Positions 1 to 64,000 of a DNA stretch of 64,000 bases are shown here, piece by piece; within the stretch, counting starts at the first letter, position 1, and the number at the start of each line of letters is the position of its first letter. The DNA lies in NCBI GenBank assembly GCA_012517325.1, contig JAAYVF010000025.1, positions 62,001 to 126,000 on the forward strand, read 5' to 3'. The position numbers and the translations under genes are program-made. A model generated the notes under the pieces. It was not told the DNA's origin, did not search any database, and saw nothing but the letters and a program-made list of their open reading frames with translations. The DNA comes from Myxococcales bacterium. GTDB taxonomy: Bacteria; Lernaellota; Lernaellaia; Lernaellales; Lernaellaceae.

Positions 1-672
1 CGTGCCGGTGCAACTGACGCCCGCGTGCGGATTGGCGTAGGTGCCGCAGCCGATCAACGGCACGTCGCCCACGCGGCCCGGCAGGTCGACCATCAGGCCG
101 CCGGTGCTGGTGCCGGCCGCTAAAAAGCCGTTATCGTCCATCGCCACGCACCCGACGGTGCCGAGGGTTTCCTCGGTTTTTACCTGCTGCCGCAGCGATT
201 TGATCAGATCGAGCCGGTTTTCGCGCAGGAAGCGTTTGCGCAGTTGCAGCCACAGCTCCAATTTTTCCATGGTGCGCGGATCGTAGGATTCGAAACCCTC
301 GGAGCGCGCGAATTCGGTGGCGAGGTCGCCCTCCAACACCGAATGCACCGACAGCTCCATCAGTTTGCGGGCCACCTGGATCGGGTTTTTCACGTCGTGG
401 ATGCCGATCACCGAACCGACGTTGAGGTGTTGGTCCATGATCGACGCGTCCATCCGGACCATGCCGTCGAGCTGCACGTAGCTGCCCGTGCCGGCGTTGA
501 GCAGCGGATCGTCCTCCAGCAGCGAAATCGCCGCCTCGACGGCTTCGACCGCCGGGCGGCCCGCCCGCAGCAGGATCATTCCGACTTCGGCGGCCTTCCG
601 AACCACCGAATTTTTTTCATCGTAGCGGGGCCCTTTCTGACCGGCGCCGCCGTGGCACACAATGCGCAACAT
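1..672 (-). CDS. Isoaspartyl peptidase / type III L-asparaginase (partial, C-terminus off the left edge)
   Basis: The reading frame starts at the ATG at 672 and is still open at base 1, giving 224 residues. It opens with CHGGAG, carries NAGTGS near residue 60 and GTVGCVAMD at residues 171-179, where Thr172 is the expected N-terminal nucleophile released by autocleavage. This is the Ntn-hydrolase asparaginase-2 pattern: the enzyme hydrolyses isoaspartyl dipeptides and/or asparagine. GTSTGG follows at about residue 187. No signal peptide is visible, so it is probably cytoplasmic. It lies 17 bases downstream of the end of the next minus-strand gene and may share its transcript. The family is clear; substrate preference cannot be told. 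Confidence 0.9.
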   Translation of the reverse strand, partial: MLRIVCHGGAGQKGPRYDEKNSVVRKAAEVGMILLRAGRPAVEAVEAAISLLEDDPLLNAGTGSYVQLDGMVRMDASIMDQHLNVGSVIGIHDVKNPIQVARKLMELSVHSVLEGDLATEFARSEGFESYDPRTMEKLELWLQLRKRFLRENRLDLIKSLRQQVKTEETLGTVGCVAMDDNGFLAAGTSTGGLMVDLPGRVGDVPLIGCGTYANPHAGVSCTGT

Positions 673-689
673 GACCGACTTCTGCCTCC

Positions 690-1532
690 TTATTCGAAAA
701 CCGTCTGCAAATCGATTTCAAAAACCTGCTGATGTTCCTCGACGACGACCGTATGCCGAATCTGGTATTCACCGTAGCGCACCACCAGCTCATGCTCGCC
801 CGGCGACAGAAAAAGCGTCGCGCCCTCGTCGCCGGAGGTCATGACGCTCTGGTCCGGAAAGTCGACCGGCGACACTTCCGCGCCCGCCAGGGCGACCGGT
901 CCGACCCGGACGATGACGCGCACTTGCGATTCGTCGAGCGATTGGCGCTCGCGCGACGCCAACCGTCGGCTGATCTCGATTGCCGATTCGGTGATCGGAC
1001 CGACGTAAAAAGGCGCGGCGGTCTGGCGGGGCGCTGGAACGCTTTCGGGCGCCTCGCGGGGCAGCCCCGTCTCGCTGCTCGCGACCTGCAGTTCCAGGCG
1101 GATAAACCGGCCGATGTGGACTTGCCGGCTTGCTTCGCCGTCCTCGCTGAACGCCTTGAACGGCGCGGCCAGGTCGTCGAGCAGGCTTTCGAACTCGGCC
1201 TCGGTGACTCCCCTGGCCAGGCGCAACGACCGCAAATTGTGGTTGAGCAGGATGAACAGAAACGCGCCGACCGCCAATTGGTCCTGATTGGCCGGGGTCA
1301 GCGGCCGGCCGTTGGCCATTAAGATCCCGTGCAATTCGGCGAATTCGAGCGTGCCGCGCGCGCCGAACATCTCGGGCAACAGGTCGTACAACAGGCGCGT
1401 GTTCTTCGCGACCAGCCGGTTGCTGCGCGAATAGCGGGCCAGGTGGGCCAACACGCCGACCCACTGCTCGATGAATTGGACGATCCGGTTTTCCGACACC
1501 GGCTCGTCGGTTGTCCGCGCTTGATCGCTCAC
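690..1532 (-). CDS. Conserved hypothetical protein, 280 aa, two-part architecture
   Basis: The frame continues upstream, but that part is antisense to the ModE-like gene. I therefore place the start at the GTG at 1532, which has GGAAG about 9 bases before it. The N-terminal half is helical, with a Y-N-R-NTRLLYDLLP-like stretch and a LHGILMANGRPL-like hairpin. This resembles the N-terminal region seen before HEAT-type repeats in some deltaproteobacterial proteins (family resemblance from memory). The C-terminal third is beta-rich (GEHELVVRYGEYQIRHTVVV), like PEGA-type surface-exposed modules. There is no signal peptide. It is probably transcribed ahead of the asparaginase gene, and its function is unknown. 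Confidence 0.7.
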   Translation of the reverse strand: MSDQARTTDEPVSENRIVQFIEQWVGVLAHLARYSRSNRLVAKNTRLLYDLLPEMFGARGTLEFAELHGILMANGRPLTPANQDQLAVGAFLFILLNHNLRSLRLARGVTEAEFESLLDDLAAPFKAFSEDGEASRQVHIGRFIRLELQVASSETGLPREAPESVPAPRQTAAPFYVGPITESAIEISRRLASRERQSLDESQVRVIVRVGPVALAGAEVSPVDFPDQSVMTSGDEGATLFLSPGEHELVVRYGEYQIRHTVVVEEHQQVFEIDLQTVFE

Positions 1533-1649
1533 CCGTCGCTTCCTTCTTTTGCCGTCGCGCCCGCCCCGGGCGTGACACGATTCGCCAGCCGATCTTAGTG
1601 AGCGCGTTCGGAAACTGTCAACGACGAATCCGGCCGCCCCGCCGCCGGG

Positions 1650-1679
1650 TTGTTCGCGCGCCGTCCGACTCGGTATAGT
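1650..1679 (+). promoter_or_regulatory. Candidate sigma70-type promoter for the ModE-like gene
   Basis: TTGTTC (1650-1655) is followed after 18 bases by TATAGT (1674-1679), which puts a start of transcription near 1686. The downstream gene begins at 1713 behind GGGGGA. The interval 1533-1712 is the divergent control region between the 280-aa protein gene and the ModE-like/polA side. Confidence 0.45.
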
Positions 1680-1712
1680 AAGCCTCGGGATGTCGACTAC
1701 CGGGGGATGACG

Positions 1713-2069
1713 ATGACCGAAAAGAATTTTCATTTGCGGATCAAGATCTGGCTCGAGGATGAAAAAGGAGCCATCGTCTTCGGCCGCGGGCGGATGCGCC
1801 TGCTCGAGATGATCGAAAGCACCGGTTCGCTGCTGCGCGCCGCCGAGGAAATGAAAATGAGTTATCGCAGCGCCTGGGGTCGCCTGAAAAGCACCGAACA
1901 ACTCCTCGGCCATCCGGTGATCGAACAGCTTCCCGGCCAGGGCCGGCGCGGCGGTTCGCGCCTGACGCCGCTGGGAAAGAGCCTGCTGGACAAATATCGG
2001 CGCCTGTCGGCGGAACTGGAGCGCGCCGGCCGCCAGGTTTTCGACGAGGTTTCCCTCGTCGAGGATTGA
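1713..2069 (+). CDS. ModE N-terminal-type winged-helix transcriptional regulator (single domain)
   Basis: This 118-aa protein is entirely a ModE-like DNA-binding domain: LRIKIWLEDEKG, then IESTGSLLRAAEEMKMSYRSAW as the helix-turn-helix, then RGGSRLTPLGK. In classical ModE this domain is followed by two molybdate-binding Mop/TOBE modules, which are absent here, so any ligand sensing must lie elsewhere. The ATG at 1713 is chosen because GGGGGA lies 6 bases upstream; an in-frame ATG at 1707 has worse spacing. It ends 26 bases before polA. No molybdenum transport or molybdoenzyme gene is present in the window, so its target is unknown. Confidence 0.85.
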   Translation: MTEKNFHLRIKIWLEDEKGAIVFGRGRMRLLEMIESTGSLLRAAEEMKMSYRSAWGRLKSTEQLLGHPVIEQLPGQGRRGGSRLTPLGKSLLDKYRRLSAELERAGRQVFDEVSLVED

Positions 2070-2095
2070 CGCCGCGGGCCGCGTGATGAAGGACC

Positions 2096-4780
2096 ATGAA
2101 TCAACCACTCAAGCAATTGTTGCTGATTGACGGCAGCGGCTACATTTTCCGCGCCTTTTTCGCCATCCGCTCGCTGACGACCTCGACGGGGCTGCCGACC
2201 AACGCGGTCTACGGCGTGGCGACGATGCTCGACAAAACCTTGCGCGAGTTGCAGCCCGCGGACGTCGCGGTCTGTTTCGACACCAAGGCCAAAACCTTCC
2301 GCCACGAGCTGTTTCCGGATTACAAGGCCAACCGGCCGGAACCGCCCGCCGCCCTGGTGCCGCAATTCGCGCTGATTCACGAACTGGTGCGCCTGCGCGG
2401 GCTGCCGATGCTGACCCTCGACGGCTGGGAGGCCGACGATCTGATCGGCACCCTGGCGCGGCAGGCCGCGGCCGCGGATTTCGCGGTGACGATCGTCAGC
2501 GGCGACAAGGATCTGATGCAATTGGTGACGGACCGCGTCCGCATCTACGATCCGATGAAGGACAAGTGGTTCGGCCCGGCGGAGGTGCGGGAACGGTTCG
2601 GCGTGCCGCCCGAGCGGGTGATCGACGTGCTGGGCCTGGCCGGCGACTCGTCCGACAACATTCCGGGCGTGCCGGGGGTCGGCGAGAAAACCGCGATCAA
2701 GCTCATGGCCGAGTACGGCGATCTGGAAGCCGTCCTGGCGGCGGCCGGCGGCATCAAGGGCAAATTGGGCGAAAAGCTCGCCCTGTTCGCCGCGCAGGCG
2801 CGCCTGTCCCGCGAATTGGCCACGATCCGCACCGACGCGCCGCTGCCGGTCGACGCCGAGCACCTGACGCCCGGCGAGCCCGATATCGCCGGGCTGCGCG
2901 CGCTGTACGAAAAACTGGAATTCCATTCGCAGCTCGCCGCCCTGCCCCAGGCCGCGACCGCGACGATCGACCGCGACCGTTACCGGACGGTGCTTACCGA
3001 AAACGACTTGCGCGAACTGGTGAAAAAGCTGGCCGCCGCGCCCGGCTTCGCTTTCGACACCGAAACCAACTCGCTTTCGCCCACGGCCGCCGACCTGGTG
3101 GGCCTCAGTTTCTGTTGCGACGAAGCCGAGGCCTTTTACGTGCCCGTCGGCCATCGGTACCTGGGCATGCCGGCGCAACTGCCGCGCGAACGCGTGCTGG
3201 AAGCCTTGCGGCCGCTCCTGACCGACCCGGCCAAACCCAAATGGGGGCAGAACGCCAAGTACGACCTGCTCGTGCTGGAAAACTACGGCCTGCGCGTCGC
3301 CGGCCTGGCCGGCGACACCATGATCGCCGATTACCTGCTGGCGCCGGGGCGCGGCGGTCATTCGCTCGATGCGCTCGCCCAGCGCTGGCTCGGCCACACC
3401 ACGATCAAGTTCGGCGACGTGACCGGCTCGGGCCGGCAGCGCCGCACGTTCGACGAGGTGGATCTGGACAACGCCACGCGTTACGCGGCCGAGGACGCCC
3501 ACGTCACCTGGCTGCTGCACGAGCGGATCGAGAACGAACTGCGCCGGGACGAGCCGGTCTGGAAGCTGTACCGCGAAATGGAGCTGCCGCTGATCGACGT
3601 GCTGGCGGCGATGGAACGGGCCGGTGTGGCGATCGACGTACCGTACTTCGCCGCGCTGGCGGTGGAGATGGACGAACGGATTCAGCGGGTGGCGGAAAAA
3701 ATCCAGGCCGCCGCGGGCGAAGCCTTCAACCTCAACAGCCCGGCCCAGATCGGGCAGGTGCTGTTCGAACGGCTGGGCATCAAGGGCACGAAAAAAACCA
3801 AAACCGGCTATTCCACCGACGCCCAGGTGCTGGAAAAACTGGCCGAGGAAGGCCACGAGGTGCCGCGCCTGCTGCTTGAATACCGTGGCCTGGCGAAGCT
3901 GAAAGGGACCTACGTCGACGCGCTGCCGAAGCTGATCAATCCCCGCACCGGCCGCATCCACACCAGTTTCAACCAGACCATCGCCGCCACCGGCCGCCTG
4001 TCGTCGAGCGATCCGAACCTGCAAAACATCCCGATCCGCGGCGAGGACGGCCGCCGCATCCGCCAGGGCTTCGTGCCGGCGCCCGGCAAGCGGTTTTTGG
4101 CCGCCGACTACAGCCAGATCGAATTGCGCCTCGCGGCGCACCTGTCGGGCGACGAGCTGATGATCGCCGCGTTCCGCGCCGGCGAGGACGTGCACACGCG
4201 CACCGCCGCCGAGATCATGGGCGTGTTTCCCGCCCTGGTGACGCCGGAAATGCGGTCGGCGGCCAAGACCGTCAACTTCGGCGTGCTGTACGGGATGAGC
4301 GCCTTCCGCCTGGGGCGCGACCTTGGCATCGGCACGAAAAAGGCGCAGGAGTTCATCGACCACTACTTCGCCCGCTATCCCAAGCTGAAGGGCTGGCTCG
4401 AGGCGACCGTGCGCGAGGCGCACGAAAAAGGCGGCGTCCGCACGCTCTTCGGCCGCTGGCGCCCGCTGCCCGAGCTCGACAGCCCCGACGCGAACGTCCG
4501 CGCCGGCGCCGAACGCGCGGCCATCAACACGCCCGTGCAGGGCGCGGCCGCCGACCTGATCAAGCTGGCCATGTTGCGCCTGCACGAACGGATCCGCGCC
4601 GAAAAGCTGCCGCTGTCGATGATCCTGCAGGTGCACGACGAACTCGTGTTCGAGGTCGATCCCGAGGCGCAGGACCGGTGCCGGGAAGTGATCCGCCGCG
4701 AAATGGAAAACGTGCTGTCGCTGTCGGTGCCGCTCGTGGTCGAAATCAACGGCGGCGACAACTGGCGGGAGGCCCACTAG
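2096..4780 (+). CDS. polA: DNA polymerase I
   Basis: At 894 aa this has the full three-domain family A layout. The 5'-nuclease domain (about 1-290) opens with LLIDGSGYIFRAFFA and holds SGDKDLMQLV and GLAGDSSDNIPGVPGVGEKTA. The 3'-5' exonuclease (about 300-490) keeps its acidic motifs: FDTETNS near 320, NAKYDLL and YAAEDAHVT, so proofreading should be active. The polymerase domain has motif A DYSQIELR (about 671), motif B RSAAKTVNFGVLYG (about 720) and motif C VHDELVFEV (about 846). It acts in Okazaki-fragment processing and excision repair. A GAAGGA ribosome site precedes the ATG, and the stop abuts the next gene. Confidence 0.97.
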   Translation: MNQPLKQLLLIDGSGYIFRAFFAIRSLTTSTGLPTNAVYGVATMLDKTLRELQPADVAVCFDTKAKTFRHELFPDYKANRPEPPAALVPQFALIHELVRLRGLPMLTLDGWEADDLIGTLARQAAAADFAVTIVSGDKDLMQLVTDRVRIYDPMKDKWFGPAEVRERFGVPPERVIDVLGLAGDSSDNIPGVPGVGEKTAIKLMAEYGDLEAVLAAAGGIKGKLGEKLALFAAQARLSRELATIRTDAPLPVDAEHLTPGEPDIAGLRALYEKLEFHSQLAALPQAATATIDRDRYRTVLTENDLRELVKKLAAAPGFAFDTETNSLSPTAADLVGLSFCCDEAEAFYVPVGHRYLGMPAQLPRERVLEALRPLLTDPAKPKWGQNAKYDLLVLENYGLRVAGLAGDTMIADYLLAPGRGGHSLDALAQRWLGHTTIKFGDVTGSGRQRRTFDEVDLDNATRYAAEDAHVTWLLHERIENELRRDEPVWKLYREMELPLIDVLAAMERAGVAIDVPYFAALAVEMDERIQRVAEKIQAAAGEAFNLNSPAQIGQVLFERLGIKGTKKTKTGYSTDAQVLEKLAEEGHEVPRLLLEYRGLAKLKGTYVDALPKLINPRTGRIHTSFNQTIAATGRLSSSDPNLQNIPIRGEDGRRIRQGFVPAPGKRFLAADYSQIELRLAAHLSGDELMIAAFRAGEDVHTRTAAEIMGVFPALVTPEMRSAAKTVNFGVLYGMSAFRLGRDLGIGTKKAQEFIDHYFARYPKLKGWLEATVREAHEKGGVRTLFGRWRPLPELDSPDANVRAGAERAAINTPVQGAAADLIKLAMLRLHERIRAEKLPLSMILQVHDELVFEVDPEAQDRCREVIRREMENVLSLSVPLVVEINGGDNWREAH

Positions 4781-5746
4781 ATGCGTCCGACCTACCGCGG
4801 TTTCCCCGTTTTCAAATTGGCGCTGCTCGTTCTGGGCCTGCTCGCGGTGCTGTTCGTGCGCGCCTATCTGAAAGAAAAAGTGCGGGAGTACGATGCCGCC
4901 CCGCCGGCGGCGGTCGCGCCGGCGGCCGCGCCCGCGGCGACGCCCGCCGACGACCCGATCGTCGCTCCGCCCGCCGAGGATCAACCGGAGGACGCGACGC
5001 CGGACCGCCCGCCGGTGCGGTTTCCGGAGCCGGCCGACGAAATGCAAAAGCAGTTCATGGACCGCCTGCGCAACACGGTTTCGTTCGTCTTCGACGGCGA
5101 CACGGTGATGACCGCCGACGGCCGCCGGATCCGCTATCTCGGCGTCAACGCCCCGGAGAAAAACGAACCGTATTTCCAGGAAGCCACCGACCTGAACCGC
5201 CGGCTGGTCGAGATGAAATCCGTCCAGTTCACGCCCTGCGCGAAACGGCCGCGGGACAAGTACGACCGCGAGCTGGCCGCCGCTTTTGTCGAGGGCGCCG
5301 CGGTCGAGGAGCAGCTCTTGACCGCCGGATTGGCCGCGCCGTTCGACGACCCGCAATGCGTGCCCGATTGCCGGAAGAACTGGAACCTGTTCCTCGACGC
5401 CTACCGTAAAAAACGCGGGATGTTCCGCGACGCCCCCGACGAGCCGACGCCGGCGGTGATTGCCGACCGCCTGATCGGCCAATACGGCCTGGTCGTCGGG
5501 GTCGTCGACAACGTGCGCGAAACCTCGGCCGCCTATCACCTGAACTTCGGTTCCGACTGGACGACCGACTTCACCGTCACGATCGGCCGCGAGTTTCTGG
5601 AACCGTTCTTGCGCGATAAATTGGCGCCGCACAACCTGACCGGCCTGGAATTGACGGTGTTCGGCAAGGTCGTCGCTTCCTACGGGCCGCACATCTTCGC
5701 CGACTGCCCGGCGCAAATCGTTCACGTGGCCGCGCCGCGGCGATAA
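4781..5746 (+). CDS. Membrane-anchored staphylococcal nuclease-like (TNase) protein
   Basis: This 321-aa protein begins on the base after the polA stop, so it is probably translationally coupled. Residues about 8-26 form a single N-terminal membrane segment followed by an Ala/Pro-rich spacer (about 40-85). The SNase fold then starts at FVFDGDTVMTADGRRIRYLGVNAPE, with the conserved Asp and Arg of the family, and continues to KYDRELAAAFVEG and the closing KRGMFRD. About 100 further residues follow the nuclease domain and look beta-rich (an OB-like extension is a guess). It would act outside the cytoplasm on DNA or RNA. The pairing with polA is not functionally obvious. Confidence 0.85.
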   Translation: MRPTYRGFPVFKLALLVLGLLAVLFVRAYLKEKVREYDAAPPAAVAPAAAPAATPADDPIVAPPAEDQPEDATPDRPPVRFPEPADEMQKQFMDRLRNTVSFVFDGDTVMTADGRRIRYLGVNAPEKNEPYFQEATDLNRRLVEMKSVQFTPCAKRPRDKYDRELAAAFVEGAAVEEQLLTAGLAAPFDDPQCVPDCRKNWNLFLDAYRKKRGMFRDAPDEPTPAVIADRLIGQYGLVVGVVDNVRETSAAYHLNFGSDWTTDFTVTIGREFLEPFLRDKLAPHNLTGLELTVFGKVVASYGPHIFADCPAQIVHVAAPRR

Positions 5747-5755
5747 AGGAGGCTG

Positions 5756-6385
5756 GTGATCGATCGCCGGTTTCTGCTTCTCCTCATTCTGCTGGCGCTG
5801 GCCGGCGGCTGCGCCACCAAAGCCACCGACTATTACCCGCTCGCCGTCGGCAACGCCTGGACCTACGACATCGCCGAGGAAGGCGGCGGCCGGCGGCAGA
5901 CGACCGAAATCGTCTATCGGCGCCAATACAACAAATACTATTTCAATAACGGCGAAATTCTGCTGATCGCCGGCGATCGATCGCTGGTCAACGCGAAAGG
6001 CGTCACCGTTCTGGAAAATATCCTGCGCCCGGGTTACCAATGGTTCGACAACGAAATGGAATTCCGGGTCGCCGCGGTCGACCGGCCGCTCGATGTGCCG
6101 GCGGGGCGTTTCAACCGGACCGTGGAGGTGACCTGGACGTCGAAATTTCCGGGCGATCGGCCGATCGATTCCAAAACGCCGCCGACCCTGAATCCCGGTC
6201 CGAATCCGCGGATCTTCATTTACCGCACCACTTACGCCCGCGGCATCGGCAAGGTGCGGGAAGAACTGACGACCATTCAACCCGACGGAACCCGGACGCT
6301 CGAGTTCGTCGCGGTTTTGACCGGCTACAGAATCCGCGACGGCAAGGCTTTCCGGACCGGCGGCCTGCCGCCACCCTCCAAATAA
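5756..6385 (+). CDS. Lipoprotein of unknown function, 209 aa
   Basis: The start is the GTG at 5756, fixed by a very strong AAAGGAGG site 5 bases upstream. A short basic N-terminus and hydrophobic run lead to the lipobox LAGGC with Cys19. The mature protein begins TDYYPLAVGNAWTYDI, a pattern common in uncharacterised secreted proteins of deltaproteobacteria, and is otherwise beta-rich with no catalytic motif I recognise. It is last in the polA-nuclease-lipoprotein series. A plausible intrinsic terminator lies about 130 bases downstream. Confidence 0.75.
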   Translation: MIDRRFLLLLILLALAGGCATKATDYYPLAVGNAWTYDIAEEGGGRRQTTEIVYRRQYNKYYFNNGEILLIAGDRSLVNAKGVTVLENILRPGYQWFDNEMEFRVAAVDRPLDVPAGRFNRTVEVTWTSKFPGDRPIDSKTPPTLNPGPNPRIFIYRTTYARGIGKVREELTTIQPDGTRTLEFVAVLTGYRIRDGKAFRTGGLPPPSK

Positions 6386-6471
6386 AATAATGCCGGCGTT
6401 TGCGTTTCCCGTTTTTTCGACGCTAACATGTTGTTATTGAATGTTGATTCAATAGAAAATCGTTTTTTCGC

Positions 6472-6500
6472 TTGACTACGCTCCGGAAGAGTTTTATTCT
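6472..6500 (+). promoter_or_regulatory. Strong candidate sigma70-type promoter
   Basis: TTGACT (6472-6477), a 17-base spacer and TATTCT (6495-6500) lie in locally AT-rich DNA. Transcription would start near 6507, only a few bases before the hairpin at 6513. Confidence 0.5.
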
Positions 6501-6512
6501 CTTTCTCGAGTG

Positions 6513-6543
6513 GGGGCGCTCTTTAGCGCCCCTTCTGTTTTTT
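6513..6543 (+). terminator. Intrinsic terminator or attenuator
   Basis: An 8-bp stem GGGGCGCT/AGCGCCCC with loop CTTT is followed by TTCTGTTTTTT. It may end the polA-nuclease-lipoprotein transcript. If the promoter just upstream is real, it is instead an attenuator in the leader of the 6707 gene. Confidence 0.65.
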
Positions 6544-6706
6544 ACCGATTTTTCCTGTTAAATCGGTTTACTCCAGGGGATGACTTGGGGAACAACCCGA
6601 TACCGACCAGCCCGAACGGAACTACGGCAAACCGTCGTGGTGCGGTTTGCTATCACGTCGAACCAAAGTCCATTAATCCTTTCAATCACCAAAAAGGAGA
6701 AAGAGG

Positions 6707-8485
6707 ATGAAGAGCAAACTGTATCTGATCCTGTTCGTCCTGCTCCTCGGCCTGGGCATGCTATTGACGGCGTGCGGTGGCGGGGGCGATGACGACGACG
6801 ACAGCGCCGCGATCGACGACGACGACGATTCGGGCGTTGACGACGACGATGACGACAACGATGACAACGACGACAACGATGACAACGACGACAATGACGA
6901 CAACGACGATAACGACGACGCGACGCCGGACAACGAATACGCGCCGGTCACCTGCACCCTGCCCGACCCGGAAACCCTGGGCGAGGGCGTGACCATCGGC
7001 GGCGGCGCCATCTCCACCACCGTGACCGCCTACGTCTTCGACGACGCGACCTGCGCGCCGTTGACCGACGCGACCGTCAACGGCGTGGCGACCGACGCGG
7101 ACGGCAAAGCGGTCGTGACGCCGGACAAGGCGGCGGGCATCGTCACGGCGAGCGCTCCCAATCACTGGTCCTGGTCCTACAAAGCCGACGCGGCCGTGAT
7201 GTATTTCCGCCTGCGCGGTTCGGTGACCGGCTCCTGGTCCGATTCCGCCTCCGGCACCTTCACCGATGGCGGCTCGGATCTGAACGTCGAAAATCCGCAA
7301 GCGGACTACAACATCGGCAACCTGGGCACGTTGCTCAGCACCCCGATCTACATCGGCGGCGTGATCCCCGGCCTGAGCCGCAACACGCTGCTCTCGACCG
7401 ATGTCGATCACCTGATTCCGGAAGCCGAATTCGACCTGACCTACGACTACGAAGGCGCGGAAACGATCGCCCTGCCGGCGAACATTTTCCTGCCGACCCT
7501 GGACGTCAGCTTGAATCTGATCGGCTTGTTGAACGCTTCGGCCAGCGCCAGCAACGAAAATTACGTGGTGCCGGTCAACTCCGATTGGGACGCGAACCCC
7601 CTCGAGGGCTTCGTGGCCAGCGCGACGATCGGCGAAGCCCTGAGCCTCCAGGCCCTGCTGGACCTGATCCCGGTGATCATCGGCGGCGGCGACATCATGG
7701 AAGCGATCCTGGGCTTGATCGAGCCGATCCTGAATGACGCGTTGCAGTTCGAGTATCACGGCGCCAACCCCTCGTGGGACGGCACCGGCGCCCCGGACAT
7801 CGCCGTTTCGGACAACATCGAATCGACCCAGAGCGTCGATCTGCAGTTGAACAACGCCGATGCCGGGTTCGATTACCTGGCCATCCTGATGGGCGAAATC
7901 CCGAACCGGGCCTTCTGGCCGATGGGTATCCGCCTGGTGAGCAGCAACGCGGCTGAATTCCCGGCCGCGCCGGTCGTCGACAGCGATTACGCGCTGCTGG
8001 TCGCCAAGACCAACGCGCTGGACGTGCTGGGCGGCAGCGGTGACCCGGTCACCTTGAACCTCGCGCTGAAATTCGCCGAAGACCTGACCGAATGGGACGG
8101 TGGCGTCCAAGTGGACGACAACACCGATTACCTGCCGGAATTCGCCAACACCACCGAATACACCGCCGGTGGCGTGGTGAACTGGGATCTGGTGAAAAAA
8201 GCCGGTAAGGCCAATCCCGATGCGTACGTGATCGTCGTGGTCCCGGATTCCGGCGAGCCGAGCGCAGCCATCGCCTTCGTGCCGGGCACCGACAGCTCCT
8301 TCGACGCCGCCGGTAACTTCGGTTACACCCCGAGCGACGCCGACGTGGTAGTCATCGCGGGCCTGGATTTGCCGGAAGGCGTGGACATCAACGAGTTCGA
8401 TCCGACCAGCCTGATCGGCTACAACAGCAGCGCGATCAGCCTCTGGACGAACTACGACCTGGCGAGCCTGATTCCGATCAAATAG
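6707..8485 (+). CDS. Lipoprotein with long Asp/Asn linker, 592 aa
   Basis: The ATG has AAAGGAGAAAGAGG before it. Signal peptide with lipobox LLTAC, Cys23. Immediately after the Cys comes GGGG and then an acidic stretch (about residues 28-72) of Asp runs and a repeated Asp-Asp-Asn triplet, written in DNA as near-perfect GAY/AAY triplets. After the linker there is a domain with an Ig-like/carboxypeptidase-regulatory flavour (TVTAYVFDDATCAPLTDATVNG...ATDADGKAVV), then about 450 residues with no motif I recognise. I infer a lipid-anchored surface protein held off the membrane by a charged tether. A strong terminator follows. Confidence 0.8.
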   Translation: MKSKLYLILFVLLLGLGMLLTACGGGGDDDDDSAAIDDDDDSGVDDDDDDNDDNDDNDDNDDNDDNDDNDDATPDNEYAPVTCTLPDPETLGEGVTIGGGAISTTVTAYVFDDATCAPLTDATVNGVATDADGKAVVTPDKAAGIVTASAPNHWSWSYKADAAVMYFRLRGSVTGSWSDSASGTFTDGGSDLNVENPQADYNIGNLGTLLSTPIYIGGVIPGLSRNTLLSTDVDHLIPEAEFDLTYDYEGAETIALPANIFLPTLDVSLNLIGLLNASASASNENYVVPVNSDWDANPLEGFVASATIGEALSLQALLDLIPVIIGGGDIMEAILGLIEPILNDALQFEYHGANPSWDGTGAPDIAVSDNIESTQSVDLQLNNADAGFDYLAILMGEIPNRAFWPMGIRLVSSNAAEFPAAPVVDSDYALLVAKTNALDVLGGSGDPVTLNLALKFAEDLTEWDGGVQVDDNTDYLPEFANTTEYTAGGVVNWDLVKKAGKANPDAYVIVVVPDSGEPSAAIAFVPGTDSSFDAAGNFGYTPSDADVVVIAGLDLPEGVDINEFDPTSLIGYNSSAISLWTNYDLASLIPIK

Positions 8486-8510
8486 GCGTTTGCGCCGGTA
8501 GTGTGCATGA

Positions 8511-8542
8511 CCCGGTTCCCCCCGCGGGGAACCGGGTTTTTT
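8511..8542 (+). terminator. Rho-independent terminator
   Basis: The stem CCCGGTTCCCC pairs with GGGGAACCGGG and is followed by TTTTTT. It ends the transcript of the 592-aa lipoprotein. Confidence 0.9.
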
Positions 8543-8558
8543 AACAACCGGCCGTCCC

Positions 8559-8586
8559 TTGCGCGAATCGCGGATCGCACTATGTT
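8559..8586 (+). promoter_or_regulatory. Candidate promoter for the subtilase gene
   Basis: TTGCGC (8559-8564) and TATGTT (8581-8586) are 16 bases apart. The predicted start near 8593 leaves a short leader to the ATG at 8619. Confidence 0.35.
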
Positions 8587-8618
8587 ATGGGGGTCGGTTC
8601 GGTAGGCGAGAAAAGACG

Positions 8619-10316
8619 ATGCGGTCACGAATTCTGGCGGTTTGTTGCCTGGCGGTGCTGCTGTTGCCGGTTTTTACCGGCCTCGCGGCAGCTTTCGAAA
8701 CAGTCTTGTATAACCGGATGCCGGTCGCGGCGGGTCAGGCCCTGATCGCCGTCGCGCCGCGGCATTCGCGCGCGGCCGCGGTGCGGGCGTTGTCGGCGGA
8801 CGGATTTCGCGTGATCCGCGCCAGTACCCCTGACGGGCAGGTATTGTCGCCCGCGAGCTGGCTACACGACGCCAAAGCCGGCGAACGGTTCCTGGTGGTG
8901 GAATTCGATCCGGCCCGGCCGATCGACGAAGCCTTGGCGGCCCTGGCCGAAACGCCGGGCATCGTGGCGGCAGCGCCGAATCAGGTGTTTTATCCCGCCT
9001 TCGTCCCGAACGATCCGTTTTACCAATCGCACCAAAGCTATCTGCGTGAAATGTACCTGGAAAAAGCGTGGGACCTGTCGCGCGGCGACCAGGTCAAAGT
9101 CGCCGTCGTGGACACCGGCTACATTCTGGAAGGGTTGACCGACGGGGTGATCAACCTGCTCGACGGTTACGATTTCGCCGACAACGACGATAACGTTTCC
9201 GACACCATCGGCCACGGCACCCAGGTGGCCAACGTCATCGCCCATGCCACCAACAACGGCATCGGCGCGGCGGGCGTGGCGCCCGGCGCGCGCATTCTGC
9301 CCTGCAAGGTCTTCCGTGACGGCGAGGAAGGCGCGCTGGAAAGCGACATCCTGGCCGCCGTGGATTGGGCCGTGCAGCAGGGCGCCCAGGTCATCAACAT
9401 GAGCCTGGGCGGCGGCGGGTACGATTCCTTCTCCGCCGAAACGATGAGCGACGCCGTCGCCGCCAACGTCGTCGTGGTCGCGGCTTCCGGCAACGAGGGT
9501 GCCGGCAGCGTCAGCTACCCGGCGGCTTACGAGGGCGTCATCGCCGTCGGCAGTTGCGACACGCACGCCATCGGCGATTTTCCGACGCGCAGCAGCTTTT
9601 CCAATTACGGCGACGCGCTCGATTTCGTGGCGCCCGGCAACGCCATCATCGGCGAAACCGACTACGGGCAGGGCATCGGCTTTTACGTCGCCTCCGGCAC
9701 CAGCCTCGCCTCGCCGATGTTCGCGGGCGCGGCGGCGCTGCTGATCGACGTCGCCGGCGACGGTTACACCGTCGAAGGCATCCGCAAAGTGTTTCAGCAG
9801 ACGGCCAATCGCGATCCGGATGCGGGTTGGGACGACGAACTGGGGTGGGGCGAAATCAACGTCCAGGCCGCGATGGAAGCCATCTCCGGCCCGATTCCGA
9901 ACGATCCGCCCATCGTGCACATCATCGCCAAACCGCTGGCCGGCGCCGCGCCGCTGACGGTCACCTTCACCGGCGGCGCTTCGGATTCGGACGGTTCCAT
10001 CGCCTCCTATTTATGGTCGTTCTCCTCGGGAGAAACCTACTACCTCCTGCAGTTCGACCACACCTTCACCAAGCCCGGCGAATATACCGTCTACCTGACC
10101 GCGAGCGATGACAGCGGCGAATCGGCTTCCGATCACGTGGTCATCACGGTGACCCCGGGCGACGATAACGCCGATTCGAAAAGCGACCGCGGCTGCGGCG
10201 TCGCCGGCGGGGCCGGCTGGGCCGATTTGGCGATTATGCCGGCTTTGTTGGCGGTTTGGTCTCTGGCAATGGGGCGGCGTCGGCGCCGGGCGGCAGAAAA
10301 AGCCGGTATTTCTTGA
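8619..10316 (+). CDS. Secreted subtilase (S8) with PKD domain and MYXO-CTERM-like tail
   Basis: This is a 565-aa protein. I start at the ATG at 8619, which gives a clean signal peptide ending about FTGLAAA; the longer frame adds an unlikely basic extension. An inhibitor-like propeptide (residues about 30-120) precedes the catalytic domain with VAVVDTGY (Asp about 164), [11 protein letters not shown] (His about 199) and [10 protein letters not shown] (Ser about 362). A PKD-type beta domain covers about 430-515. The C-terminus is a short acidic stretch, RGCG, a hydrophobic segment and RRRRR, the layout of MYXO-CTERM sorting signals. It therefore probably sits at the cell surface after tail processing. 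The last 83 bases overlap the glycosyltransferase gene on the other strand. Confidence 0.93.
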
Positions 10317-11028
10317 AGCCCAGGCGATGCAGCCAATACTGGCCGACCACCTTTAGGTTTTCCCACCCGTAACGCAGCGAGCGGCGGAAATTGATGCTCG
10401 AGGCTTCTTCCATATACCGCACCGGGACGGGGATTTCCGCGATTTTGAAGCCGAAGTGGACGACCTGGACCAGAAATTGGGCGTCGAAGGCGAAATCATT
10501 GCTGTTTTCGCGCCAGGGGATGGTTTCCAGCACCCGGCGGCTGTAGGCCCGATAACCGGTGTGGTACTCGGAAAGATTCAGGCCGAGAAAGACGTTTTCG
10601 GTAATGGTCAGGAAGCGGTTGGCGAGATATTTCCAGATCGGCATGCCGCCGGCCAGGGCCTCGGCGCGGGTCCGGATGCGGCTGCCGAGCATGACGTCGA
10701 AATAGCCGTCGACGATGAACCGGATCAGTTGCCCGGCCAGTCGGCTGTCGTATTGGTAGTCGGGATGGATCATGATGACCGCATCGGCTCCGCGCTTGAG
10801 GGCTTCGGTATAGCAAGTTTTTTGATTGCCGCCGTATCCCGCATTGTGCACGTGCTCGATGACCGTCAGACCGAGCCGGCGCGCCTCGGCGACCGTGGCG
10901 TCCCGGCTGCCGTCGTCCACCAGAATAATTTCGTCGGCCAGGCCTTCCGGCAAATCGCGCAAGGTGGGTTCGAGCGTCGCCGCGGCATTGTAAGCCGGCA
11001 TCACCACGATGACTTTCTTTCCGTTCAT
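10234..11028 (-). CDS. Family 2 glycosyltransferase (DPM1/DolP-sugar synthase-like)
   Basis: At 264 aa, the protein shows [18 protein letters not shown], then [10 protein letters not shown], then HPDYQYDS (the metal-binding aspartate region) and LGSR. This is the GT-A fold of GT2 enzymes that move a sugar from a nucleotide donor to a polyprenyl phosphate or lipid. No C-terminal membrane segments are present. I use the ATG at 11028 (MNGKKVIVV); the longer frame adds 27 unlikely residues. A promoter candidate lies at 11082-11109. The tail ([12 protein letters not shown]) is encoded antisense to the subtilase sorting signal. Confidence 0.88.
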
Positions 11029-11081
11029 TCGTCGCGTCCCGTTTTTTGGATTTTGACCGCCATTTCTCTTTTTCGATTGAC

Positions 11082-11109
11082 AATATATGATGATATCCGG
11101 TTTTATCAA
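11082..11109 (-). promoter_or_regulatory. Candidate promoter for the GT2 gene
   Basis: On the minus strand, TTGATA (11109-11104), a 16-base spacer and TATATT (11087-11082) point leftward. It is back-to-back with the pilB promoter candidate. Confidence 0.45.
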
Positions 11110-11133
11110 ATTGTTAAACCGGGCAACGGCGAC

Positions 11134-11162
11134 TTGACAGCCGGCAGAGCCGGCAGTTACAT
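11134..11162 (+). promoter_or_regulatory. Candidate promoter for the pilB-pilT-pilC-kinase cluster
   Basis: TTGACA (11134-11139), 17 bases, then TTACAT (11157-11162). The -35 is perfect and the -10 is weak. The predicted start near 11169 precedes the GGAGG of pilB. Confidence 0.45.
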
Positions 11163-11221
11163 TCGACTCCGTTAAAATGACGGGGAGTCCAGGGGTAGCC
11201 TATCAGTCGGAGGTTCCTTGA

Positions 11222-12961
11222 ATGAGTCCTGAACCGAAAAATGTCAAAGGTTCGAACGCGACGGATGAAAAGCTCGGCGAACTGTTGGTTCGCGAGGATC
11301 TGATCAGCCCCGATCAGTTGGAAACGGCCCTCGCCGAACAAAAAGTTTCCGGCGGTCGCCTCTCGTACCACTTGTCCCGCTTGGGCTATCTGGAAGAGAG
11401 CGAATTGGCGGACATTCTGTCGCGGCAGTACAACGTTCCCTCGATCAACTTGTCCGAATTCGAAATCGATCAGGAAGTCATCAAGTTGATTCCGCGCGAC
11501 GTGGCGGAAAAATACAAAGTGATTCCGATCAGCAAGGCGGACAATTCCCTGATCGTCGCCATGGCCGACCCGTCGAACATCATCGCCATCGACGACATCA
11601 AATTTCTCACCGGATTCAACATCGAAGCGGTGGTGGCCACGGAAGATTCGATCATGGCCGCCATCGAAAAATACTACGACACCGACACCTCCGAGGATTT
11701 CGACAAGGTGATGACGGAATTCGAGGACGAGGAACTGGAGTTGATCTCGACCGAGGAAGACATCAACTTCAAGGAACTCGAGAAAGCCGCCGAGGACGCG
11801 CCGGTCGTCAAACTCGTGAACCTGATCCTTTCCGACGCGATCAAAAAAGGCGCGTCGGATATTCACGTCGAACCCTACGAAAAAAGCTTCCGCGTCCGGT
11901 ACCGCATCGACGGCGTGCTGCACAAGGTGATGGATCCGCCGCGCAAACTGCAAAACGCCATCATCTCCCGCTTGAAGATCATGGCGGAACTGGACATCGC
12001 CGAACGCCGGTTGCCGCAGGACGGCCGCATCCGCCTGAAGACGGCCAAGGGCAAGGAGATGGACTTCCGCGTTTCCTCCGTGCCGACCATCTTCGGCGAA
12101 AAAATCGTGCTGCGGCTCCTCGACAAGGACAGCCTGCAACTCGACATGACCAAGCTGGGCTTCGAGGAAGCGCCGCTGAAGTGGTTCAAGGAAGCGATCC
12201 ACAAACCCTTCGGCATGGTGCTGGTCACCGGCCCCACCGGTTCCGGCAAAACGACCACGCTGTACTCGGCCCTCACCGAACTGAACACGGTGCACGAAAA
12301 CATCAGCACCGCGGAAGACCCGGTCGAATACACGCTCAAGGGCGTCAACCAGGTGCAAATGCACGACGCCATCGGCCTGAACTTCGCCGCCGCACTCCGC
12401 TCCTTCCTCCGGCAAGACCCGGACATCATCATGGTCGGCGAAATCCGCGACTACGAAACGGCCGAAATCGCGGTCAAAGCGGCCCTCACCGGCCACTTGG
12501 TGCTCTCGACGTTGCACACCAACGACGCGCCTTCCAGCATCAGCCGTCTGCTGAACATGGGTATCGAGCCCTTCCTGGTCACCGCCTCGGTGGTGCTGAT
12601 CCAGGCGCAACGGTTGGTCCGAAAAATCTGCGGTTCGTGCCGCGAACTGGTCGATGTCAGCCCGCAAGTGCTCAAGGACGTGCAGGTGGCCGACGAGCTG
12701 GCCCATTCCATGCAATGCTCCAAGGGCGCCGGCTGCATGAAGTGCTCCAAGACCGGCTACCGAGGCCGCATCGCGTTGTTCGAAGTCATGCCGTTGTGGG
12801 AAGAAATCAAGGAATTTATTCTCAACGGCGCGTCGACGACCGAAATCAAGCGCGAATCCATTCGTCTGGGCATGAAGACCATGCGCCAGGCCGGCATCAC
12901 CAAAATCGGCGAAGGCGTGACGACGGTCGAAGAAGTGGTGCGCGTCACCGCTCCGGATTGA
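11222..12961 (+). CDS. pilB: Type IV pilus extension ATPase PilB
   Basis: This 579-aa protein drives pilus assembly by ATP hydrolysis at the inner-membrane base. An N-terminal MshEN-type domain (about 15-150) is followed by the GspE/PilB ATPase: GPTGSGKTTTLY Walker A near 337, the aspartate-rich DPVEY/DPDIIMVGEIRD region and the STLHTNDA His box. The tetracysteine zinc site is intact (CGSC near 470 and CMKC about 35 residues later), which distinguishes it from PilT. GGAGG lies 7 bases before the ATG. pilT, pilC and a PilS-like kinase follow; pilin, PilM-Q and PilD genes are not in the window. Confidence 0.96.
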   Translation: MSPEPKNVKGSNATDEKLGELLVREDLISPDQLETALAEQKVSGGRLSYHLSRLGYLEESELADILSRQYNVPSINLSEFEIDQEVIKLIPRDVAEKYKVIPISKADNSLIVAMADPSNIIAIDDIKFLTGFNIEAVVATEDSIMAAIEKYYDTDTSEDFDKVMTEFEDEELELISTEEDINFKELEKAAEDAPVVKLVNLILSDAIKKGASDIHVEPYEKSFRVRYRIDGVLHKVMDPPRKLQNAIISRLKIMAELDIAERRLPQDGRIRLKTAKGKEMDFRVSSVPTIFGEKIVLRLLDKDSLQLDMTKLGFEEAPLKWFKEAIHKPFGMVLVTGPTGSGKTTTLYSALTELNTVHENISTAEDPVEYTLKGVNQVQMHDAIGLNFAAALRSFLRQDPDIIMVGEIRDYETAEIAVKAALTGHLVLSTLHTNDAPSSISRLLNMGIEPFLVTASVVLIQAQRLVRKICGSCRELVDVSPQVLKDVQVADELAHSMQCSKGAGCMKCSKTGYRGRIALFEVMPLWEEIKEFILNGASTTEIKRESIRLGMKTMRQAGITKIGEGVTTVEEVVRVTAPD

Positions 12962-13087
12962 TGAACCAACCATGACGGTTGTTTCGCGGTACCGCGCCGG
13001 GATGGTTGCTGGTCGCCGCGTTTCGGATGCTCGGGCCGGCGCGACCGAAGGTCGCCGGCCGAAGTATCATGCTGGGAGAATTCACCG

Positions 13088-14170
13088 GTGGTAGATCTAC
13101 ATCAGTTGCTCAAACTCATGGTCGAAAAAAACGCCAGCGACCTGCACGTGACGACCGGGACTCCGCCGCAACTGCGCGTCGACGGGCGCCTGACGCCGGT
13201 CAACATGCCGCAGCTTACCGCTTCCGACACCAAGCGCCTGTGCTACTCGGTGCTGACCGAAAACCAGCGGCGCACGTTCGAAGAGGAAAACGAGCTGGAT
13301 CTGTCGTTCGGCGTCAAGGGCCTGTCGCGGTTCCGCGCCAACATCTACAAACAGCGCGGCGCCGTGGCCGGGGCGTTCCGGATCATCCCTTTCAAAACGT
13401 TTTCCTTTCAGGAACTGGGCCTGCCGAACGTCATCTCGGATCTGGTCAACCGTCCCGCGGGCCTGATTCTGGTCACCGGGACCACGGGCTGCGGCAAGTC
13501 CACGACCCTGACCAGCATCATCGACAAAATCAACATGACCCGGAACCAGCACATCATCACGGTCGAGGACCCGATCGAGTACCTGCACGCCCACAAGGGC
13601 TGCATCGTCAATCAGCGCGAGGTCCATTCCGATACCGAAAGCTTCACCCGCGCCCTGAAATACGTGCTGCGCGAGGATCCGGACATCGTGCTCATCGGCG
13701 AAATGCGCGACAAGGAAACCATCGAATCCGCATTGAACATCGCCGAAACCGGCCACCTGACCTTCGCCACCCTGCACACCAGCTCGGCGGTGCAGACGAT
13801 CAACCGCATCATCGACGTCTTCCCGCAGCACCAGCAGCAACAGGTGCGCGCCCAGTTGTCGATGGTGCTCGAGGGCGTCATCTGCCAGCAGTTGTTGCCG
13901 CGGGCCAGCGGCGTCGGCCGGGTGCTGGCGGTGGAAATCATGATTCCCAACGCGGCGATTCGGAACCTGATCCGCGAGGACAAGGTTCACCAGATTTACA
14001 GCCAGATGCAGGTGGGTCAGGCCAAGTGGGGCATGTTGACGATGAACCAGTCGCTGGTCGATCTGTACCGTCGCGGCCTGATCACCTTGAAAGAGGCGCA
14101 GGGGCGGAGCGCCGACCTGGAAGAATTCAATATGATGTTGGAAGGAAAAACTCCACCCAAGCGCGGCTAA
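13088..14170 (+). CDS. pilT: Type IV pilus retraction ATPase PilT
   Basis: This 360-aa protein starts at GTG 13088, giving MVDLHQLLKLMVEKNASDLH, the usual PilT N-terminus, with GGGAG 9 bases upstream. Walker A GTTGCGKSTTL is near residue 132, with DPIEYLH, DPDIVLIGEMRD and FATLHTSSA following. It lacks the N-terminal MshEN domain and zinc site of PilB. It depolymerises the pilus for twitching, surface sensing or DNA uptake. The 126-base gap after pilB holds a GC-rich imperfect stem around 13036-13062 without a T-run, perhaps an mRNA stability or processing element. Confidence 0.95.
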   Translation: MVDLHQLLKLMVEKNASDLHVTTGTPPQLRVDGRLTPVNMPQLTASDTKRLCYSVLTENQRRTFEEENELDLSFGVKGLSRFRANIYKQRGAVAGAFRIIPFKTFSFQELGLPNVISDLVNRPAGLILVTGTTGCGKSTTLTSIIDKINMTRNQHIITVEDPIEYLHAHKGCIVNQREVHSDTESFTRALKYVLREDPDIVLIGEMRDKETIESALNIAETGHLTFATLHTSSAVQTINRIIDVFPQHQQQQVRAQLSMVLEGVICQQLLPRASGVGRVLAVEIMIPNAAIRNLIREDKVHQIYSQMQVGQAKWGMLTMNQSLVDLYRRGLITLKEAQGRSADLEEFNMMLEGKTPPKRG

Positions 14171-14215
14171 AATATGTTAGGCTTCGCGTGAAATCCCATT
14201 CGGGAGGTTGGCAAG

Positions 14216-15421
14216 ATGCCGGTTTATAAGTGGGAAGGTAAAAGCCGCACGGGGCAGATCATCAAAGGCGAGATGGAAGCCCCGAACGAGGACGCGGTCG
14301 TTCAAAAATTGCGCGGGCAGCAGATTCTGGCCAGCCGGATCAAGCCCGTCGGCAAGAAGGCCTTCAACATTACGATCGGCAAGGAAAAGATCACCGAACG
14401 CGACGTGGTGGTTTTTTCCCGGCAGTTCGCCACGATGATCGACGCCGGTCTGCCGCTGGTGCAATGCCTTGAAATTCTCATCAGCCAGCAGGACAACAAG
14501 ACCTTCGCCAAGATCCTCTCGGAAGTCAAAGGCGATGTCGAAGCCGGTTCGACCTTCGCCAAGGCCCTGGGCAAGCACCCCGAGGTTTTCGACCAGTTGT
14601 ATGTCGCGTTGGTCGCCGCCGGTGAAGTCGGCGGTATTCTCGACACCATCATGAACCGCCTGTCGGCCTACATCGAAAAATCGATGAAACTGAAAAAGAA
14701 GGTCAAGGGCGCGCTGGTCTACCCGTCCATCGTCATGACCGTGGCCATGGGCGTCGCGGCGGTATTGTTGATCTGGGTCATCCCCGTGTTCAAAAAGATG
14801 TTCGAGGACTTCGGCGGCGCCCTTCCCGGACCGACCCAATTCCTCGTCAACATCTCCGAATTCCTGCGCGGCTATTGGTTCATCGTTTTCCCGGCCATCT
14901 TCGGCTTGTACTTCCTCTACAAATACCTGTCCAACACCGAGAAGGGCAGAGTCATCAAAGACGACATCTCCTTGAAACTGCCCGTCTTCGGCGAATTGCT
15001 GCGCAAGGTGGCCGTCGCCAAGTTCACCCGAACCCTCGGCACGATGATCACCTCCGGCGTCCCGATTCTCGACGGCTTGGAAATCGTCGCCAAAACGGCC
15101 GGCAACAAAACGATCGAAGCCGCCATCATGAAAACCAAGGACCGGATCGCCGAAGGTAAAACCATCGCCGAACCGCTCCTCGAATCCGGCGTGTTCCCCG
15201 CGATGGTCTGCCAGATGATCACCGTCGGCGAAGCCACCGGCGCCCTCGACGTCATGCTGGCGAAAATCGCCGACTTTTACGACGACGAGGTCGACATGGC
15301 CACGACCAACCTGACCACCCTGCTCGAACCCATCATGATGGTGTTCCTGGGCCTGATGGTCGGTGGTATGTTGATCGCCATGTACCTGCCGATCTTCAAG
15401 CTCGTGACGGTCATTGGTTAA
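14216..15421 (+). CDS. pilC: Type IV pilus inner-membrane platform protein PilC (GspF family)
   Basis: This 401-aa protein opens MPVYKWEGKSRTGQIIKGE, as PilC proteins do. Two GspF repeats are visible: one around FSRQFATMIDAGLPLVQCL and one around FTRTLGTMITSGVPILDGL. Each is followed by membrane helices, including a C-terminal one (MMVFLGLMVGGMLIAMYLPIF). It anchors PilB and PilT in the inner membrane. GGGAGG lies about 10 bases upstream. The stop overlaps the start of the kinase gene by 8 bases. Confidence 0.95.
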   Translation: MPVYKWEGKSRTGQIIKGEMEAPNEDAVVQKLRGQQILASRIKPVGKKAFNITIGKEKITERDVVVFSRQFATMIDAGLPLVQCLEILISQQDNKTFAKILSEVKGDVEAGSTFAKALGKHPEVFDQLYVALVAAGEVGGILDTIMNRLSAYIEKSMKLKKKVKGALVYPSIVMTVAMGVAAVLLIWVIPVFKKMFEDFGGALPGPTQFLVNISEFLRGYWFIVFPAIFGLYFLYKYLSNTEKGRVIKDDISLKLPVFGELLRKVAVAKFTRTLGTMITSGVPILDGLEIVAKTAGNKTIEAAIMKTKDRIAEGKTIAEPLLESGVFPAMVCQMITVGEATGALDVMLAKIADFYDDEVDMATTNLTTLLEPIMMVFLGLMVGGMLIAMYLPIFKLVTVIG

Positions 15422-17060
15422 CAAACCCACGACCGCCGCCACTTTACGTTCGGACGAACAACTACCCTCCGTCGAGCGGGAACAGATCCTGCAATGGCTC
15501 GCTTTTCTGCGGGTTGTCGTCGCTTTTTTCATTCTCGGCACCACCTACTTTCTCTACCGCTCGCAATCGCTGATCGTTCCCTACAGCCTGATCGGCGTGA
15601 ACGTGCTGGTCACCCTGCTGTCGGCGGTCATGATCGAGCGCCAGGCGAACAACCGCCTGTTCGTCTACTTTCAGATCTACTGGGATTTCGCGTTCGTCAG
15701 CGGGCTGGTGTATTTCACCGGCGGCTTTGACAGCCTATTCAGCTTTTTGTACATCCTGACGATCATCTTCGCCGCCATTCTGACCAGCCGCCTCCATACC
15801 AATCTCATCGTCCTGGGCTGCACTTTCGTTTATTCCCTGATCCTGGTGCTGCAATACCTGCGGGTGGTCAATCCGCTCAACCTCGATCCGCTGGAGGTGG
15901 CGCTGCCCAGCGCCAGCGAGGTGACCGTCAAGTGCCTGCTCAACGCCCTGGCGTTTTTCAGTTCGGGCTTGCTGGCCAGCTACCTGGCGGCCCGCAGCAA
16001 GGAAGCGGCCCGGCAGATCGAACAGCAGCGGCAGGCGATGGACGACTTGCGCAAGCTCAACGACAGCATCGTCCAGTCGCTGCCGATCGGGTTGATCACG
16101 GTGGACGCGGACGGCGTCATCACCTTCGCCAACCGCAACGTCAACGCCATGCTGGGCCGCGAGAACGGAACCTGCCGGGGCCTGAACCTGGCGGAATTGT
16201 TACCCGCGTTGAGCGATCTGGGTTCCCACGAAAAAAACCAGGAAATCGAGCGGCTGTCGGTCCATCGGCAAAAACAGATCCTGGCGCTGACCTTCGCCGA
16301 TCTGCAGGACACGATGGGCCGCGTCACCGGCCGCATGATCACCATGCAGGACGTCACGGCCCTGCGCGAGCTGGAACAGGTGGCCAAATACACCGACCGC
16401 CAGACCGCGATCGCCAAGCTCGCCGCCGGCATCGCCCATGAAATCCGCAATCCGTTGGCCAGCATGTCCGGTTCCATTCAATTGCTGCAAAGCGAATTGA
16501 CGCTCGAACCGATCCACGCGCACCTGATGAACATCGTCTTGCGCGAAACCGACCGGCTCAACAATTTGATCAATGATTTTCTGGCCTATGCGCGCCCCAC
16601 CCAGCGCAAGGACGCCGTCACCGACTTGTCGGCCGTCATCGCCGAGCAACTGGGCGTCCTGGTCAACGATCCGGCTTTTCACGAGGGGATCATCCTCAAG
16701 AAAAACCTTGAAAAAGACCTGATTTGCCGCTTCGATCCCGCGCAAGTACGCCAAATTCTTTGGAATTTGTTCCTCAACGCGCTGCAAGCCATGGAAGAGA
16801 CCGGGGGCACGCTGACGGTTTCCGCCCGTCGTTCCGAACGTCATAGCGGTTTTATCGAAATCGAGATCCAGGACACCGGCAAGGGGATTCCGAGCGAATA
16901 TCTCGGTTCCATCTTCGATCCGTTCTTCACCACCAAGGAAAAAGGCACCGGCCTGGGGCTGACCATCGCCTATCGGATTGTCGAAAACCATGACGGCAAA
17001 ATTTTCGTCGATTCGACTCCCGATCGCGGGACCTCGTTTCATGTGCTGATTCCCGGCTGA
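15414..17060 (+). CDS. PilS-like sensor histidine kinase
   Basis: At 548 aa, the only sensible start is the TTG at 15414, overlapping the pilC stop and implying translational coupling. About six membrane helices fill residues 30-200, as in PilS. A PAS-type domain (about 210-320) leads to the dimerisation box GIAHEIRNPLAS (His about 342), the N box WNLFLNALQAM, the G1 box DTGKGIP, FDPFFTTKEKGTGLGL and the G2 region. In PilS-PilR systems the kinase senses pilin in the membrane and controls pilA through a sigma54 regulator. No PilR gene follows: the next genes belong to an unrelated operon. Confidence 0.88.
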   Translation: MVNKPTTAATLRSDEQLPSVEREQILQWLAFLRVVVAFFILGTTYFLYRSQSLIVPYSLIGVNVLVTLLSAVMIERQANNRLFVYFQIYWDFAFVSGLVYFTGGFDSLFSFLYILTIIFAAILTSRLHTNLIVLGCTFVYSLILVLQYLRVVNPLNLDPLEVALPSASEVTVKCLLNALAFFSSGLLASYLAARSKEAARQIEQQRQAMDDLRKLNDSIVQSLPIGLITVDADGVITFANRNVNAMLGRENGTCRGLNLAELLPALSDLGSHEKNQEIERLSVHRQKQILALTFADLQDTMGRVTGRMITMQDVTALRELEQVAKYTDRQTAIAKLAAGIAHEIRNPLASMSGSIQLLQSELTLEPIHAHLMNIVLRETDRLNNLINDFLAYARPTQRKDAVTDLSAVIAEQLGVLVNDPAFHEGIILKKNLEKDLICRFDPAQVRQILWNLFLNALQAMEETGGTLTVSARRSERHSGFIEIEIQDTGKGIPSEYLGSIFDPFFTTKEKGTGLGLTIAYRIVENHDGKIFVDSTPDRGTSFHVLIPG

Positions 17061-17094
17061 AAAAGCTTTTTGAAATCAGAACTTATTAATCCCA

Positions 17095-17114
17095 TTGTTC
17101 TAATGTAATAACAT
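17095..17114. promoter_or_regulatory. Possible redox-regulator operator upstream of the POR operon
   Basis: TTGTT (17095-17099) and AACAT (17110-17114) flank a 10-base centre. The shorter repeat AATGT/ACATT (17102-17115) is nested in it. The half sites recall the TTGTTAA/TTAACAA boxes of Rex, but the spacing is two bases too long and the palindrome is imperfect. It lies just upstream of the -35. Confidence 0.25.
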
Positions 17115-17125
17115 TTTCATGCCCC

Positions 17126-17154
17126 TTGACAGCGGCAGGCCGAAGAACTAGTAT
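17126..17154 (+). promoter_or_regulatory. Strong sigma70-type promoter of the POR-diaphorase operon
   Basis: A perfect TTGACA (17126-17131), an optimal 17-base spacer and TAGTAT (17149-17154). Transcription should begin near 17161, leaving about a 90-base leader. Confidence 0.7.
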
Positions 17155-17251
17155 TCGCCCCGCGAAAAAGCGCAACCCGGGCCGTTCGCAAAAGACGGAG
17201 GTACGCCTTTTGCGAATATACCCGGCGTGCGCCTTAGGAAAGGGGTCATTA

Positions 17252-17806
17252 ATGATCGAAATTCGTTTTCACGGTCGCGGAGGTCAAGGCGCCGTGACCA
17301 GCGCGGAACTGCTGGCCCAAGCGGCAATCGCCGAGGGCAAGTACGCACAGGCCTTCCCCAGCTTCGGTCCCGAACGGCGCGGCGCGCCGGTTCTGGCTTA
17401 CGCGCGGATCGACGACAAACCGATCCGGCTGCGCCAGGCGATCTATGAGCCCAATCTGGCCATCGTGCTTGAAGAAGCGTTGATGAACATCGTCGACGTC
17501 GAATCGGGCATGGGCGACAAGGGCATCGTCGTGGTCAATACCCACAAGTCGATCGCGGAACTGCGCAAGCGCTACAAACTCAAGGGCCTGGTCTGGCGCG
17601 TCGACGCCACCAAGCTCGCCTTGGAAATCCTCGGCCGGCCGATCACCAACACCACCATGCTCGGCGCGTTGATCCGGGCCTCCAATTGCGTGGAACTGAA
17701 AAGTATGGAAGCTCCGCTCATGGAGCGGTTCGGCAAAATCGGCCCGCGCAACCTCGAAGTGCTCAAACGCGCTCACGCGGAGTCCGTCTCGGAGGATGCC
17801 CAATGA
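17252..17806 (+). CDS. porC: Pyruvate:ferredoxin oxidoreductase gamma subunit
   Basis: This 184-aa protein starts [19 protein letters not shown] and continues [17 protein letters not shown], the signature of the gamma subunit of four-subunit 2-oxoacid:ferredoxin oxidoreductases of the pyruvate type. The ATG at 17252 is preceded by AGGAAAGGGG; longer in-frame starts would lie upstream of the promoter's predicted start site. It is the first gene of a seven-gene operon, and its stop overlaps the next ATG (ATGA). With delta, alpha and beta it catalyses reversible CoA-dependent pyruvate decarboxylation to acetyl-CoA with ferredoxin reduction. Confidence 0.93.
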
Positions 17807-18123
17807 AGACCAAGTTGTTTCCCGCCTGGACCGAGGTGACCCTCGGTTGCGTGGTCCCCGAACCCGGCACCGCCGTCGAATACAAGACCGGTGATTGGCG
17901 CAGCTTCTATCCGAAGACCGACGAGACCAAGTGCGTCGCCTGCGGCCTCTGCTGGATCCTCTGCCCCGACGACTCCCGCCGGTTGGTCAAGCGCCAGAAG
18001 GCCGTCCCGGGCTCGTTGTATGACACCTACTTCGATTTCAACTTCAACTACTGCAAAGGCTGCGGCATCTGCGCCGCGGAATGCCCCACCCAGGCGATCG
18101 TCATGTTGGAGGAGGTCAAATAA
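17803..18123 (+). CDS. porD: Pyruvate:ferredoxin oxidoreductase delta subunit (2[4Fe-4S] ferredoxin)
   Basis: This 106-aa protein contains two CxxCxxCxxxC cluster motifs, CVACGLCWILC and CKGCGICAAEC, each with the trailing Pro region. A 30-residue segment between them is typical of PorD. It passes electrons from the catalytic subunits to free ferredoxin or to a partner. GGAGGA lies 7 bases upstream, and the gene overlaps both neighbours by a few bases. Confidence 0.93.
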   Translation: MKTKLFPAWTEVTLGCVVPEPGTAVEYKTGDWRSFYPKTDETKCVACGLCWILCPDDSRRLVKRQKAVPGSLYDTYFDFNFNYCKGCGICAAECPTQAIVMLEEVK

Positions 18124-19316
18124 TGAAGAACCGGATGGAAGTGGGCAAACCGCTCGGCATCGAGGTCTCGATCGCCCAGGCCGAGGTGGTGGCGCAATGC
18201 GACGTGGATTGCATTGCGGCCTATCCGATCACGCCGCAGACCCACATCGTGGAGCACCTGTCGGAAATCGTTAATAACGGCGAACTGGAAGCCGCCTATA
18301 TCCCCGTGGAATCCGAGCACTCGGCGATGAGCGCCTGCATCGGCACCGCGGCGGTCGGCGCGCGCACCTTCACCGCCACCTGCAGCCAGGGCCTGGCCCT
18401 GATGCACGAAATACTCTACATCGCCTCGGCCATGCGGTACCCGATCGTCATGTCGTGCGTGAACCGGGCGCTCTCGGGCCCGATCAACATCTGGGGCGAC
18501 CAGAGCGACATCATGGCCGAACGCGATACCGGCTGGATTCAGATCTTCACCGAAAACGGCCAGGAAGTGTGCGATCAGACGATCTGCGCCTTCCGCATCG
18601 CCGAGGATCACCGGGTCCTGTTGCCGACCATCGTCAATATGGACGGCTTCCAGATGAGCCACGTGATCGAGCCGATCGTCTTTTACGATACGGCCAAGAT
18701 CCGCGAATTCGTCGGCGTCTACCAGCCGCTGCAGCGCCTCGACCCGCGCGAGCCGATGATGTTCGGCCCGGTCGGCATTCCCGAGGTCTACACCGAAACC
18801 AAGAAAAAGCACGACGACGTGCTGATCAAAAGCCAGGCGGTCATCGAGGAAGTGTGGGCCGAATTCGCGAAAAAATTCGGCCGCGCCTACCACGCGGTGG
18901 AAACCTACCGCGCCGATGACGCCGAGTATCTGCTGCTCACCGTGGGCGGCCTGAGCGAAACCGCCTCGGTGGCCATCGACCGGCTGCGCGAGCAGGGCGT
19001 CAAGGTCGGCCAGATCAAATTGCGCCTGTGGCGGCCGTTCCCCTTCGCCCAGATCAAGGCGGCGCTGGAAGGCGTGAAAGGCGTGTTCGTGTTCGACCGT
19101 TGCCTGACCACCGGCGGCACCGGCGGCCCGTTCGGCACGGAAATCAAGGCGAGCCTGTACAATCTGGCCAAGCGGCCCGTCCTGGTCAATTTCGTCGGCG
19201 GCCTCGGCGGCCGCGACGTCACGGTCGCCAATTTCCGCGACATGGTGCTCAAGGGCATCGGCTACGTCGAGCAGGGACAGGCGCCGGTCTACGAAATGGT
19301 GGGGGTGCGCGAATGA
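18123..19316 (+). CDS. porA: Pyruvate:ferredoxin oxidoreductase alpha subunit
   Basis: This 397-aa protein has the pyrimidine-binding fold of 2-oxoacid oxidoreductases: YPITPQTHIVEHL near residue 35, then ESEHSAMSACIGTAAVGARTFTATCSQGL. The C-terminal transketolase-like domain includes RLWRPFPF and FDRCLTTGGTGGPFGTE. The start ATG overlaps the porD stop by one base, behind GGAGGAGG. It supplies part of the thiamine diphosphate site and the substrate pocket. The YPITPQT motif and the gene order support pyruvate over 2-oxoglutarate, but closely related keto acids cannot be excluded. Confidence 0.93.
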   Translation: MKNRMEVGKPLGIEVSIAQAEVVAQCDVDCIAAYPITPQTHIVEHLSEIVNNGELEAAYIPVESEHSAMSACIGTAAVGARTFTATCSQGLALMHEILYIASAMRYPIVMSCVNRALSGPINIWGDQSDIMAERDTGWIQIFTENGQEVCDQTICAFRIAEDHRVLLPTIVNMDGFQMSHVIEPIVFYDTAKIREFVGVYQPLQRLDPREPMMFGPVGIPEVYTETKKKHDDVLIKSQAVIEEVWAEFAKKFGRAYHAVETYRADDAEYLLLTVGGLSETASVAIDRLREQGVKVGQIKLRLWRPFPFAQIKAALEGVKGVFVFDRCLTTGGTGGPFGTEIKASLYNLAKRPVLVNFVGGLGGRDVTVANFRDMVLKGIGYVEQGQAPVYEMVGVRE

Positions 19317-20281
19317 ACGAGATCAACTACGGAGTCTACGCCTCGCGGATGTTGCCCAAGGAGGAGCTCTTCGTGCACGGCCATCGGGCCTGCCAGGGCT
19401 GCATTCCGGCGCTGATGCTGCGCCAGATCACCAAGGCCACCGGCCGCGACCTGATCGTCTGCAACGCCACCGGCTGCATGGAAATCATCGCCAGCCCGTA
19501 TCCCTTCAACGCCTGGCGGGTGCCCTGGATCCACGTGGCGTTCGAAAACACCGCCGCCGTGGCGTCGGGCGTCAGCTCGGGCATCGAAATCCTCAAGCAG
19601 AAAAAGCGCTTCTACCACGATTACCCGGGCAAGATCGCGGTGATGGGCATCGGCGGCGACGGCGGCACGATGGACATCGGCATCCAGGCGCTTTCCGGCG
19701 CGCTGGAGCGCGGCCACGACATGTTCTACGTCTGCTACGACAACGAAGCCTACATGAACACCGGCATTCAGCGTTCGTCGGGCACCCCGTTGGGCGCCTC
19801 GACGACCACCAGCCCGGCCGGCAAGGCCGTTCCGGGTCAGGTGACCTGGAAGAAAAACTTCGCGGAGATCGCCGCGGCGCACAACATTCCGTACGTCGCC
19901 ACGGCGTGCCCGAGCTACCCGTTCGACCTGATGCGCAAGGTCAAGAAAGCGGCCGAGGTCAACGGCCCGGCCGTGTTGCACGTGTTCGCGCCTTGCCCCA
20001 CCGGCTGGCGGTGCGAGGCCAATTCGGGCATCAAGCTGGGACGGTTGGCGGTGGAAGCCGGCATCTTCCCGCTCTACGAAGTGATCAACGGCAAATACAC
20101 GATCAACCTCGATATCGAGACCGTCAAGAAATCGGTCGAGGATCCGGTGGCTGAAATCACCAATTACTTCTTCCAACAGGGCCGCTTCCGTCACCTGAAG
20201 ACCAAGGAAGAGCTGCTGAACCAGATTCGTGATCGGGTTCGCGCGGAATGGGCCAAGTTGAAAGTCAAAGCGGAGTTGTGA
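19313..20281 (+). CDS. porB: Pyruvate:ferredoxin oxidoreductase beta subunit
   Basis: This 322-aa thiamine-diphosphate subunit has HRACQGCIPALMLRQ near the N-terminus and CNATGCMEI (cluster ligands). The GDG-type cofactor motif GIGGDGGTMDIG is near 120, closing with YDNEAYMNTG, and APCPTGW lies near 235. It overlaps the porA stop (ATGA). A two-base gap separates it from the NuoE-like gene, which starts behind GGAG at the porB 3' end, so the POR and diaphorase parts are one transcript. Confidence 0.94.
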   Translation: MNEINYGVYASRMLPKEELFVHGHRACQGCIPALMLRQITKATGRDLIVCNATGCMEIIASPYPFNAWRVPWIHVAFENTAAVASGVSSGIEILKQKKRFYHDYPGKIAVMGIGGDGGTMDIGIQALSGALERGHDMFYVCYDNEAYMNTGIQRSSGTPLGASTTTSPAGKAVPGQVTWKKNFAEIAAAHNIPYVATACPSYPFDLMRKVKKAAEVNGPAVLHVFAPCPTGWRCEANSGIKLGRLAVEAGIFPLYEVINGKYTINLDIETVKKSVEDPVAEITNYFFQQGRFRHLKTKEELLNQIRDRVRAEWAKLKVKAEL

Positions 20282-20282
20282 C

Positions 20283-20759
20283 ATGTGTGCGGCAGTTTTC
20301 GAGAAGAGTAAAATCGATCTGATCATCGACAAGTACGGGAATCATCCGTCCAACCTGATTCTCGTGCTCCAAGATATTCAGGCGCTGTATCGCTATTTGC
20401 CTGAAGATGCCCTGCTGTACCTGAGCGACCGGCTCGGCGTGCCCGTCTCGCGCATCTTCAACGTCGCGACCTTCTACAAGGCCTTCAGCCTGAAGCCCAA
20501 GGGCAAACACGAAGTCCATGTCTGCATGGGCACCGCCTGCCACGTGCGCGGCGCCAAGCTGATCCTGGACACCGTCTCCCGCGAACTGGGGATCGGGGCC
20601 GGCGACACGTCGACCGATCTCAAGTACTCGCTGGATACCGTGAATTGCCTGGGTAGCTGCGCGTTGGGGCCGCTGGTGGTGGTGGATCAGGAATACATCG
20701 GCCACGCCACCTCGCAAAAGATGAAGAAGATCATCGACAACCTGAAGAAAGAGGAATAG
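20283..20759 (+). CDS. NuoE/HndA-like [2Fe-2S] thioredoxin-fold subunit
   Basis: This 158-aa protein has the helical NuoE N-terminus (LPEDALLYLSDRLGVPVSRIFNVATFYKAF) and the four cluster ligands in VCMGTACHVRG and NCLGSCALGP. It is the small electron-transfer partner of NuoF-like NADH-oxidising subunits in complex I, NAD-reducing hydrogenases and bifurcating complexes. It sits between porB and the NuoF-like gene. A paralogue lies at 62529. Confidence 0.9.
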   Translation: MCAAVFEKSKIDLIIDKYGNHPSNLILVLQDIQALYRYLPEDALLYLSDRLGVPVSRIFNVATFYKAFSLKPKGKHEVHVCMGTACHVRGAKLILDTVSRELGIGAGDTSTDLKYSLDTVNCLGSCALGPLVVVDQEYIGHATSQKMKKIIDNLKKEE

Positions 20760-20763
20760 CGAT

Positions 20764-22617
20764 ATGGAACGGCTCACCAGCTATGCGGCACTGGAAGAGT
20801 TACGGCGGAAACTGATCGCCGCGCGCGACCCGCAGCGACCGATGATCGCGGTCTGCGCCGGCACCGGGTGCATCGGCTGCGGCGCGACGCACGTCGTCGC
20901 GGCGTTCCAGCAAGAACTGGAACAGCGCGGCCTGAAAGAGAAAGTCGATTTCCGCGCCACCGGCTGCCACGGCTATTGCGAACGCGGCACCTTGGTGGTC
21001 ATCCATCCGCAAAAAGTGTTCTACCAGACGGTCAAGGCGGAAGACGTCCCCGAGATCATCGAACGGACGGTTCTCAAGGGCGAGATCATCGAGCGGCTGC
21101 AATATTCGGCCGGCCCGGATCAGCCGAAAGTCATGCACGAGCACGACGTGCCGTTCTACAAGAATCAGCAGCGGCTGGTTTTCTCGATGAACGGCTTCAT
21201 CGATCCGACCTCCATTGAAGATTACCTCGCGATGGGCGGTTACGCCGCGCTGGCCAAGGCGCTGCAGAATCCCCATCCCGAATCGATCATCGACGAAGTG
21301 AAAAAAGCCGGCCTGCGGGGCCGGGGCGGCGGCGGCTTCCCGACCGGCGTCAAGTGGGAGTCGTGCCGCCAGGCGAAGGGCGAGCCGAAATACGTGCTGT
21401 GCAACGCCGACGAAGGCGACCCCGGCGCGTACATGGACCGCTCGCTGCTCGAGGGCAATCCGCACCTGGTGCTCGAAGGCATGCTCATCGGCGCCTACGC
21501 CATCGGTTCGCACGACGGTTACATCTACGTGCGCAACGAATACCCGCTGGCGGTCAAGCACACGATGATCGCGCTGGAAAAGATGCGCGAGCTGGGCTTG
21601 CTGGGCGAGAACATCCTGGGTTCGGGATACTCGTTCGACGTCAAGGTCAGCCGCGGCGGCGGCGCGTTCGTCTGCGGCGAATCGACGGCGCTGATGGCGT
21701 CGCTCGAGGGCCTGCCCGGCGAACCGCGCGCCAAATACGTGCACACGATCGAACACGGCCTCTACGACAAGCCCAGCAACCTCAACAACGTCGAGACCTG
21801 GGCCAACGTGCCGTACATCGTGCTGCACGGCGCCGACGAATACCGCAAGATCGGCACCGCCGGCAGCCCGGGCACCAAGATCTTCTCGCTGGTCGGCAAG
21901 GTCAACAACACCGGCCTGATCGAAGTGCCGATGGGCATCACGCTGCGCGACATCATCTTCAAGATCGGCGGCGGCATCCCCAAGAACAAGAAGTTCAAGG
22001 CCGTGCAGACCGGCGGCCCGTCAGGCGGCTGCATTCCCGAATCGTTCCTCGACCTGCCCGTCGATTTCGACAAACTGTACGAGGTCGGCTCGATGATGGG
22101 CTCCGGCGGTTTGATCGTCATGGACGAGGAAACCTGCATGGTCGACGTAGCCCGTTACTTCACCGCCTTCCTCTGCGACGAAAGCTGCGGCAAATGCGTG
22201 CCGTGCCGCGAAGGCCTGATGCAGCTGCGCAATATCCTGCAGGACATCTGCGACGGCAAGGGCCGGCCCGGCGACCTCGAACTGATCGAGGAACTGGGCG
22301 AGACGGTCACCGCCTGCAGCCTGTGCGCCCTCGGCCAGACGGCCACCAACCCCGTGCTGTCCACCCTGCGGTTCTTCCGCGACGAATACCTGGCGCACAT
22401 CGAACAGCACCGCTGCCCGGCCGGCAACTGCAAGGCGCTGATCACCTACCGGATCGACGCCGAAAAGTGTATCGCCTGCGGCGCCTGCAAACGCGCCTGC
22501 CCTTCCGAAGCGGTCGTCGGCGCCAAGAAAGTCAAGCATTCCATTCTCGTCGACAAGTGCATCAAGTGCGGTCAATGCTACGAGGTGTGCCCAACCGACG
22601 CGGTTATCAAGGAGTGA
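20764..22617 (+). CDS. NuoF/HndC-like NADH-binding flavoprotein with extra Fe-S domains
   Basis: At 617 aa, its order of domains is a thioredoxin-like [2Fe-2S] domain with Cys31, Cys36, Cys68 and Cys72, then the FMN/NADH domain (about 165-420) with GLRGRGGGGFPTGVKWE and CNADEGDPGAYMDR. The SLBB region and [4Fe-4S] site ESCGKCVPCREG plus a distal Cys (TACSLCALG) follow, and a C-terminal 2[4Fe-4S] ferredoxin domain (CIACGACKRAC and CIKCGQCYEVC). This matches the F subunit of NAD-linked [FeFe]-hydrogenases and flavin-based bifurcating enzymes. It would exchange electrons between NAD(H) and ferredoxin or POR. No hydrogenase catalytic subunit is encoded in this operon. Confidence 0.93.
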   Translation: MERLTSYAALEELRRKLIAARDPQRPMIAVCAGTGCIGCGATHVVAAFQQELEQRGLKEKVDFRATGCHGYCERGTLVVIHPQKVFYQTVKAEDVPEIIERTVLKGEIIERLQYSAGPDQPKVMHEHDVPFYKNQQRLVFSMNGFIDPTSIEDYLAMGGYAALAKALQNPHPESIIDEVKKAGLRGRGGGGFPTGVKWESCRQAKGEPKYVLCNADEGDPGAYMDRSLLEGNPHLVLEGMLIGAYAIGSHDGYIYVRNEYPLAVKHTMIALEKMRELGLLGENILGSGYSFDVKVSRGGGAFVCGESTALMASLEGLPGEPRAKYVHTIEHGLYDKPSNLNNVETWANVPYIVLHGADEYRKIGTAGSPGTKIFSLVGKVNNTGLIEVPMGITLRDIIFKIGGGIPKNKKFKAVQTGGPSGGCIPESFLDLPVDFDKLYEVGSMMGSGGLIVMDEETCMVDVARYFTAFLCDESCGKCVPCREGLMQLRNILQDICDGKGRPGDLELIEELGETVTACSLCALGQTATNPVLSTLRFFRDEYLAHIEQHRCPAGNCKALITYRIDAEKCIACGACKRACPSEAVVGAKKVKHSILVDKCIKCGQCYEVCPTDAVIKE

Positions 22618-22620
22618 GCG

Positions 22621-23346
22621 ATGGCCGAGCTGATTAAAATCACCGTCAACGGCAAGGAAATTGCCGTGCCCTACGATACCCCGCTCATCGACGCCTGCCG
22701 CGAGGCGGGAGCGCGCGTGCCGACCTTGTGCCACAACGAAAACCTGCCCGCCTACGGCGTCTGCCGTATCTGCTCGGTGGAAGTCAACGAAGGCCGCCGG
22801 ACCCGCATCGTCCCGTCCTGCGTTTACACGGTGCGCAAGGAAGTAAAGGTCGAAACCGACACCGACCGCATCCGCCGCCATCGCGCCATGTTGCTTAAAT
22901 TGCTGCTGGCGCGCTGCCCGGAGGTGGAAGTCGTTAAAAAACTGGCCGCCGAGTACGGCGTCGCCGCGGCGCCGGAACGGTTCGTCAAACGCAACGACGA
23001 CTGCATCCTGTGCGGCCTGTGCGTGCAGACCTGCCGGAACATCGTCGGCGTGGCGGCCCTGGCTTTCGAAAGCCGCGGCACCGACCGCAAGGTGGCCGTC
23101 CCGTTCGACAAGGAAAACCCGGTGTGCATCGCCTGCGGCGCCTGCGCCTACATTTGCCCGACGCAGTGCATCGACTTCCACGACGAAAAGGGCGTCCGCC
23201 ATTTGGACAAATGGCACCGCCAGGCCGAGATGATGGTTTGCGAAAAGTGCGGCAAGTACTGGCTGCCCGACGCCTTCCAGAACGAGATGGCCCACCGCAT
23301 GGGCCTCGATCCGGCTTCGTTCAAGGTGTGCCCGGACTGCCGGTAA
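22621..23346 (+). CDS. HoxU/NuoG N-terminal-like Fe-S subunit with C-terminal zinc-ribbon-like tail
   Basis: This 241-aa protein holds a plant-type [2Fe-2S] domain with Cys37, Cys48, Cys51 and Cys67. It skips the His-Cys3 cluster motif of NuoG (the corresponding region RRHRAMLLKLLLARCP has no CxxCxxxxC). Two [4Fe-4S] sites follow at Cys128/131/134/138 and Cys169/172/175/179. Two CxxC pairs at 207/210 and 237/240 close the protein, a rubredoxin- or zinc-ribbon-like tail. It is the wire subunit completing a NuoEFG-like module. It is the last gene of the operon, with a terminator 25 bases downstream. Confidence 0.88.
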   Translation: MAELIKITVNGKEIAVPYDTPLIDACREAGARVPTLCHNENLPAYGVCRICSVEVNEGRRTRIVPSCVYTVRKEVKVETDTDRIRRHRAMLLKLLLARCPEVEVVKKLAAEYGVAAAPERFVKRNDDCILCGLCVQTCRNIVGVAALAFESRGTDRKVAVPFDKENPVCIACGACAYICPTQCIDFHDEKGVRHLDKWHRQAEMMVCEKCGKYWLPDAFQNEMAHRMGLDPASFKVCPDCR

Positions 23347-23370
23347 ATTATTCGATTCGACGATCCGTCA

Positions 23371-23402
23371 AAGCGGGGCCTTCACGGTCCCGCTTATTTT
23401 TA
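23371..23402 (+). terminator. Intrinsic terminator of the POR-diaphorase operon
   Basis: AAGCGGG pairs with CCCGCTT around an 11-base loop, followed by ATTTTTA. It lies just after the operon's last stop codon. Confidence 0.75.
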
Positions 23403-23734
23403 CTTTCCAACGTGCCACTCTTCCAGCCGAGGGACGAGGCGCAAGGTGAGCCCAAATTTATTCCGCCAATTCTGTCTTATTCGCGTTCATTTGTGGTTAA
23501 AAACCACGCCTTTCTCCCGCGTTCCGCGGGAAAAAGACGTGGCACACCAACACTCTTTTGCACACCAACCCCCCCTTTTAAACCAGGACAGAAATGGAAC
23601 CGCGAATAAACGCGAATGAACGCGAATGGGAAAACAATGGTTGTTTTCTAATTTGTGCCCTTCATTCGCGGTGATTGACCCCACTTTCAACCGAGGAACG
23701 AGGCGGAAGGTGTGCCGATTTGGCTTCTTTGCGG
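23403..23734. repeat. Intergenic repeat block (10-bp period CGCGAAT units, direct repeat)
   Basis: No gene is seen. CGCGAAT recurs at 10-base spacing (23601-23627), with an inverted relative near 23471-23500 and another copy at 38998-39024. An imperfect 26-bp direct repeat starting CCGAGG occurs at 23427-23452 and 23691-23716 (three differences). It looks like a dispersed non-coding element rather than a gene. Confidence 0.6.
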
Positions 23735-24757
23735 TTATGGGCGGGGTTCGTGTTTCCGGGCCAGTTCCGTCTCGAGTTCGCTCGCCGCGTCGCCGAACCG
23801 CTTTTGGAACCGCAGCAGCACGACCGCGCCGACGAACACCGCGAACCACAGGGTCGCCAGGCGGATGATCAGCGTCGCGGCCGCCGCCGGGGCCTTGGTC
23901 AGCACCGCCGGGCCCATCAACGCCGCGGTCTGCAACATGGTCAGCATGCTGCCCTCGGTCAGGCCCAGGCCGCCCGGGCTGGCGACGCCGATGATCGTGC
24001 CCAGGGCGTAGATGAAACACGCCGCGAGCAGCGACGGGTCGGGCGTGAAGGCGCGGATTGCGATCCAGAACCCCAGGCATTCGCAGAGCCAGGCGCAAAG
24101 CGACAGAAACGTGGCGACCGTCAGCGGCAGCAGGCGCACCAGGCGGTTGATCGACTCGTAAAGGTTGTGCATTTTGCCGCCGATCCGGGCCAGCGGTTTC
24201 CAGCGTTCGAGCAGCGCGATGACGCCCAGGCAAAGCCGGCGGTTGCTCATCACCAGCACGAAGGCCGCCAGGATCGCCGCCACCACGCCCAGGATCGTCA
24301 GGCTCGAATCCGACACGGTGAACACCAGCAGGCCGGCCACGCTGATCAGCACCAGCGAAATGAAATCGGTGATCCGCTCCGCCACGATGATCGGCGCCGA
24401 CACGGTCAACGGCGTGCCGTTGCGCTGCTTGAGCAGCACGCTTTTGAGCAGCTCGCCGATCTTGCCCGGGCTGATGGTCATGATCAGGCCGGCGAGAAAA
24501 ATCACCAGGCTGTCGCCGCGCGCCAGCGGGATCTTCAGTTGGCCGAGGTAGAAATGCCATTTCAGAAAGCGCAGCAGGTAATTCGCGAAAGCCAGCAACA
24601 GCAACAGCGGAAACAGCAGCCAGGGAAAATCGCGCAAGGCGGTTTCCAGGTCGCGCCAGCCGGAATAAACCACCACCAGCACGTAAACCAGCCCGCCGAT
24701 GGCGATGCCCGCGATCAGTTTGCCTTTCAAGCGGGCGATCAAGGTGTTGCCGGCCAT
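23735..24757 (-). CDS. UPF0104/AglD-type multipass membrane protein (LPG synthase transmembrane-like)
   Basis: This 340-aa protein has about eight hydrophobic helices. It shows LAGLIMTISPGKIGELLKSVLL, the conserved central signature, and ASPGGLGLTEGSML, the second signature, both typical of the lysylphosphatidylglycerol synthetase membrane region/UPF0104 family. Members are proposed lipid or glycan flippases or synthase membrane domains. GGAG lies 8 bases upstream of the ATG. It follows the methyltransferase gene by 30 bases on the same strand, suggesting a shared lipid or envelope role. Confidence 0.85.
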   Translation of the reverse strand: MAGNTLIARLKGKLIAGIAIGGLVYVLVVVYSGWRDLETALRDFPWLLFPLLLLLAFANYLLRFLKWHFYLGQLKIPLARGDSLVIFLAGLIMTISPGKIGELLKSVLLKQRNGTPLTVSAPIIVAERITDFISLVLISVAGLLVFTVSDSSLTILGVVAAILAAFVLVMSNRRLCLGVIALLERWKPLARIGGKMHNLYESINRLVRLLPLTVATFLSLCAWLCECLGFWIAIRAFTPDPSLLAACFIYALGTIIGVASPGGLGLTEGSMLTMLQTAALMGPAVLTKAPAAAATLIIRLATLWFAVFVGAVVLLRFQKRFGDAASELETELARKHEPRP

Positions 24758-24787
24758 TCAGTTCTCCGTGACATGAGGTTGACTAAC

Positions 24788-25651
24788 TTAGGGAGTCGGG
24801 CGATCCGATGCAAGGGCGGACCGCCGCCAGACCGCCAGGTAGCCGACTTCGAGCAGCGGCAGGAAGCGATCGGCCGCGGCGGTGAGGCGCAACAGGCCGG
24901 CGTGGAGGCGGCGGCCCCAAGTCCAGCGCAGGTGATGTTCGCCCAGCCGATCCAGCCAGGCCGCCAGGCGCGGCGCCTGCCGGCGCGCGCGGGCGCGGTC
25001 GAAACCGAACGCCGCGTACAAGAGCGTCTTGCCCGCGTTGCGAAACACCCACGCCGGAAAGAACCAATGAAAATGAAACGACCAGCCCGTCAGGCCGCCG
25101 ACCCGCCGCAGCTCCTCCGTCTCCAAACCCGCCTGCGCGGCCAACGCGCGCAGCGAACGTTCGGTGTAGCGCCGATAGCCGTGCGGGCCGTAGAGCGGAA
25201 ACGACCAGACGGCGGGAACGGCGATCAGCGCGGCGGCGCCGGGTTTGAGCGTCCGGGCGAGGGCGCGCGCGGCGCGGCGGTCGTCGGCGAAATGTTCGAA
25301 GGCGGTGAGCGAAAGCACGAAGTCGAACTCCCGCCCGAGTCGGTCCGCCTCGTGCGCGTCCTGCACCAGTCGCCGGCCGGGAAACTCGGCGGGCAGTTCC
25401 AACGAGGCCTGCCAGCGCGCGTCGCTGATGTCGATACCGGTGTACGAACCGGTGACGCCGGCCTCGATGAAAAACAGCGCGTAACGGCCCGATCCGCAGC
25501 CCACGTCCAGCACGTCGGCGCGCGGCGGACAAAGGCGGGCGATCGCCGCCGGCACCATTCGCGTCAGCAGATAGCGGAACGGGCTGCCGGTATCGGCCTG
25601 CGCCGCCTTTTCTTGCGCCAACCGTCGCGCTTCGTCGTAGGAAATCGCCAT
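24788..25651 (-). CDS. Class I SAM-dependent methyltransferase
   Basis: At 287 aa, motif I is ADVLDVGCGSGRYALFF near residue 45, followed by GSYTGIDIS (acidic ribose-binding residue) and FDFVLSLTAFEHF, and then a YRRYTERSLRALAAQAGL segment usual in Methyltransf_11/23 proteins. The C-terminal 100 residues include a hydrophobic patch (FHFHWFFPAWVF) that suggests membrane association. Together with the downstream UPF0104 gene, a lipid or polyprenyl-linked substrate is plausible, but this is inference. Confidence 0.85.
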   Translation of the reverse strand: MAISYDEARRLAQEKAAQADTGSPFRYLLTRMVPAAIARLCPPRADVLDVGCGSGRYALFFIEAGVTGSYTGIDISDARWQASLELPAEFPGRRLVQDAHEADRLGREFDFVLSLTAFEHFADDRRAARALARTLKPGAAALIAVPAVWSFPLYGPHGYRRYTERSLRALAAQAGLETEELRRVGGLTGWSFHFHWFFPAWVFRNAGKTLLYAAFGFDRARARRQAPRLAAWLDRLGEHHLRWTWGRRLHAGLLRLTAAADRFLPLLEVGYLAVWRRSALASDRPTP

Positions 25652-25682
25652 GTCGTTTTCCGCCGGGGCTCCGGGTAATGAA

Positions 25683-25922
25683 CGGCTTGGCAGCCGCGAT
25701 CTCAGAATCGCACCCGGAAGGGTGCTCCTACCGTGTTGGTAAGAGCGGCTTGGTAGCCGCGATCTCAGAATCGCACCCGGAAGGGTGCTCCTACCGAATT
25801 GGCAAGAGCGGCTTGGCAGCCGCGATCTCAGAATCGCACCCGGAAGGGTGCTCCTACCGAATTGGTAAGAGCGGCTTAGCAGCCGCGATCTTAGAATCGC
25901 ACCCGGAAGGGTGCTCCTACCG
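25683..25922. repeat. Tandem REP-like repeat, four 63-bp units
   Basis: Units begin at 25683, 25746, 25809 and 25872, exactly 63 bases apart and nearly identical. Each contains two hairpins: GCGGCTtggcAGCCGC and GCACCCggaaGGGTGC, joined by GATCTCAGAATC. An open frame passes through, but the base pattern is structural and the frame is not gene-like. It sits between the methyltransferase gene start and the small-gene operon; nothing else is seen in 25652-25976. Confidence 0.85.
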
Positions 25923-25976
25923 CTAAAACCAAATTCGCGCTTCGCGGTTTAGTATAAGGAAACGTTTTTCGCCTGG

Positions 25977-26234
25977 CTACTTGCCCGCCGGCGCCTTTTT
26001 GGGCCGGCCGGCCAGCCACTCCTCGATGAACCAGTGCGGCGGGTCGGGTTGCGCGACGAATTCCTCGCCCCACGGCCCGTAGGCCTTCGACAAGCGCAGT
26101 TGGTCCCACAGTCGCTTGGGATGCTCGGTTTGCCGCCACCAAAAGCGGCCGTCGATCAGGCCGCGCCAGCCCGCCGGCTCGGGAGTCAGCGCCGCGCCGG
26201 ACATCTCACGGCCCGCCATCAATTCCGGTTTCAT
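25977..26234 (-). CDS. Small hypothetical protein, 85 aa
   Basis: The sequence is rich in Trp and Pro (GLIDGRFWWRQTEHPKRLWDQL) with a basic end (RPKKAPAGK). There is no signal peptide, membrane segment or known motif. Its start is 7 bases after the stop of the HTH gene, behind GGAGAAAGG, so it is the last gene of a three-gene mini-operon opposite the S24 repressor. It is not recognised. Confidence 0.55.
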   Translation of the reverse strand: MKPELMAGREMSGAALTPEPAGWRGLIDGRFWWRQTEHPKRLWDQLRLSKAYGPWGEEFVAQPDPPHWFIEEWLAGRPKKAPAGK

Positions 26235-26241
26235 GATGGAT

Positions 26242-26625
26242 CTACCTTTCTCCGGCCCCGGGCCGGCGATAGCGGCGGCGCAAGCAGAGCCGGGCGGCCG
26301 CCAGGCGTTTGTGCACGGCGGTTTTGCTCAAGCCCAGCCGCACCGCGATCTGCCGTTCGGACAATCCTTCGGTCACCAGCAGCCGCAACGCCTCGCGCCG
26401 CCCGGGAGTCAGGTCCGCGAGCAGCGGTTCCAGCTCGGGCGCGAAGCCGCTGGGCAACCATTCCGCCAGCGTGACGGTCGTGCGGCGTCCGCACAAAATC
26501 TGGATGAATTCCGGCGAGACCAGCCGCTCGCGGCGGTGGCTTTGGCCGGTGACGGCCGCCAGTTCCCGCGTCAACTCGCGGCAAGGAACGCGACAGACGG
26601 CCCGGCGCGAACAAGCAAAGCACAT
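26242..26625 (-). CDS. Small HTH protein (sigma70 region 4-like) with Cys-rich N-terminus
   Basis: This 127-aa protein starts at the ATG at 26625 with GGGAGGA 4 bases upstream; a longer frame upstream would run through the intergenic DNA. Residues 2-15 have four Cys (CFACSRRAVCRVPC), a possible metal or Fe-S site. The C-terminal half reads LTPGRREALRLLVTEGLSERQIAVRLGL and SKTAVHKRLAAAR, a region 4/LuxR-like helix-turn-helix seen in phage-type activators and ECF sigma factors. No region 2 is present, so it is not a full sigma factor. It is the middle gene of the mini-operon. Confidence 0.7.
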   Translation of the reverse strand: MCFACSRRAVCRVPCRELTRELAAVTGQSHRRERLVSPEFIQILCGRRTTVTLAEWLPSGFAPELEPLLADLTPGRREALRLLVTEGLSERQIAVRLGLSKTAVHKRLAAARLCLRRRYRRPGAGER

Positions 26626-26699
26626 GACGTCCTCCCGACCGTTCGGCGCGGCTGCCGAACGGCGAAAAGGCCGCCGATGTGCGGGTGGGCCGTGGTGGT

Positions 26700-26930
26700 T
26701 TAGACCGCCTGGAGGCGGTAGGTGATGCCCAGCTTCAGCAGTTCGATCTTGCGCGGGTGAAAGTGCTCGTCGTAATGAACCTTCACCCCTTTGACGCGTG
26801 ACCAGGCGTACCGGTCGGCCCAGTAGCATCCGCCGCTGATCGACACCCCCGGCGCGGTCGGCCGCGTGCCGACCAGGGCGCGGTAACGCGAAAAATCACT
26901 CATGATTTCCTGGATTTGCCGCTCGTCCAT
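26700..26930 (-). CDS. Small hypothetical protein, 76 aa
   Basis: Two adjacent ATGs (26933 and 26930) follow GGAGGGG; spacing favours 26930. The protein (MDERQIQEIMSDFSRYRAL...) is soluble, mixed helix and strand, and ends HPRKIELLKLGITYRLQAV. It has no recognised domain. It is the first gene behind the leftward promoter that faces the S24 repressor, so it is probably repressor-controlled. Confidence 0.55.
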   Translation of the reverse strand: MDERQIQEIMSDFSRYRALVGTRPTAPGVSISGGCYWADRYAWSRVKGVKVHYDEHFHPRKIELLKLGITYRLQAV

Positions 26931-26985
26931 CATCCCCTCCAAAAGCCGGTCCGCGACCGGAAAACCCCATACAACGACTTTTTTT

Positions 26986-27024
26986 CTTGACAGGACTGTA
27001 ATATAATAGTAGACATGTGTCAAG
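26986..27024. promoter_or_regulatory. Mirror-image promoter/operator between S24 repressor and mini-operon
   Basis: CTTGACA (26986-26992) and TGTCAAG (27018-27024) form an inverted repeat. Each arm is a perfect -35 pointing inward. Rightward, TTGACA is 17 bases from TAGACA (27010-27015), with a start near 27022. Leftward, TTGACA (27023-27018) is 17 bases from TACAGT (27000-26995), with a start near 26988. Both predicted start sites sit correctly ahead of the 27056 and 26930 genes. A central TATAAT (27002-27007) is also present. Confidence 0.5.
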
Positions 27025-27055
27025 GAAAAAATCTATTTATGTAGAAAGAGCGAAA

Positions 27056-27796
27056 ATGAACCCCGAAACCGGCAATTTTCCCGCGCGCCTGCAAGAAGAA
27101 ATCGACCGCCAGGCCGGCGGCGTGGTGCGGCGCTTCGCCCGAGAGATCAACGTCAATCAGCAGGCGGTGCACAACTGGCTGGCCGGCGAGCGCCTGCCGG
27201 GGGCCAAGGCGCTGGCCGCGATGTGGGACACGTACCGCATCGATCCGCTGTGGCTGCTGACCGGCGAGCGGCGCGGTCATGGCCCGGTCACCCTGCGCAT
27301 CGCCCCGCCCGCCGTGCCGCCCGGCGCCCGGCGGCAGACCGGCGCGTTTCTCGCCGAGGAAGTCGGGCGCGACCGTTTCGTCTCGGTGCCGCTGCTGGCC
27401 GACCGCATCGCGGCGGGCCGCCCGCGCGAGGTCAGCCCGGCCGACATCGAGGATTTCGCCATCATCTACGCCGACTGGCTGCCGCATCCCGACGAGGTCA
27501 CCTGCGTGCGCGTCGCCGGCGATTCGATGTCGCCCATCCTGACCGACGGGGCCATTGTGGCCATCGACCATCGCCAGCGTGATCCGCGGGCGCTCAACGG
27601 CAAGATGGTCGCGTTCCGGCAAGACGGCGGGGCCTCGGTGAAGTGGTGCCGTTACGTTTCGCCCGATCTGGTGATGGGCCTGCCCGAGAACAAAGAAACC
27701 ATGGAAAGCGGCGGGTTGCTGGTTTTCAAGAACGAGGACGTCAACGACTGCCTCGTCGGCCGCGTGGTCTGGTGGTGGGGGCTGCCGAGGGAATGA
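27056..27796 (+). CDS. LexA/CI-type repressor with S24 autoprotease domain
   Basis: I start at the ATG at 27056 (246 aa), because a GTG at 27017 lies upstream of the predicted transcription start. The N-terminus is a CI-like HTH (AREINVNQQAVHNWLAGERLPG). The C-terminus is a peptidase S24 domain with the self-cleavage pair Ala120-Gly121 in AAGRP, catalytic Ser157 in GDSMSP and Lys196 in SVKWC, at the usual spacing of about 39. Such proteins repress until RecA-assisted or stress-induced self-cleavage. It is divergent from three small genes. No integrase, capsid or other phage gene is near. Confidence 0.9.
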   Translation: MNPETGNFPARLQEEIDRQAGGVVRRFAREINVNQQAVHNWLAGERLPGAKALAAMWDTYRIDPLWLLTGERRGHGPVTLRIAPPAVPPGARRQTGAFLAEEVGRDRFVSVPLLADRIAAGRPREVSPADIEDFAIIYADWLPHPDEVTCVRVAGDSMSPILTDGAIVAIDHRQRDPRALNGKMVAFRQDGGASVKWCRYVSPDLVMGLPENKETMESGGLLVFKNEDVNDCLVGRVVWWWGLPRE

Positions 27797-27900
27797 GGCG
27801 AAATGGGGAATGGGGAATGACGAATGGGGAATGCGAGGCCCAGTTAAGACATCGGTAACCGGCGTGAGGTAATCGCGGCAGCCGCTAAAAATTTAACGAT

Positions 27901-28866
27901 TCAGCGCTTCTCCCGCGCGTCGGGCAGCAGGCCGAAGCCGTCGGCGCGGCGGACGGCGCGGACGATGGCTTCCGCGAGGGCCTCGGCGGCCAGTTGGCCG
28001 ACGGCGGGGAGGTCGGCGGCCAGTTCGCCGCAGCCGAGGGCGAGCACCACGTCGCCGTCGAAGGGGCCGTGGCAGGGGCGCACGACGCGGGCGAGGCCGG
28101 TCTGCGCCATGCGCGCCACGAACTGCGCCTGGGTCTTGTCGAGCCGGGCGTTGGTCGCCACGACGGCGAGCACCGTGTTGTCGAGTTGAAAGCCGCGGTG
28201 TTCGCGCACGGCCTGTTTGGCCAGGACGCGGGCCGTGTCGGCGAAGCCGCCCCGTTTCACATCGCGCGCACCGGCGACGATCTCGCCGGTGGCCGGGTCG
28301 AGGATGTCGCCCCAGGCGTTGACCGCCGCGAGCGCGCCGACGATCAGGCCGTCCGCCGCGCGCTTCCGGCTCGCCGTGCCCAGTCCGCCCTTCATCGCTC
28401 CGTTGATTCCGAAAATCTTGCCGACCGTCGCGCCGTAGCCCGCGCCGACGCTGCCCTCCGCCACCGTCGTTCCCGCCGCGAGCACCGCCCGGCGGGCCAG
28501 TTCGGGGGTCGGTCGCGCGCCGCTGTGGCCGAAGCCCAGGTCGAACAGGGCCATTGTGGGGACGATCGGCACCGGGCGACCGGGCGACGGCATGCCGACG
28601 CCGCGTGCCGCCAGTTCGTCCATCACCCCCGCCGCGCAATCCAGGCCGAAGGCGCTGCCGCCGGCGAGCACCACCGCGTCGACGCGCGACAGCAAATGTT
28701 CGGTCAGCAGCGAATCGCACTGGCGCGTGCTGATCGCCGCGCCGCGCCGGTCGATCGAACCCACGGCGGGCGGGTCGCACCGCAGCACGGTTACGCCGGT
28801 GCGGCCGGTTTCATCGTGCGCGTGGCCGACCGTCAGGCCCGGTACGTCGGTGATTTGGCTTGTCAT
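27901..28866 (-). CDS. P1 family peptidase (DmpA/aminopeptidase-like Ntn hydrolase)
   Basis: This 321-aa protein begins MTSQITDVPGLTVGHA, as S58/P1 peptidases do, with LAGGSAFGLDCAAGVM in the middle and FQLDNTVLAVVATNARL late. In this family the chain self-cleaves before the nucleophile in the NT/NS motif, here expected to be the Thr of DNT. GGGGG precedes the ATG by about 8 bases. It is cytoplasmic by sequence. Known activities range from D-/L-aminopeptidase to beta-peptidase; the substrate here cannot be stated. Confidence 0.9.
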   Translation of the reverse strand: MTSQITDVPGLTVGHAHDETGRTGVTVLRCDPPAVGSIDRRGAAISTRQCDSLLTEHLLSRVDAVVLAGGSAFGLDCAAGVMDELAARGVGMPSPGRPVPIVPTMALFDLGFGHSGARPTPELARRAVLAAGTTVAEGSVGAGYGATVGKIFGINGAMKGGLGTASRKRAADGLIVGALAAVNAWGDILDPATGEIVAGARDVKRGGFADTARVLAKQAVREHRGFQLDNTVLAVVATNARLDKTQAQFVARMAQTGLARVVRPCHGPFDGDVVLALGCGELAADLPAVGQLAAEALAEAIVRAVRRADGFGLLPDAREKR

Positions 28867-28881
28867 GAAATACGCCCCCGC

Positions 28882-28910
28882 TTGTTTGCCGGATACTCTA
28901 ACCCTATAGT
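28882..28910 (+). promoter_or_regulatory. Promoter giving a probably leaderless transcript
   Basis: TTGTTT (28882-28887), 17 bases, then TATAGT (28905-28910). The expected start of transcription, 6-7 bases on, coincides with the ATG at 28917. No ribosome-binding sequence lies between. Confidence 0.5.
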
Positions 28911-28916
28911 CGGCCC

Positions 28917-30356
28917 ATGGGCAAATCACGCTGGTTTTGGGCGATTTTCGCGCTGTTTCTCGGCGTGCGCCTGTGGGCCTTCGCGGCCGGCGACAACGGC
29001 ATCGACTTTCACCACAACGCCTTCGACCGGCCGCTGTACGTCGAACGGCAGGTCGCGCGCGGCGATTTCCGCCCCGACCCGGTTTACCCGCCCGTCCACT
29101 TCTACCTGCTGGCCGCGCTGCGGCTGATTTCCACCGACCTGGAATACGCGCCGCGCCTGCTGTCGCTATTGTGCGCGCTGCTGTCGTTCGTGCCACTCTG
29201 GCGGCTGACTCGGCGCTGGTTCGGCGACGCCGCGGCGGCGTGGGCCGGGTTGGCGTACGCGCTGTTTCCGCTGGGGGTGCGCGTCGCGGTGGTGTCGCTC
29301 GAGGTCGCGCCCTACCTGCTGTTTCTGGCCTTGGCGTTCGAGCGCCTGGCAGCGGCCTGGCAGACCCGCGCAACCGACCGCCGGGCCGAATGGACGGGGG
29401 TGATCTGGCTGTCGCTGGCGGCGGCGACCCGCTTCGAAGGATGGATTTTTCTGCCTCTCGTGGCGTTGCTGGCGCTTTGGCGCGATCGCACGGCCGGCCT
29501 GCGCACCGTGGTGCTGTGCGCCGTTTTTCCGGTGGCGTGGCTCGGCTATCAATGGCTGATCACCGGCCGCCCGTTCTACTTCCTGGCGGTCAGCGGCGAA
29601 ATCAGCCGGGTGCACATGGCGGCGGTTCCGCTGGCGGAACGCTTGCTGGCCTGGCCGCGGATCGTCCTGGGCGCCACGAATCCGCTGGTGACGTTGGCGG
29701 CCTTGGGCGGCTTTGTTCTGCCCGCCGCGCGGCGCAACGGCGGCTGGCTGATACTGCTGTTTGTCGTGAGCCTGGCGGTTTTCACCGCTCGCACGGCACT
29801 GGGTGCAGCCGGGTTCAACGAAACGAAATACGCGGCGGCGCTGGGCCTGATGTTGCTGCCGTTCGCCGGGTTGGGCGCGGCGACGGTTCTGGCGAAGCTG
29901 GCCGCCGACCAGCGCCCGCTCGGGGCCGCGGCGGTGGCCCTGGCCTGCGGCGCGATCTCGCTGTTCCAGATCGCCGGCGACAACGCCCGCTTTCGCGCCG
30001 ATCCGGATTTGCGGGCCGTCGCCGCGTGGCTGGCCGAAAATCGCGGCGATCGCGCCGTCGTCATCGGCACCCGCGACCAGGGCTTCCTGTTTCTCGTCGG
30101 CCGCATTCCGCCGCAAGCCCGGCTGCTCGCCTCGACCGACGATCAGACCGGCCGCATCGACCTGAACGAGCTGCAAAAAGCCCTGCGCGCGCCCGGCGAA
30201 AAATTGCTGGTCTACGACACCATTCCCGACGGGATGGATTTTTTCCCGGTGCTGAAGCTGCCGCCGGGCGGCGAGGCGGACGCGCTGGGCGGCCATTTCA
30301 CCCCCTTGCGGCAACAAGGCCCCTACACCATTTACGCGGTCCGCGAGTTGCCGTAA
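28917..30356 (+). CDS. Multipass GT39/GT83-like glycosyltransferase (ArnT/PMT family)
   Basis: The 479-aa protein has about ten membrane helices. The first loop holds DFHHNAFDRPLYVERQ and PVYPPVHFYLLAAL, the lumenal acidic/His-rich loop of polyprenyl-phosphate-sugar glycosyltransferases, and RFEGWIFLPLVAL lies further on. The last 150 residues form a soluble domain with an ADPDLRAVAAWLAENRGDRAVVIGTRDQG motif region. It probably transfers sugar from a lipid-linked donor in the periplasm. Transcription is probably leaderless. Confidence 0.75.
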   Translation: MGKSRWFWAIFALFLGVRLWAFAAGDNGIDFHHNAFDRPLYVERQVARGDFRPDPVYPPVHFYLLAALRLISTDLEYAPRLLSLLCALLSFVPLWRLTRRWFGDAAAAWAGLAYALFPLGVRVAVVSLEVAPYLLFLALAFERLAAAWQTRATDRRAEWTGVIWLSLAAATRFEGWIFLPLVALLALWRDRTAGLRTVVLCAVFPVAWLGYQWLITGRPFYFLAVSGEISRVHMAAVPLAERLLAWPRIVLGATNPLVTLAALGGFVLPAARRNGGWLILLFVVSLAVFTARTALGAAGFNETKYAAALGLMLLPFAGLGAATVLAKLAADQRPLGAAAVALACGAISLFQIAGDNARFRADPDLRAVAAWLAENRGDRAVVIGTRDQGFLFLVGRIPPQARLLASTDDQTGRIDLNELQKALRAPGEKLLVYDTIPDGMDFFPVLKLPPGGEADALGGHFTPLRQQGPYTIYAVRELP

Positions 30357-30425
30357 AAAAAAGCAGAACATTCATCGCGAAGTGTTGTCTAATCGTCACG
30401 GAACCACCTGCTGCGGGAGGACTTC

Positions 30426-31355
30426 ATGCGCGCCAAGGCTCTGCGAATATTACTCGTCGTCGCGTTGCTCGGGCTGTTGTTGGCTTGCGGCAAGGCTTCC
30501 TTCAAAGCCGCCGAACCGGAAATGACGAAAGCGGCGACGCTCGTCGCCGATAAAATGGCCGAGGAGCAGAACGTGGCGGGCGCTCCGCCGGCGCCGGCCG
30601 CCGCGACGGTCGACGGCGACAATCCCGCGCCGAACGCCGAAAACCTGGCGACCAGGGGGCGCAAGCTGATCCGCGAGGGCGACGTGCAGTTGCAGGTGAA
30701 GGACGTCGAGACCTCCCGGACCAAGCTCGAGGAAATGACGGCCGCCGCCGGCGGTTTCGTCGCGGGGGTCAAGCATTCGCGCGTCGCCGGCGTGCAATCG
30801 CTGGAAATCACCCTGCGCCTGCCGACCGGCGGGTTCGTCGCGTTCGTCAAAAGCCTGGCGGTGCTGGGCACCGTCGAGTCCGAGAACGTCACGGTGACGG
30901 ACGTGACCGATCAGTGGGTCGATCTGAACCGCCGCATCGAAACCAACGAGAAACTGGCGTCGCGCCTCGAGGAATTGATTCAGAACAAGAGCTACCAGTT
31001 CAAGGATCTGCTCGACGTCGAGCGCGAACTGGCGCGGCTGCGCCTGGATATCGAACGCCTGCAAGGCACCCTGCGTGGCCTGGACGACCGCATCGCGCTT
31101 TCGACGCTGCACCTCACCCTGCGGCAGGAAATCGTGCAGAAGATCGTGCCGCCCGACAGCGTCTTCGCGCCGCTGCTCAACGCGCTGGAAAACGCCGGCC
31201 CGAACTTCCAGAACAGCCTGCGCGCGATGATGCGCGCCGCCGGCGGCCTGATCACCCTGGTCATGGTGCTGCTCCCCTGGCTGATCCTGGCGCTGCTCTT
31301 CTTCGGCGTGCTGTGGCTGATCGTCAAACGGCAAAAACGGAAGCAGGGGAAATAG
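30426..31355 (+). CDS. DUF4349-domain lipoprotein
   Basis: At 309 aa, the lipobox is LLLAC (Cys21). After an Ala/Pro spacer comes the DUF4349 pattern: DVQLQVKDVETSRTKLEEM, then LEITLRLPTGGFVAFVKSL, VTDQWVDLNRRIETNEKL and a long coiled coil around DVERELARLRLDIERLQGTL. A C-terminal hydrophobic segment (GLITLVMVLLPWLILALLFFGVLWL) with a basic end follows, so the protein is tethered at both ends. GGGAGG lies 5 bases upstream. The family has no firm function; envelope stress or transport roles are only suggested. Confidence 0.88.
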   Translation: MRAKALRILLVVALLGLLLACGKASFKAAEPEMTKAATLVADKMAEEQNVAGAPPAPAAATVDGDNPAPNAENLATRGRKLIREGDVQLQVKDVETSRTKLEEMTAAAGGFVAGVKHSRVAGVQSLEITLRLPTGGFVAFVKSLAVLGTVESENVTVTDVTDQWVDLNRRIETNEKLASRLEELIQNKSYQFKDLLDVERELARLRLDIERLQGTLRGLDDRIALSTLHLTLRQEIVQKIVPPDSVFAPLLNALENAGPNFQNSLRAMMRAAGGLITLVMVLLPWLILALLFFGVLWLIVKRQKRKQGK

Positions 31356-31512
31356 ACACAGAGAACAATTTCGAATTTGGAATTTCGAATTGGGAATTGG
31401 GAATGCGGAGTGCGCCCGAGCGCCCGAGCCGCCCCGGTCCGGTTACGGAAAATTAATGGTCGTCTTTCCGTGCGCCGGCCGGAATCCACGTATCTGCTTA
31501 CCTTGGTGCTTC

Positions 31513-31726
31513 ATGCCGTAGGCATGATTGAATCTAGCCCAGCGTTTCAACGCTGGGTTTCGGTTCGCGCCATTTTTCTTCGTGCCGTAGGTACGTCCGC
31601 ATGATCTCCCACATTTTTCGTTGTGAACCGTGCTTCGAGGCACGTCCCTAATGGGACGAAACAATCCGCGGCATTCATACCCAGCGTTGAAACGCTGGGC
31701 TAGGTTCAATCGTCCCTGACGGGACG
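31513..31726. repeat. MITE-like element with 32-bp inverted arms
   Basis: Arms at 31527-31558 and 31679-31710 are inverted copies with one mismatch. Each contains the 20-nt hairpin CCCAGCGTT-AACGCTGGG. Small stems lie outside and between: ATGCCgtaGGCAT (31513-31525), GTGCttcgagGCAC (31630-31643), CGTCCCtaatGGGACG (31643-31658) and CGTCCCtgacGGGACG (31711-31726). No transposase is present. Confidence 0.75.
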
Positions 31727-31804
31727 TTAGGAAATTATAAAAACCCTCGCCGTCTTTTCGTGCGAAAGCCGGAATCCACAACGTCATGCCGACGCCCACC
31801 AACC

Positions 31805-31865
31805 CGTCATGCCGAACTTGTTTCGGCATTTGAGCTTCAGACCCTGAAACAAGTTCAGGGTGACG
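31805..31865. repeat. Short palindromic dispersed repeat (CGTCA...TGACG)
   Basis: The element is bounded by CGTCA and TGACG. It contains stems TGCCGAA/TTCGGCA (31810-31828) and CCCTGAA/TTCAGGG (31842-31860). Elements of this look are scattered in many unrelated bacterial genomes. Confidence 0.7.
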
Positions 31866-31997
31866 GATTGGTATTGTTCAGGGTGACGATTGGTGTCCGC
31901 TCGGCATGGCCATCGATCCGGACGGATCGAAGACCATGGCACCCCGGATTGAATCGCACCCATCGAGTCGGCCAAGGGCTCTCGTCGCGGCAAAAAA

Positions 31998-33713
31998 TCA
32001 CTTATCCGCATACGGCGGCGGCAGGACGGGCGGCTTGGTTGGTTTGTCCTGGACGCGTTGGATTTCGATTTCGCTGACCAGCAGGCTGGGCGCGATGACG
32101 CTGACCGGCACGAAGCCCGATTCGGCGCCGCAGTAGCCGTTGAAGAGCCCCGGATCGTCGCCCGCGGCTTCAACCTTGCCGATCGACAGCAGCGGGGTGC
32201 CGACGAGTTCCGCGCCGCGCACCAGTTCTTCCCGGCCCGTTTGCGCGTCGACCCGGTACAGCAGAACCGGCCGGTTGGCGAACGCCTGGAAGTTGAACTG
32301 GTCGGTCGCCGTCTCGCCGCCCATGCCCTGCCGCAGCCAGAGGCCGTAGGGCTTGCCCTTCCGGCGGGCCAGTTCCAGCAGTTTGTCCTTCAGTTGGGCG
32401 ACGGGCACGGTGTCGTGGGCCTCAATGATCAGGTTGCTCATGCGGCTCATCGGGGCGTGCAGCGGATCGGCGCGGCCGTGGCCGTTGCTGTGATCGGCCT
32501 GGCGGATCGGCCGGCGCGAACGCAGGAAATCGCGGAGCACGCCGCGCTCCACCAGGGTCACGCGCTGGGCGGGAACGCCTTCCTGATCGAAATCGTAATA
32601 GCCGTTGAGGTCGGCGGCGCCGAACCGGCGGAGCGTCGGGTCGTCGATGACGCTGAGGAACTCCGGTAGGATTTTCCTGCCGACTTTTTCCTTGAAGGTC
32701 TGTCCCTCGTCGACGCCGCGCGTCCGGTCGCCTTCCAGCCGGTGGCCGATGGCCTCGTGGAAGAAGATGCCGCTGACGGTCGGGTCGAGGATCGCGGGGC
32801 CGTCGTAGGGATCGAGAACCGGCGCGGCGCGCAACGCGACGAGCTGCTCGGCCATCGCGCGCACCGCGGCGATAATTTCCTGTTTGGTCGGCAATCCCGC
32901 CTCGCTGCGGGCATAGCGCGAATAGTAGTCGGTCACCGTCAGGCCGTCGTCGGTGAGGGCGCGCGCCTGGGCGTAAAACATGAAATAGAAGGACGGCACG
33001 CGCAATTCGGTGCCTTCGCTGTTGAGCAGGTATTCCACGCCGGAGTGCGTTTGCAGCATGGCCTGCGAATCGAGCAGCGCCGGGTACTTCTTCAACTCGG
33101 CGCTGGCCTCGCGCAGCACTTCCTTCCAGAATTTTTTATCGAGTTTGACCGGCTGATCGGGGGCGGAATGCCGGACGGGTTTTTCGCGAGTGAAGTCGTG
33201 CAGTTCGCCGTCGGGATTTTCGCGGTAGACGGCGCGGGCGCGCTTGTTCAGGTAGGCGGCCGACGCGTTCTTGAAACGCAGATCCGTCAAGCGCCACAAC
33301 TGCGTGCGGATCGCGTCGGTGTCGTCCTCGATCGGCAGGTCGATGTAATCGAGGTAATTGAAGGTATCCTGGTCGGGATCGAACGAGTCGAATTCCGACC
33401 GGTCGGAGGTGTTGTCCAGCGCGTAATCGCCGACGCGCACCTCGACGTAGGCCTTGCGTTCCCGCCCGCCGCTTTCGCTGAGTTCGGCGCCGAGGATCGC
33501 GTCGGCGCGGTAGTTGTCGTTTTCGACCAGCCGGTAGGCGACGAAATAGGGCTTGGCGTAATCGGGCAGCGACAGCCGCGCCATCGTCCGTTCGAGCTCG
33601 GCGCGCATCGCCGCGAGCAATTGGTTCTGCCCGGCCGGCGCCGCCGCCCGCGTTCCCGACCACAGAACGGCGGCCAGCGCCGCCAGCGCGATTCCCATCC
33701 AGACACGTCGCAT
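31998..33713 (-). CDS. Exported TldD/PmbA-family metalloprotease-like protein
   Basis: At 571 aa, the N-terminus (about 1-25) is a signal peptide ending near GTRAAA, unusual because TldD is normally cytoplasmic. The TldD core includes ILDPTVSGIFFHEAIGHRLEGD with the metal-binding HEAIGH (about 319-324), VIDDPTLRRFGAADLNGYYDFDQEG and GMGGETATDQFNF. An extra N-terminal 250 residues precede the core. In TldD/TldE, peptides are threaded into the metal site of a heterodimer. No TldE partner gene is adjacent, so this may work alone in the periplasm. Confidence 0.87.
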   Translation of the reverse strand: MRRVWMGIALAALAAVLWSGTRAAAPAGQNQLLAAMRAELERTMARLSLPDYAKPYFVAYRLVENDNYRADAILGAELSESGGRERKAYVEVRVGDYALDNTSDRSEFDSFDPDQDTFNYLDYIDLPIEDDTDAIRTQLWRLTDLRFKNASAAYLNKRARAVYRENPDGELHDFTREKPVRHSAPDQPVKLDKKFWKEVLREASAELKKYPALLDSQAMLQTHSGVEYLLNSEGTELRVPSFYFMFYAQARALTDDGLTVTDYYSRYARSEAGLPTKQEIIAAVRAMAEQLVALRAAPVLDPYDGPAILDPTVSGIFFHEAIGHRLEGDRTRGVDEGQTFKEKVGRKILPEFLSVIDDPTLRRFGAADLNGYYDFDQEGVPAQRVTLVERGVLRDFLRSRRPIRQADHSNGHGRADPLHAPMSRMSNLIIEAHDTVPVAQLKDKLLELARRKGKPYGLWLRQGMGGETATDQFNFQAFANRPVLLYRVDAQTGREELVRGAELVGTPLLSIGKVEAAGDDPGLFNGYCGAESGFVPVSVIAPSLLVSEIEIQRVQDKPTKPPVLPPPYADK

Positions 33714-33797
33714 GCTTGCCTCCCGCGGTGCGCGGCTGTTTCGGCCACGATAGCGAAGCGGCCGGCGCTTGTCGACACGCGGGCGCCGTGCGCCGGT

Positions 33798-33826
33798 TTG
33801 ACGCGGTGCGGCATCCCACCTATATT
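33798..33826 (+). promoter_or_regulatory. Strong promoter of the glpD gene
   Basis: TTGACG (33798-33803), 17 bases, then TATATT (33821-33826). The start site near 33833 is followed by AAGAGGTGA and the ATG at 33855. Confidence 0.65.
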
Positions 33827-33854
33827 AACCGTTGAAATCGCCAAGAGGTGAACG

Positions 33855-35501
33855 ATGAAGCGCGATCTGAAGCGGATGTCTCAATCTCCCCTCGACGTTC
33901 TGTTTATCGGCGGTGGTATCACGGGGGCGGCGGCGGTGTACGACGCGGCCCAGCGCGGGCTGCGGGCCGCGCTGGTCGAAAAGCACGATTTCGGCTGGGC
34001 GACCAGCGCCGCGACGAGCAAGCTGGTGCACGGCGGCCTGCGCTACCTGAAAAATCTCGAGTTCGGGCTGGTGCGCGAAAGCCTGCGCGAGCGCCGCATC
34101 CTCGAACTGATCGCCCCGCACCTGGTGTATCCGCTGCCGTTCCTGGTGCCGACCTACCGCGGCACTTCCAACAATCTGCCGATGATCGGCGCCGGCATGT
34201 TGCTCTACGAACTGCTCAGCTACGACAAGGCCCGCCTCGCCGACCACGAGCGCCAGGTGCCGTCGTTCCGCCTGCTGTCGAAGAAAACCGTGCTGGCCGA
34301 GGAGCCGGGGGTCGATCCGACCGGCCTGTCGGGCGGCGCGATCTACTACGATTGCCAGATGCACAGCCCCGACCGGCTGACGCTCGAATTCGTGCTGGCC
34401 GCCGCCGGCCTGGGCGCGCAGATCGCCAACTACGCCCAGGTCGATTCGCTGCTCAAGGAAAACGACCGCGTCGTCGGCGCCCGGGTCCGCGACGTGCTGT
34501 CCGGCGAAACGTGCGAAGTGCGCGCCCCGATCGTCGTCAACGTCGCCGGCCCTTGGGCCGATTTCGTCTCCGAAATGGCGCTGGGCGGCGAAAAGAAAAG
34601 CCTCATCCGCAGCCAGGGCATCCACCTGATTTTCCGGCCGGTGATCAAAAACCACGCCGTGGTGCTGCGGACGCGCGGCGGCCGCCACTTCTTCCTCATC
34701 CCCTGGCGCGGCCTGACGCTGGCCGGCACCACCGACACCCGCTTCGAGGGCCATCCCGACGAATACCGCGTCAGCCGCGCGGCGGTCGACGACTTCATCC
34801 GCGAGATCAACGAGGTCTTCCCCTCGGCGCAATTGAAGTTCGAAGACATTTGCTGGACCTACGGCGGCCTGCGGCCGATCGTCGAGGATGAGACCGACGT
34901 CGAGGTCGAGGTTTACAAGGCCAGCCGCAAATACGAGATCTACGACCACGCGCGCGAGGACAAGCTCGAGGGCTTCGTCACGGTCATTGGCGGCAAATAC
35001 ACGACCAGCCGCCGCCTGGCCGAAACCCTGCTGGACCTGGTGGAAAAGAAACTCGGCCGCGCCGTGACGCCGTGCCGCACCGCGCGCGCCCCCCTGCCCG
35101 GCGGTGATTTCGGCCGTTGGCGCGATTTCCTGACCGAAGGCGCCCGCCGCCATCCCGAGATCGGCGCCGACATGCTGCAACAACTCAGTCTGGACTACGG
35201 CGCCCGCCGCGAAAACGTGCTCGCCCGCCTGGCCGACGAACGCCTGGCGAAGCGGCTCGACGAGCGGCATCCGATTCCGGCCGCGGCGGCGGTGGAAGCG
35301 GTGGAAACCGAGATGGCGCAGACGCTGCAGGACATCGTCTGGCGGCGGACCGGGCTGGGCACCACCGGCCAGCTCGACGAGGCGGCGCTGGCCGCGGTTG
35401 CATCCCTGGCCGGAGAGCGATTAGGTTGGGATGCGGCGCGGCGGCAGCGGGAAATCGATTCGGTGCAGGAACGCCTCGCGACGCATAACATCGCCGGCTG
35501 A
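33855..35501 (+). CDS. glpD: FAD-dependent glycerol-3-phosphate dehydrogenase
   Basis: At 548 aa, the dinucleotide-binding motif is LFIGGGITGAAAVYDAAQRG near residue 17, followed by ATSAATSKLVHGGLRYLKN, the conserved FAD/substrate region of GlpD/GlpA. KYTTSRRLAETLLDLV begins the C-terminal helical domain, which ends near 545. It oxidises sn-glycerol-3-phosphate to dihydroxyacetone phosphate and passes electrons to the membrane quinone pool. No glpF, glpK, glpB or glpC is adjacent. The GlpD and GlpA branches cannot be separated from sequence reading alone. Confidence 0.92.
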   Translation: MKRDLKRMSQSPLDVLFIGGGITGAAAVYDAAQRGLRAALVEKHDFGWATSAATSKLVHGGLRYLKNLEFGLVRESLRERRILELIAPHLVYPLPFLVPTYRGTSNNLPMIGAGMLLYELLSYDKARLADHERQVPSFRLLSKKTVLAEEPGVDPTGLSGGAIYYDCQMHSPDRLTLEFVLAAAGLGAQIANYAQVDSLLKENDRVVGARVRDVLSGETCEVRAPIVVNVAGPWADFVSEMALGGEKKSLIRSQGIHLIFRPVIKNHAVVLRTRGGRHFFLIPWRGLTLAGTTDTRFEGHPDEYRVSRAAVDDFIREINEVFPSAQLKFEDICWTYGGLRPIVEDETDVEVEVYKASRKYEIYDHAREDKLEGFVTVIGGKYTTSRRLAETLLDLVEKKLGRAVTPCRTARAPLPGGDFGRWRDFLTEGARRHPEIGADMLQQLSLDYGARRENVLARLADERLAKRLDERHPIPAAAAVEAVETEMAQTLQDIVWRRTGLGTTGQLDEAALAAVASLAGERLGWDAARRQREIDSVQERLATHNIAG

Positions 35502-35546
35502 ACCGCTCGCCCGGCGGCGTTTATCTCAAGGTGGACCGTCGATCCC

Positions 35547-37001
35547 ATGAGCCGAAAAGCCGATCGGGTGCCTTTCAGAGATAACGCGACCGCCGTGACA
35601 GGCAAGCCCCGGCCGCGCCGAGGCACCTTCTTTTTTTGCCTCGCCGCCGTGGTGCCGTTGCTGGGAATGACGGAACAGCTCGCGTCAGGCGAACGACAAA
35701 TCCTTTTTTTCCGCGACTATTTTTTCGGCCTGCTGTGGATGACCGGCCTGATGCCGTTGTCCATGGCGTTCAACGACCCGCGCCGCTTGTTGAAAGCCGG
35801 CGCGGTTTTGTTGGTCGTCGCCCTGGTGGTCAGCCTTTGGCGCGCCCGGCGGTTCAACGCCGAATGGTGGGTTTCCGGTACTTTGACCGGAATGCTCTGG
35901 CTGCCGGTCGTTCTCCTGGCCTGGCTCGGCTACGCGTTCTGGTTTCTGTTCGCCGCCTGCGATCCACCGTTGGGCGCGGTCGGAGGCCTCCTTTTACTGG
36001 CCGGTTACTTCCTGACGCGCCGCCGAACTGGCTGGTGGCGGCGTCACGTCTGGCTCTGGCCGGCGTTCGTCGGACCGCTGGCGTTTCTCGCGCTCAATCT
36101 GGCCGACCACTACCGGGCGGAACCGGTGCCGCAAACCCGCCTTTCGCCGACGGCCGCCTACGAAGCCCAGCGGCGGAGTGGCACGGACTACATCGCCGAC
36201 GCGGCCGCCGGCAAGGTGCTGATCGGGCAGGACGGCGATTATCGCCCCGTGCCGGGCACGAGCGGCACGCAGACGATGTTGCTGAGCGGGAGCGGTGACT
36301 TTTTCACCAACTATTGGCGGCAAGGCGCGCAAACGCTTGTCCGCCTGACCGCGGACGGGACCGAGACGATCGACCTTCCCGGCTGTGAAAAACCGCTGGG
36401 CATCGACCTGGACGAGGAACGCGGCTACCTGCTGGTCGCCTGCGAAACGTCCTGCACGATTCACCGGCTGGATTTGAATAGCGGCCGTCTGGGCAAGCCG
36501 CTTCCCGCGCCTTGCTACACCTACTACCTCAAGCTGGATCACCAACGGCAGCGCGCCTATGCCGCCGGTTATCTGATTCAGCCCGTCGTGATCGCCTTCG
36601 ATCCGGCGACCATGACCGTGGTGAGCGAGCATCCGGCCGGCTTCATCAACGCGGGCCTGGAAATCGACGAGGCCGCCGGCCGGGTGTTCGTGGCCGACAT
36701 CGGCGCGGCGAACATCCTGGTGTTCGACTCCGATTTGCGGTTGCTCGGCCGGATCGCCGCCGGCGTCGGGCCGCGCGATCTGGCGATCGACGCGAAGCGT
36801 GGCGTGCTGCTCGCCGGCAATTACTTTTCCGGCACGGTTGCGGTGATCGATCTGCAATCGCTGCGGGTCGTGCGCCGCCTGCGTATCGGCCGGTCCGGGC
36901 TGTTCCGGCGGCTGCGCGGCGTCAGCGTCGGCGACAATGGTTCCTGGCTGATCGCCGATCGCTCCGGCGTCTGGCGCGTCGATCCGGCGGACCGGCGCTG
37001 A
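35547..37001 (+). CDS. Membrane protein with extracytoplasmic beta-propeller (YVTN/NHL-like)
   Basis: At 484 aa, five or six hydrophobic segments occupy about residues 28-185. A soluble domain follows with repeated blades of the type GIDLDEERGYLLVACE, LEIDEAAGRVFVADIG and LAIDAKRGVLLAGNYFSGTVAVIDL, which read as YVTN/NHL propeller repeats. AAGGTGG precedes the ATG loosely. Its partner and ligand are unknown. A small stem (ATCCG/CGGAT) about 50 bases after the stop may end the transcript. Confidence 0.7.
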   Translation: MSRKADRVPFRDNATAVTGKPRPRRGTFFFCLAAVVPLLGMTEQLASGERQILFFRDYFFGLLWMTGLMPLSMAFNDPRRLLKAGAVLLVVALVVSLWRARRFNAEWWVSGTLTGMLWLPVVLLAWLGYAFWFLFAACDPPLGAVGGLLLLAGYFLTRRRTGWWRRHVWLWPAFVGPLAFLALNLADHYRAEPVPQTRLSPTAAYEAQRRSGTDYIADAAAGKVLIGQDGDYRPVPGTSGTQTMLLSGSGDFFTNYWRQGAQTLVRLTADGTETIDLPGCEKPLGIDLDEERGYLLVACETSCTIHRLDLNSGRLGKPLPAPCYTYYLKLDHQRQRAYAAGYLIQPVVIAFDPATMTVVSEHPAGFINAGLEIDEAAGRVFVADIGAANILVFDSDLRLLGRIAAGVGPRDLAIDAKRGVLLAGNYFSGTVAVIDLQSLRVVRRLRIGRSGLFRRLRGVSVGDNGSWLIADRSGVWRVDPADRR

Positions 37002-37100
37002 CTGGAAAAGGGACTTGTTGCCGCCGGTGCAGGCACGTTAAGATAGAGTTATCCGCTTGTCGGATGATGTGATTTTTCGTCGCTTACCACGAGGTCGGCC

Positions 37101-37694
37101 ATGGAAGTGAAGGACGCCATCGCCAAGATCGAAGCCCGCATTCGCGAACTGAAGCGGGACTACGAACTGTTTTTCAAAGGCGATCTCCGCCGCGCGCCGC
37201 TCGCGGAACGGCATAAGCTGCAGGCGGCGATCGAGAAGCTGCAGCAGGTCCATATCACCAACACGCAAATCCGCTTCAAACTGCAAACGGTCGCCAGCCA
37301 GTTCTCCTCCTTCGCCCACTATTGGGACAGGATCATGGCCCAGATCGAAGCCGGAACCTACGCCCCCGACCGCTTCAAGGCCGACATGCGCGTCGGCAAA
37401 CTCAGCGAGGTGCGCGAGGCCGCACAGCAAAGCGCCGTCGAGGAAAGCCGGGAGGCCAACCGCCAGCCGGCCCCGCCGGCGCCGCCGAAAGAAGCCGACG
37501 GCATCAAGGAACTCTACCGGCAGTTCGTCGAATCGCGCCGCCGCACCGGCGAGGGTGCCGACGTCAACTTCGAGGCCTTCGAACGATCCATCGAAAAGCA
37601 GCGGCCGGCGCTGGAAGCCAAGTTCGGCGGCAAGGTGCAATTCAAGGTGGTGGTCGAAGAGGGCAAGGCGAAAATCAAAGGCTTCACCGACTAG
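37101..37694 (+). CDS. MXAN_5187 C-terminal domain-like protein
   Basis: This 197-aa soluble protein has an N-terminal coiled/helical part (IEARIRELKRDYELFFKGDLRRAP...NTQIRFKLQTVASQFSSFAHYWDR) that matches my recollection of the myxobacterial MXAN_5187 C-terminal family. A Pro-rich hinge (about 120-135) and a second helical-beta part ending GKVQFKVVVEEGKAKIKGF follow. It has no signal peptide. The function is not established in the family. It stands between a propeller membrane protein and an M24 peptidase. Confidence 0.65.
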   Translation: MEVKDAIAKIEARIRELKRDYELFFKGDLRRAPLAERHKLQAAIEKLQQVHITNTQIRFKLQTVASQFSSFAHYWDRIMAQIEAGTYAPDRFKADMRVGKLSEVREAAQQSAVEESREANRQPAPPAPPKEADGIKELYRQFVESRRRTGEGADVNFEAFERSIEKQRPALEAKFGGKVQFKVVVEEGKAKIKGFTD

Positions 37695-37739
37695 CCGGCA
37701 ACCCCGCCACCGCGGAGCGGCGCTTCGCCGAGGAACACC

Positions 37740-38954
37740 ATGTCCGTCGTTTCCGAGTTGAATCCGCCCCTCGTTCCGCCCGCGGAAATCGCCGCGCGCA
37801 CGGCTCGATTTCAGGCCCGCCTGAGTGCCCAGGGCCTGCCGCTCGCGGTGATCTCGCACCCGGTCGACCTCTATTACCTCACCGGCACGATGCCCGACGG
37901 CTGGCTCATCGTTCCCGCCGCCGGCCGGCCGGAGTTACTCGTCCGTAAAAGCCTGTCGCGCGCCCGAAGCGAATCGCCGCTGGACGACGTACGGCCGTTT
38001 CTGGGGATTCGCGGTCTGGCCGACGAGCTGCTGGTCCGGCTCGGCGACGGCGCGACGAACGTCGGCCTCGACCTGGACGTGCTGCCGGCCGCGACCTTTC
38101 TGCGGCTGCAGGCGCTGTTGCCCGCTTACCGCTGGATCGACAGCGGCCCGTTGATCCGCCAGATCCGCGCCGTGAAATCGGCGTGGGAGGTGGAGCGCCA
38201 TCGCCGGGCGGCGCGGCAGTATCTCGCCACATTTCAGGCGATCCGCGACAATTTGCGGGAAGGAACGACCGAACTCGAGCTGTCCTCGCTGGCCGAGGCG
38301 GCGATGCGGCGTGAGGGCCACCAGGGGCTGGTGCGGTTTCGCCGGTCGGGAATGGAATTGTGGTTCTGTCTCGTCGGCACGGGTTTGGGCCCGTCGTATC
38401 CGACGGCGTTCGACGGTCCGGTGGGCAGCGACGGCCTGCATCCGGCCTCGGGCCCCGTGGCCGGCCGGCGGCCGATCCGGCGCGGGGTGCCGGTCATGGC
38501 CGACATCGTCGGCAATCACGAGGGCTACCACGCCGACATCGCTCGCTTGTTCTGCCTCGGCGAGCCGCCCGACGAATTGAAGCGCGCCCACGATTTTTGC
38601 CGTACGGCGCTGCGCCGCATCGAAAACCTGATGCGGCCGGGAACGCCGTGCGACGAAATCCATCGGGAGATCAGCGCCTGGGCGAAAGCGCAGGGCGAAC
38701 CGGAAGGCTTCATGGGTTACGGCGAAAACCGCGTCAAGTTTTTCGGCCACGGCATCGGCCTGGAATTGGACGAGTACCCGATTATCGCCGGCGGCTTCAC
38801 GCTCGCACTGGAGCCCGGCATGGTGTTGGCGGTCGAGCCCAAGGCCTTTTACCCCGAACTCGGCCCCGCCGGCCTGGAAATGTGCTACGTCATCACCGAG
38901 CAGGGCCCCGAACCGCTGCTGGACTACCCCGAAGAAATTCAACTCGTGCCGTAA
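37740..38954 (+). CDS. M24B metallopeptidase (Xaa-Pro aminopeptidase/prolidase-like)
   Basis: At 404 aa, the creatinase N-terminal domain (about 15-155) is followed by the pita-bread fold. The metal ligands are present: the two Asp in VMADIVGNHEGYHADIAR, the His in FFGHGIGLELDE, and Glu in ALEPGMVLAVEPK and LEMCYVIT. It hydrolyses peptides with proline in second position, or a related substrate. GAGGA lies 5 bases before the ATG. There is no signal peptide. Confidence 0.9.
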   Translation: MSVVSELNPPLVPPAEIAARTARFQARLSAQGLPLAVISHPVDLYYLTGTMPDGWLIVPAAGRPELLVRKSLSRARSESPLDDVRPFLGIRGLADELLVRLGDGATNVGLDLDVLPAATFLRLQALLPAYRWIDSGPLIRQIRAVKSAWEVERHRRAARQYLATFQAIRDNLREGTTELELSSLAEAAMRREGHQGLVRFRRSGMELWFCLVGTGLGPSYPTAFDGPVGSDGLHPASGPVAGRRPIRRGVPVMADIVGNHEGYHADIARLFCLGEPPDELKRAHDFCRTALRRIENLMRPGTPCDEIHREISAWAKAQGEPEGFMGYGENRVKFFGHGIGLELDEYPIIAGGFTLALEPGMVLAVEPKAFYPELGPAGLEMCYVITEQGPEPLLDYPEEIQLVP

Positions 38955-38997
38955 AACGAGGGATCGCGAAGCGCGGGAAAAAGGTGTGCTTTTTAAC

Positions 38998-39024
38998 CGC
39001 GAATACACGCGAATGAACGCGAAT
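38998..39024. repeat. CGCGAAT repeat, 10-bp period (second copy)
   Basis: Three CGCGAAT units at 10-base spacing are followed by AAGACAGGA. It is the same family as the block at 23601-23627. It lies in the 221-base gap between the M24 peptidase and the minus-strand subtilase terminator. Confidence 0.65.
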
Positions 39025-39121
39025 AAGACAGGATTACCGGATTAAATTTCGGCACACCATCCACAGTCCGTTTTCCTTTTCGTATTCGGGCATGACCGCG
39101 CCATTTTTGGCGAGGGCGGTT

Positions 39122-39152
39122 AAAAACCAAGGGCGCCCCGAAAGAGGCGCCC
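39122..39152 (-). terminator. Intrinsic terminator of the second subtilase gene
   Basis: On the minus strand, GGGCGCC/GGCGCCC (39152-39131) is followed by TTGGTTTTTA. It lies 24 bases past the stop codon. Confidence 0.8.
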
Positions 39153-39175
39153 TGGCAAACCATCAGGCGAGCGGA

Positions 39176-41302
39176 TCAGCAGCCGCAGCCGCCACTGTCG
39201 TCGTCATCGTCGTCGTCGGCCGCGTCGTCGTCGTCATCGACGGGCGAAGCGTCGTCGTCGTCGGCCGGTGAGGCGTCATCGTCGTCCGGCGTGTTGTCGT
39301 CGTCGTCGGTATCCGGCGAATAGACCAGGCCGCTGTAAACGTAGCTGACGTCCTGCGGGCCCTGAGCGACGTCGTTGCCTTTGATGTGCACTTCGTAGTC
39401 GCCGGACGGCGCGTTGGCGATATAAACCTGTTCGGTGTTGTTCAGGTGGTCGGCGCCTTTGCCGGCGGGTTGGGCCGGGGCGGTCGGATCGAGCAGCCAC
39501 GGATCGTATTGCGTTCCGTTCGGGCCGATGATCACCAGATCCAGGTCGTTCACCAGGTTGCCCTTGGCCTGGTAGGCGCCCGGCGGATCGGTCCAGACGA
39601 TGGTCACTTTCACCGGGCCGGCGCCGGATTTCTTGAATTTGGCGACGAAGTCGTCGCCCTGCTCCACCGTGACCGTGTCGAAGGTGCCGGCGTGGATCAG
39701 GTCGAGCAGCGGCGGAATGCGCAGACCGCCGTAGCCGTAAGTGTAGTCGGGCCCCGGATTACCCAGGTCCACCGCGCTGTGGATGATGAAGCCCTTCATC
39801 AAGGCCGGGGGTGGATCGTCGCCGCCGATTTCCTTGTCCCAGTATTCCAGCGCCAGGGCGGTCGCGCCGGTGACGACCGGCGAGGCCTGGCTGGTGCCGC
39901 TCATGTCCATGTACATCGGCGTGCCGAACAGGGTGGCGCAGCTATGCGTGCCGATCATCGTCAGGCCCTGGTCTTTCTCGTGGCCCGGGGCGGCGATGTC
40001 GGGGCGCAGGCGGCCGTCGTCGGTCGGGCCGCGGCTCGAGAAGAAAGCGATTTCTTCGTCGAGCACGCTGGTCGCGCCGACCGAAATGGTGTTTTTCGCC
40101 GGCGAGGGCGGCGGGATCGTGTAGAAAGTGCCGGGGCAGCCGGAGGTCACTTCGTTGCCGGCGGCCCAGACGATGATCAGCGGCCGCGACCATTTGCCGC
40201 CGACCAGCTCGTCGATCAGCGCCGAGGTCATCGTGTAATCGCCCATCCAGGCGCATTTGGTGATCGGCTGGTTGGCGCCGAGGTTGGCGCCGATCGAATT
40301 GTTGGCGGTGCGCACGCCGTATTGCTCGATGGCCTTTTTGTAGGAAAGGTCGATGTCGCCGTTGTTTTGCACGAAGGGGAAGTTGCCGGGCAGCGCCGAC
40401 GCGGTGATGTCCATCGAGACGATCGAAGCGCCCGGAGCCATGCCCGCGTAAGTGCCGTCGCTCATCGCGCCGTTGCCGGCCACGGTGCAGGAGACATGGT
40501 TGGCGTGGCCGGTGATGTCGGGCATGCCGGTCTGGCCCTGGGTGTAGCGGCCCTTCAGATCGGGGTGGATCGCGTCGCCGTCGGTCGTGGCCGGCACGAT
40601 GCCGCCGTCGAAGATCAGCACCGGGACGCCGTCGCCGTTGACGCTGTAGGGCGGCTCGTGAACCGCGTTGGCGCGAACCAGGGCCCGGACCTTGTTGTTG
40701 CGGGGTTCCCAGGCCGGTTCGGGAATCGACACGTACTGCACGCCGTCCAGGTCGGCGAGTTGCCAGGCGTCCTCGGGCGCCGCGACCGTCACGTAGGCCA
40801 GGTCGATCGAATCGGCCATGGTGACGATTTCCGCGCCCGCCGAACGCAACAGTTCGGGCCGTTCCTTGACCGGAACGTCGGCGAAGAATTTCGCGACCAG
40901 CAGAACCTCGCCGGCGCCGACGTACGCGTATTCGTCGATGTCGCCGGCGACCAGGCGGGGCTGCATTTTATCTTCCGCTTCCAGCGGCGCGACCAGCCGG
41001 AAGGGCGAAAGCGCCTTGTTCGCGCCATAGCGGCGCGGTTCGATGTAGGCCAGGTAAGCGTGTTGCGGAATCGCGGCCAACAACCGGACACCCTGCGCGG
41101 CCAGGGCGTCGCGCTGCGCTGCGGTGGGCGTCTGGGCCAGTTGCACCAGGGCGTGCCGCCCGGACAACTCCGCCAGCGCCGACCAGGGCAGATCCGCGTC
41201 GCCGCCCGCGATCGTGCGGCTCTTCAACAGGACCGGCGCCCCCCAGGCGGTGGCGGCGCTCAGCAGGGCGGATAACAACAGAACGGTCAACAGCTTCTTC
41301 AT
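39176..41302 (-). CDS. Secreted subtilase (S8) with Asp-rich tail ending GGCGC
   Basis: The 708-aa protein starts at the ATG at 41302 with GGAGGG 8 bases upstream; the longer frame adds 11 residues before the signal peptide (MKKLLTVLLLSALLSAATAWGA). A prodomain-like region covers about 25-190. The triad sits in VLIFDGGI (Asp about 232), GHANHVSCTVAG (His about 268) and DMSGTSQASPVV (Ser about 469). A jelly-roll C-terminal domain (about 545-660) contains NDLDLVIIGPNG. The last 45 residues are Asp runs broken by Pro, Ala and Ser, ending DSGGCGC. The tail looks like a tether plus a Cys-containing sorting or linkage motif without any membrane segment. Confidence 0.92.
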   Translation of the reverse strand: MKKLLTVLLLSALLSAATAWGAPVLLKSRTIAGGDADLPWSALAELSGRHALVQLAQTPTAAQRDALAAQGVRLLAAIPQHAYLAYIEPRRYGANKALSPFRLVAPLEAEDKMQPRLVAGDIDEYAYVGAGEVLLVAKFFADVPVKERPELLRSAGAEIVTMADSIDLAYVTVAAPEDAWQLADLDGVQYVSIPEPAWEPRNNKVRALVRANAVHEPPYSVNGDGVPVLIFDGGIVPATTDGDAIHPDLKGRYTQGQTGMPDITGHANHVSCTVAGNGAMSDGTYAGMAPGASIVSMDITASALPGNFPFVQNNGDIDLSYKKAIEQYGVRTANNSIGANLGANQPITKCAWMGDYTMTSALIDELVGGKWSRPLIIVWAAGNEVTSGCPGTFYTIPPPSPAKNTISVGATSVLDEEIAFFSSRGPTDDGRLRPDIAAPGHEKDQGLTMIGTHSCATLFGTPMYMDMSGTSQASPVVTGATALALEYWDKEIGGDDPPPALMKGFIIHSAVDLGNPGPDYTYGYGGLRIPPLLDLIHAGTFDTVTVEQGDDFVAKFKKSGAGPVKVTIVWTDPPGAYQAKGNLVNDLDLVIIGPNGTQYDPWLLDPTAPAQPAGKGADHLNNTEQVYIANAPSGDYEVHIKGNDVAQGPQDVSYVYSGLVYSPDTDDDDNTPDDDDASPADDDDASPVDDDDDAADDDDDDDSGGCGC

Positions 41303-41455
41303 CGCTTGTTCCCTCCGGACGACTTGATCGGCCATTGTAGAAAGGGTCTAAAAACAAGGCAATCCAGTCCGGATACAATTCGCCGCGGCCCGATTGCGGC
41401 CCCGAAAGCCGCGGTTTAAACTCCCCCTCGATTCAGCCACTGAGAGGAGAGAAAA

Positions 41456-42838
41456 ATGCCGGATTGCAAGTGGCCCGCCTTCGAACCCTACAAAACGAAA
41501 ATGGTCGAAAAAATCCCGATCACCACGCCCAGCCAGCGCCGCGCCGCGGCCGAGCGCGCCAATTACAACCTGTTCCGCCTTCGCGCCAACGAGGTGACGA
41601 TCGACCTGCTCACCGACAGCGGCACCGCCGCGATGAGCGATCAGCAGTGGAGCCGGATGATGGTCGGCGACGAATCCTACGCCGGCGCCGAGAGTTTCCA
41701 CCGGTTCCAGGATACGGTGCGCGGCATCACCGGCATGCAGGAAGTGCTGCCGACGCACCAGGGCCGGTCGGCGGAAAACCTGCTGTTCTCGGTGCTGGTC
41801 AAGCCGGGCGACCTCGTGCCCAACAACACCCACTTCGACACCACCGAGGCCAACGTAGCCGCCAAGGGGGCCAATCCGGTCAACGAACCCTGCAGCCAAG
41901 CGTTCGACATCTACCTCGACAAGCCCTTCAAGGGGAATATGGATGTCGCCGGCCTGGAAAAGATCCTCGCCGAAAATCCCGGTAAAGTGCCGCTGGTGAT
42001 CATGACGGTCACCAACAACAGCGCCGGCGGCCAGCCGGTCAGCATGGCCAATATCCGCGAAACCAGCGAAGTGTGCCGCAAATACAAGGTGCCGTTCTTC
42101 CTCGATTGCGCCCGCTACGCCGAAAACTGCTGGTTCATCAAACACCGCGAAAAGGGCTACGAACGCAAATCGATCGAGGACATCGCCCACGAAATGTTCG
42201 GCTACGCCGACGGCGCGCTGATGAGCGCCAAGAAAGACGCCTACGTCAACATCGGCGGCTTTCTGGCGATGCGCGATCCCGAAACCAAGGCCCGCGTGAC
42301 CGAACAGATGGTCGTCATCGAGGGGTTCGTCACTTACGGCGGCCTGGCCGGGCGCGACCTGGAAGCGATTGCCCAGGGCCTGCGCGAGGGGTTGGACGAG
42401 GACAACCTCACGGCCCGCATCCGGCAGGTGGCGTTTCTGCACCGGCGGCTGACCGAATTGGGCGTGCCGGCGCTGACCCCGCCGGGCGGCCACGGCGTTT
42501 ACCTCGACGCGTTGAAGATTCTGCCGCACATTCCGCAAAAACATTTTCCCGGCCAGGCGCTGAGCGTGGCCCTCTACCTGGAAGGCGGCGTGCGCGCGGT
42601 GGAGATCGGTTCGGTGATGTTCGCCCACCCCGATCCGCAAACCGGCGAAATGGTCTTCCCGAAACTGGAAATGGTGCGGCTGGCGATTCCGCGCCGCGTT
42701 TACAGCGACAACCACATGGAACACGTCGCCCAGTCCTGCGCCGCGGTGATGGCCCACACGACGAAAATCCGCGGGATGCGCTTCACCTACGAGCCGCCGC
42801 GGCTGAAGCACTTCCTCGCCCATTTCGATTGGGTGTAA
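41456..42838 (+). CDS. Tryptophanase / tyrosine phenol-lyase family beta-eliminating lyase
   Basis: At 460 aa, the family motifs are IDLLTDSGTAAMSDQQW, THQGRSAENLLF, NNSAGGQPVSMANI, LDCARYAENCWFIK and MSAKKDAYVNIGG, with the PLP lysine at 259 or 260. FVTYGGLAGRDLEA and TYEPPRLKHF follow. The NSAGGQPVS, AENxxFIK and LLPHIP-like stretches look closer to tryptophanase than to tyrosine phenol-lyase, but the length is nearer the latter. The product would be indole or phenol plus pyruvate and ammonia. GAGGAGAG precedes the ATG. No tnaB or tnaC is seen. Confidence 0.88.
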   Translation: MPDCKWPAFEPYKTKMVEKIPITTPSQRRAAAERANYNLFRLRANEVTIDLLTDSGTAAMSDQQWSRMMVGDESYAGAESFHRFQDTVRGITGMQEVLPTHQGRSAENLLFSVLVKPGDLVPNNTHFDTTEANVAAKGANPVNEPCSQAFDIYLDKPFKGNMDVAGLEKILAENPGKVPLVIMTVTNNSAGGQPVSMANIRETSEVCRKYKVPFFLDCARYAENCWFIKHREKGYERKSIEDIAHEMFGYADGALMSAKKDAYVNIGGFLAMRDPETKARVTEQMVVIEGFVTYGGLAGRDLEAIAQGLREGLDEDNLTARIRQVAFLHRRLTELGVPALTPPGGHGVYLDALKILPHIPQKHFPGQALSVALYLEGGVRAVEIGSVMFAHPDPQTGEMVFPKLEMVRLAIPRRVYSDNHMEHVAQSCAAVMAHTTKIRGMRFTYEPPRLKHFLAHFDWV

Positions 42839-42858
42839 ACGAGAAGAACGACCCGAAA

Positions 42859-42878
42859 CGCCGCCGGATCCGGCGGCG
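42859..42878. other. Perfect 20-nt GC-rich palindrome
   Basis: CGCCGCCGGATCCGGCGGCG lies 20 bases after the lyase stop. There is no T-run, so it is a hairpin that could stabilise or end the mRNA, not a standard terminator. The rest of 42839-43091 is AT-richer and unremarkable. Confidence 0.5.
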
Positions 42879-43091
42879 GCGAGGGTTAAGGCATACTCGG
42901 CACGATTTGCGGCCGGTTGGGAAAAAGCACTTTATGATATATTTATCTTTGGATACAAAAAAGTACTTGTGTGCCGGCGTGACGGGTGTTATAGATATTT
43001 GTTGTCAACGTAAGGATGGGCAAAGAGCGCGGAGCGACGGAACCGATCGGACGGCGGCTCGCGGCGCGGGCCGCTTTGGGAGGGCAGCGCG

Positions 43092-44351
43092 ATGAAGGCG
43101 CGTCAGGCAGGATGGCTGATTCTCTTTTTTCTGCTTTCGATGCTTCTGCTTACCGGCTGCGGCGGCTCGTCCGGGAACGACGCGAGCGACAACGTTTCGG
43201 ACGACGATGACGACGACAATGACGATAACGACAATGACGATAACGACAACGATAACGATAACGAAAATGACGACGACAACGATGACAATAACGACGACGA
43301 TGATGACGACACGACACTGCCGCCGTTGGATTTCCCCGCCTTTGTGAACGATGGACATCTTTACGGTGTCGCTTGTTACATTAACTCATTTTTAATGAAA
43401 ACCAATGGCTGGGAATCCATCGAAGCCCCGACAGCGTTTAATGACTGTAAAATGGTCGATTCGACGAGCGCGGTCTTTTCCCTTGCGGCTGTCGGCAACA
43501 GTCAGGTTTATCTATATTTTGACAGCGAATGGATGGATTTGAACTTTGCAGGACAGTTAGTCGAATATGCGATGCATCCGTTTGTTTTTTTCGATCGTGA
43601 AAACGGCTTTGCCGCTCATTATCGTTATACCTCGGGGATCTGGCAAAACTTCCCCGAGCTCGCGCGCGCGGATCCAATTGCGCCGAACGACGCGTTGCAT
43701 ACCGACAACGACCTTAGTTGTCTGTATCATTGGGACGGCTCGACCAGTCAGCAAATAACCTGCTTGACGGACCATCCGATCAACCAAGGTGTACCGCCAG
43801 AGGATATGCTGACGCTGCTGGCAATAAAGTATTTAGCCCTGGATGACATATGGATTGCGATGAACAATCAATTGTTATGGGCGCCGGTCTACTTCTCTCA
43901 CTGGAACGGCACCGAATGGGACCAGACAATAGAAGTATTCAAATCGGCGGCGAACCTGGAGGAAATATATTTTCACTGGGAATTCCTTTCCGAAAGTGAC
44001 GGTTGGGCGCTCACCAATGCTTCGGACGGGGAATGCGGCGAATATGCAGTGCTGATGAAATATCACGAAGGGGATTGGGAACAGATTGTCAAAGAGCAAC
44101 CGACCGCCCATTACCTTGAGCCAGCTTGTAAACCAACTTTAGCGGAAGATATGTGTAATATTTTTAGCGTAGCGGCTGAGGAGGAAGTATGGATGCGTTG
44201 CGAGCGTCATTGGCGAAACTATCATGAGGATGTACCGTCGGAGCATCGGGATCCGTATTTTCTTCAATTTCGGGAAGGATACTTCAATTTTTGGAGTATG
44301 CATCCTTTCGAAAACGGGATTGTCGCAATGGATGTTAAAGCCAATCCATGA
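43092..44351 (+). CDS. Lipoprotein with Asp/Asn linker, 419 aa, lower-GC body
   Basis: The lipobox is LLTGC (Cys23), and GGGAGGG lies before the ATG. Residues about 34-73 are an Asp/Asn(Glu) linker. The following 345 residues have several Trp, short aromatic strands (VFFDRENGFAAHYRY, YFSHWNGTEWDQTIEVF, FLSESDGWALT) and scattered Cys, suggesting a BNR/Asp-box-like beta-propeller, but no motif is clear. The body is visibly richer in A/T and uses codons its neighbours avoid. I infer a recently acquired domain joined to a local leader and linker. Confidence 0.75.
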   Translation: MKARQAGWLILFFLLSMLLLTGCGGSSGNDASDNVSDDDDDDNDDNDNDDNDNDNDNENDDDNDDNNDDDDDDTTLPPLDFPAFVNDGHLYGVACYINSFLMKTNGWESIEAPTAFNDCKMVDSTSAVFSLAAVGNSQVYLYFDSEWMDLNFAGQLVEYAMHPFVFFDRENGFAAHYRYTSGIWQNFPELARADPIAPNDALHTDNDLSCLYHWDGSTSQQITCLTDHPINQGVPPEDMLTLLAIKYLALDDIWIAMNNQLLWAPVYFSHWNGTEWDQTIEVFKSAANLEEIYFHWEFLSESDGWALTNASDGECGEYAVLMKYHEGDWEQIVKEQPTAHYLEPACKPTLAEDMCNIFSVAAEEEVWMRCERHWRNYHEDVPSEHRDPYFLQFREGYFNFWSMHPFENGIVAMDVKANP

Positions 44352-44481
44352 CCTGCTCCCGATTTTTGTACCAGTCATGCTGATGGGGGGATAATCATTT
44401 TCCTTTGATCGGCATCAAGTTAGATTATAGAAAGACACAATCAGCAAGGCGGAGAAGAATAGTCCTTTCAGCCTCTTTTTT

Positions 44482-45849
44482 TTAAGGCAGCAGCCGGTCG
44501 GCCAGTTTTTTCCAGTCGGCGAAGGAACGCTCGTTCCATTCGCGGGGGAAATCGAGCCAGTGGCGGTGGACCAGCAGGGTCTTCGGGCCGCTGGCGAGGA
44601 AGCGCAGGCCGGTGAGCGGCGCCTTGCGCATGCCCCACAGCCTTTGCGGCAACGTCGCCGGGCTGATCGACAGCGGCTCGGCGGTCAGGGTGTGGGCCAT
44701 GTCTTCCGGCTGCATGATGCCGTAGCGCATCAGCGGCTCGATGTCGCGCTCCGGGTCGAAGGTTTGCAGAAAGCGGCGGTTGGCGTCGTAAGTGGCCAGC
44801 ACCGCGCCGCGCCCGCGTTGATAGGCAGCCAGCCACGGCCAGAGATTTGCGGTCGTGGCGGCACCGCCGTCGCGCAGGATTTCGGCGGCGTGCCGGGCCA
44901 GCGAGTGCCCGGCCAGCATGCCCGAGGCGATGCCGCTGGCATGCGACGGAATGACCATGCTGGCCGCTTCGCCGATCGCCGCGAACCCGTCGGCCACCAG
45001 CCGCGCGCCGGCGCGATGAATGCGGATCGGGTTGCCGCCGCGAAACACCTCGTCGGTCAGGAACCCCAACCGGTCCGCCAGTTGATCCAATACCTCGTCG
45101 TTGCTCGGCGGCGTGTACGGTTCCTGAATGCCGCTGAGCAGAAACGCGACCCCGCGTTCGACCGAAACGAAATAGCCCAGCGTACTGTAGGCGCCCTGCG
45201 TGCCGATCTGGTGGTGCGAATAGCCGTCGAAGAACCGGCCCTGCGCCGCCGCGGCCGCCGCGCGCTCGCGATCGAGGCGATACAGGCGGCTTTGCGCCAG
45301 CACGTGATCCTCCGGCCGGTCGACGAAATCCAGGCCCAGCCGTTCGGGCAGGCGGGAGAGCAGCGCCGCCGCGTGGCCGGTCGCGTCCACCACCAGCCGG
45401 GCGCGGATTTCGCGTTCGCGGCCGCGCCGATCGCGCAAGACGACACCGGCGACGCGGTCGCCCTCGACCAGCGGCGCGGCCGTCTGTTCGAACAACATTT
45501 CCACGCCGGCGGCCTTCGCATAACCGAGAAAGCGCCGCAGGACGCGGCGGAGTTGAAAGGAATGCAGCGGATGCCCCATGACCACCAGCGCTGGAAAACC
45601 AGCCGGGGTCAGCAGGTAGGAGCCTTTTTGCACGAAAATGAGTTCGTCGTCGCTCGGCGCGGGCACGTCGCAACGGGCGAACACGCCGCACTCAACCTCG
45701 ACCAGACAGGTATGGCCGGTGTCGACCTCCGCCCTGGCCTCGATTAACAGAACGCGCAGGCCGGCCCGGGCGGCGGACAGGGCACCGATCACGCCGGCGG
45801 GTCCGGCGCCGGCGATCAACACGTCGTAAGGAGCGGGAACGCGAGCCAT
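44482..45849 (-). CDS. FAD-dependent oxidoreductase (geranylgeranyl reductase-like)
   Basis: This 455-aa protein starts at 45849 behind CGGAGG. The FAD motif is VLIAGAGPAGVIGALSAARAG near residue 9, with a VVDATGHAAALLSRL-type second motif and DGFAAIGEAASMVIPSHASGIASGM, the third FAD contact typical of the geranylgeranyl reductase/UbiH-type group. It could reduce isoprenoid chains, hydroxylate aromatics, or act as a dehydrogenase. It stands alone between two lipoprotein genes facing other ways. The family call is safe and the substrate is open. Confidence 0.82.
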   Translation of the reverse strand: MARVPAPYDVLIAGAGPAGVIGALSAARAGLRVLLIEARAEVDTGHTCLVEVECGVFARCDVPAPSDDELIFVQKGSYLLTPAGFPALVVMGHPLHSFQLRRVLRRFLGYAKAAGVEMLFEQTAAPLVEGDRVAGVVLRDRRGREREIRARLVVDATGHAAALLSRLPERLGLDFVDRPEDHVLAQSRLYRLDRERAAAAAAQGRFFDGYSHHQIGTQGAYSTLGYFVSVERGVAFLLSGIQEPYTPPSNDEVLDQLADRLGFLTDEVFRGGNPIRIHRAGARLVADGFAAIGEAASMVIPSHASGIASGMLAGHSLARHAAEILRDGGAATTANLWPWLAAYQRGRGAVLATYDANRRFLQTFDPERDIEPLMRYGIMQPEDMAHTLTAEPLSISPATLPQRLWGMRKAPLTGLRFLASGPKTLLVHRHWLDFPREWNERSFADWKKLADRLLP

Positions 45850-46043
45850 GGCACCTCCGAAGGAACGCGTGGAGCGGATTAAATAACACGATGCGTCAAA
45901 AAGGGGTAGGCCATTCGCCGGCCCGGTGGTCAAGGGTTCTTCCCGCGCCGGCGCCAGCCGACATTTCTTCTTTATCGTCTCCCTCTTCCGTGTAAAATGA
46001 AAAACCGCCGGCGCCGGATGGCCGCCGGCGAGGAGAAGCGATC

Positions 46044-47588
46044 ATGCGCGAAAGAAAAATATTGTCGGTGCTGTTGCCGGTCCTGCTTTTTACTTTCGGC
46101 TTCTGCCTGCTGGCCTGCGACGACACGGCCGATTCCGCAGCCGATTCGAAACCGATTTCGGACGACGACGACAATGATGACAATGATAACAACGACAACG
46201 ACGACAACGACGACAACGATAACGATGACAACGACGACACCACGCCGCTGCCGCCGCCGACCGTCAAAACGCTGAGCTGGATCACCGTGAAGGACAGGCG
46301 GCTGGTCGACGAGTACGGCCGGCACTGGCTGCCGAACGGTATCAACGCCCGCGTCGCGGGCTTGTTCGACGGCAACGATTATTGGAGCCAGGCGGTCGCC
46401 GAATACACCGATTGGGACGCGGCGGCGATGGTCCGCGACGGTTACAGTCTCTTTCGCCTGCCGATCAACTGGAGCGGCATCGAGCCGATCGAGGGCGAAA
46501 TCGACGAGGCGTATCTGCAAAAAATCGACCAGGTGGTGGCCTGGGCGGGCGACGCCGGCCTGTACGTGCTGATCGACTTTCACCAGGACAAATACTCGAA
46601 GTACATCGGCGATGACGGCGCACCGCTGTGGGCGCACTACCCGCCCTACGTGCCGGGCGACGACAAGGTCGATATCTCGTGGCGGCTGGCGCTGGCGGTG
46701 TTCGCGTTTTTCACCGATTACCAGAACCTGCAGGAACGTTGGCTGCCCGCGTGGCAGGTGGTCGTCGCCCGCTACGCCGCGCTGCCGCAGGTGATCGGCT
46801 TCGAGCCCTACAACGAGCCGGAATCGATTTTGCCCGACTGGCTCTACGAATTTTATTACAAGGCGGCCAGCGGCCTGCGCGCTATCGACACCCGGCACAC
46901 GCTCTGGCTGGAACCCGATGTGTTGCGCAACAACCTGCTGTGGGCGCCGCTGCGCCGCGAACCGTTTCCCGACGACAACCTCGTCTACGAACCGCACCTG
47001 TACCCGAATTTCATCGGCATGAATTACGAAACCGTCGACGAATGGCTCGAAGCCATCACCCCGACCTACGACCGGGCGCTCACCGAAGCCGCGTCGTGGG
47101 GCAATGCCGCGACGGTCGTCGGCGAGTGGGGCACGCATCCGGGCGACGCGTACGCGCCGGCGTATTTCGCCGCGACGCGGCGGTTGGCTGACGAGCGCGG
47201 CATCGGCCTGGCGTTCTGGGTCTGGAAGGAAAAAAGCAGCGGCAACTGGGGCCTGTTCGATTACGATCCGGACACCGACACCTGGACCCAACGCACCGGC
47301 CCGGGCATGGACGAGCTGCTGCGGCCGACGATCCTGGCCGTGCCGGGTCGCCTGATCGCCCAGACCTGGGACGCGGAAACCGGCGAACTGACCGTCGAGT
47401 TCGCGGCCGCCGGCGGGGAGGGCCCGCCGCTCGTCTACTTGCCGGAAGGCGTTTTCCCGGACGGCTTCACCGCCGATTTAAACGGCGAAAGCCTTTCCCT
47501 GACGGTCGATGACGAAACCCGCCGCGCCCTGGTACCCTGGGATGGCCAGGCGGGGGAATTCACCCTGACGATCCGAGCGACGGACTGA
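46044..47588 (+). CDS. GH5 endoglycoceramidase-like lipoprotein with Asp/Asn linker
   Basis: At 514 aa, the lipobox is CLLAC (Cys25), followed by an Asp/Asn linker (about 40-66). The GH5 barrel includes FRLPINWSGIEPIEGEIDE, LYVLIDFHQDKYSKYIGDDG, the acid/base Glu258 in YNEPES, and the nucleophile Glu361 in GEWGTHPG. The HQD..S.YI.GDGAP pattern is that of endoglycoceramidases, which cut the glycan from glycosphingolipids. A beta-sandwich of about 95 residues closes the protein. GGAGAAG lies upstream. It would sit on the cell surface; true substrates may differ from eukaryotic glycolipids. Confidence 0.85.
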   Translation: MRERKILSVLLPVLLFTFGFCLLACDDTADSAADSKPISDDDDNDDNDNNDNDDNDDNDNDDNDDTTPLPPPTVKTLSWITVKDRRLVDEYGRHWLPNGINARVAGLFDGNDYWSQAVAEYTDWDAAAMVRDGYSLFRLPINWSGIEPIEGEIDEAYLQKIDQVVAWAGDAGLYVLIDFHQDKYSKYIGDDGAPLWAHYPPYVPGDDKVDISWRLALAVFAFFTDYQNLQERWLPAWQVVVARYAALPQVIGFEPYNEPESILPDWLYEFYYKAASGLRAIDTRHTLWLEPDVLRNNLLWAPLRREPFPDDNLVYEPHLYPNFIGMNYETVDEWLEAITPTYDRALTEAASWGNAATVVGEWGTHPGDAYAPAYFAATRRLADERGIGLAFWVWKEKSSGNWGLFDYDPDTDTWTQRTGPGMDELLRPTILAVPGRLIAQTWDAETGELTVEFAAAGGEGPPLVYLPEGVFPDGFTADLNGESLSLTVDDETRRALVPWDGQAGEFTLTIRATD

Positions 47589-47608
47589 GCCGGTCGAGAC
47601 GCCGGCGG

Positions 47609-47660
47609 TTGACACGGTTTGGTTGGGGTGCTATACGTACGTACGGAATGTACGTACGTA
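47609..47660 (+). promoter_or_regulatory. Promoter and palindromic operator of the toxin-antitoxin pair
   Basis: TTGACA (47609-47614), 17 bases, then TATACG (47632-47637). Two copies of the self-complementary TACGTACGTA at 47634-47643 and 47651-47660 overlap the -10 and the start site. This layout fits repression by the antitoxin or the toxin-antitoxin complex. Confidence 0.65.
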
Positions 47661-47673
47661 AAGGAAAAATGCC

Positions 47674-47898
47674 GTGACGATCTCGGCGACCGAATTGCGA
47701 GCCAATCTGTACCGGTTGTTGGACCGCGTCGTTCAAACGGGCGAACCGATCGAAATCAACCGGGGTGGGAAGATCATTCGCCTCGTTTTGGAAAAGCCGG
47801 CGGATAAAATGAACCGGTTGGAACCGCGGACCGGCTACCTGCAGTGCGACCCGGATGAACTCGTGCATCTGGATTGGTCCGATCAATGGAAACCCTGA
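47674..47898 (+). CDS. Phd/YefM-type antitoxin
   Basis: This 74-aa protein starts at the GTG at 47674 with AGGA about 8 bases upstream. Its N-terminus ISATELRANLYRLLDRVVQTGEPIEI and GGKIIRLVL are the Phd/YefM DNA-binding fold. The C-terminal 35 residues would wrap the toxin. It overlaps the toxin gene by 13 bases, and its promoter carries paired TACGTACGTA palindromes. Confidence 0.85.
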   Translation: MTISATELRANLYRLLDRVVQTGEPIEINRGGKIIRLVLEKPADKMNRLEPRTGYLQCDPDELVHLDWSDQWKP

Positions 47899-48269
47899 TC
47901 CATCTCGATACGCATGTCGTGGCCTGGCTTTATAGCGGTGACCGGGCGAGGCTGCGGCCGGTCTGGCGAACGCTCGGCAAGTCGGAATTGGCGATCTCGC
48001 CGGCCGTGCTGCTGGAACTGCAATATCTCTATGAAATCGGCCGGGTCGCCGCGCCGGCGGAAACGGTCCGCCAGGATCTGGTCGAACGAATTGGGCTTTG
48101 TCTGGCCGCTACCGCTTTTCCGCAAGTCGTCGGGGAAGCGCTGCGGCAGTCATGGACCCGCGATCCGTTTGATCGTCTCATCGTCGCCCAGGCGATCGTT
48201 GAAAAACGCCGCCTGCTGACCGCCGACGAGAACATCCAAAAGCACTGTCACGCGGCATATTGGCGATAG
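47886..48269 (+). CDS. VapC-like PIN-domain toxin
   Basis: This 127-aa protein starts at the ATG at 47886 inside the end of the antitoxin gene. The PIN acidic residues are in place: Asp8 in LDTHVV, Glu44 in LLELQYL, Asp93 and Asp96 in RDPFDRLIVAQA, and Asp114 in TADENI. It is predicted to be a magnesium-dependent ribonuclease held in check by the neighbouring antitoxin. The pairing of a Phd-type antitoxin with a PIN toxin is common. Confidence 0.88.
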   Translation: METLIHLDTHVVAWLYSGDRARLRPVWRTLGKSELAISPAVLLELQYLYEIGRVAAPAETVRQDLVERIGLCLAATAFPQVVGEALRQSWTRDPFDRLIVAQAIVEKRRLLTADENIQKHCHAAYWR

Positions 48270-48398
48270 TTCCGCCTGGCGAGCAAACCCTGGATTTTAA
48301 ACCCGCACCGGATTGATTATCGCCTAGCGAACGGTTTAATTGAAGGAAAGCCATCGTTTGATCGATCGGTTAGGGCGATCGGCGGGAAAGGCCTGTTC

Positions 48399-50033
48399 AT
48401 GGATTTGTGGGTCATTCTGTCGGAAATGCTGCTCTTGCTCGGCGCGGCCTTCGTATTGGGGGCGGCGGCCGAGCGCCTGCGGCAAAGCGCAATCATCGGT
48501 TACCTGCTGGCCGGTTCGCTGCTCGGACCGTTTCTGTTCAATACCGAAGCGGTGTCGGGCATCGCCGAACTGGGCGTGTCGCTGCTGCTGTTTTCGCTCG
48601 GCCTCGAGTTTTCGCTGCGGCGCCTGCGCAGCCTGGGGCCGGTGGCGTTCGGCGGCGGCGCGGTGCAGGTGGTGGGCACGTTGGCGGTATTCGCGGGCGT
48701 AGCGGCGCTGTTTCGTTCGGGACCGGAAGCGCTGGTGATCGGCGCCATGGCGGCCTTGAGTTCGACGGCCGTGGTGCTGCGGGTCATCGCCGACCGTGGC
48801 GAAACCGATTCGGTGCGCGGCCGCAACGCCCTGGGCATCTTGCTGCTTCAGGACATGGCGGTCGTGCCGCTGGTGTTGTTGGTCACCATGCTGGGCACGA
48901 GCGGCGGCGAAGCCGGCGTGATCCGGCAACTCGGGCAGGCCGTCGCGGCGGCGGTCGTCCTGGCGGTGGTTTTTTACCTGTTGTTCTATCACCTGGTGCC
49001 GCGACTGCTGTTCGCCGGCGAGATGCAGCGGACCCGCGAACTGGTGATTCTGCTGACGATCCTGGCGGCGCTCGGTTCGGCCTGGGGCGCGCACGCCCTG
49101 GGGCTCTCGCCGGCGCTCGGCGCTTTCATCGCCGGCATGTTGCTGGGCGAATCGCCTTTCGCCTCGCAGATGAACGCCGATATCGGCACCCTCAAAACCC
49201 TGTGCGTCACGCTGTTTTTCGCCTCCATCGGCATGCTCGCCAAACCCGCGTTTTTGTTCTGGCATCTGCCGTTGGTGCTCGCCGTCGTGGCGATCGTGCT
49301 CGCGCTCAAAACGCTGGCCGCCTACGGGGCGCTGCGCCTCTTCCGCCAAAGCCGCCTGATTTCGCTGGCCACCGCGATCTCGCTGGCGCAGATCGGCGAA
49401 TTCTCGTTCGTCCTGGCGACCACGGCGCAGCGCGAGGGAATCCTGCAGGGCGAGCTGTTCGATCTGCTGGTGGCCGTGACGATCGTCACCCTGTTCATCA
49501 CCCCCTACCTCGTGGCGTACGCCCGACCGCTGGCCGAACGGCTGCTGCGCCGCCGGGCGAACGCCGGCGAGACGGAAGCGGCGGCGGATCCCGACGTGGC
49601 GCGGGTGTTGATCGTCGGTTTCGGTCCCGCGGGCCAGAGCGTCGCCGCGGCTTTGCGAAAGCACGAGATCCGTCCGGCGATCGTCGATCAGAATCCGCGC
49701 ACGGTGCTGGTGGCCCGCGAGCAGGGTCTGCCGGCGTTTCTCGGCGACGCCGGCCACGGCGACGTGTTGTTGCACGCGGGGGTGCGGCGCGCCGAGATCG
49801 TCGCGGTGACTGTGCCCAATCCGCAAACGTCGCGCCAGATCATCGAATCGGTGCGCGCCCTGGCCGGCCCGAAAAAGGTCGTGGCGCGCGCCCGGTATCA
49901 CGTTCTGCGCTGGGAGCCGGAAATCGCCGGCGCGACGGTCGTGGTCGACGAGGAAGAGCAAGTCGGCCTGAAGCTGGCCGAGGAAGTCGAACGGCTTTTA
50001 CCGGAAATGGAACCGCGCTCGCCGGAGGATTGA
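48399..50033 (+). CDS. CPA2 monovalent cation:proton antiporter (KefB/KefC-like) with TrkA-N domain
   Basis: At 544 aa, twelve or so membrane helices fill residues 1-385, including GYLLAGSLLGPFLF, LLLFSLGLEFSLRRLR, AALSSTAVVLRV and LGAFIAGMLLGESPFASQM. The C-terminal domain has the Rossmann motif VLIVGFGPAGQSVAAAL near 403 with the acidic VDQNPR, a TrkA-N regulatory domain. It probably exports K+ or Na+ against protons under nucleotide or thiol control. No KefF/KefG-type partner is adjacent. Confidence 0.92.
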   Translation: MDLWVILSEMLLLLGAAFVLGAAAERLRQSAIIGYLLAGSLLGPFLFNTEAVSGIAELGVSLLLFSLGLEFSLRRLRSLGPVAFGGGAVQVVGTLAVFAGVAALFRSGPEALVIGAMAALSSTAVVLRVIADRGETDSVRGRNALGILLLQDMAVVPLVLLVTMLGTSGGEAGVIRQLGQAVAAAVVLAVVFYLLFYHLVPRLLFAGEMQRTRELVILLTILAALGSAWGAHALGLSPALGAFIAGMLLGESPFASQMNADIGTLKTLCVTLFFASIGMLAKPAFLFWHLPLVLAVVAIVLALKTLAAYGALRLFRQSRLISLATAISLAQIGEFSFVLATTAQREGILQGELFDLLVAVTIVTLFITPYLVAYARPLAERLLRRRANAGETEAAADPDVARVLIVGFGPAGQSVAAALRKHEIRPAIVDQNPRTVLVAREQGLPAFLGDAGHGDVLLHAGVRRAEIVAVTVPNPQTSRQIIESVRALAGPKKVVARARYHVLRWEPEIAGATVVVDEEEQVGLKLAEEVERLLPEMEPRSPED

Positions 50034-50046
50034 CCCGCCGCGGCGG

Positions 50047-51228
50047 TTAGCCGGTACGGCGGCGCGGCGCCGGCGGCAGCGGCGTTTTGCGGGCGATTTT
50101 CCGCTTCGGTTTCCGGGGCGTTCCCAACCAGCCCTTGGTTTTGAAGTAATAAAGCATGCCGACGGCCACGGCGATCATGATCGCCATGGCGAACGGATAG
50201 CCGAAAAACCAATTAAGCTCCGGCATGTTCAGCGGCGAAACCGCGGTATTGAAATTCATGCCGTAAATGCCGGCGACGAACGACAACGGGATGAAGATCG
50301 TCGCGATCATCGTCAGCACCTTCATCACTTCGTTCATCTGGTGGCTGAGCGAGAAGAAATACAGGTCCATCAGACTCTGCGCGATGTCGCGGTAGGTATC
50401 GGTGAGTTCGACGATTTTCAGCGTGTGATCCTGGCAGTCGCGCAGGTGGTCTTGCGTTTCGGGCGTGATCAGTTCGTCTTTTTCCCGCAGCAGGGAGCGG
50501 ATGGCCTCGTCCAGCGGGCGGACGGCCCGGCGCAGGGTGAGCAATTCCAGCTTGCGCCGGTGGATCTGGGTGTAAAAACCGACGCGCGCCTTGTCCAGCA
50601 GCTTGCCCTCGAGCCGTTGCAGCCGCTCGCCGTAGCCGTCGAGCACCGGGAAGTAGAAGTCGATGACCGTATCCAGCAGGCAGTAAGCCAGGAAATCAGG
50701 GCCGGATTTACGCGCCTTGCCGCGGCCGGCCCGCAACCGGTCGCGCACTTCGGCGGCGTGGGGCGAGGACCGTTCCTCGAAGGTCAGCAGAAAGTCGGCG
50801 CCGATGAAAAAGCTGAGCTGATGCGTTTCAACCCGGTGGGCGCTGGACAGCGCACGCGCGACGATGAATCGCCCCGTGTCGTATTCCTCGGCCTTGATCC
50901 GCTGCGCGGTGTGCAGCACGTCCTCGACCACGAGGTGGTGCAGATGGAACAGGTCGCCCAGTTGCTGGACCACGCGCAGGTTGTAGAGGCCGGTGACGTG
51001 AACCCAGGTCACCGGGTATTTCCCCAGGTAGTTGCCGATCAGCGCCGGATCGACGATCAGTTTTTCGACGAATTCGTCGGGGCCGTACGCGACCAGATGG
51101 ATGGAAGTCGATAACGGGCTGCCGCGCATCGGCGGCGGCGGCGCGGGTTCGGAGTCCTCCTCGAACAATTCGGCTTCGGAGTCGAGATGTTCGAGATCGA
51201 GTTCATTCGGATTGGGTGGTTCGGTCAT
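50047..51228 (-). CDS. corA: CorA-family magnesium/cobalt transporter
   Basis: I use the ATG at 51228 (393 aa), which has GAGGGTG 7 bases upstream; an in-frame ATG at 51243 has no proper site. An acidic N-terminal extension (about 1-30) is followed by the CorA cytosolic funnel, a long stalk helix, and two C-terminal membrane helices with YGMNFN between them at the pore mouth. FFGYPFAMAIM starts the last helix. It passes hydrated Mg2+. It ends convergently 13 bases from the antiporter stop. Confidence 0.94.
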   Translation of the reverse strand: MTEPPNPNELDLEHLDSEAELFEEDSEPAPPPPMRGSPLSTSIHLVAYGPDEFVEKLIVDPALIGNYLGKYPVTWVHVTGLYNLRVVQQLGDLFHLHHLVVEDVLHTAQRIKAEEYDTGRFIVARALSSAHRVETHQLSFFIGADFLLTFEERSSPHAAEVRDRLRAGRGKARKSGPDFLAYCLLDTVIDFYFPVLDGYGERLQRLEGKLLDKARVGFYTQIHRRKLELLTLRRAVRPLDEAIRSLLREKDELITPETQDHLRDCQDHTLKIVELTDTYRDIAQSLMDLYFFSLSHQMNEVMKVLTMIATIFIPLSFVAGIYGMNFNTAVSPLNMPELNWFFGYPFAMAIMIAVAVGMLYYFKTKGWLGTPRKPKRKIARKTPLPPAPRRRTG

Positions 51229-51400
51229 GTCGTTCACCCTCATTTTCCGACTGGGAATGGTTGAAGGTGTACTATGAAAGAACGGCCGGAAACAAGAAAA
51301 AAGGCCGCGGTGGATGAAAAAACCGGCTTTTTCGGCCGGGGCGGCTGTCGCGGCGCGGCGTTTTGCCTAAAATAGGCGCCGCAAACGGAGAAAACACGCG

Positions 51401-52615
51401 ATGAACCGACTAGCGAATTCGGCCGGCGAACCGGCCCGTCATTGGTTGCTCGATCCGGAAGTTTTGTTTCTCAACCACGGTTCGTTCGGCGCCTGCCCGG
51501 CGGCGGTGCTGGACAGACAGCAGGAATTGCGCCGGTTGATGGAGCGCGAACCGCTGGTGTTTCTCGATCGCGAATACTACGGGCGGCTCGACGAAGCGCG
51601 CACGGCCCTGGCGGCCTTCGTCGGGGCGTCGCCCGCGAACCTGGCCTTCGTGCCCAACGCCACCGCCGGCGTCAACGCGGTGGTGCGCTCGTTGCGTTTT
51701 CGCCCCGGCGACGAACTGCTGGTGACCGACCAGGCCTACAACGCCTGCAAAAACGCCCTGCACTACGTCGCCCGGCGCGACGGCGCGACGGTCGTCGTGG
51801 CGCCGTTGCCGTTTCCGGTCGCCGGGCCCGCCGTCGTGCGCGACGCCGTGCTGGCGAAGGTGACCGGCCGCACCCGCCTGGCGCTGATCGATCACATCAC
51901 CAGCCCGACCGCGATCATCCTGCCGGTGGCCGAACTGGTCGCCGAACTCGGCCGGCGCGGCGTCGATACGCTGGTCGACGGCGCTCACGCCCCCGGCATG
52001 GTGCCGCTGGCGCTCGAGGCGCTGGGCGCGGCCTATTACACCGGCAATTGTCACAAATGGCTCTGCGCGCCGAAGGGCGCGGCCTTTTTGCACGTCCGCG
52101 CCGACCGCCAACAAGACCTGCACCCGCTGACCATCAGCCACGGCTACAACGCGCCGGTCGGCGACGGCGAGCGTTTCCAGGTCGAATTCGCCTGGACCGG
52201 CACCTTCGACCCGACGCCCTATCTGTGCGTGCCCGAGGCGATCCGCTTCCTGGAACGCCTCGCGCCCGGCGGCTGGCCCGAAATCATGGAGCGCAATCAT
52301 CGTCTGGCGGTGGCCGGCCGGCGGATTCTCACGGCGGCCCTGGGGATTCCCGCGCCCTGCCCCGAGGAGATGCTCGGCTCGATGGCCGCTTTGCCGTTGC
52401 CCGACAGCCCCGAGGAAATCAGCCCGGACTTCCGGCGCGTGCCGCCCTTGCAGGAAAAACTGTTCGCGCGCTACGGCATCGAGATTCCGATCATTCCGTG
52501 GCCGGCGCCGCCCCGCCGCCTGATCCGGCTTTCGGCGCAGCTCTACAATACCGAGGAGCAGTATCACCGGCTGGCCGCGGCGGTCGGCGAGTTGCTGTCC
52601 GCGGAAGCGCGTTGA
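51401..52615 (+). CDS. Class V aminotransferase fold PLP enzyme (isopenicillin N epimerase-like)
   Basis: At 404 aa, the opening FLNHGSFGACPAAVLDRQQELRR is typical of the isopenicillin-N-epimerase/CefD-like branch. The cofactor region DGAHAPGM is followed by TGNCHKWLCAPKG with Schiff-base Lys219. WTGTFDPTPYLCVPEA matches the WTGT motif of this branch. Members act as cysteine desulfurase-like lyases or epimerases. GGAG precedes the ATG by about 10 bases. A possible stem of CCGGC/GCCGG lies in the 172-base gap upstream, with no clear promoter. Confidence 0.87.
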   Translation: MNRLANSAGEPARHWLLDPEVLFLNHGSFGACPAAVLDRQQELRRLMEREPLVFLDREYYGRLDEARTALAAFVGASPANLAFVPNATAGVNAVVRSLRFRPGDELLVTDQAYNACKNALHYVARRDGATVVVAPLPFPVAGPAVVRDAVLAKVTGRTRLALIDHITSPTAIILPVAELVAELGRRGVDTLVDGAHAPGMVPLALEALGAAYYTGNCHKWLCAPKGAAFLHVRADRQQDLHPLTISHGYNAPVGDGERFQVEFAWTGTFDPTPYLCVPEAIRFLERLAPGGWPEIMERNHRLAVAGRRILTAALGIPAPCPEEMLGSMAALPLPDSPEEISPDFRRVPPLQEKLFARYGIEIPIIPWPAPPRRLIRLSAQLYNTEEQYHRLAAAVGELLSAEAR

Positions 52616-52676
52616 TTTGACTTTCCGTCGGCGCCGGCCGGATACTCGACCGGATTCGAAAGAAAGGGACCGCGAA

Positions 52677-54251
52677 ATGGCGCCGGATCGAGGGCCGAGT
52701 GAAAAGCCGGCCGGAAAAAGCGACCGTCCGACCCTCGTGCTCGCCGGGTGGGTGACGCTGTTTCTGCTGCTGACGCTGGTCGGGGCGTGGCGCGTTTTGC
52801 CCACGCCGTTCTCGGGGCCGCATTCGGGCGTCTCGGCCCATTTTTGCGTCATGGCGCGGACCTTCGCCCACGACGGCCTCGCGGCGCGCGGTTTCGTGCC
52901 GCTCCAGAACAATCCGCCCTATGGCCGCGAGTTGGATCTCTCGACGCACTGGCCGCCGTTGTTCACGATTTTGTTGAGCCTGTTGTTTCAGGTGTTCGGC
53001 GCGACCGAACTGACGGCGCGCGGCTTCATGCTGCTGATTCTGCTGGGCAACGCGACGCTGATTTTTTTGTTGTTGCGCCGAGTCGACGGGACGCCGGCGG
53101 GCTTGCTCGGCGTACTGGCGTTTCTGGCCCAGCCGATCGTGATGATGTTCGGCCTGCTGGTGATCCACCTGCACCTGGCGATTTTTTTCACGCTGGCCGC
53201 CGGCTATTGCCTGCTGAACGTCGAGCGCGACGGTCGCCGGTGGGGCTTCGCGGCGGTCGGGCTGGCCTATCTGGCGGTCTGGACTTCCTGGGAGCCGCTG
53301 CTGTTTTTCTTTTGCCTGTGGCTCGCCGGTTGGTGGTTTCAGGGCAAGTCGCTGCGCCGCTGGGGGCTGGCTTGCTGCGCGGCCGCGCTGCTGGCGATCG
53401 CCTCGGTGTTCGCGTTGTATTTCGTCCAATATCCCGACCGTTTTCTCGAACTGACGCACGTCGTGCGCTTCCGCCTCGGCCTGCAGAGCAATTACGCGCC
53501 CGGGTGGGCCGACACGCAGCCGGCGACCGCCGCGGTGCTGTTCCGCTATTGGAAGTACCTGCTGCTGCTCGAGCCCTTGAGCCTGTTGGCGCTGGGCACG
53601 CTGATCGTCCTGGGCCTGCGGGCGCGGCGCGCCCTGGAGGGCAACCCGACGGCGATTCTGCTCGGCGGCTGGTTCGGGTTGTGGGCGGTTTGGTTCGGGC
53701 TGTTGCGCGGCCACGGCTATTTTCACGAGTACCAGCTCATCATCGCGCTGCCCGTTTTGTCGTTGGGCGCGGGCCTGGTCTTCGCCGCGCTGATGCGTCT
53801 GGCGCGGACCCGCTTCGCCGGCGAAACGGTGGGCGTGGTGGTGCCGCTGGTGGTGGCGCTGGTCGTGCCGTTTCTGCTGAGCCGCGAACTGGCGGTCGAC
53901 ACCGTCGTCAAGCTGCGCGTACCCGAAGCGGTCGATCCGCTGGTCACGCACGGGCGGCACATCCGCGCCGCGACGCCGGCCGACGCCGTGGTGCTCTCGC
54001 CCTACGGCAACATGTTGGTCGCCTTTTACGCGCAGCGGCACCAGATCCGCGACGTCAAGGACGATGACGCGCTGGACCGCGTCCTGGAGCGCGCGGACGC
54101 CTTGTTCGCCTCGACCGCGCCGGTCTATCTCGCGCTGCTGCCGTCGGATCTGCCGAAGTTTTCGCGCGCCCTGAGCCGCTATACCGTGGCGGCGATGGAC
54201 CACGAACTGCTGTTGCTCGCGGTGCGCGACCGCCCGCCCCCCGCCATTTGA
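52677..54251 (+). CDS. Multipass membrane protein, GT39-like (glycosyltransferase-type)
   Basis: I start at the ATG at 52677 (524 aa) behind AAAGGGA; a TTG at 52617 adds 20 charged residues. About ten membrane segments follow. The first external loop contains HDGLAARGFVPLQNNPPYGRELDLSTHWPP, the loop type seen in polyprenyl-sugar transferases (acidic and His residues before the second helix). The C-terminal soluble part (RAATPADAVVLSPYGNM...) resembles the small lumenal domain of the 28917 protein. The target of any transfer is unknown. Confidence 0.7.
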   Translation: MAPDRGPSEKPAGKSDRPTLVLAGWVTLFLLLTLVGAWRVLPTPFSGPHSGVSAHFCVMARTFAHDGLAARGFVPLQNNPPYGRELDLSTHWPPLFTILLSLLFQVFGATELTARGFMLLILLGNATLIFLLLRRVDGTPAGLLGVLAFLAQPIVMMFGLLVIHLHLAIFFTLAAGYCLLNVERDGRRWGFAAVGLAYLAVWTSWEPLLFFFCLWLAGWWFQGKSLRRWGLACCAAALLAIASVFALYFVQYPDRFLELTHVVRFRLGLQSNYAPGWADTQPATAAVLFRYWKYLLLLEPLSLLALGTLIVLGLRARRALEGNPTAILLGGWFGLWAVWFGLLRGHGYFHEYQLIIALPVLSLGAGLVFAALMRLARTRFAGETVGVVVPLVVALVVPFLLSRELAVDTVVKLRVPEAVDPLVTHGRHIRAATPADAVVLSPYGNMLVAFYAQRHQIRDVKDDDALDRVLERADALFASTAPVYLALLPSDLPKFSRALSRYTVAAMDHELLLLAVRDRPPPAI

Positions 54252-54261
54252 ATTTCGTCGG

Positions 54262-55659
54262 TCAGCCGAGAATCGAAGCCGCGCGGCGCAGGATGATTTT
54301 CACCTGGCTGAACGACCGGATTTCGCCGAGCAGGCCGCGGATGATGCGCGGGCGCAGGTAGAAGCGCAGGTTGGCGCGGCGGATGCGCCGCTTCCAGTCG
54401 CGCAATTCCAGGCTGGGATGGGCGAAGGGAAATTCGTGGATGTACAGCCGATCGGTCGACAGATCGGCCAGCGCCCCTTTTTCGCGCAGTTCCTCGAAAA
54501 CGCGGGTGCCGGGTAGGGGCAGGAAATTGAAAAAATTGGCCCGATCGATCGGCAGTTCCAGCGACAACCGCACCGTCGCCTCGATGTCGGCCGTCGTTTC
54601 GCCCGGATAGCCGACGATGAAAAAGCCGGTCAGGCGGATGCGGCTGTTTTCGCGGATCATCCGGGTTTGGCGGCGGATCGTGTCGGTATCCAGGTGCTTG
54701 TTCATCAGTCCGAGCACCCGGTCGCTGCCCGATTCGATCCCCAACGCCATCGAGTAACAGCCCGCGCTCTCCAGCAGGCGCACCAGCTCCGGCGTCATGG
54801 TGTCCAGCCGCACCCCGGAAGTCAGATTCAGCCAGTACCGCCGTCCCGCCGCTTGCAGGGAGTCGCACAGTTCGCGCAAGTAGTCGCCGTGCACGACCAT
54901 CGCGCTGTCCTGGAGGTGAAATTCGCGGAAGCCGTAGCGGTCGGCCAGGTAATGCATTTCGGCGACGACTTGCGCCGCCGGCCGTCGCCGCACCCGCCGG
55001 CCGAACAGCCGTTCCGAGGCGCAGAAACGGCAGGCATGCGGACAGCCGCGACCGGTGATGATCGGCGCCACCCGGTCCTCGCGGGAAAAAATGCCGTTGG
55101 GCTGCAGGGGGTAGCGCTCCGGCCGCAACAGATCCCAGGCGGGCATCGCCGGCAGTTCCGCCGGATCGGGAAACCGGCGGGGATTGAGGCGGATCGTTTC
55201 GCCGTCGCGCCAGACGAGGTTTTCCAGCGTCGCGGCGGCGAACAGCGCCGGATCGTCCAGCAGCGCCGCGGCCAGGCGGGGCAAGGCGGCTTCGCCCTCC
55301 CCCAGGATGCCGGCGGTCAGTTCCGGAATCGCCGCCATCGTTTCGGCCGGCAAGGCGGTGAAATGCGGCCCGCCCATGATCAGCGGTCGCGCCGGCCGGT
55401 CGGCTTTCAGCGCGCGGGCGATCGCCGCGGCCGCGGTGAATTCGCAGGAATAGGCCGTCAGGCCGACGAGATCGTAGGGCCGGGCGGTTTCGGCGACCGC
55501 CTCGGGCGACAGATCGGCCAGGGCGACGTCGAGAATGGCCGGTTCAAAACCGGCGTCGCGCAAGGAGGCGGCCAGATAACCCAACCCCAGGTGCGGCTGC
55601 AGGATATACGGGGATTTTCCTGCCTTGCGCGGCGCGATCAGGAGAATCGTGGCGCCCAT
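54262..55659 (-). CDS. B12-binding radical SAM protein
   Basis: This 465-aa protein starts at 55659, 2 bases after the upstream radical-SAM gene ends. The N-terminal cobalamin-binding fold has YLAASLRDAGFEPAILDVALADL, IMGGPHFTALP and GILGEGEAALPRL. The radical SAM motif is GCPHACRFCAS (CxxxCxxC), followed by GIESGSDRVLGLMNK and FFIVGYPGET. Such enzymes methylate unactivated carbons or perform ring and bond formation. The C-terminal 80 residues are basic and helical, like those of the 57104 protein. It is the second gene of a two-gene minus-strand operon. Confidence 0.9.
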   Translation of the reverse strand: MGATILLIAPRKAGKSPYILQPHLGLGYLAASLRDAGFEPAILDVALADLSPEAVAETARPYDLVGLTAYSCEFTAAAAIARALKADRPARPLIMGGPHFTALPAETMAAIPELTAGILGEGEAALPRLAAALLDDPALFAAATLENLVWRDGETIRLNPRRFPDPAELPAMPAWDLLRPERYPLQPNGIFSREDRVAPIITGRGCPHACRFCASERLFGRRVRRRPAAQVVAEMHYLADRYGFREFHLQDSAMVVHGDYLRELCDSLQAAGRRYWLNLTSGVRLDTMTPELVRLLESAGCYSMALGIESGSDRVLGLMNKHLDTDTIRRQTRMIRENSRIRLTGFFIVGYPGETTADIEATVRLSLELPIDRANFFNFLPLPGTRVFEELREKGALADLSTDRLYIHEFPFAHPSLELRDWKRRIRRANLRFYLRPRIIRGLLGEIRSFSQVKIILRRAASILG

Positions 55660-55661
55660 CG

Positions 55662-57002
55662 TCAGCCCGCCCCCTGGCATCCGGCGGCCGAAATCGCCGT
55701 CGCCTCGCGATCACGTTCCAGGGCGTTGTAAACGCAGGAAGGCCCCAGACCGTCGGCGGTGATGTAAAACTTGTTGCAATGCAGGGCATCGGCGAAATCG
55801 AAAACGTCGGGATCGCGGAAGTGTTCGATCACCATCGTCAGCAGGTGCGGGTTGTACGGCATGTCGTCGAGGTTGCCGACGTGGCGAAGCATGGCGCCCA
55901 GCGCCCGGCGATGTCGCCAGGCGAGCGGCAGCGCCCGCGGCGAAAGCAGCCGGTTCAGCGGCATGAAATCGCGCTCGGCCAGCGCCAGCGCCATCGGATA
56001 GAAACAGGTTTTCGGCTGGTAGTCGGCGTTTTTGGTCGTTTGCCACAAGCGTTTGGAAATATTCATGAAGGCCAGGAAATCGTCGGGCGTCAGGCGGCCG
56101 CCGCTCCAACGGGCCAGTTCCCGCATGACGGCAAAGGCGGTCGTGGCGGCCAAGCCGGCGTTTTCCGGTTCGCGACCCAAGCGGGAAGCGGGCAGAAACG
56201 ACACTTGCTGAATGCGCGGCGTGCGGATCGCCAGATCCATCACCGGACCGATCTGATCCTCGTTGACGCCGGACAGCACCATGCAGGCCAGCAGGATCTT
56301 CATCTCGTTTTGCACGAGATTTTCGAGCGCCCGTTGTTTTTCGTCCAACAAATCCAGGCCGCGCAGCCGGCGGTAGGCCTCGCGCGAAAAACCGTCGAAT
56401 TGCAGAAAGACCCATTCCAGGCCGGCGGCCTTCAATTCGCGGACGTAGGCGGCGTCGCCCAGGCGCAGGCCGTTGGACACCAGCTTCAGCCGATAACCGC
56501 GCTCGCGCAGCAGGCGGACGATCGCGGGCAGATCCTCGCGCAAGGTCGGCTCGCCGCCCTGCAGAAACACCACAGGCAGCTTGCCGGAAGTCGACCGCGC
56601 CAGCGTGTCGAACCAGGCGGTCAGGGTCGGCAGATCGGGTTCCGGGATGAGGGTGTCGTTGGCGGAGGCGAAACAATGCGGGCAGTGCAGATTGCAACGG
56701 CCCGTGACGTCGAGCAGGACGCCGCGCAGCGGCGGCAGTTTTTCGCCGTGCCGGTAAAAGCGCCGGCGCGAAGATCCGTCGTGCGGGCCGACGATTTTCA
56801 AGACGCGGTCGAAAAAGCCGGCGTCCTCCGGATAAGGCGCTTCGCGGGAACCGCAGGCCGCGCAGGTCGAGCGAAAAAACAGTTGGCCGTCACGTTGGAA
56901 AATCGCGGCGTCGACGGTGGCGCCGCATTGCCGGCAAGTGGTTGTAGTCCGTCGCAATTCCGCCTGGTTCGGTGTCGCTGTTGTTTTGTCCGAAGCTGTC
57001 AT
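55662..57002 (-). CDS. Radical SAM protein, MJ0619/tetraether-lipid-synthase-like
   Basis: At 446 aa, an N-terminal CxxC pair at 23/26 and another at 47/50 form a small metal-binding domain (CRQCGATVDAAIF...CAACG). The radical SAM site is CNLHCPHC at 103-110, with FLQGGEPTLREDLP following. The C-terminus has further Cys in TCFYP, HCNKFYITADGLGPSCVYN and GCQGAG. From memory, an N-terminal CxxC ribbon plus a late C-x-Y...DG...P-x-C-x-YN region characterises MJ0619/Tes-type enzymes that join lipid chains; here the Pro is missing but the rest fits. It is divergent from another B12 radical-SAM gene. Confidence 0.72.
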   Translation of the reverse strand: MTASDKTTATPNQAELRRTTTTCRQCGATVDAAIFQRDGQLFFRSTCAACGSREAPYPEDAGFFDRVLKIVGPHDGSSRRRFYRHGEKLPPLRGVLLDVTGRCNLHCPHCFASANDTLIPEPDLPTLTAWFDTLARSTSGKLPVVFLQGGEPTLREDLPAIVRLLRERGYRLKLVSNGLRLGDAAYVRELKAAGLEWVFLQFDGFSREAYRRLRGLDLLDEKQRALENLVQNEMKILLACMVLSGVNEDQIGPVMDLAIRTPRIQQVSFLPASRLGREPENAGLAATTAFAVMRELARWSGGRLTPDDFLAFMNISKRLWQTTKNADYQPKTCFYPMALALAERDFMPLNRLLSPRALPLAWRHRRALGAMLRHVGNLDDMPYNPHLLTMVIEHFRDPDVFDFADALHCNKFYITADGLGPSCVYNALERDREATAISAAGCQGAG

Positions 57003-57053
57003 ATTGTTACCCGTTTTTCCCGCCCGGCCACACTGGGTCGGTGGAAATGAATC

Positions 57054-57074
57054 AACTATTGTACAATAATAGTT
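57054..57074. promoter_or_regulatory. Inverted repeat in the divergent radical-SAM promoter region
   Basis: AACTATT (57054-57060) and AATAGTT (57068-57074) flank a 7-base centre GTACAAT. It is AT-rich inside GC-rich DNA and lies between divergent start codons (57002 and 57104). It could be an operator or hold the -10 elements of both directions. Confidence 0.5.
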
Positions 57075-57103
57075 TACCGAAGAGCAGGGAGGACGGCTGA
57101 TTA

Positions 57104-58483
57104 ATGGATCGCGTTTTGCTGGTGCGTTCGCCGGCCGGCCGCTTGTACAAAACAGCCGGTCCGGACCCGGGATTGGGTTATCTGAAAACCGCCCTGGTCC
57201 GGCAAGGCGCGCTGACGCTGGTCTATGACGCCTGGCAGCTCCCGCGATTCGTGCCCGATTTCTCCCGCGTGGTGCGCGACTTCGTGCCCGATGTAGTCGG
57301 TTTCAAAATGTGCACCGCCGACCTTCCCGAAGTGACCCGCCTGGTGGATCGGACGGCGGCCAACGCGCCGGACGCGGCGATTATCGTCGGCGGCCCGTAT
57401 CCGACAGGGATGCGCGAGAATCTGTTTCAAGCGCTGCCGCCCGAGGTTGCCGCCGGTTTCGCGGGCGAGGCCGAGCGGGCTTTGCCGGCCTGGCTGCGCG
57501 CCCGTCGTGGCGACGGCGATCCGGCGGCGGTGCCCGGTCTGATCGTTCGGGAAAACGGCGGCGTCACGGTGCGACCGCAGGATTTCCCCGCGGACCTGGA
57601 TGCGCTGGATTATCCGGATTACGCCGACATGCCATTGTCCCGTTATCCGGTCGATTACGAGGGCCACCCGTACTTGCCGGTGGTGACGACTCGCGGCTGT
57701 CCTTACGGCTGCGCCTACTGCTCGGCCGGCCTGATCAACGGTCGCCGGCTTCGGCGGCGCTCGGCGGAGCACATCGCGGAAGAGGTTTACCGCTACCGCC
57801 GGGACTTCGGCGCCGAACATTTCGACATCGCCGACGACAATTTCACGCACGTCAAGGAACACGTGCTGGCGGTTTGCGAAGCCTTGCAGCGGCGCGTTCC
57901 CGGAATGAAATGGCGTTGCCCCAACGGCATCCGGCTCGATACGTTGGACGAGGATATCCTGCGGGCGATGGAAGGAGCCGGCTGCGAGGAAGTTTATGTC
58001 GGAATTGAAACCGGCTCGGAGCGCGTGGCCGCCGCGATGAACCGCGGCGTCACCCCGGCGGTGCTGCGGGAGAAAGTGGAACTCCTGCGCCGGGTGACGA
58101 AATTCCGCGTTTTCGGATTTTTTCTGATCGGCTTCCCGACCGAGGAAGAAGCGGATCTGCGCGCCACGCTGCGGCTCGCGCTCGGCCTGCCGCTCGATCT
58201 GGCGTCGTTTTTCTATTTTACGCCGCATCCGGGCACGCGCATTTTTCAGGAACTGGTCGGCGCCGGCGCGATTCCCCCCGTCGGCGATCACGGTTTTTAC
58301 GAGCGGCTCGGCCGCTTGCCGCGCCGGGTTTCCGAGCGGCGATTGCGCTGGTGGCAAAAATACGCCTACGCGCGCTTCTACCTGCGGCCCCGGCAGTTGC
58401 GGCTTTTGTGGCAGCGGATGAAACAACCCGCGCAGGCGAGGCGACTGTTGCGCCGGATCCTCAACGTCTGGTTGGAACGCTGA
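57104..58483 (+). CDS. B12-binding radical SAM protein (second)
   Basis: At 459 aa, the cobalamin domain (about 1-165) includes GLGYLKTALVRQGALTLVYDAW, IIVGGPYPTGM and GFAGEAERALP. The radical SAM core has TTRGCPYGCAYCSAG (CxxxCxxC) near 200, DIADDNFTHVKEHVL, EVYVGIETGSERV and FGFFLIGFPTEEE. The closing 70 residues are rich in Arg and Trp. GGGAGG lies upstream. It is an architectural twin of the 54262 protein, on the opposite strand, and is followed two bases later by a GT2 gene. Confidence 0.9.
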   Translation: MDRVLLVRSPAGRLYKTAGPDPGLGYLKTALVRQGALTLVYDAWQLPRFVPDFSRVVRDFVPDVVGFKMCTADLPEVTRLVDRTAANAPDAAIIVGGPYPTGMRENLFQALPPEVAAGFAGEAERALPAWLRARRGDGDPAAVPGLIVRENGGVTVRPQDFPADLDALDYPDYADMPLSRYPVDYEGHPYLPVVTTRGCPYGCAYCSAGLINGRRLRRRSAEHIAEEVYRYRRDFGAEHFDIADDNFTHVKEHVLAVCEALQRRVPGMKWRCPNGIRLDTLDEDILRAMEGAGCEEVYVGIETGSERVAAAMNRGVTPAVLREKVELLRRVTKFRVFGFFLIGFPTEEEADLRATLRLALGLPLDLASFFYFTPHPGTRIFQELVGAGAIPPVGDHGFYERLGRLPRRVSERRLRWWQKYAYARFYLRPRQLRLLWQRMKQPAQARRLLRRILNVWLER

Positions 58484-58485
58484 CC

Positions 58486-59274
58486 ATGACGGCGACTACC
58501 TACTTCGTCATCCCGATATACAACGAAGCCGGCAACATCGGCCGGGTGGTTTCCGATATCGCGACGCGATTTCCGGCCGGCGACTGGCGGGTCGTGGTCG
58601 TGGACGACGGCAGCCAGGACGAATCGGCGGCCATTCTGGCCGGTTTGTCGACGCGATTCGGCGACCAGGTGGTCGTCGTCACCCACGAAATCAATCGCGG
58701 CGTTCCCGCGGCTTTGTCCTCGGGATTCGGCCGCGCGGCGCAAATGGCCGGCGACGGCGATTACCTGCTTTGCATCGAGGGCGACGGCACGAGTAATCCG
58801 GCGCTCTATGAACCGATTCGCGCCGGTCTGGCCGCCGGCAACGAAATCGTGATCGCTTCGCGCTATATCCCCGGCGGCGGCTGGGTCGGATTTCCCTGGC
58901 ATCGCCGACTGATCAGCCGGGTGGGGAATTGGGGCCTGCACCGCTTGTTTCCCTATCCGCACGTCACCGATTTTTCCATTTTTTATCGCGGTTACCGAAT
59001 GAGTTTGGTGAATAAGGTGCTGGCCAGATGGGGCGCTCGGGCTTTTTCCGGCCGATTTTTTTCGGCGAATACCGGTTTTCTGTTTTGCTGTTTGTTCGAA
59101 CGGCCGCCAGTGGCGGAAGTGGCTCATTTCTACGTCTACAACTTGAAGCGCAGCATGACGAAGTTTCGCTTGCGACAGGCGTTGTACGGTTATTTGCCGT
59201 TAATCGCCCGGATTTCTCCTTGGCGGTTGCGCCAAATTTGTCTGGCTGAACGAGCAGTGAAATTTAAAAATTGA
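58486..59274 (+). CDS. Family 2 glycosyltransferase (polyprenyl-phosphate sugar synthase-like)
   Basis: At 262 aa, FVIPIYNEAGNIGRVV starts the GT-A fold, followed by VVVVDDGSQDESAA and the metal-site region CIEGDGTSNPA. GSR is replaced by ASRYIPGGGW. No membrane helix is evident, though the middle is hydrophobic. The ATG lies 2 bases after the radical-SAM stop, so they are co-transcribed. It could glycosylate a polyprenyl phosphate or a lipid made or modified by the radical-SAM enzymes (inference). Confidence 0.85.
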   Translation: MTATTYFVIPIYNEAGNIGRVVSDIATRFPAGDWRVVVVDDGSQDESAAILAGLSTRFGDQVVVVTHEINRGVPAALSSGFGRAAQMAGDGDYLLCIEGDGTSNPALYEPIRAGLAAGNEIVIASRYIPGGGWVGFPWHRRLISRVGNWGLHRLFPYPHVTDFSIFYRGYRMSLVNKVLARWGARAFSGRFFSANTGFLFCCLFERPPVAEVAHFYVYNLKRSMTKFRLRQALYGYLPLIARISPWRLRQICLAERAVKFKN

Positions 59275-59628
59275 AAGAAACACGATCTCAACAAATTCGT
59301 AAAACTATTGAAAAACAGAGTGTTCGTGTCAAAAAAATGAGTCATTATTGAGAAATAATATCGTTAATGAAGAGGTCTTGTGTTCATTTTGTGATGGTTT
59401 TTCAGTTGAAAGAATTTTTCTTTTCTACTCTATCCGACGCTAAACGGGCGACAATTTGGAAAAAATCGACCGGAAAAGACATTTCCCGTAACAAGTGAAA
59501 GGTTTAATGATATTGAGAATGGCATTCGAATTGCAAAATCCGAGGACGATTAATTGTCTTATGGTTTGATTTGCAGCCGGGTTTTTTCGTCGAACTTTCA
59601 ATGGAACGACAATGACAAGGAGGCCTTG
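59275..59628. other. AT-rich 354-base gap
   Basis: The base composition drops sharply compared with both sides. No open frame, strong hairpin or known RNA is recognised. It contains several poly-T and poly-A runs. It probably carries the promoter and a long leader for the 59629 gene, but I found no convincing -35/-10 pair. Confidence 0.5.
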
Positions 59629-60696
59629 ATGAATCGCCCTGCGGTTATCGGCGCTTTTTTACTGTTGAGTTGGTTGTTTTTCGGCACGGCGGCCTTCGCC
59701 GCCGAAACCTTTGTCGTCTATCAGCCGCAGGTCGAGGGATTTGACGCCTCCACGGCCAATGTGGTGGGCCAGTTGCTGGCGACCGAAATGGAAAGGCAGG
59801 ACGGCGCGAAAGCGGCTTATGTCGCGGGCGACACCGCTTGCGGCGACGAAGCCTGCGCCAAGGCCGCCCTCGCGCAGAACGTCGCGGATGTCGCGGTGGT
59901 CGGCAAGCTGCTCAAACTGGGCAACAAGGCGATCTTCATCGTGACCGTGGTGCGCAAGAATGGCACCACTCCGATGCGCCTGACCGCCGATGACGTGGGC
60001 GAACTCGACCGGTTGATGCCGCGCCTCGCGCACGCCATCTATACCGGCCAGAGCTTCGAGGAAGCGCAAACCGTCACCACCGTTTCCGAGGCCGAACGGC
60101 AAACCTACAAGCGGGTCACGGGTGACTTCAGTTGGGGCCCCGGCATCCAGACCATCGTTCCGGTCGCCGAATCCTACGCCGGCGGCAACGATATCCTGCT
60201 GGGTTTCGTTTTGCCGTTCCGGTATGAGATCGCCAACTGGGGTTTCGAATTCCGGACCGGTATTTACTTCGACGATCAATCCAGCGAGTACAATCACGTC
60301 AGCGAGTTCCCGCTGGATTTCTCCGGTATGTATTATTTCTCGCAGGGTGTCGGCTCGCCGTTCGCCGGCCTCACGGTGGGCATTCATTACCTGAATGTCA
60401 TCGACAAGGTGACCGATGACGAGCAAAAGAAAAACGACCGGGAAATCTGGGAAGGCAAGGCCAAGGCGACGGCCACCGGCAACAGCGATTACCTCGTCGA
60501 CAAGCTGGAGGACAAGGAATGGAATCGCTGGGCCCCTTCGCTGGCGGTCTTCGGCGGTTACGAATTCCTGCGGACCCATACCTTCCACGTGGATGCGCGG
60601 CTGGGCTACCAGTACGACATCATCGGCCTGGACGGCAAAGGCGCGCACGGGCCGTTCCTCGCCGTTCATTTCACCTTCGGTCACGAAGGCAAATAG
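59629..60696 (+). CDS. Predicted outer-membrane beta-barrel protein with periplasmic N-terminal domain
   Basis: The start at 59629 is set by AAGGAGG 6 bases upstream (355 aa). The signal peptide ends near TAAFAA. Residues about 25-150 form an alpha/beta domain (ETFVVYQPQVEGFDAST, VAVVGKLLKLGNKAIFIVTVV) like the periplasmic domains that sum lipoprotein or TolB-type signals. From about 165 on, alternating aromatic strands (DFSWGPGIQTIVPV, NWGFEFRTGIYF, APSLAVFGGYEF, GPFLAVHFTFG) read as an 8-10-stranded barrel. It is followed by a Cys-rich lipoprotein gene behind a strong ribosome site. Confidence 0.75.
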   Translation: MNRPAVIGAFLLLSWLFFGTAAFAAETFVVYQPQVEGFDASTANVVGQLLATEMERQDGAKAAYVAGDTACGDEACAKAALAQNVADVAVVGKLLKLGNKAIFIVTVVRKNGTTPMRLTADDVGELDRLMPRLAHAIYTGQSFEEAQTVTTVSEAERQTYKRVTGDFSWGPGIQTIVPVAESYAGGNDILLGFVLPFRYEIANWGFEFRTGIYFDDQSSEYNHVSEFPLDFSGMYYFSQGVGSPFAGLTVGIHYLNVIDKVTDDEQKKNDREIWEGKAKATATGNSDYLVDKLEDKEWNRWAPSLAVFGGYEFLRTHTFHVDARLGYQYDIIGLDGKGAHGPFLAVHFTFGHEGK

Positions 60697-60707
60697 GGGA
60701 GGTCCAG

Positions 60708-61013
60708 ATGAATACGTTATCCCGGCACTGGATGTTCTGGGCCGTCGCGACGCTCTTTTGCCTGTCTTGCGGTTTGATCTTCGCCGCCTGCGACATCGAT
60801 GACGACAGCTACAACCCGTTCGGGTCCTGCGCGCATTTCTGCGAGCGGTTGGCCGAATGTTCGCCGGATACCTTTTCGCACTACTACGGCGATGTCGACG
60901 AATGCGCCAGCGATTGCGAGGACATCGACGGCAGCGACACGATGCAATGCATGATCGCCTGCGCGGACGAAGCGGACTGCATTAAAGTGATGACCTGCGT
61001 GAAGGGGTGCTAG
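60708..61013 (+). CDS. Small Cys-rich lipoprotein, 101 aa
   Basis: GGGGAGG lies 5 bases before the ATG at 60708. A membrane-like N-terminus (about 8-27) leads to AAC, the likely lipid site (Cys28), though the lipobox residue at -3 is Phe, which is unusual. The mature part has nine or ten Cys in CxxxCxxxxxC, CxxxC and CxxxC patterns, as in disulfide-rich surface proteins of Myxococcota. Its gene is 11 bases after the barrel gene, so the two are co-expressed and perhaps form an outer-membrane pair. Confidence 0.78.
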   Translation: MNTLSRHWMFWAVATLFCLSCGLIFAACDIDDDSYNPFGSCAHFCERLAECSPDTFSHYYGDVDECASDCEDIDGSDTMQCMIACADEADCIKVMTCVKGC

Positions 61014-61023
61014 GGCTGAGAAC

Positions 61024-61398
61024 CTACTTCAGCTTGGCCTTGAGCACCGACAACAGCATTTTCGAATCGATCGGCTTCTGGAACACGCCGGAGAGGTTCA
61101 GCTCGGTGAAGTCGATGTTCTGGCTGACCTGATCGCCCACCGAACTGAGCAGGTACACCGGCGCCTGGTTGTCGAGCAGCTTGAGCTCGCGGGCGAGAGT
61201 CACTCCCGCATCCACCTCTTCCATCATCAAATCCACGATCAGCAAATCGGGATGGGTTTGCTTGTATTCTTTGAGCCCGTCCTCGGCGCTGCCGGCTTCG
61301 ACCATGAGGTAGCCGTTGGCTTCCAGGATCGTGCGCAGAATATCGAGTAGATCCGGATCGTCGTCGACGCAAAGGATGACGTATTTACCGTCCCGCAT
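61024..61398 (-). CDS. Stand-alone response regulator receiver (CheY-like)
   Basis: This 124-aa protein starts at 61398 behind AGGAGG. The receiver residues are present: the acidic pair in CVDDDPD (12-14), phospho-acceptor Asp56 in LLIVDLM, Ser85/Ser86 in LLSSVG, and Lys108 in FQKPID. There is no output domain, so it relays phosphate to a partner. No kinase gene is adjacent. It converges with the Cys-rich lipoprotein gene, ending 10 bases away. Confidence 0.9.
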   Translation of the reverse strand: MRDGKYVILCVDDDPDLLDILRTILEANGYLMVEAGSAEDGLKEYKQTHPDLLIVDLMMEEVDAGVTLARELKLLDNQAPVYLLSSVGDQVSQNIDFTELNLSGVFQKPIDSKMLLSVLKAKLK

Positions 61399-61884
61399 GC
61401 TGCCTCCTGTCCCGGCCGATCCGCCACGCGAAAGACCCGAAGAAACGGCGTGAACCGGCGCCGGGAAACGGTTGCTTTCTTTTCTTTCCGACAATGCAAC
61501 TCTGGTGTAAGCTAGCGAATGTTATAATCGGTCGGCAAGCGGGTCAATCCCCCCGAAAAAAGGCATAAAAAGAGGTTGGAATCGTAATTTTTTTTACGAA
61601 GTCAAACGATTTTAAGGCCACGAAACACTCTTTATGATCCAATATTGAGTATTCCAATCATGTTTTTTCAAAGCGATAACAATTTGGAATCAGGGCATTT
61701 AAGTATGAAAAGGCGAAAAAATGCGGTTATTTTTTGCAATTTGATCTCACTTTGGTGTTGCAATTGCAAAAAGGCCTTGCAAATAGCGAAAATCTTTGCT
61801 AGATAGGCTGTGAAAATTGTAACGCTGTTCGATTTGTAACGTGCAGGAGATCGACGGCGGTCGGCAGGAAAAGCGAAAAACAAC
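61399..61884. other. 486-base divergent intergenic region with AT-rich core
   Basis: There is no gene here. From about 61540 the DNA becomes AT-rich. It holds TTGCAATTGCAA, a 12-bp palindrome (61757-61768), and further TTGCAA copies near 61733 and 61777. A weak promoter-like pair (TTGCAA 61777, TAGATA 61800) lies before the rex leader. Confidence 0.5.
61817..61841 (+). promoter_or_regulatory. Direct repeat TTGTAACG in the rex leader
   Basis: TTGTAACG occurs at 61817-61824 and 61834-61841, one repeat per 17 bases, with TGTGAAAA just upstream. The motif resembles one arm of Rex boxes and may mediate autoregulation, but no complete inverted repeat is present. Confidence 0.3.
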
Positions 61885-62532
61885 ATGCAAAAAGTTTCAC
61901 CCAAAACCATCGGACGTTTGAGCCTCTACCGCGGCCTGCTTGAAAACCTGCGGCAGGACGGCAACTCGACGGTCTTTTCGCACGAACTGGCCGCCGCCGC
62001 CAATTGCTCCGCCGCGCAGGTTCGCCGGGATCTCATGTCGATCGAATATTCCGGCAGCCCGGTGCACGGCTATCAAGTTACCGAACTGATCGATCGCATC
62101 GATATCTTTCTGGATCGTCCGGAAGGAACCAATGTAGCGTTAGTGGGGGTGGGGAACCTGGGAAGAGCGGTCCTGGATTATTTCCGCGCTCGTCGGCCCA
62201 AGATTTCCATCGTCGCGGCATTCGACATCAACGAGAACAAAACCGACCGCGTAATACTCGGATGCCCGGTTTATCCAATGAGCCGCCTCGCCGACATCGT
62301 CACGGCCAAAAACATCTTGGTGGGCATCGTCACGGTTCCGGCAGCCAGCGCCCAGCAAGTCGCCGAGCGGCTCATTCGCGCCGATGTGAAGGGAATTCTC
62401 AACTTCGCGCCGATCCGACTGAAGGTTCCCCACCATGTTTACGTCGAAGACGTCGATATCACCATGTGTCTGGAGAAGGTCGCATATTTTTCCTGGCTTC
62501 GGACTGAAGAACGAGGAGTGAGGGCATCATGA
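61885..62532 (+). CDS. rex: Redox-sensing transcriptional repressor Rex
   Basis: At 215 aa, the N-terminal winged helix has LSLYRGLLENL and AAQVRRDLMSIEYSGSPVHGY. The Rossmann domain has VALVGVGNLGRAVLDYF with GVGNLG at 88-93, and FDIN follows as the NAD specificity residue. It ends with a domain-swap helix typical of Rex. It binds DNA when NAD+ is high and lets go when NADH rises. It overlaps the downstream NuoE-like gene (ATGA), which it should regulate. Confidence 0.96.
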   Translation: MQKVSPKTIGRLSLYRGLLENLRQDGNSTVFSHELAAAANCSAAQVRRDLMSIEYSGSPVHGYQVTELIDRIDIFLDRPEGTNVALVGVGNLGRAVLDYFRARRPKISIVAAFDINENKTDRVILGCPVYPMSRLADIVTAKNILVGIVTVPAASAQQVAERLIRADVKGILNFAPIRLKVPHHVYVEDVDITMCLEKVAYFSWLRTEERGVRAS

Positions 62533-62999
62533 GCGTCGACATTACAGCAATCTTGTCCAAGTATCCCAATGCAAGTCGCGATGCGCTGATCCCCATCTTG
62601 CAGGAGGTGCAAGAGACCTGCGGGTATCTCTCGCGGGATCTGGTGGTGCAGATCGGCCATCACCTCGGCTTGCCGGCCAGCAAAATCTACGGCGTGGCCA
62701 CTTTTTACAACCAGTTTCGCTTTCAGGCTCCCGGCAAGAACCACGTACAGGTCTGCCGCGGCACGGCCTGTCACGTCAAGGGCTCCGCGGCGGTGCTCGA
62801 GGCGGTCAAGCGAGCGCTGAAGATCGAGCCGGGGCAGACGACCCGCGACGGCTTGTTCAGCCTCGAGATCGTGGCCTGCATCGGCGCCTGCGGTTTGGCC
62901 CCGGTGATCCGCGTCGGCGAGGAATACTACGCCGGTGTGACGCCGGACAGCGTCAAGAAAATTTTTGACTCCTATCGTCAGAAGGAAGCGCAACAATGA
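62529..62999 (+). CDS. NuoE/HndA-like [2Fe-2S] subunit (second copy)
   Basis: At 156 aa, it has the helical start (ILQEVQETCGYLSRDLVVQIGHHLGLPASKIYGVATFYNQF) and the cluster ligands VCRGTACHVKG and ACIGACGLAP. It is paralogous to the 20283 protein. It overlaps rex upstream and the NuoF-like gene downstream, both by ATGA. It is probably the small subunit of a NADH-linked [FeFe]-hydrogenase or another bifurcating complex that continues past the right edge. Confidence 0.92.
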   Translation: MSVDITAILSKYPNASRDALIPILQEVQETCGYLSRDLVVQIGHHLGLPASKIYGVATFYNQFRFQAPGKNHVQVCRGTACHVKGSAAVLEAVKRALKIEPGQTTRDGLFSLEIVACIGACGLAPVIRVGEEYYAGVTPDSVKKIFDSYRQKEAQQ

Positions 63000-64000
63000 G
63001 CGAGTTGTTGTTTCAGCATTTTGGCGAAGCTTGCTGGCACCGGCCCGAAAAGCCCTGCCCCGAACTGGTACATTGCCTCCAGCACGGGCCGCGCTGCGGC
63101 GCCGACGAGACCAAGCGAGCCGAGCACGAGGAATTGATCGCGCAATTGAAGCGCGAAAAAATCAACCAGCCGGTCATCTACGTCGGGACGGGCACCTGCG
63201 GCCTGGGCGCCGGCGCCGGCAAAACCCTCGCCGCGGTCAACCAATACCTGGCCGATCATCAGTTGAATTACCCGGTGGTCGAGGTCGGTTGCGTGGGCAT
63301 GTGCAGCAACGAACCGCTGCTCGAGGTCCAACTTCCCGGCCGGCCGCGCGTCATGTTCGCGAAGGTGACCGCCGAGAAAGTGAACGCGGTCCTCGACGGC
63401 GCCCTGAGCGGCAAGTACGAGGGCGAAGGCATCGTCGGGCAGGATAAGCACGACAAGCTGGCGCCATATCCCGGCGTGCCGTACCTGGCCGATCACGAGT
63501 TCTTCAAGCCCCAGACCCGCTGGGTCCTGGTAAACTGCGGCATCATCGACCCCAACAGCATCGAGGAATACATCGCCCGCGGCGGTTACCAGGCGTTGAC
63601 CAAGGCTCTGAAGACCATGACTCCGGCCGCGGTCTGCGACACGGTCGAAAAAAGCGGTCTGCGCGGCCGCGGCGGCGCCGGCTTCCCCACCGGCACCAAA
63701 TGGAAGTTCGCGCTCAATCAGTCCAGCGCCCAGAAATACGTCATTTGCAACGCCGACGAGGGCGACCCCGGCGCGTTCATGGACCGGGCGGTGATCGAAG
63801 GCGATCCGCACCGCGTCCTCGAAGGGTTAACCATCGCCGCTTACGCCATCGGCGCCAACAAGGCCTACATCTATATCCGCGCCGAGTATCCGCTGGCGAT
63901 CAAGCGCCTCAAGACCGCCATCGCCCAATCCAAGGAATACGGCCTGATCGGCCAGAACATCCTGGACAGCGGCTTCAACTTCCAGGTGGTCATCAAGCAG
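62996..64000 (+). CDS. NuoF/HndC-like NADH-binding flavoprotein (partial, 3' end off the window)
   Basis: 335 codons are visible and the frame is still open at 64000. An N-terminal stretch has Cys13, Cys21, Cys27 and Cys34, followed by a thioredoxin-like domain with VGTGTCGLGAGAG and VGCVGMC. The first of the usual four [2Fe-2S] ligands is missing here, unlike in the 20764 paralogue. The FMN/NADH domain begins with SGLRGRGGAGFPTGTKWKF and CNADEGDPGAFMDR. The C-terminal Fe-S domains are expected beyond the edge. Rex control is inferred from operon position. Confidence 0.93.
   Translation, partial: MSELLFQHFGEACWHRPEKPCPELVHCLQHGPRCGADETKRAEHEELIAQLKREKINQPVIYVGTGTCGLGAGAGKTLAAVNQYLADHQLNYPVVEVGCVGMCSNEPLLEVQLPGRPRVMFAKVTAEKVNAVLDGALSGKYEGEGIVGQDKHDKLAPYPGVPYLADHEFFKPQTRWVLVNCGIIDPNSIEEYIARGGYQALTKALKTMTPAAVCDTVEKSGLRGRGGAGFPTGTKWKFALNQSSAQKYVICNADEGDPGAFMDRAVIEGDPHRVLEGLTIAAYAIGANKAYIYIRAEYPLAIKRLKTAIAQSKEYGLIGQNILDSGFNFQVVIKQ

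Follow-up and report, generated by a model that had tools for sequence, protein, structure and literature searches.

By fold, the closest described relative of the central protein of the locus reported here is the tetraether lipid synthase Tes (MJ0619, GDGT-MAS; PDB 7tol and 7tom; NCBIfam model NF045702), which is, as far as we know, the main structural model for the joining of two unactivated sp3 carbons via an auxiliary iron-sulfur cluster. In Tes, amphipathic helices build a second lipid pocket. The labile ligand of the cluster is Met439, which is conserved across 1,000 archaeal homologues, and the M439A variant is still active (PMC9433317). A bacterial membrane-spanning lipid synthase, Mss, is also known and has the Tes architecture by description (PMC13274423). 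The ring synthases GrsA and GrsB, whose substrates are GDGT lipids, belong to the radical-SAM proteins too and probably carry one cluster only (PMC11186832). A further point of comparison is the two-domain architecture of the class-1 cobalamin-dependent radical-SAM enzymes (MgmA, TsrM, BchE and HpnJ) and the related AprD4.

The window, i.e. the whole 64,000 nucleotide stretch of DNA analysed, covers positions 62001–126000 of its contig and is part of a 5.2-Mb draft genome of the candidate phylum FEN-1099, which is Ca. Lernaellota (PMC13248872). Four genes of the window form two divergent, translationally coupled pairs and make up one conserved cassette. On the minus strand, the gene for a 446 aa Tes-like radical-SAM protein (55662–57002) is followed downstream by that of B12a, a B12-binding radical-SAM protein (472 aa open reading frame, 54262–55680), whose probable start at 55659 comes directly after the stop codon of the Tes-like gene. 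A divergent intergenic region of 101 bp (57003–57103) separates this pair from the plus strand pair, which consists of B12b, a second B12-binding radical-SAM protein (459 aa, 57104–58483), and a GT2 glycosyltransferase (262 aa, 58486–59274; TGACCATG). The GT2 start is probably 58486 and not 58351, as an ATG is found two bases past the B12b stop. No more than a few bases separate the stop codon of the leading gene from the start codon of the next one in either pair. Pfam shows B12-binding and Radical_SAM domains in both B12 proteins and a GT2 domain in the last open reading frame.

An ORF check found the four open reading frames where a preliminary description of this DNA had placed them. That description had two B12-binding radical-SAM proteins flanking a third radical-SAM enzyme, and a GT2 coupled to one of them, and both statements are borne out. 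It also placed a GT39-like membrane protein just before the cluster. A hydrophobic membrane protein of 544 aa is present at 52617–54251 on the plus strand, but it is convergent with the cluster, its similarity to PMT_2 is weak (20.2 against a Pfam cut-off of 26.1) and its membership in the cluster is doubtful.

The 446 aa protein displays the Tes fold but falls outside the Tes family. Pfam gives a Zn_ribbon_HMPTM domain (32.1 bits, cut-off 27) together with Radical_SAM. A PDB profile search with the proteins of the phylum matches Tes (7tol) with an E-value = 1.4e-82, the C-terminal domain included, and 7tol is by far the top match and the only near-full-length one. The AlphaFold model of the protein (pLDDT 81, pTM 0.83), when compared with PDB folds, also gives 7tol first (E-value = 5e-30, TM 0.76), with MoaA second at 7e-8. 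Thus the profile match and the model match together identify the fold as that of Tes, at 23% identity in the fold alignment. The family scores are low, however: the Tes model gives 158.4 bits against a cut-off of 450, and the top NCBIfam match, the radical SAM (seleno)protein TrsS (NF045646), gives 193.2 bits against a cut-off of 490. There is no Pfam match to a SPASM domain, and the Tes and TrsS models are the top scores in NCBIfam.

A comparison of 36 rows, MJ0619 and other homologues, shows which Tes residues are kept. The N-terminal rubredoxin-like ribbon is present as CX2CX20CX2C (C23, C26, C47 and C50). As the fourth ligand of this rubredoxin-type site the window protein has Cys, where most relatives have His, the Tes form being CX2CX20CX2H. 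The radical-SAM motif CX3CX2C is kept at C103, C107 and C110. Near the C-terminal end, C333, C409 and C423 align with Tes C338, C455 and C470 in the profile alignment, the 36-row alignment shifting C333 by one column, and Tyr413 sits at the position of Tes Tyr459. These three cysteines and the tyrosine are kept in nearly the whole subclade of the window protein, and the cysteines are the putative ligands of a C-terminal cluster. The ribbon and late cysteines, which the preliminary description had likened to MJ0619/Tes, thus do align with those of Tes.

Other Tes positions are changed. Glu393 is found at the position of Met439, and a Glu is present here in 12 of 12 members of the window subclade, whereas the Met is kept in each of the ten proteins, Tes and long bacterial homologues, used for comparison. 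Gln268 of Tes is replaced in the subclade as well. The cap segment, from the first C-terminal cluster Cys to residue 439, has 60 residues in 11 of the 12 subclade members as against 97–112 in Tes and the long bacterial homologues, and is approximately 40 residues shorter in the window protein than in Tes. The [4Fe-4S]N cysteines (Tes C73, C77 and C80, with a His) are absent from the window protein and its relatives in the phylum. In relatives L136 and L137 from outside the phylum, CX4CX2CX2H is still present at this N-terminal site; L135 shows a related Cys motif and is without two of the three C-terminal cluster cysteines. The loss of the N-terminal cysteines says little by itself, because it is shared by the long bacterial homologues of the Tes clade.

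The tree of the family shows three clades. One contains Tes and the long bacterial homologues (639–894 aa; a provisional label, their identity as Mss not being confirmed), with a support of 97/96. The second is TrsS-like (98/96), a label that is likewise provisional since none of its rows reach the TrsS cut-off. The third is the clade of the window protein, with 16 rows (99/99) and an inner subclade of 12 (100/98). Alternative orders of the three clades give AU p values of 0.35–0.50, and when Tes and the 12-row subclade alone are constrained as one clade the AU p value is 0.051. The assignments of the protein to Tes (158 against 450), to TrsS (193 against 490) and to the SPASM maturases are each ruled out by score, tree and residues.

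Membership in the Tes family, which the preliminary description proposed and for which it suggested an HMM search, is therefore not upheld by the score of 158.4 bits, the separate clade, the Glu for Met439 and the short cap. The same description would have counted a grouping with SPASM peptide maturases or other non-Tes families, or a lack of the auxiliary-cluster cysteines, against its proposal. The protein is not a SPASM maturase and keeps the late C-terminal cysteines, but it lies outside the Tes clade and has no N-terminal cluster cysteines, so that about half of this case against the proposal is made and the proposal as a whole is borne out in part.

A true membrane-spanning-lipid synthase, joining two phospholipid tails as Tes and Mss do, with the B12 proteins methylating or cyclising the product, would account for the Tes fold, the C-terminal cluster cysteines and the Tyr459 equivalent. 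The N-terminal Cys loss does not exclude such an enzyme, given the Tes-clade homologues with the same loss, and Mss provides a bacterial example. However, the long bacterial homologues keep Met439 and the long cap and group with Tes, unlike the window protein, in which Gln268 is lost as well; the AU result for Tes and the 12-row subclade also counts against this reading. As far as can be judged from the sequence, the short cap speaks against the binding of a pair of complete lipids side by side as in Tes, and it is the stronger counter-argument because Met439 can be mutated without loss of activity. PF09989, the Ger/PlsA-type ether-lipid reductase, was not found in the genome, with T. maritima positive as a control, and this counts against ether forms only. 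Thus the bacterial route to membrane-spanning lipids put forward in the preliminary description is weakly supported by the sequence and is quite improbable.

The window protein shares the ribbon and the radical-SAM core with TrsS, its top NCBIfam match, and the AU values for the order of the clades are compatible with a TrsS-like role, in which the protein would mature some small molecule or a metal cofactor and would have no lipid substrate. This alternative is unlikely. The score is far under the TrsS cut-off, the rows lie in a clade apart from the TrsS-like rows, the CC pair of the TrsS-like proteins is missing, and the C-terminus, with PFCxYN and its Tyr, is nearer to that of Tes. Furthermore, no description of TrsS function was found; it is listed only as a selenoprotein (PMC13188914).

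A further difference from Tes is the gene neighbourhood, as the neighbours of the window protein are B12 radical-SAM genes. A Tes-like relative is found in all seven genomes sampled from the phylum, and in 7 of its 9 family loci in the phylum a B12 radical-SAM gene lies within 2 kb, where 7–9% would be expected (binomial p = 1.6e-6, a test that ignores clumping and relatedness). The arrangement of Tes-like and B12 genes is more than chance. B12 radical-SAM genes number 46–69 per phylum genome, and because they are so common they need not all act on lipids.

The best non-self matches of the other cassette proteins in the phylum all fall in one contig, C292 of genome G005, which is from another genus of the same family-level group as the window genome. 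These are 399 bits for B12a (runner-up 284), 501 bits for B12b (runner-up 285) and 119 bits for the GT2 (runner-up 101), and they are the strongest evidence for the conserved neighbourhood. The G005 cluster has two Tes-like genes in tandem and, with the gene order shuffled, several B12 proteins together with a methyltransferase and a GT2. Outside the phylum, genome G125 has a Tes-like gene, a gene for a second B12 protein (B12c) and a B12a homologue as a single same-strand run, and in G262 the Tes-like gene adjoins B12c. Relatives of B12c lie next to Tes-like genes in G006 and G193 as well. The G125 locus has genes for catalase, hybrid-cluster protein and argininosuccinate synthase nearby, none of which hints at a substrate. 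B12a relatives in G224 and G082 are situated beside a radical-SAM gene, another B12 protein and a lipid-A-type acyltransferase, with a GT2 as well in G224. The acyltransferase context is the main hint from gene context of a lipid near these families.

B12a and B12b have the two-domain architecture of the class-1 cobalamin enzymes but, in NCBIfam, they fall under the cut-off of every named family. No Grs model is present among the NCBIfam matches listed for the cluster proteins. The named relatives of B12a in NCBIfam act on peptides, tetrapyrroles, sugars and hopanoids. The model of B12a (pLDDT 85) shows a class-1 fold, and the nearest folds are MgmA, TsrM and AprD4 (TM 0.72 for AprD4). With these nearest folds, B12a may carry out methylation or other radical reactions.

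AprD4 is an aminoglycoside enzyme, and GT2 genes are found near several B12a relatives. Both observations favour a cassette for a glycan or secondary metabolite, in which a sugar or a polyprenyl-linked oligosaccharide would be modified by the GT2 and the B12 proteins and would also be the substrate of the Tes-like protein. However, no glycosyltransferase was found among the G125 neighbours checked, and we know of no precedent for a Tes fold acting on a sugar substrate. This reading is doubtful.

The preferred reading, which is tentative and falls just short of being probable, is that the cassette carries out radical C-H functionalisation of a lipid-like substrate. The fold, the cysteines, the gene coupling and the conserved neighbourhood are observed; the substrate class, the reaction, the roles of the B12 proteins and the glycosylation step are conjectural. 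The Tes-like enzyme would generate a 5′-deoxyadenosyl radical at the CX3CX2C cluster, and this radical would take a hydrogen from a hydrophobic substrate (a fatty acyl, prenyl or polyprenyl chain) at a carbon that is not activated. A C-terminal [4Fe-4S] cluster with C333, C409 and C423 as ligands, and with Glu393 replacing the labile Met439, would then deal with the substrate radical, and the outcome could be a C-C bond, a C-S bond or a carbon functionalised in some other way. B12a and B12b may methylate this molecule or cyclise it, and the GT2 may add a sugar to it. No lipid-specific enzyme is found within the cassette itself. The central enzyme appears as a distant and altered relative of Tes within a conserved set of radical enzymes, which may well act on a greasy molecule.

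The lipid background of the genome unexpectedly includes a gene of the GGGP-synthase (GGGPS) family, located on a different contig (PF01884, 105 bits; TIGR01768, 140.7 against a cut-off of 113). At this locus GGGPS comes directly before a B12 radical-SAM gene; next are the genes of a PEMT-like methyltransferase and of a protein of the geranylgeranyl-reductase family (157.6 against a cut-off of 158.8), and then three further B12 radical-SAM genes. G006 shows the same arrangement, and G002 and G003 show parts of it. No GGGPS was found in G001, G004 or G005 (the last 84% complete), three of the seven phylum genomes, all with the Tes-like clade, and it is thereby ruled out as a required partner of the clade. 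PF13685, used in the search for G1PDH, matches 13 of 14 control genomes and hence does not discriminate. The geranylgeranyl-reductase-type FAD protein that the preliminary description put 9 kb from the cluster is present in the window (44482–45933), approximately 8.3 kb away with several genes between, but it is under both curated cut-offs (DGGGPL_reductase, 132.8 against 580; GG-red-SF, 72 against 158.8). It is also dissimilar to the reductase of the GGGPS locus, and a direct link to the cluster is not supported.

A more specific form of the lipid reading is speculative and has a low probability: a third class of Tes-fold enzymes, with Glu at the ligand position and dedicated B12 partners, would, in FEN-1099 and a small number of further bacteria, make a cross-linked or branched glyco-lipid not described before. 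Isoprenoid glycerol lipids could be the starting material of such an enzyme in FEN-1099, given the locus of GGGP synthase, geranylgeranyl-reductase-family protein and B12 radical-SAM genes in the same genome. Should the product be a lipid, unusual membrane lipids of anoxic settings would have a further source, with a bearing on lipid biomarkers.

A bacterial clade with the Tes fold and predicted cluster, a changed labile ligand and a shorter lipid pocket offers a natural test of what lipid coupling needs, and the conservation of the B12 partners suggests that this poorly characterised phylum has a radical pathway of several steps. Not every bacterial homologue of Tes merits annotation as a membrane-spanning-lipid gene. 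A scan of viral contigs gave only weak, partial radical-SAM matches, and the scan of genome contigs gave three loci only, all of the same phylum.

Homologues scoring above the curated cut-off for Tes, the tetraether lipid synthase, are found in four bacterial genomes of other families (L140, L141, L142 and L143). Among relatives of the window protein, locus L022 carries an overlapping tandem pair of Tes-like genes (positions 9023–11609). Because each product shows only about one third identity to the window protein, the sequences suggest that the two may have different roles. The Tes-like gene of L135 (about positions 7434–8699, minus strand) encodes a Glu subclade member in which only one of the three C-terminal cluster Cys is kept; Ser and Asp occupy the other two positions. 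In L029 (G003, contig C12) the Tes-like gene is present as two overlapping open reading frames, positions 9451–10715; this split is a frameshift or an assembly error.

B12-type radical-SAM matches number 46–69 per genome of approximately 5 Mb in all seven phylum genomes examined, and the genes frequently form tandem runs, e.g. L025 positions 12428–18476. The source genome itself carries, on contig C6 (L174 positions 9325–18856), a GGGP-synthase family gene cluster that is conserved in L175, L176 and L177. Its partners are a geranylgeranyl-reductase-family protein, a PEMT-like methyltransferase and four B12 radical-SAM genes. The cluster is possibly a locus for isoprenoid glycerol lipids, here in a phylum of bacteria.

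Within the window, positions 46044–47588 encode a secreted protein that combines GH5 and Glyco_hydro_5_C domains, a pairing reminiscent of endoglycoceramidases. An Asp/Asn-rich, lipoprotein-like leader precedes the GH5 part. In both this protein and that encoded at 43092–44351, the N-terminus is lipoprotein-like and leads into long stretches of Asp/Asn.
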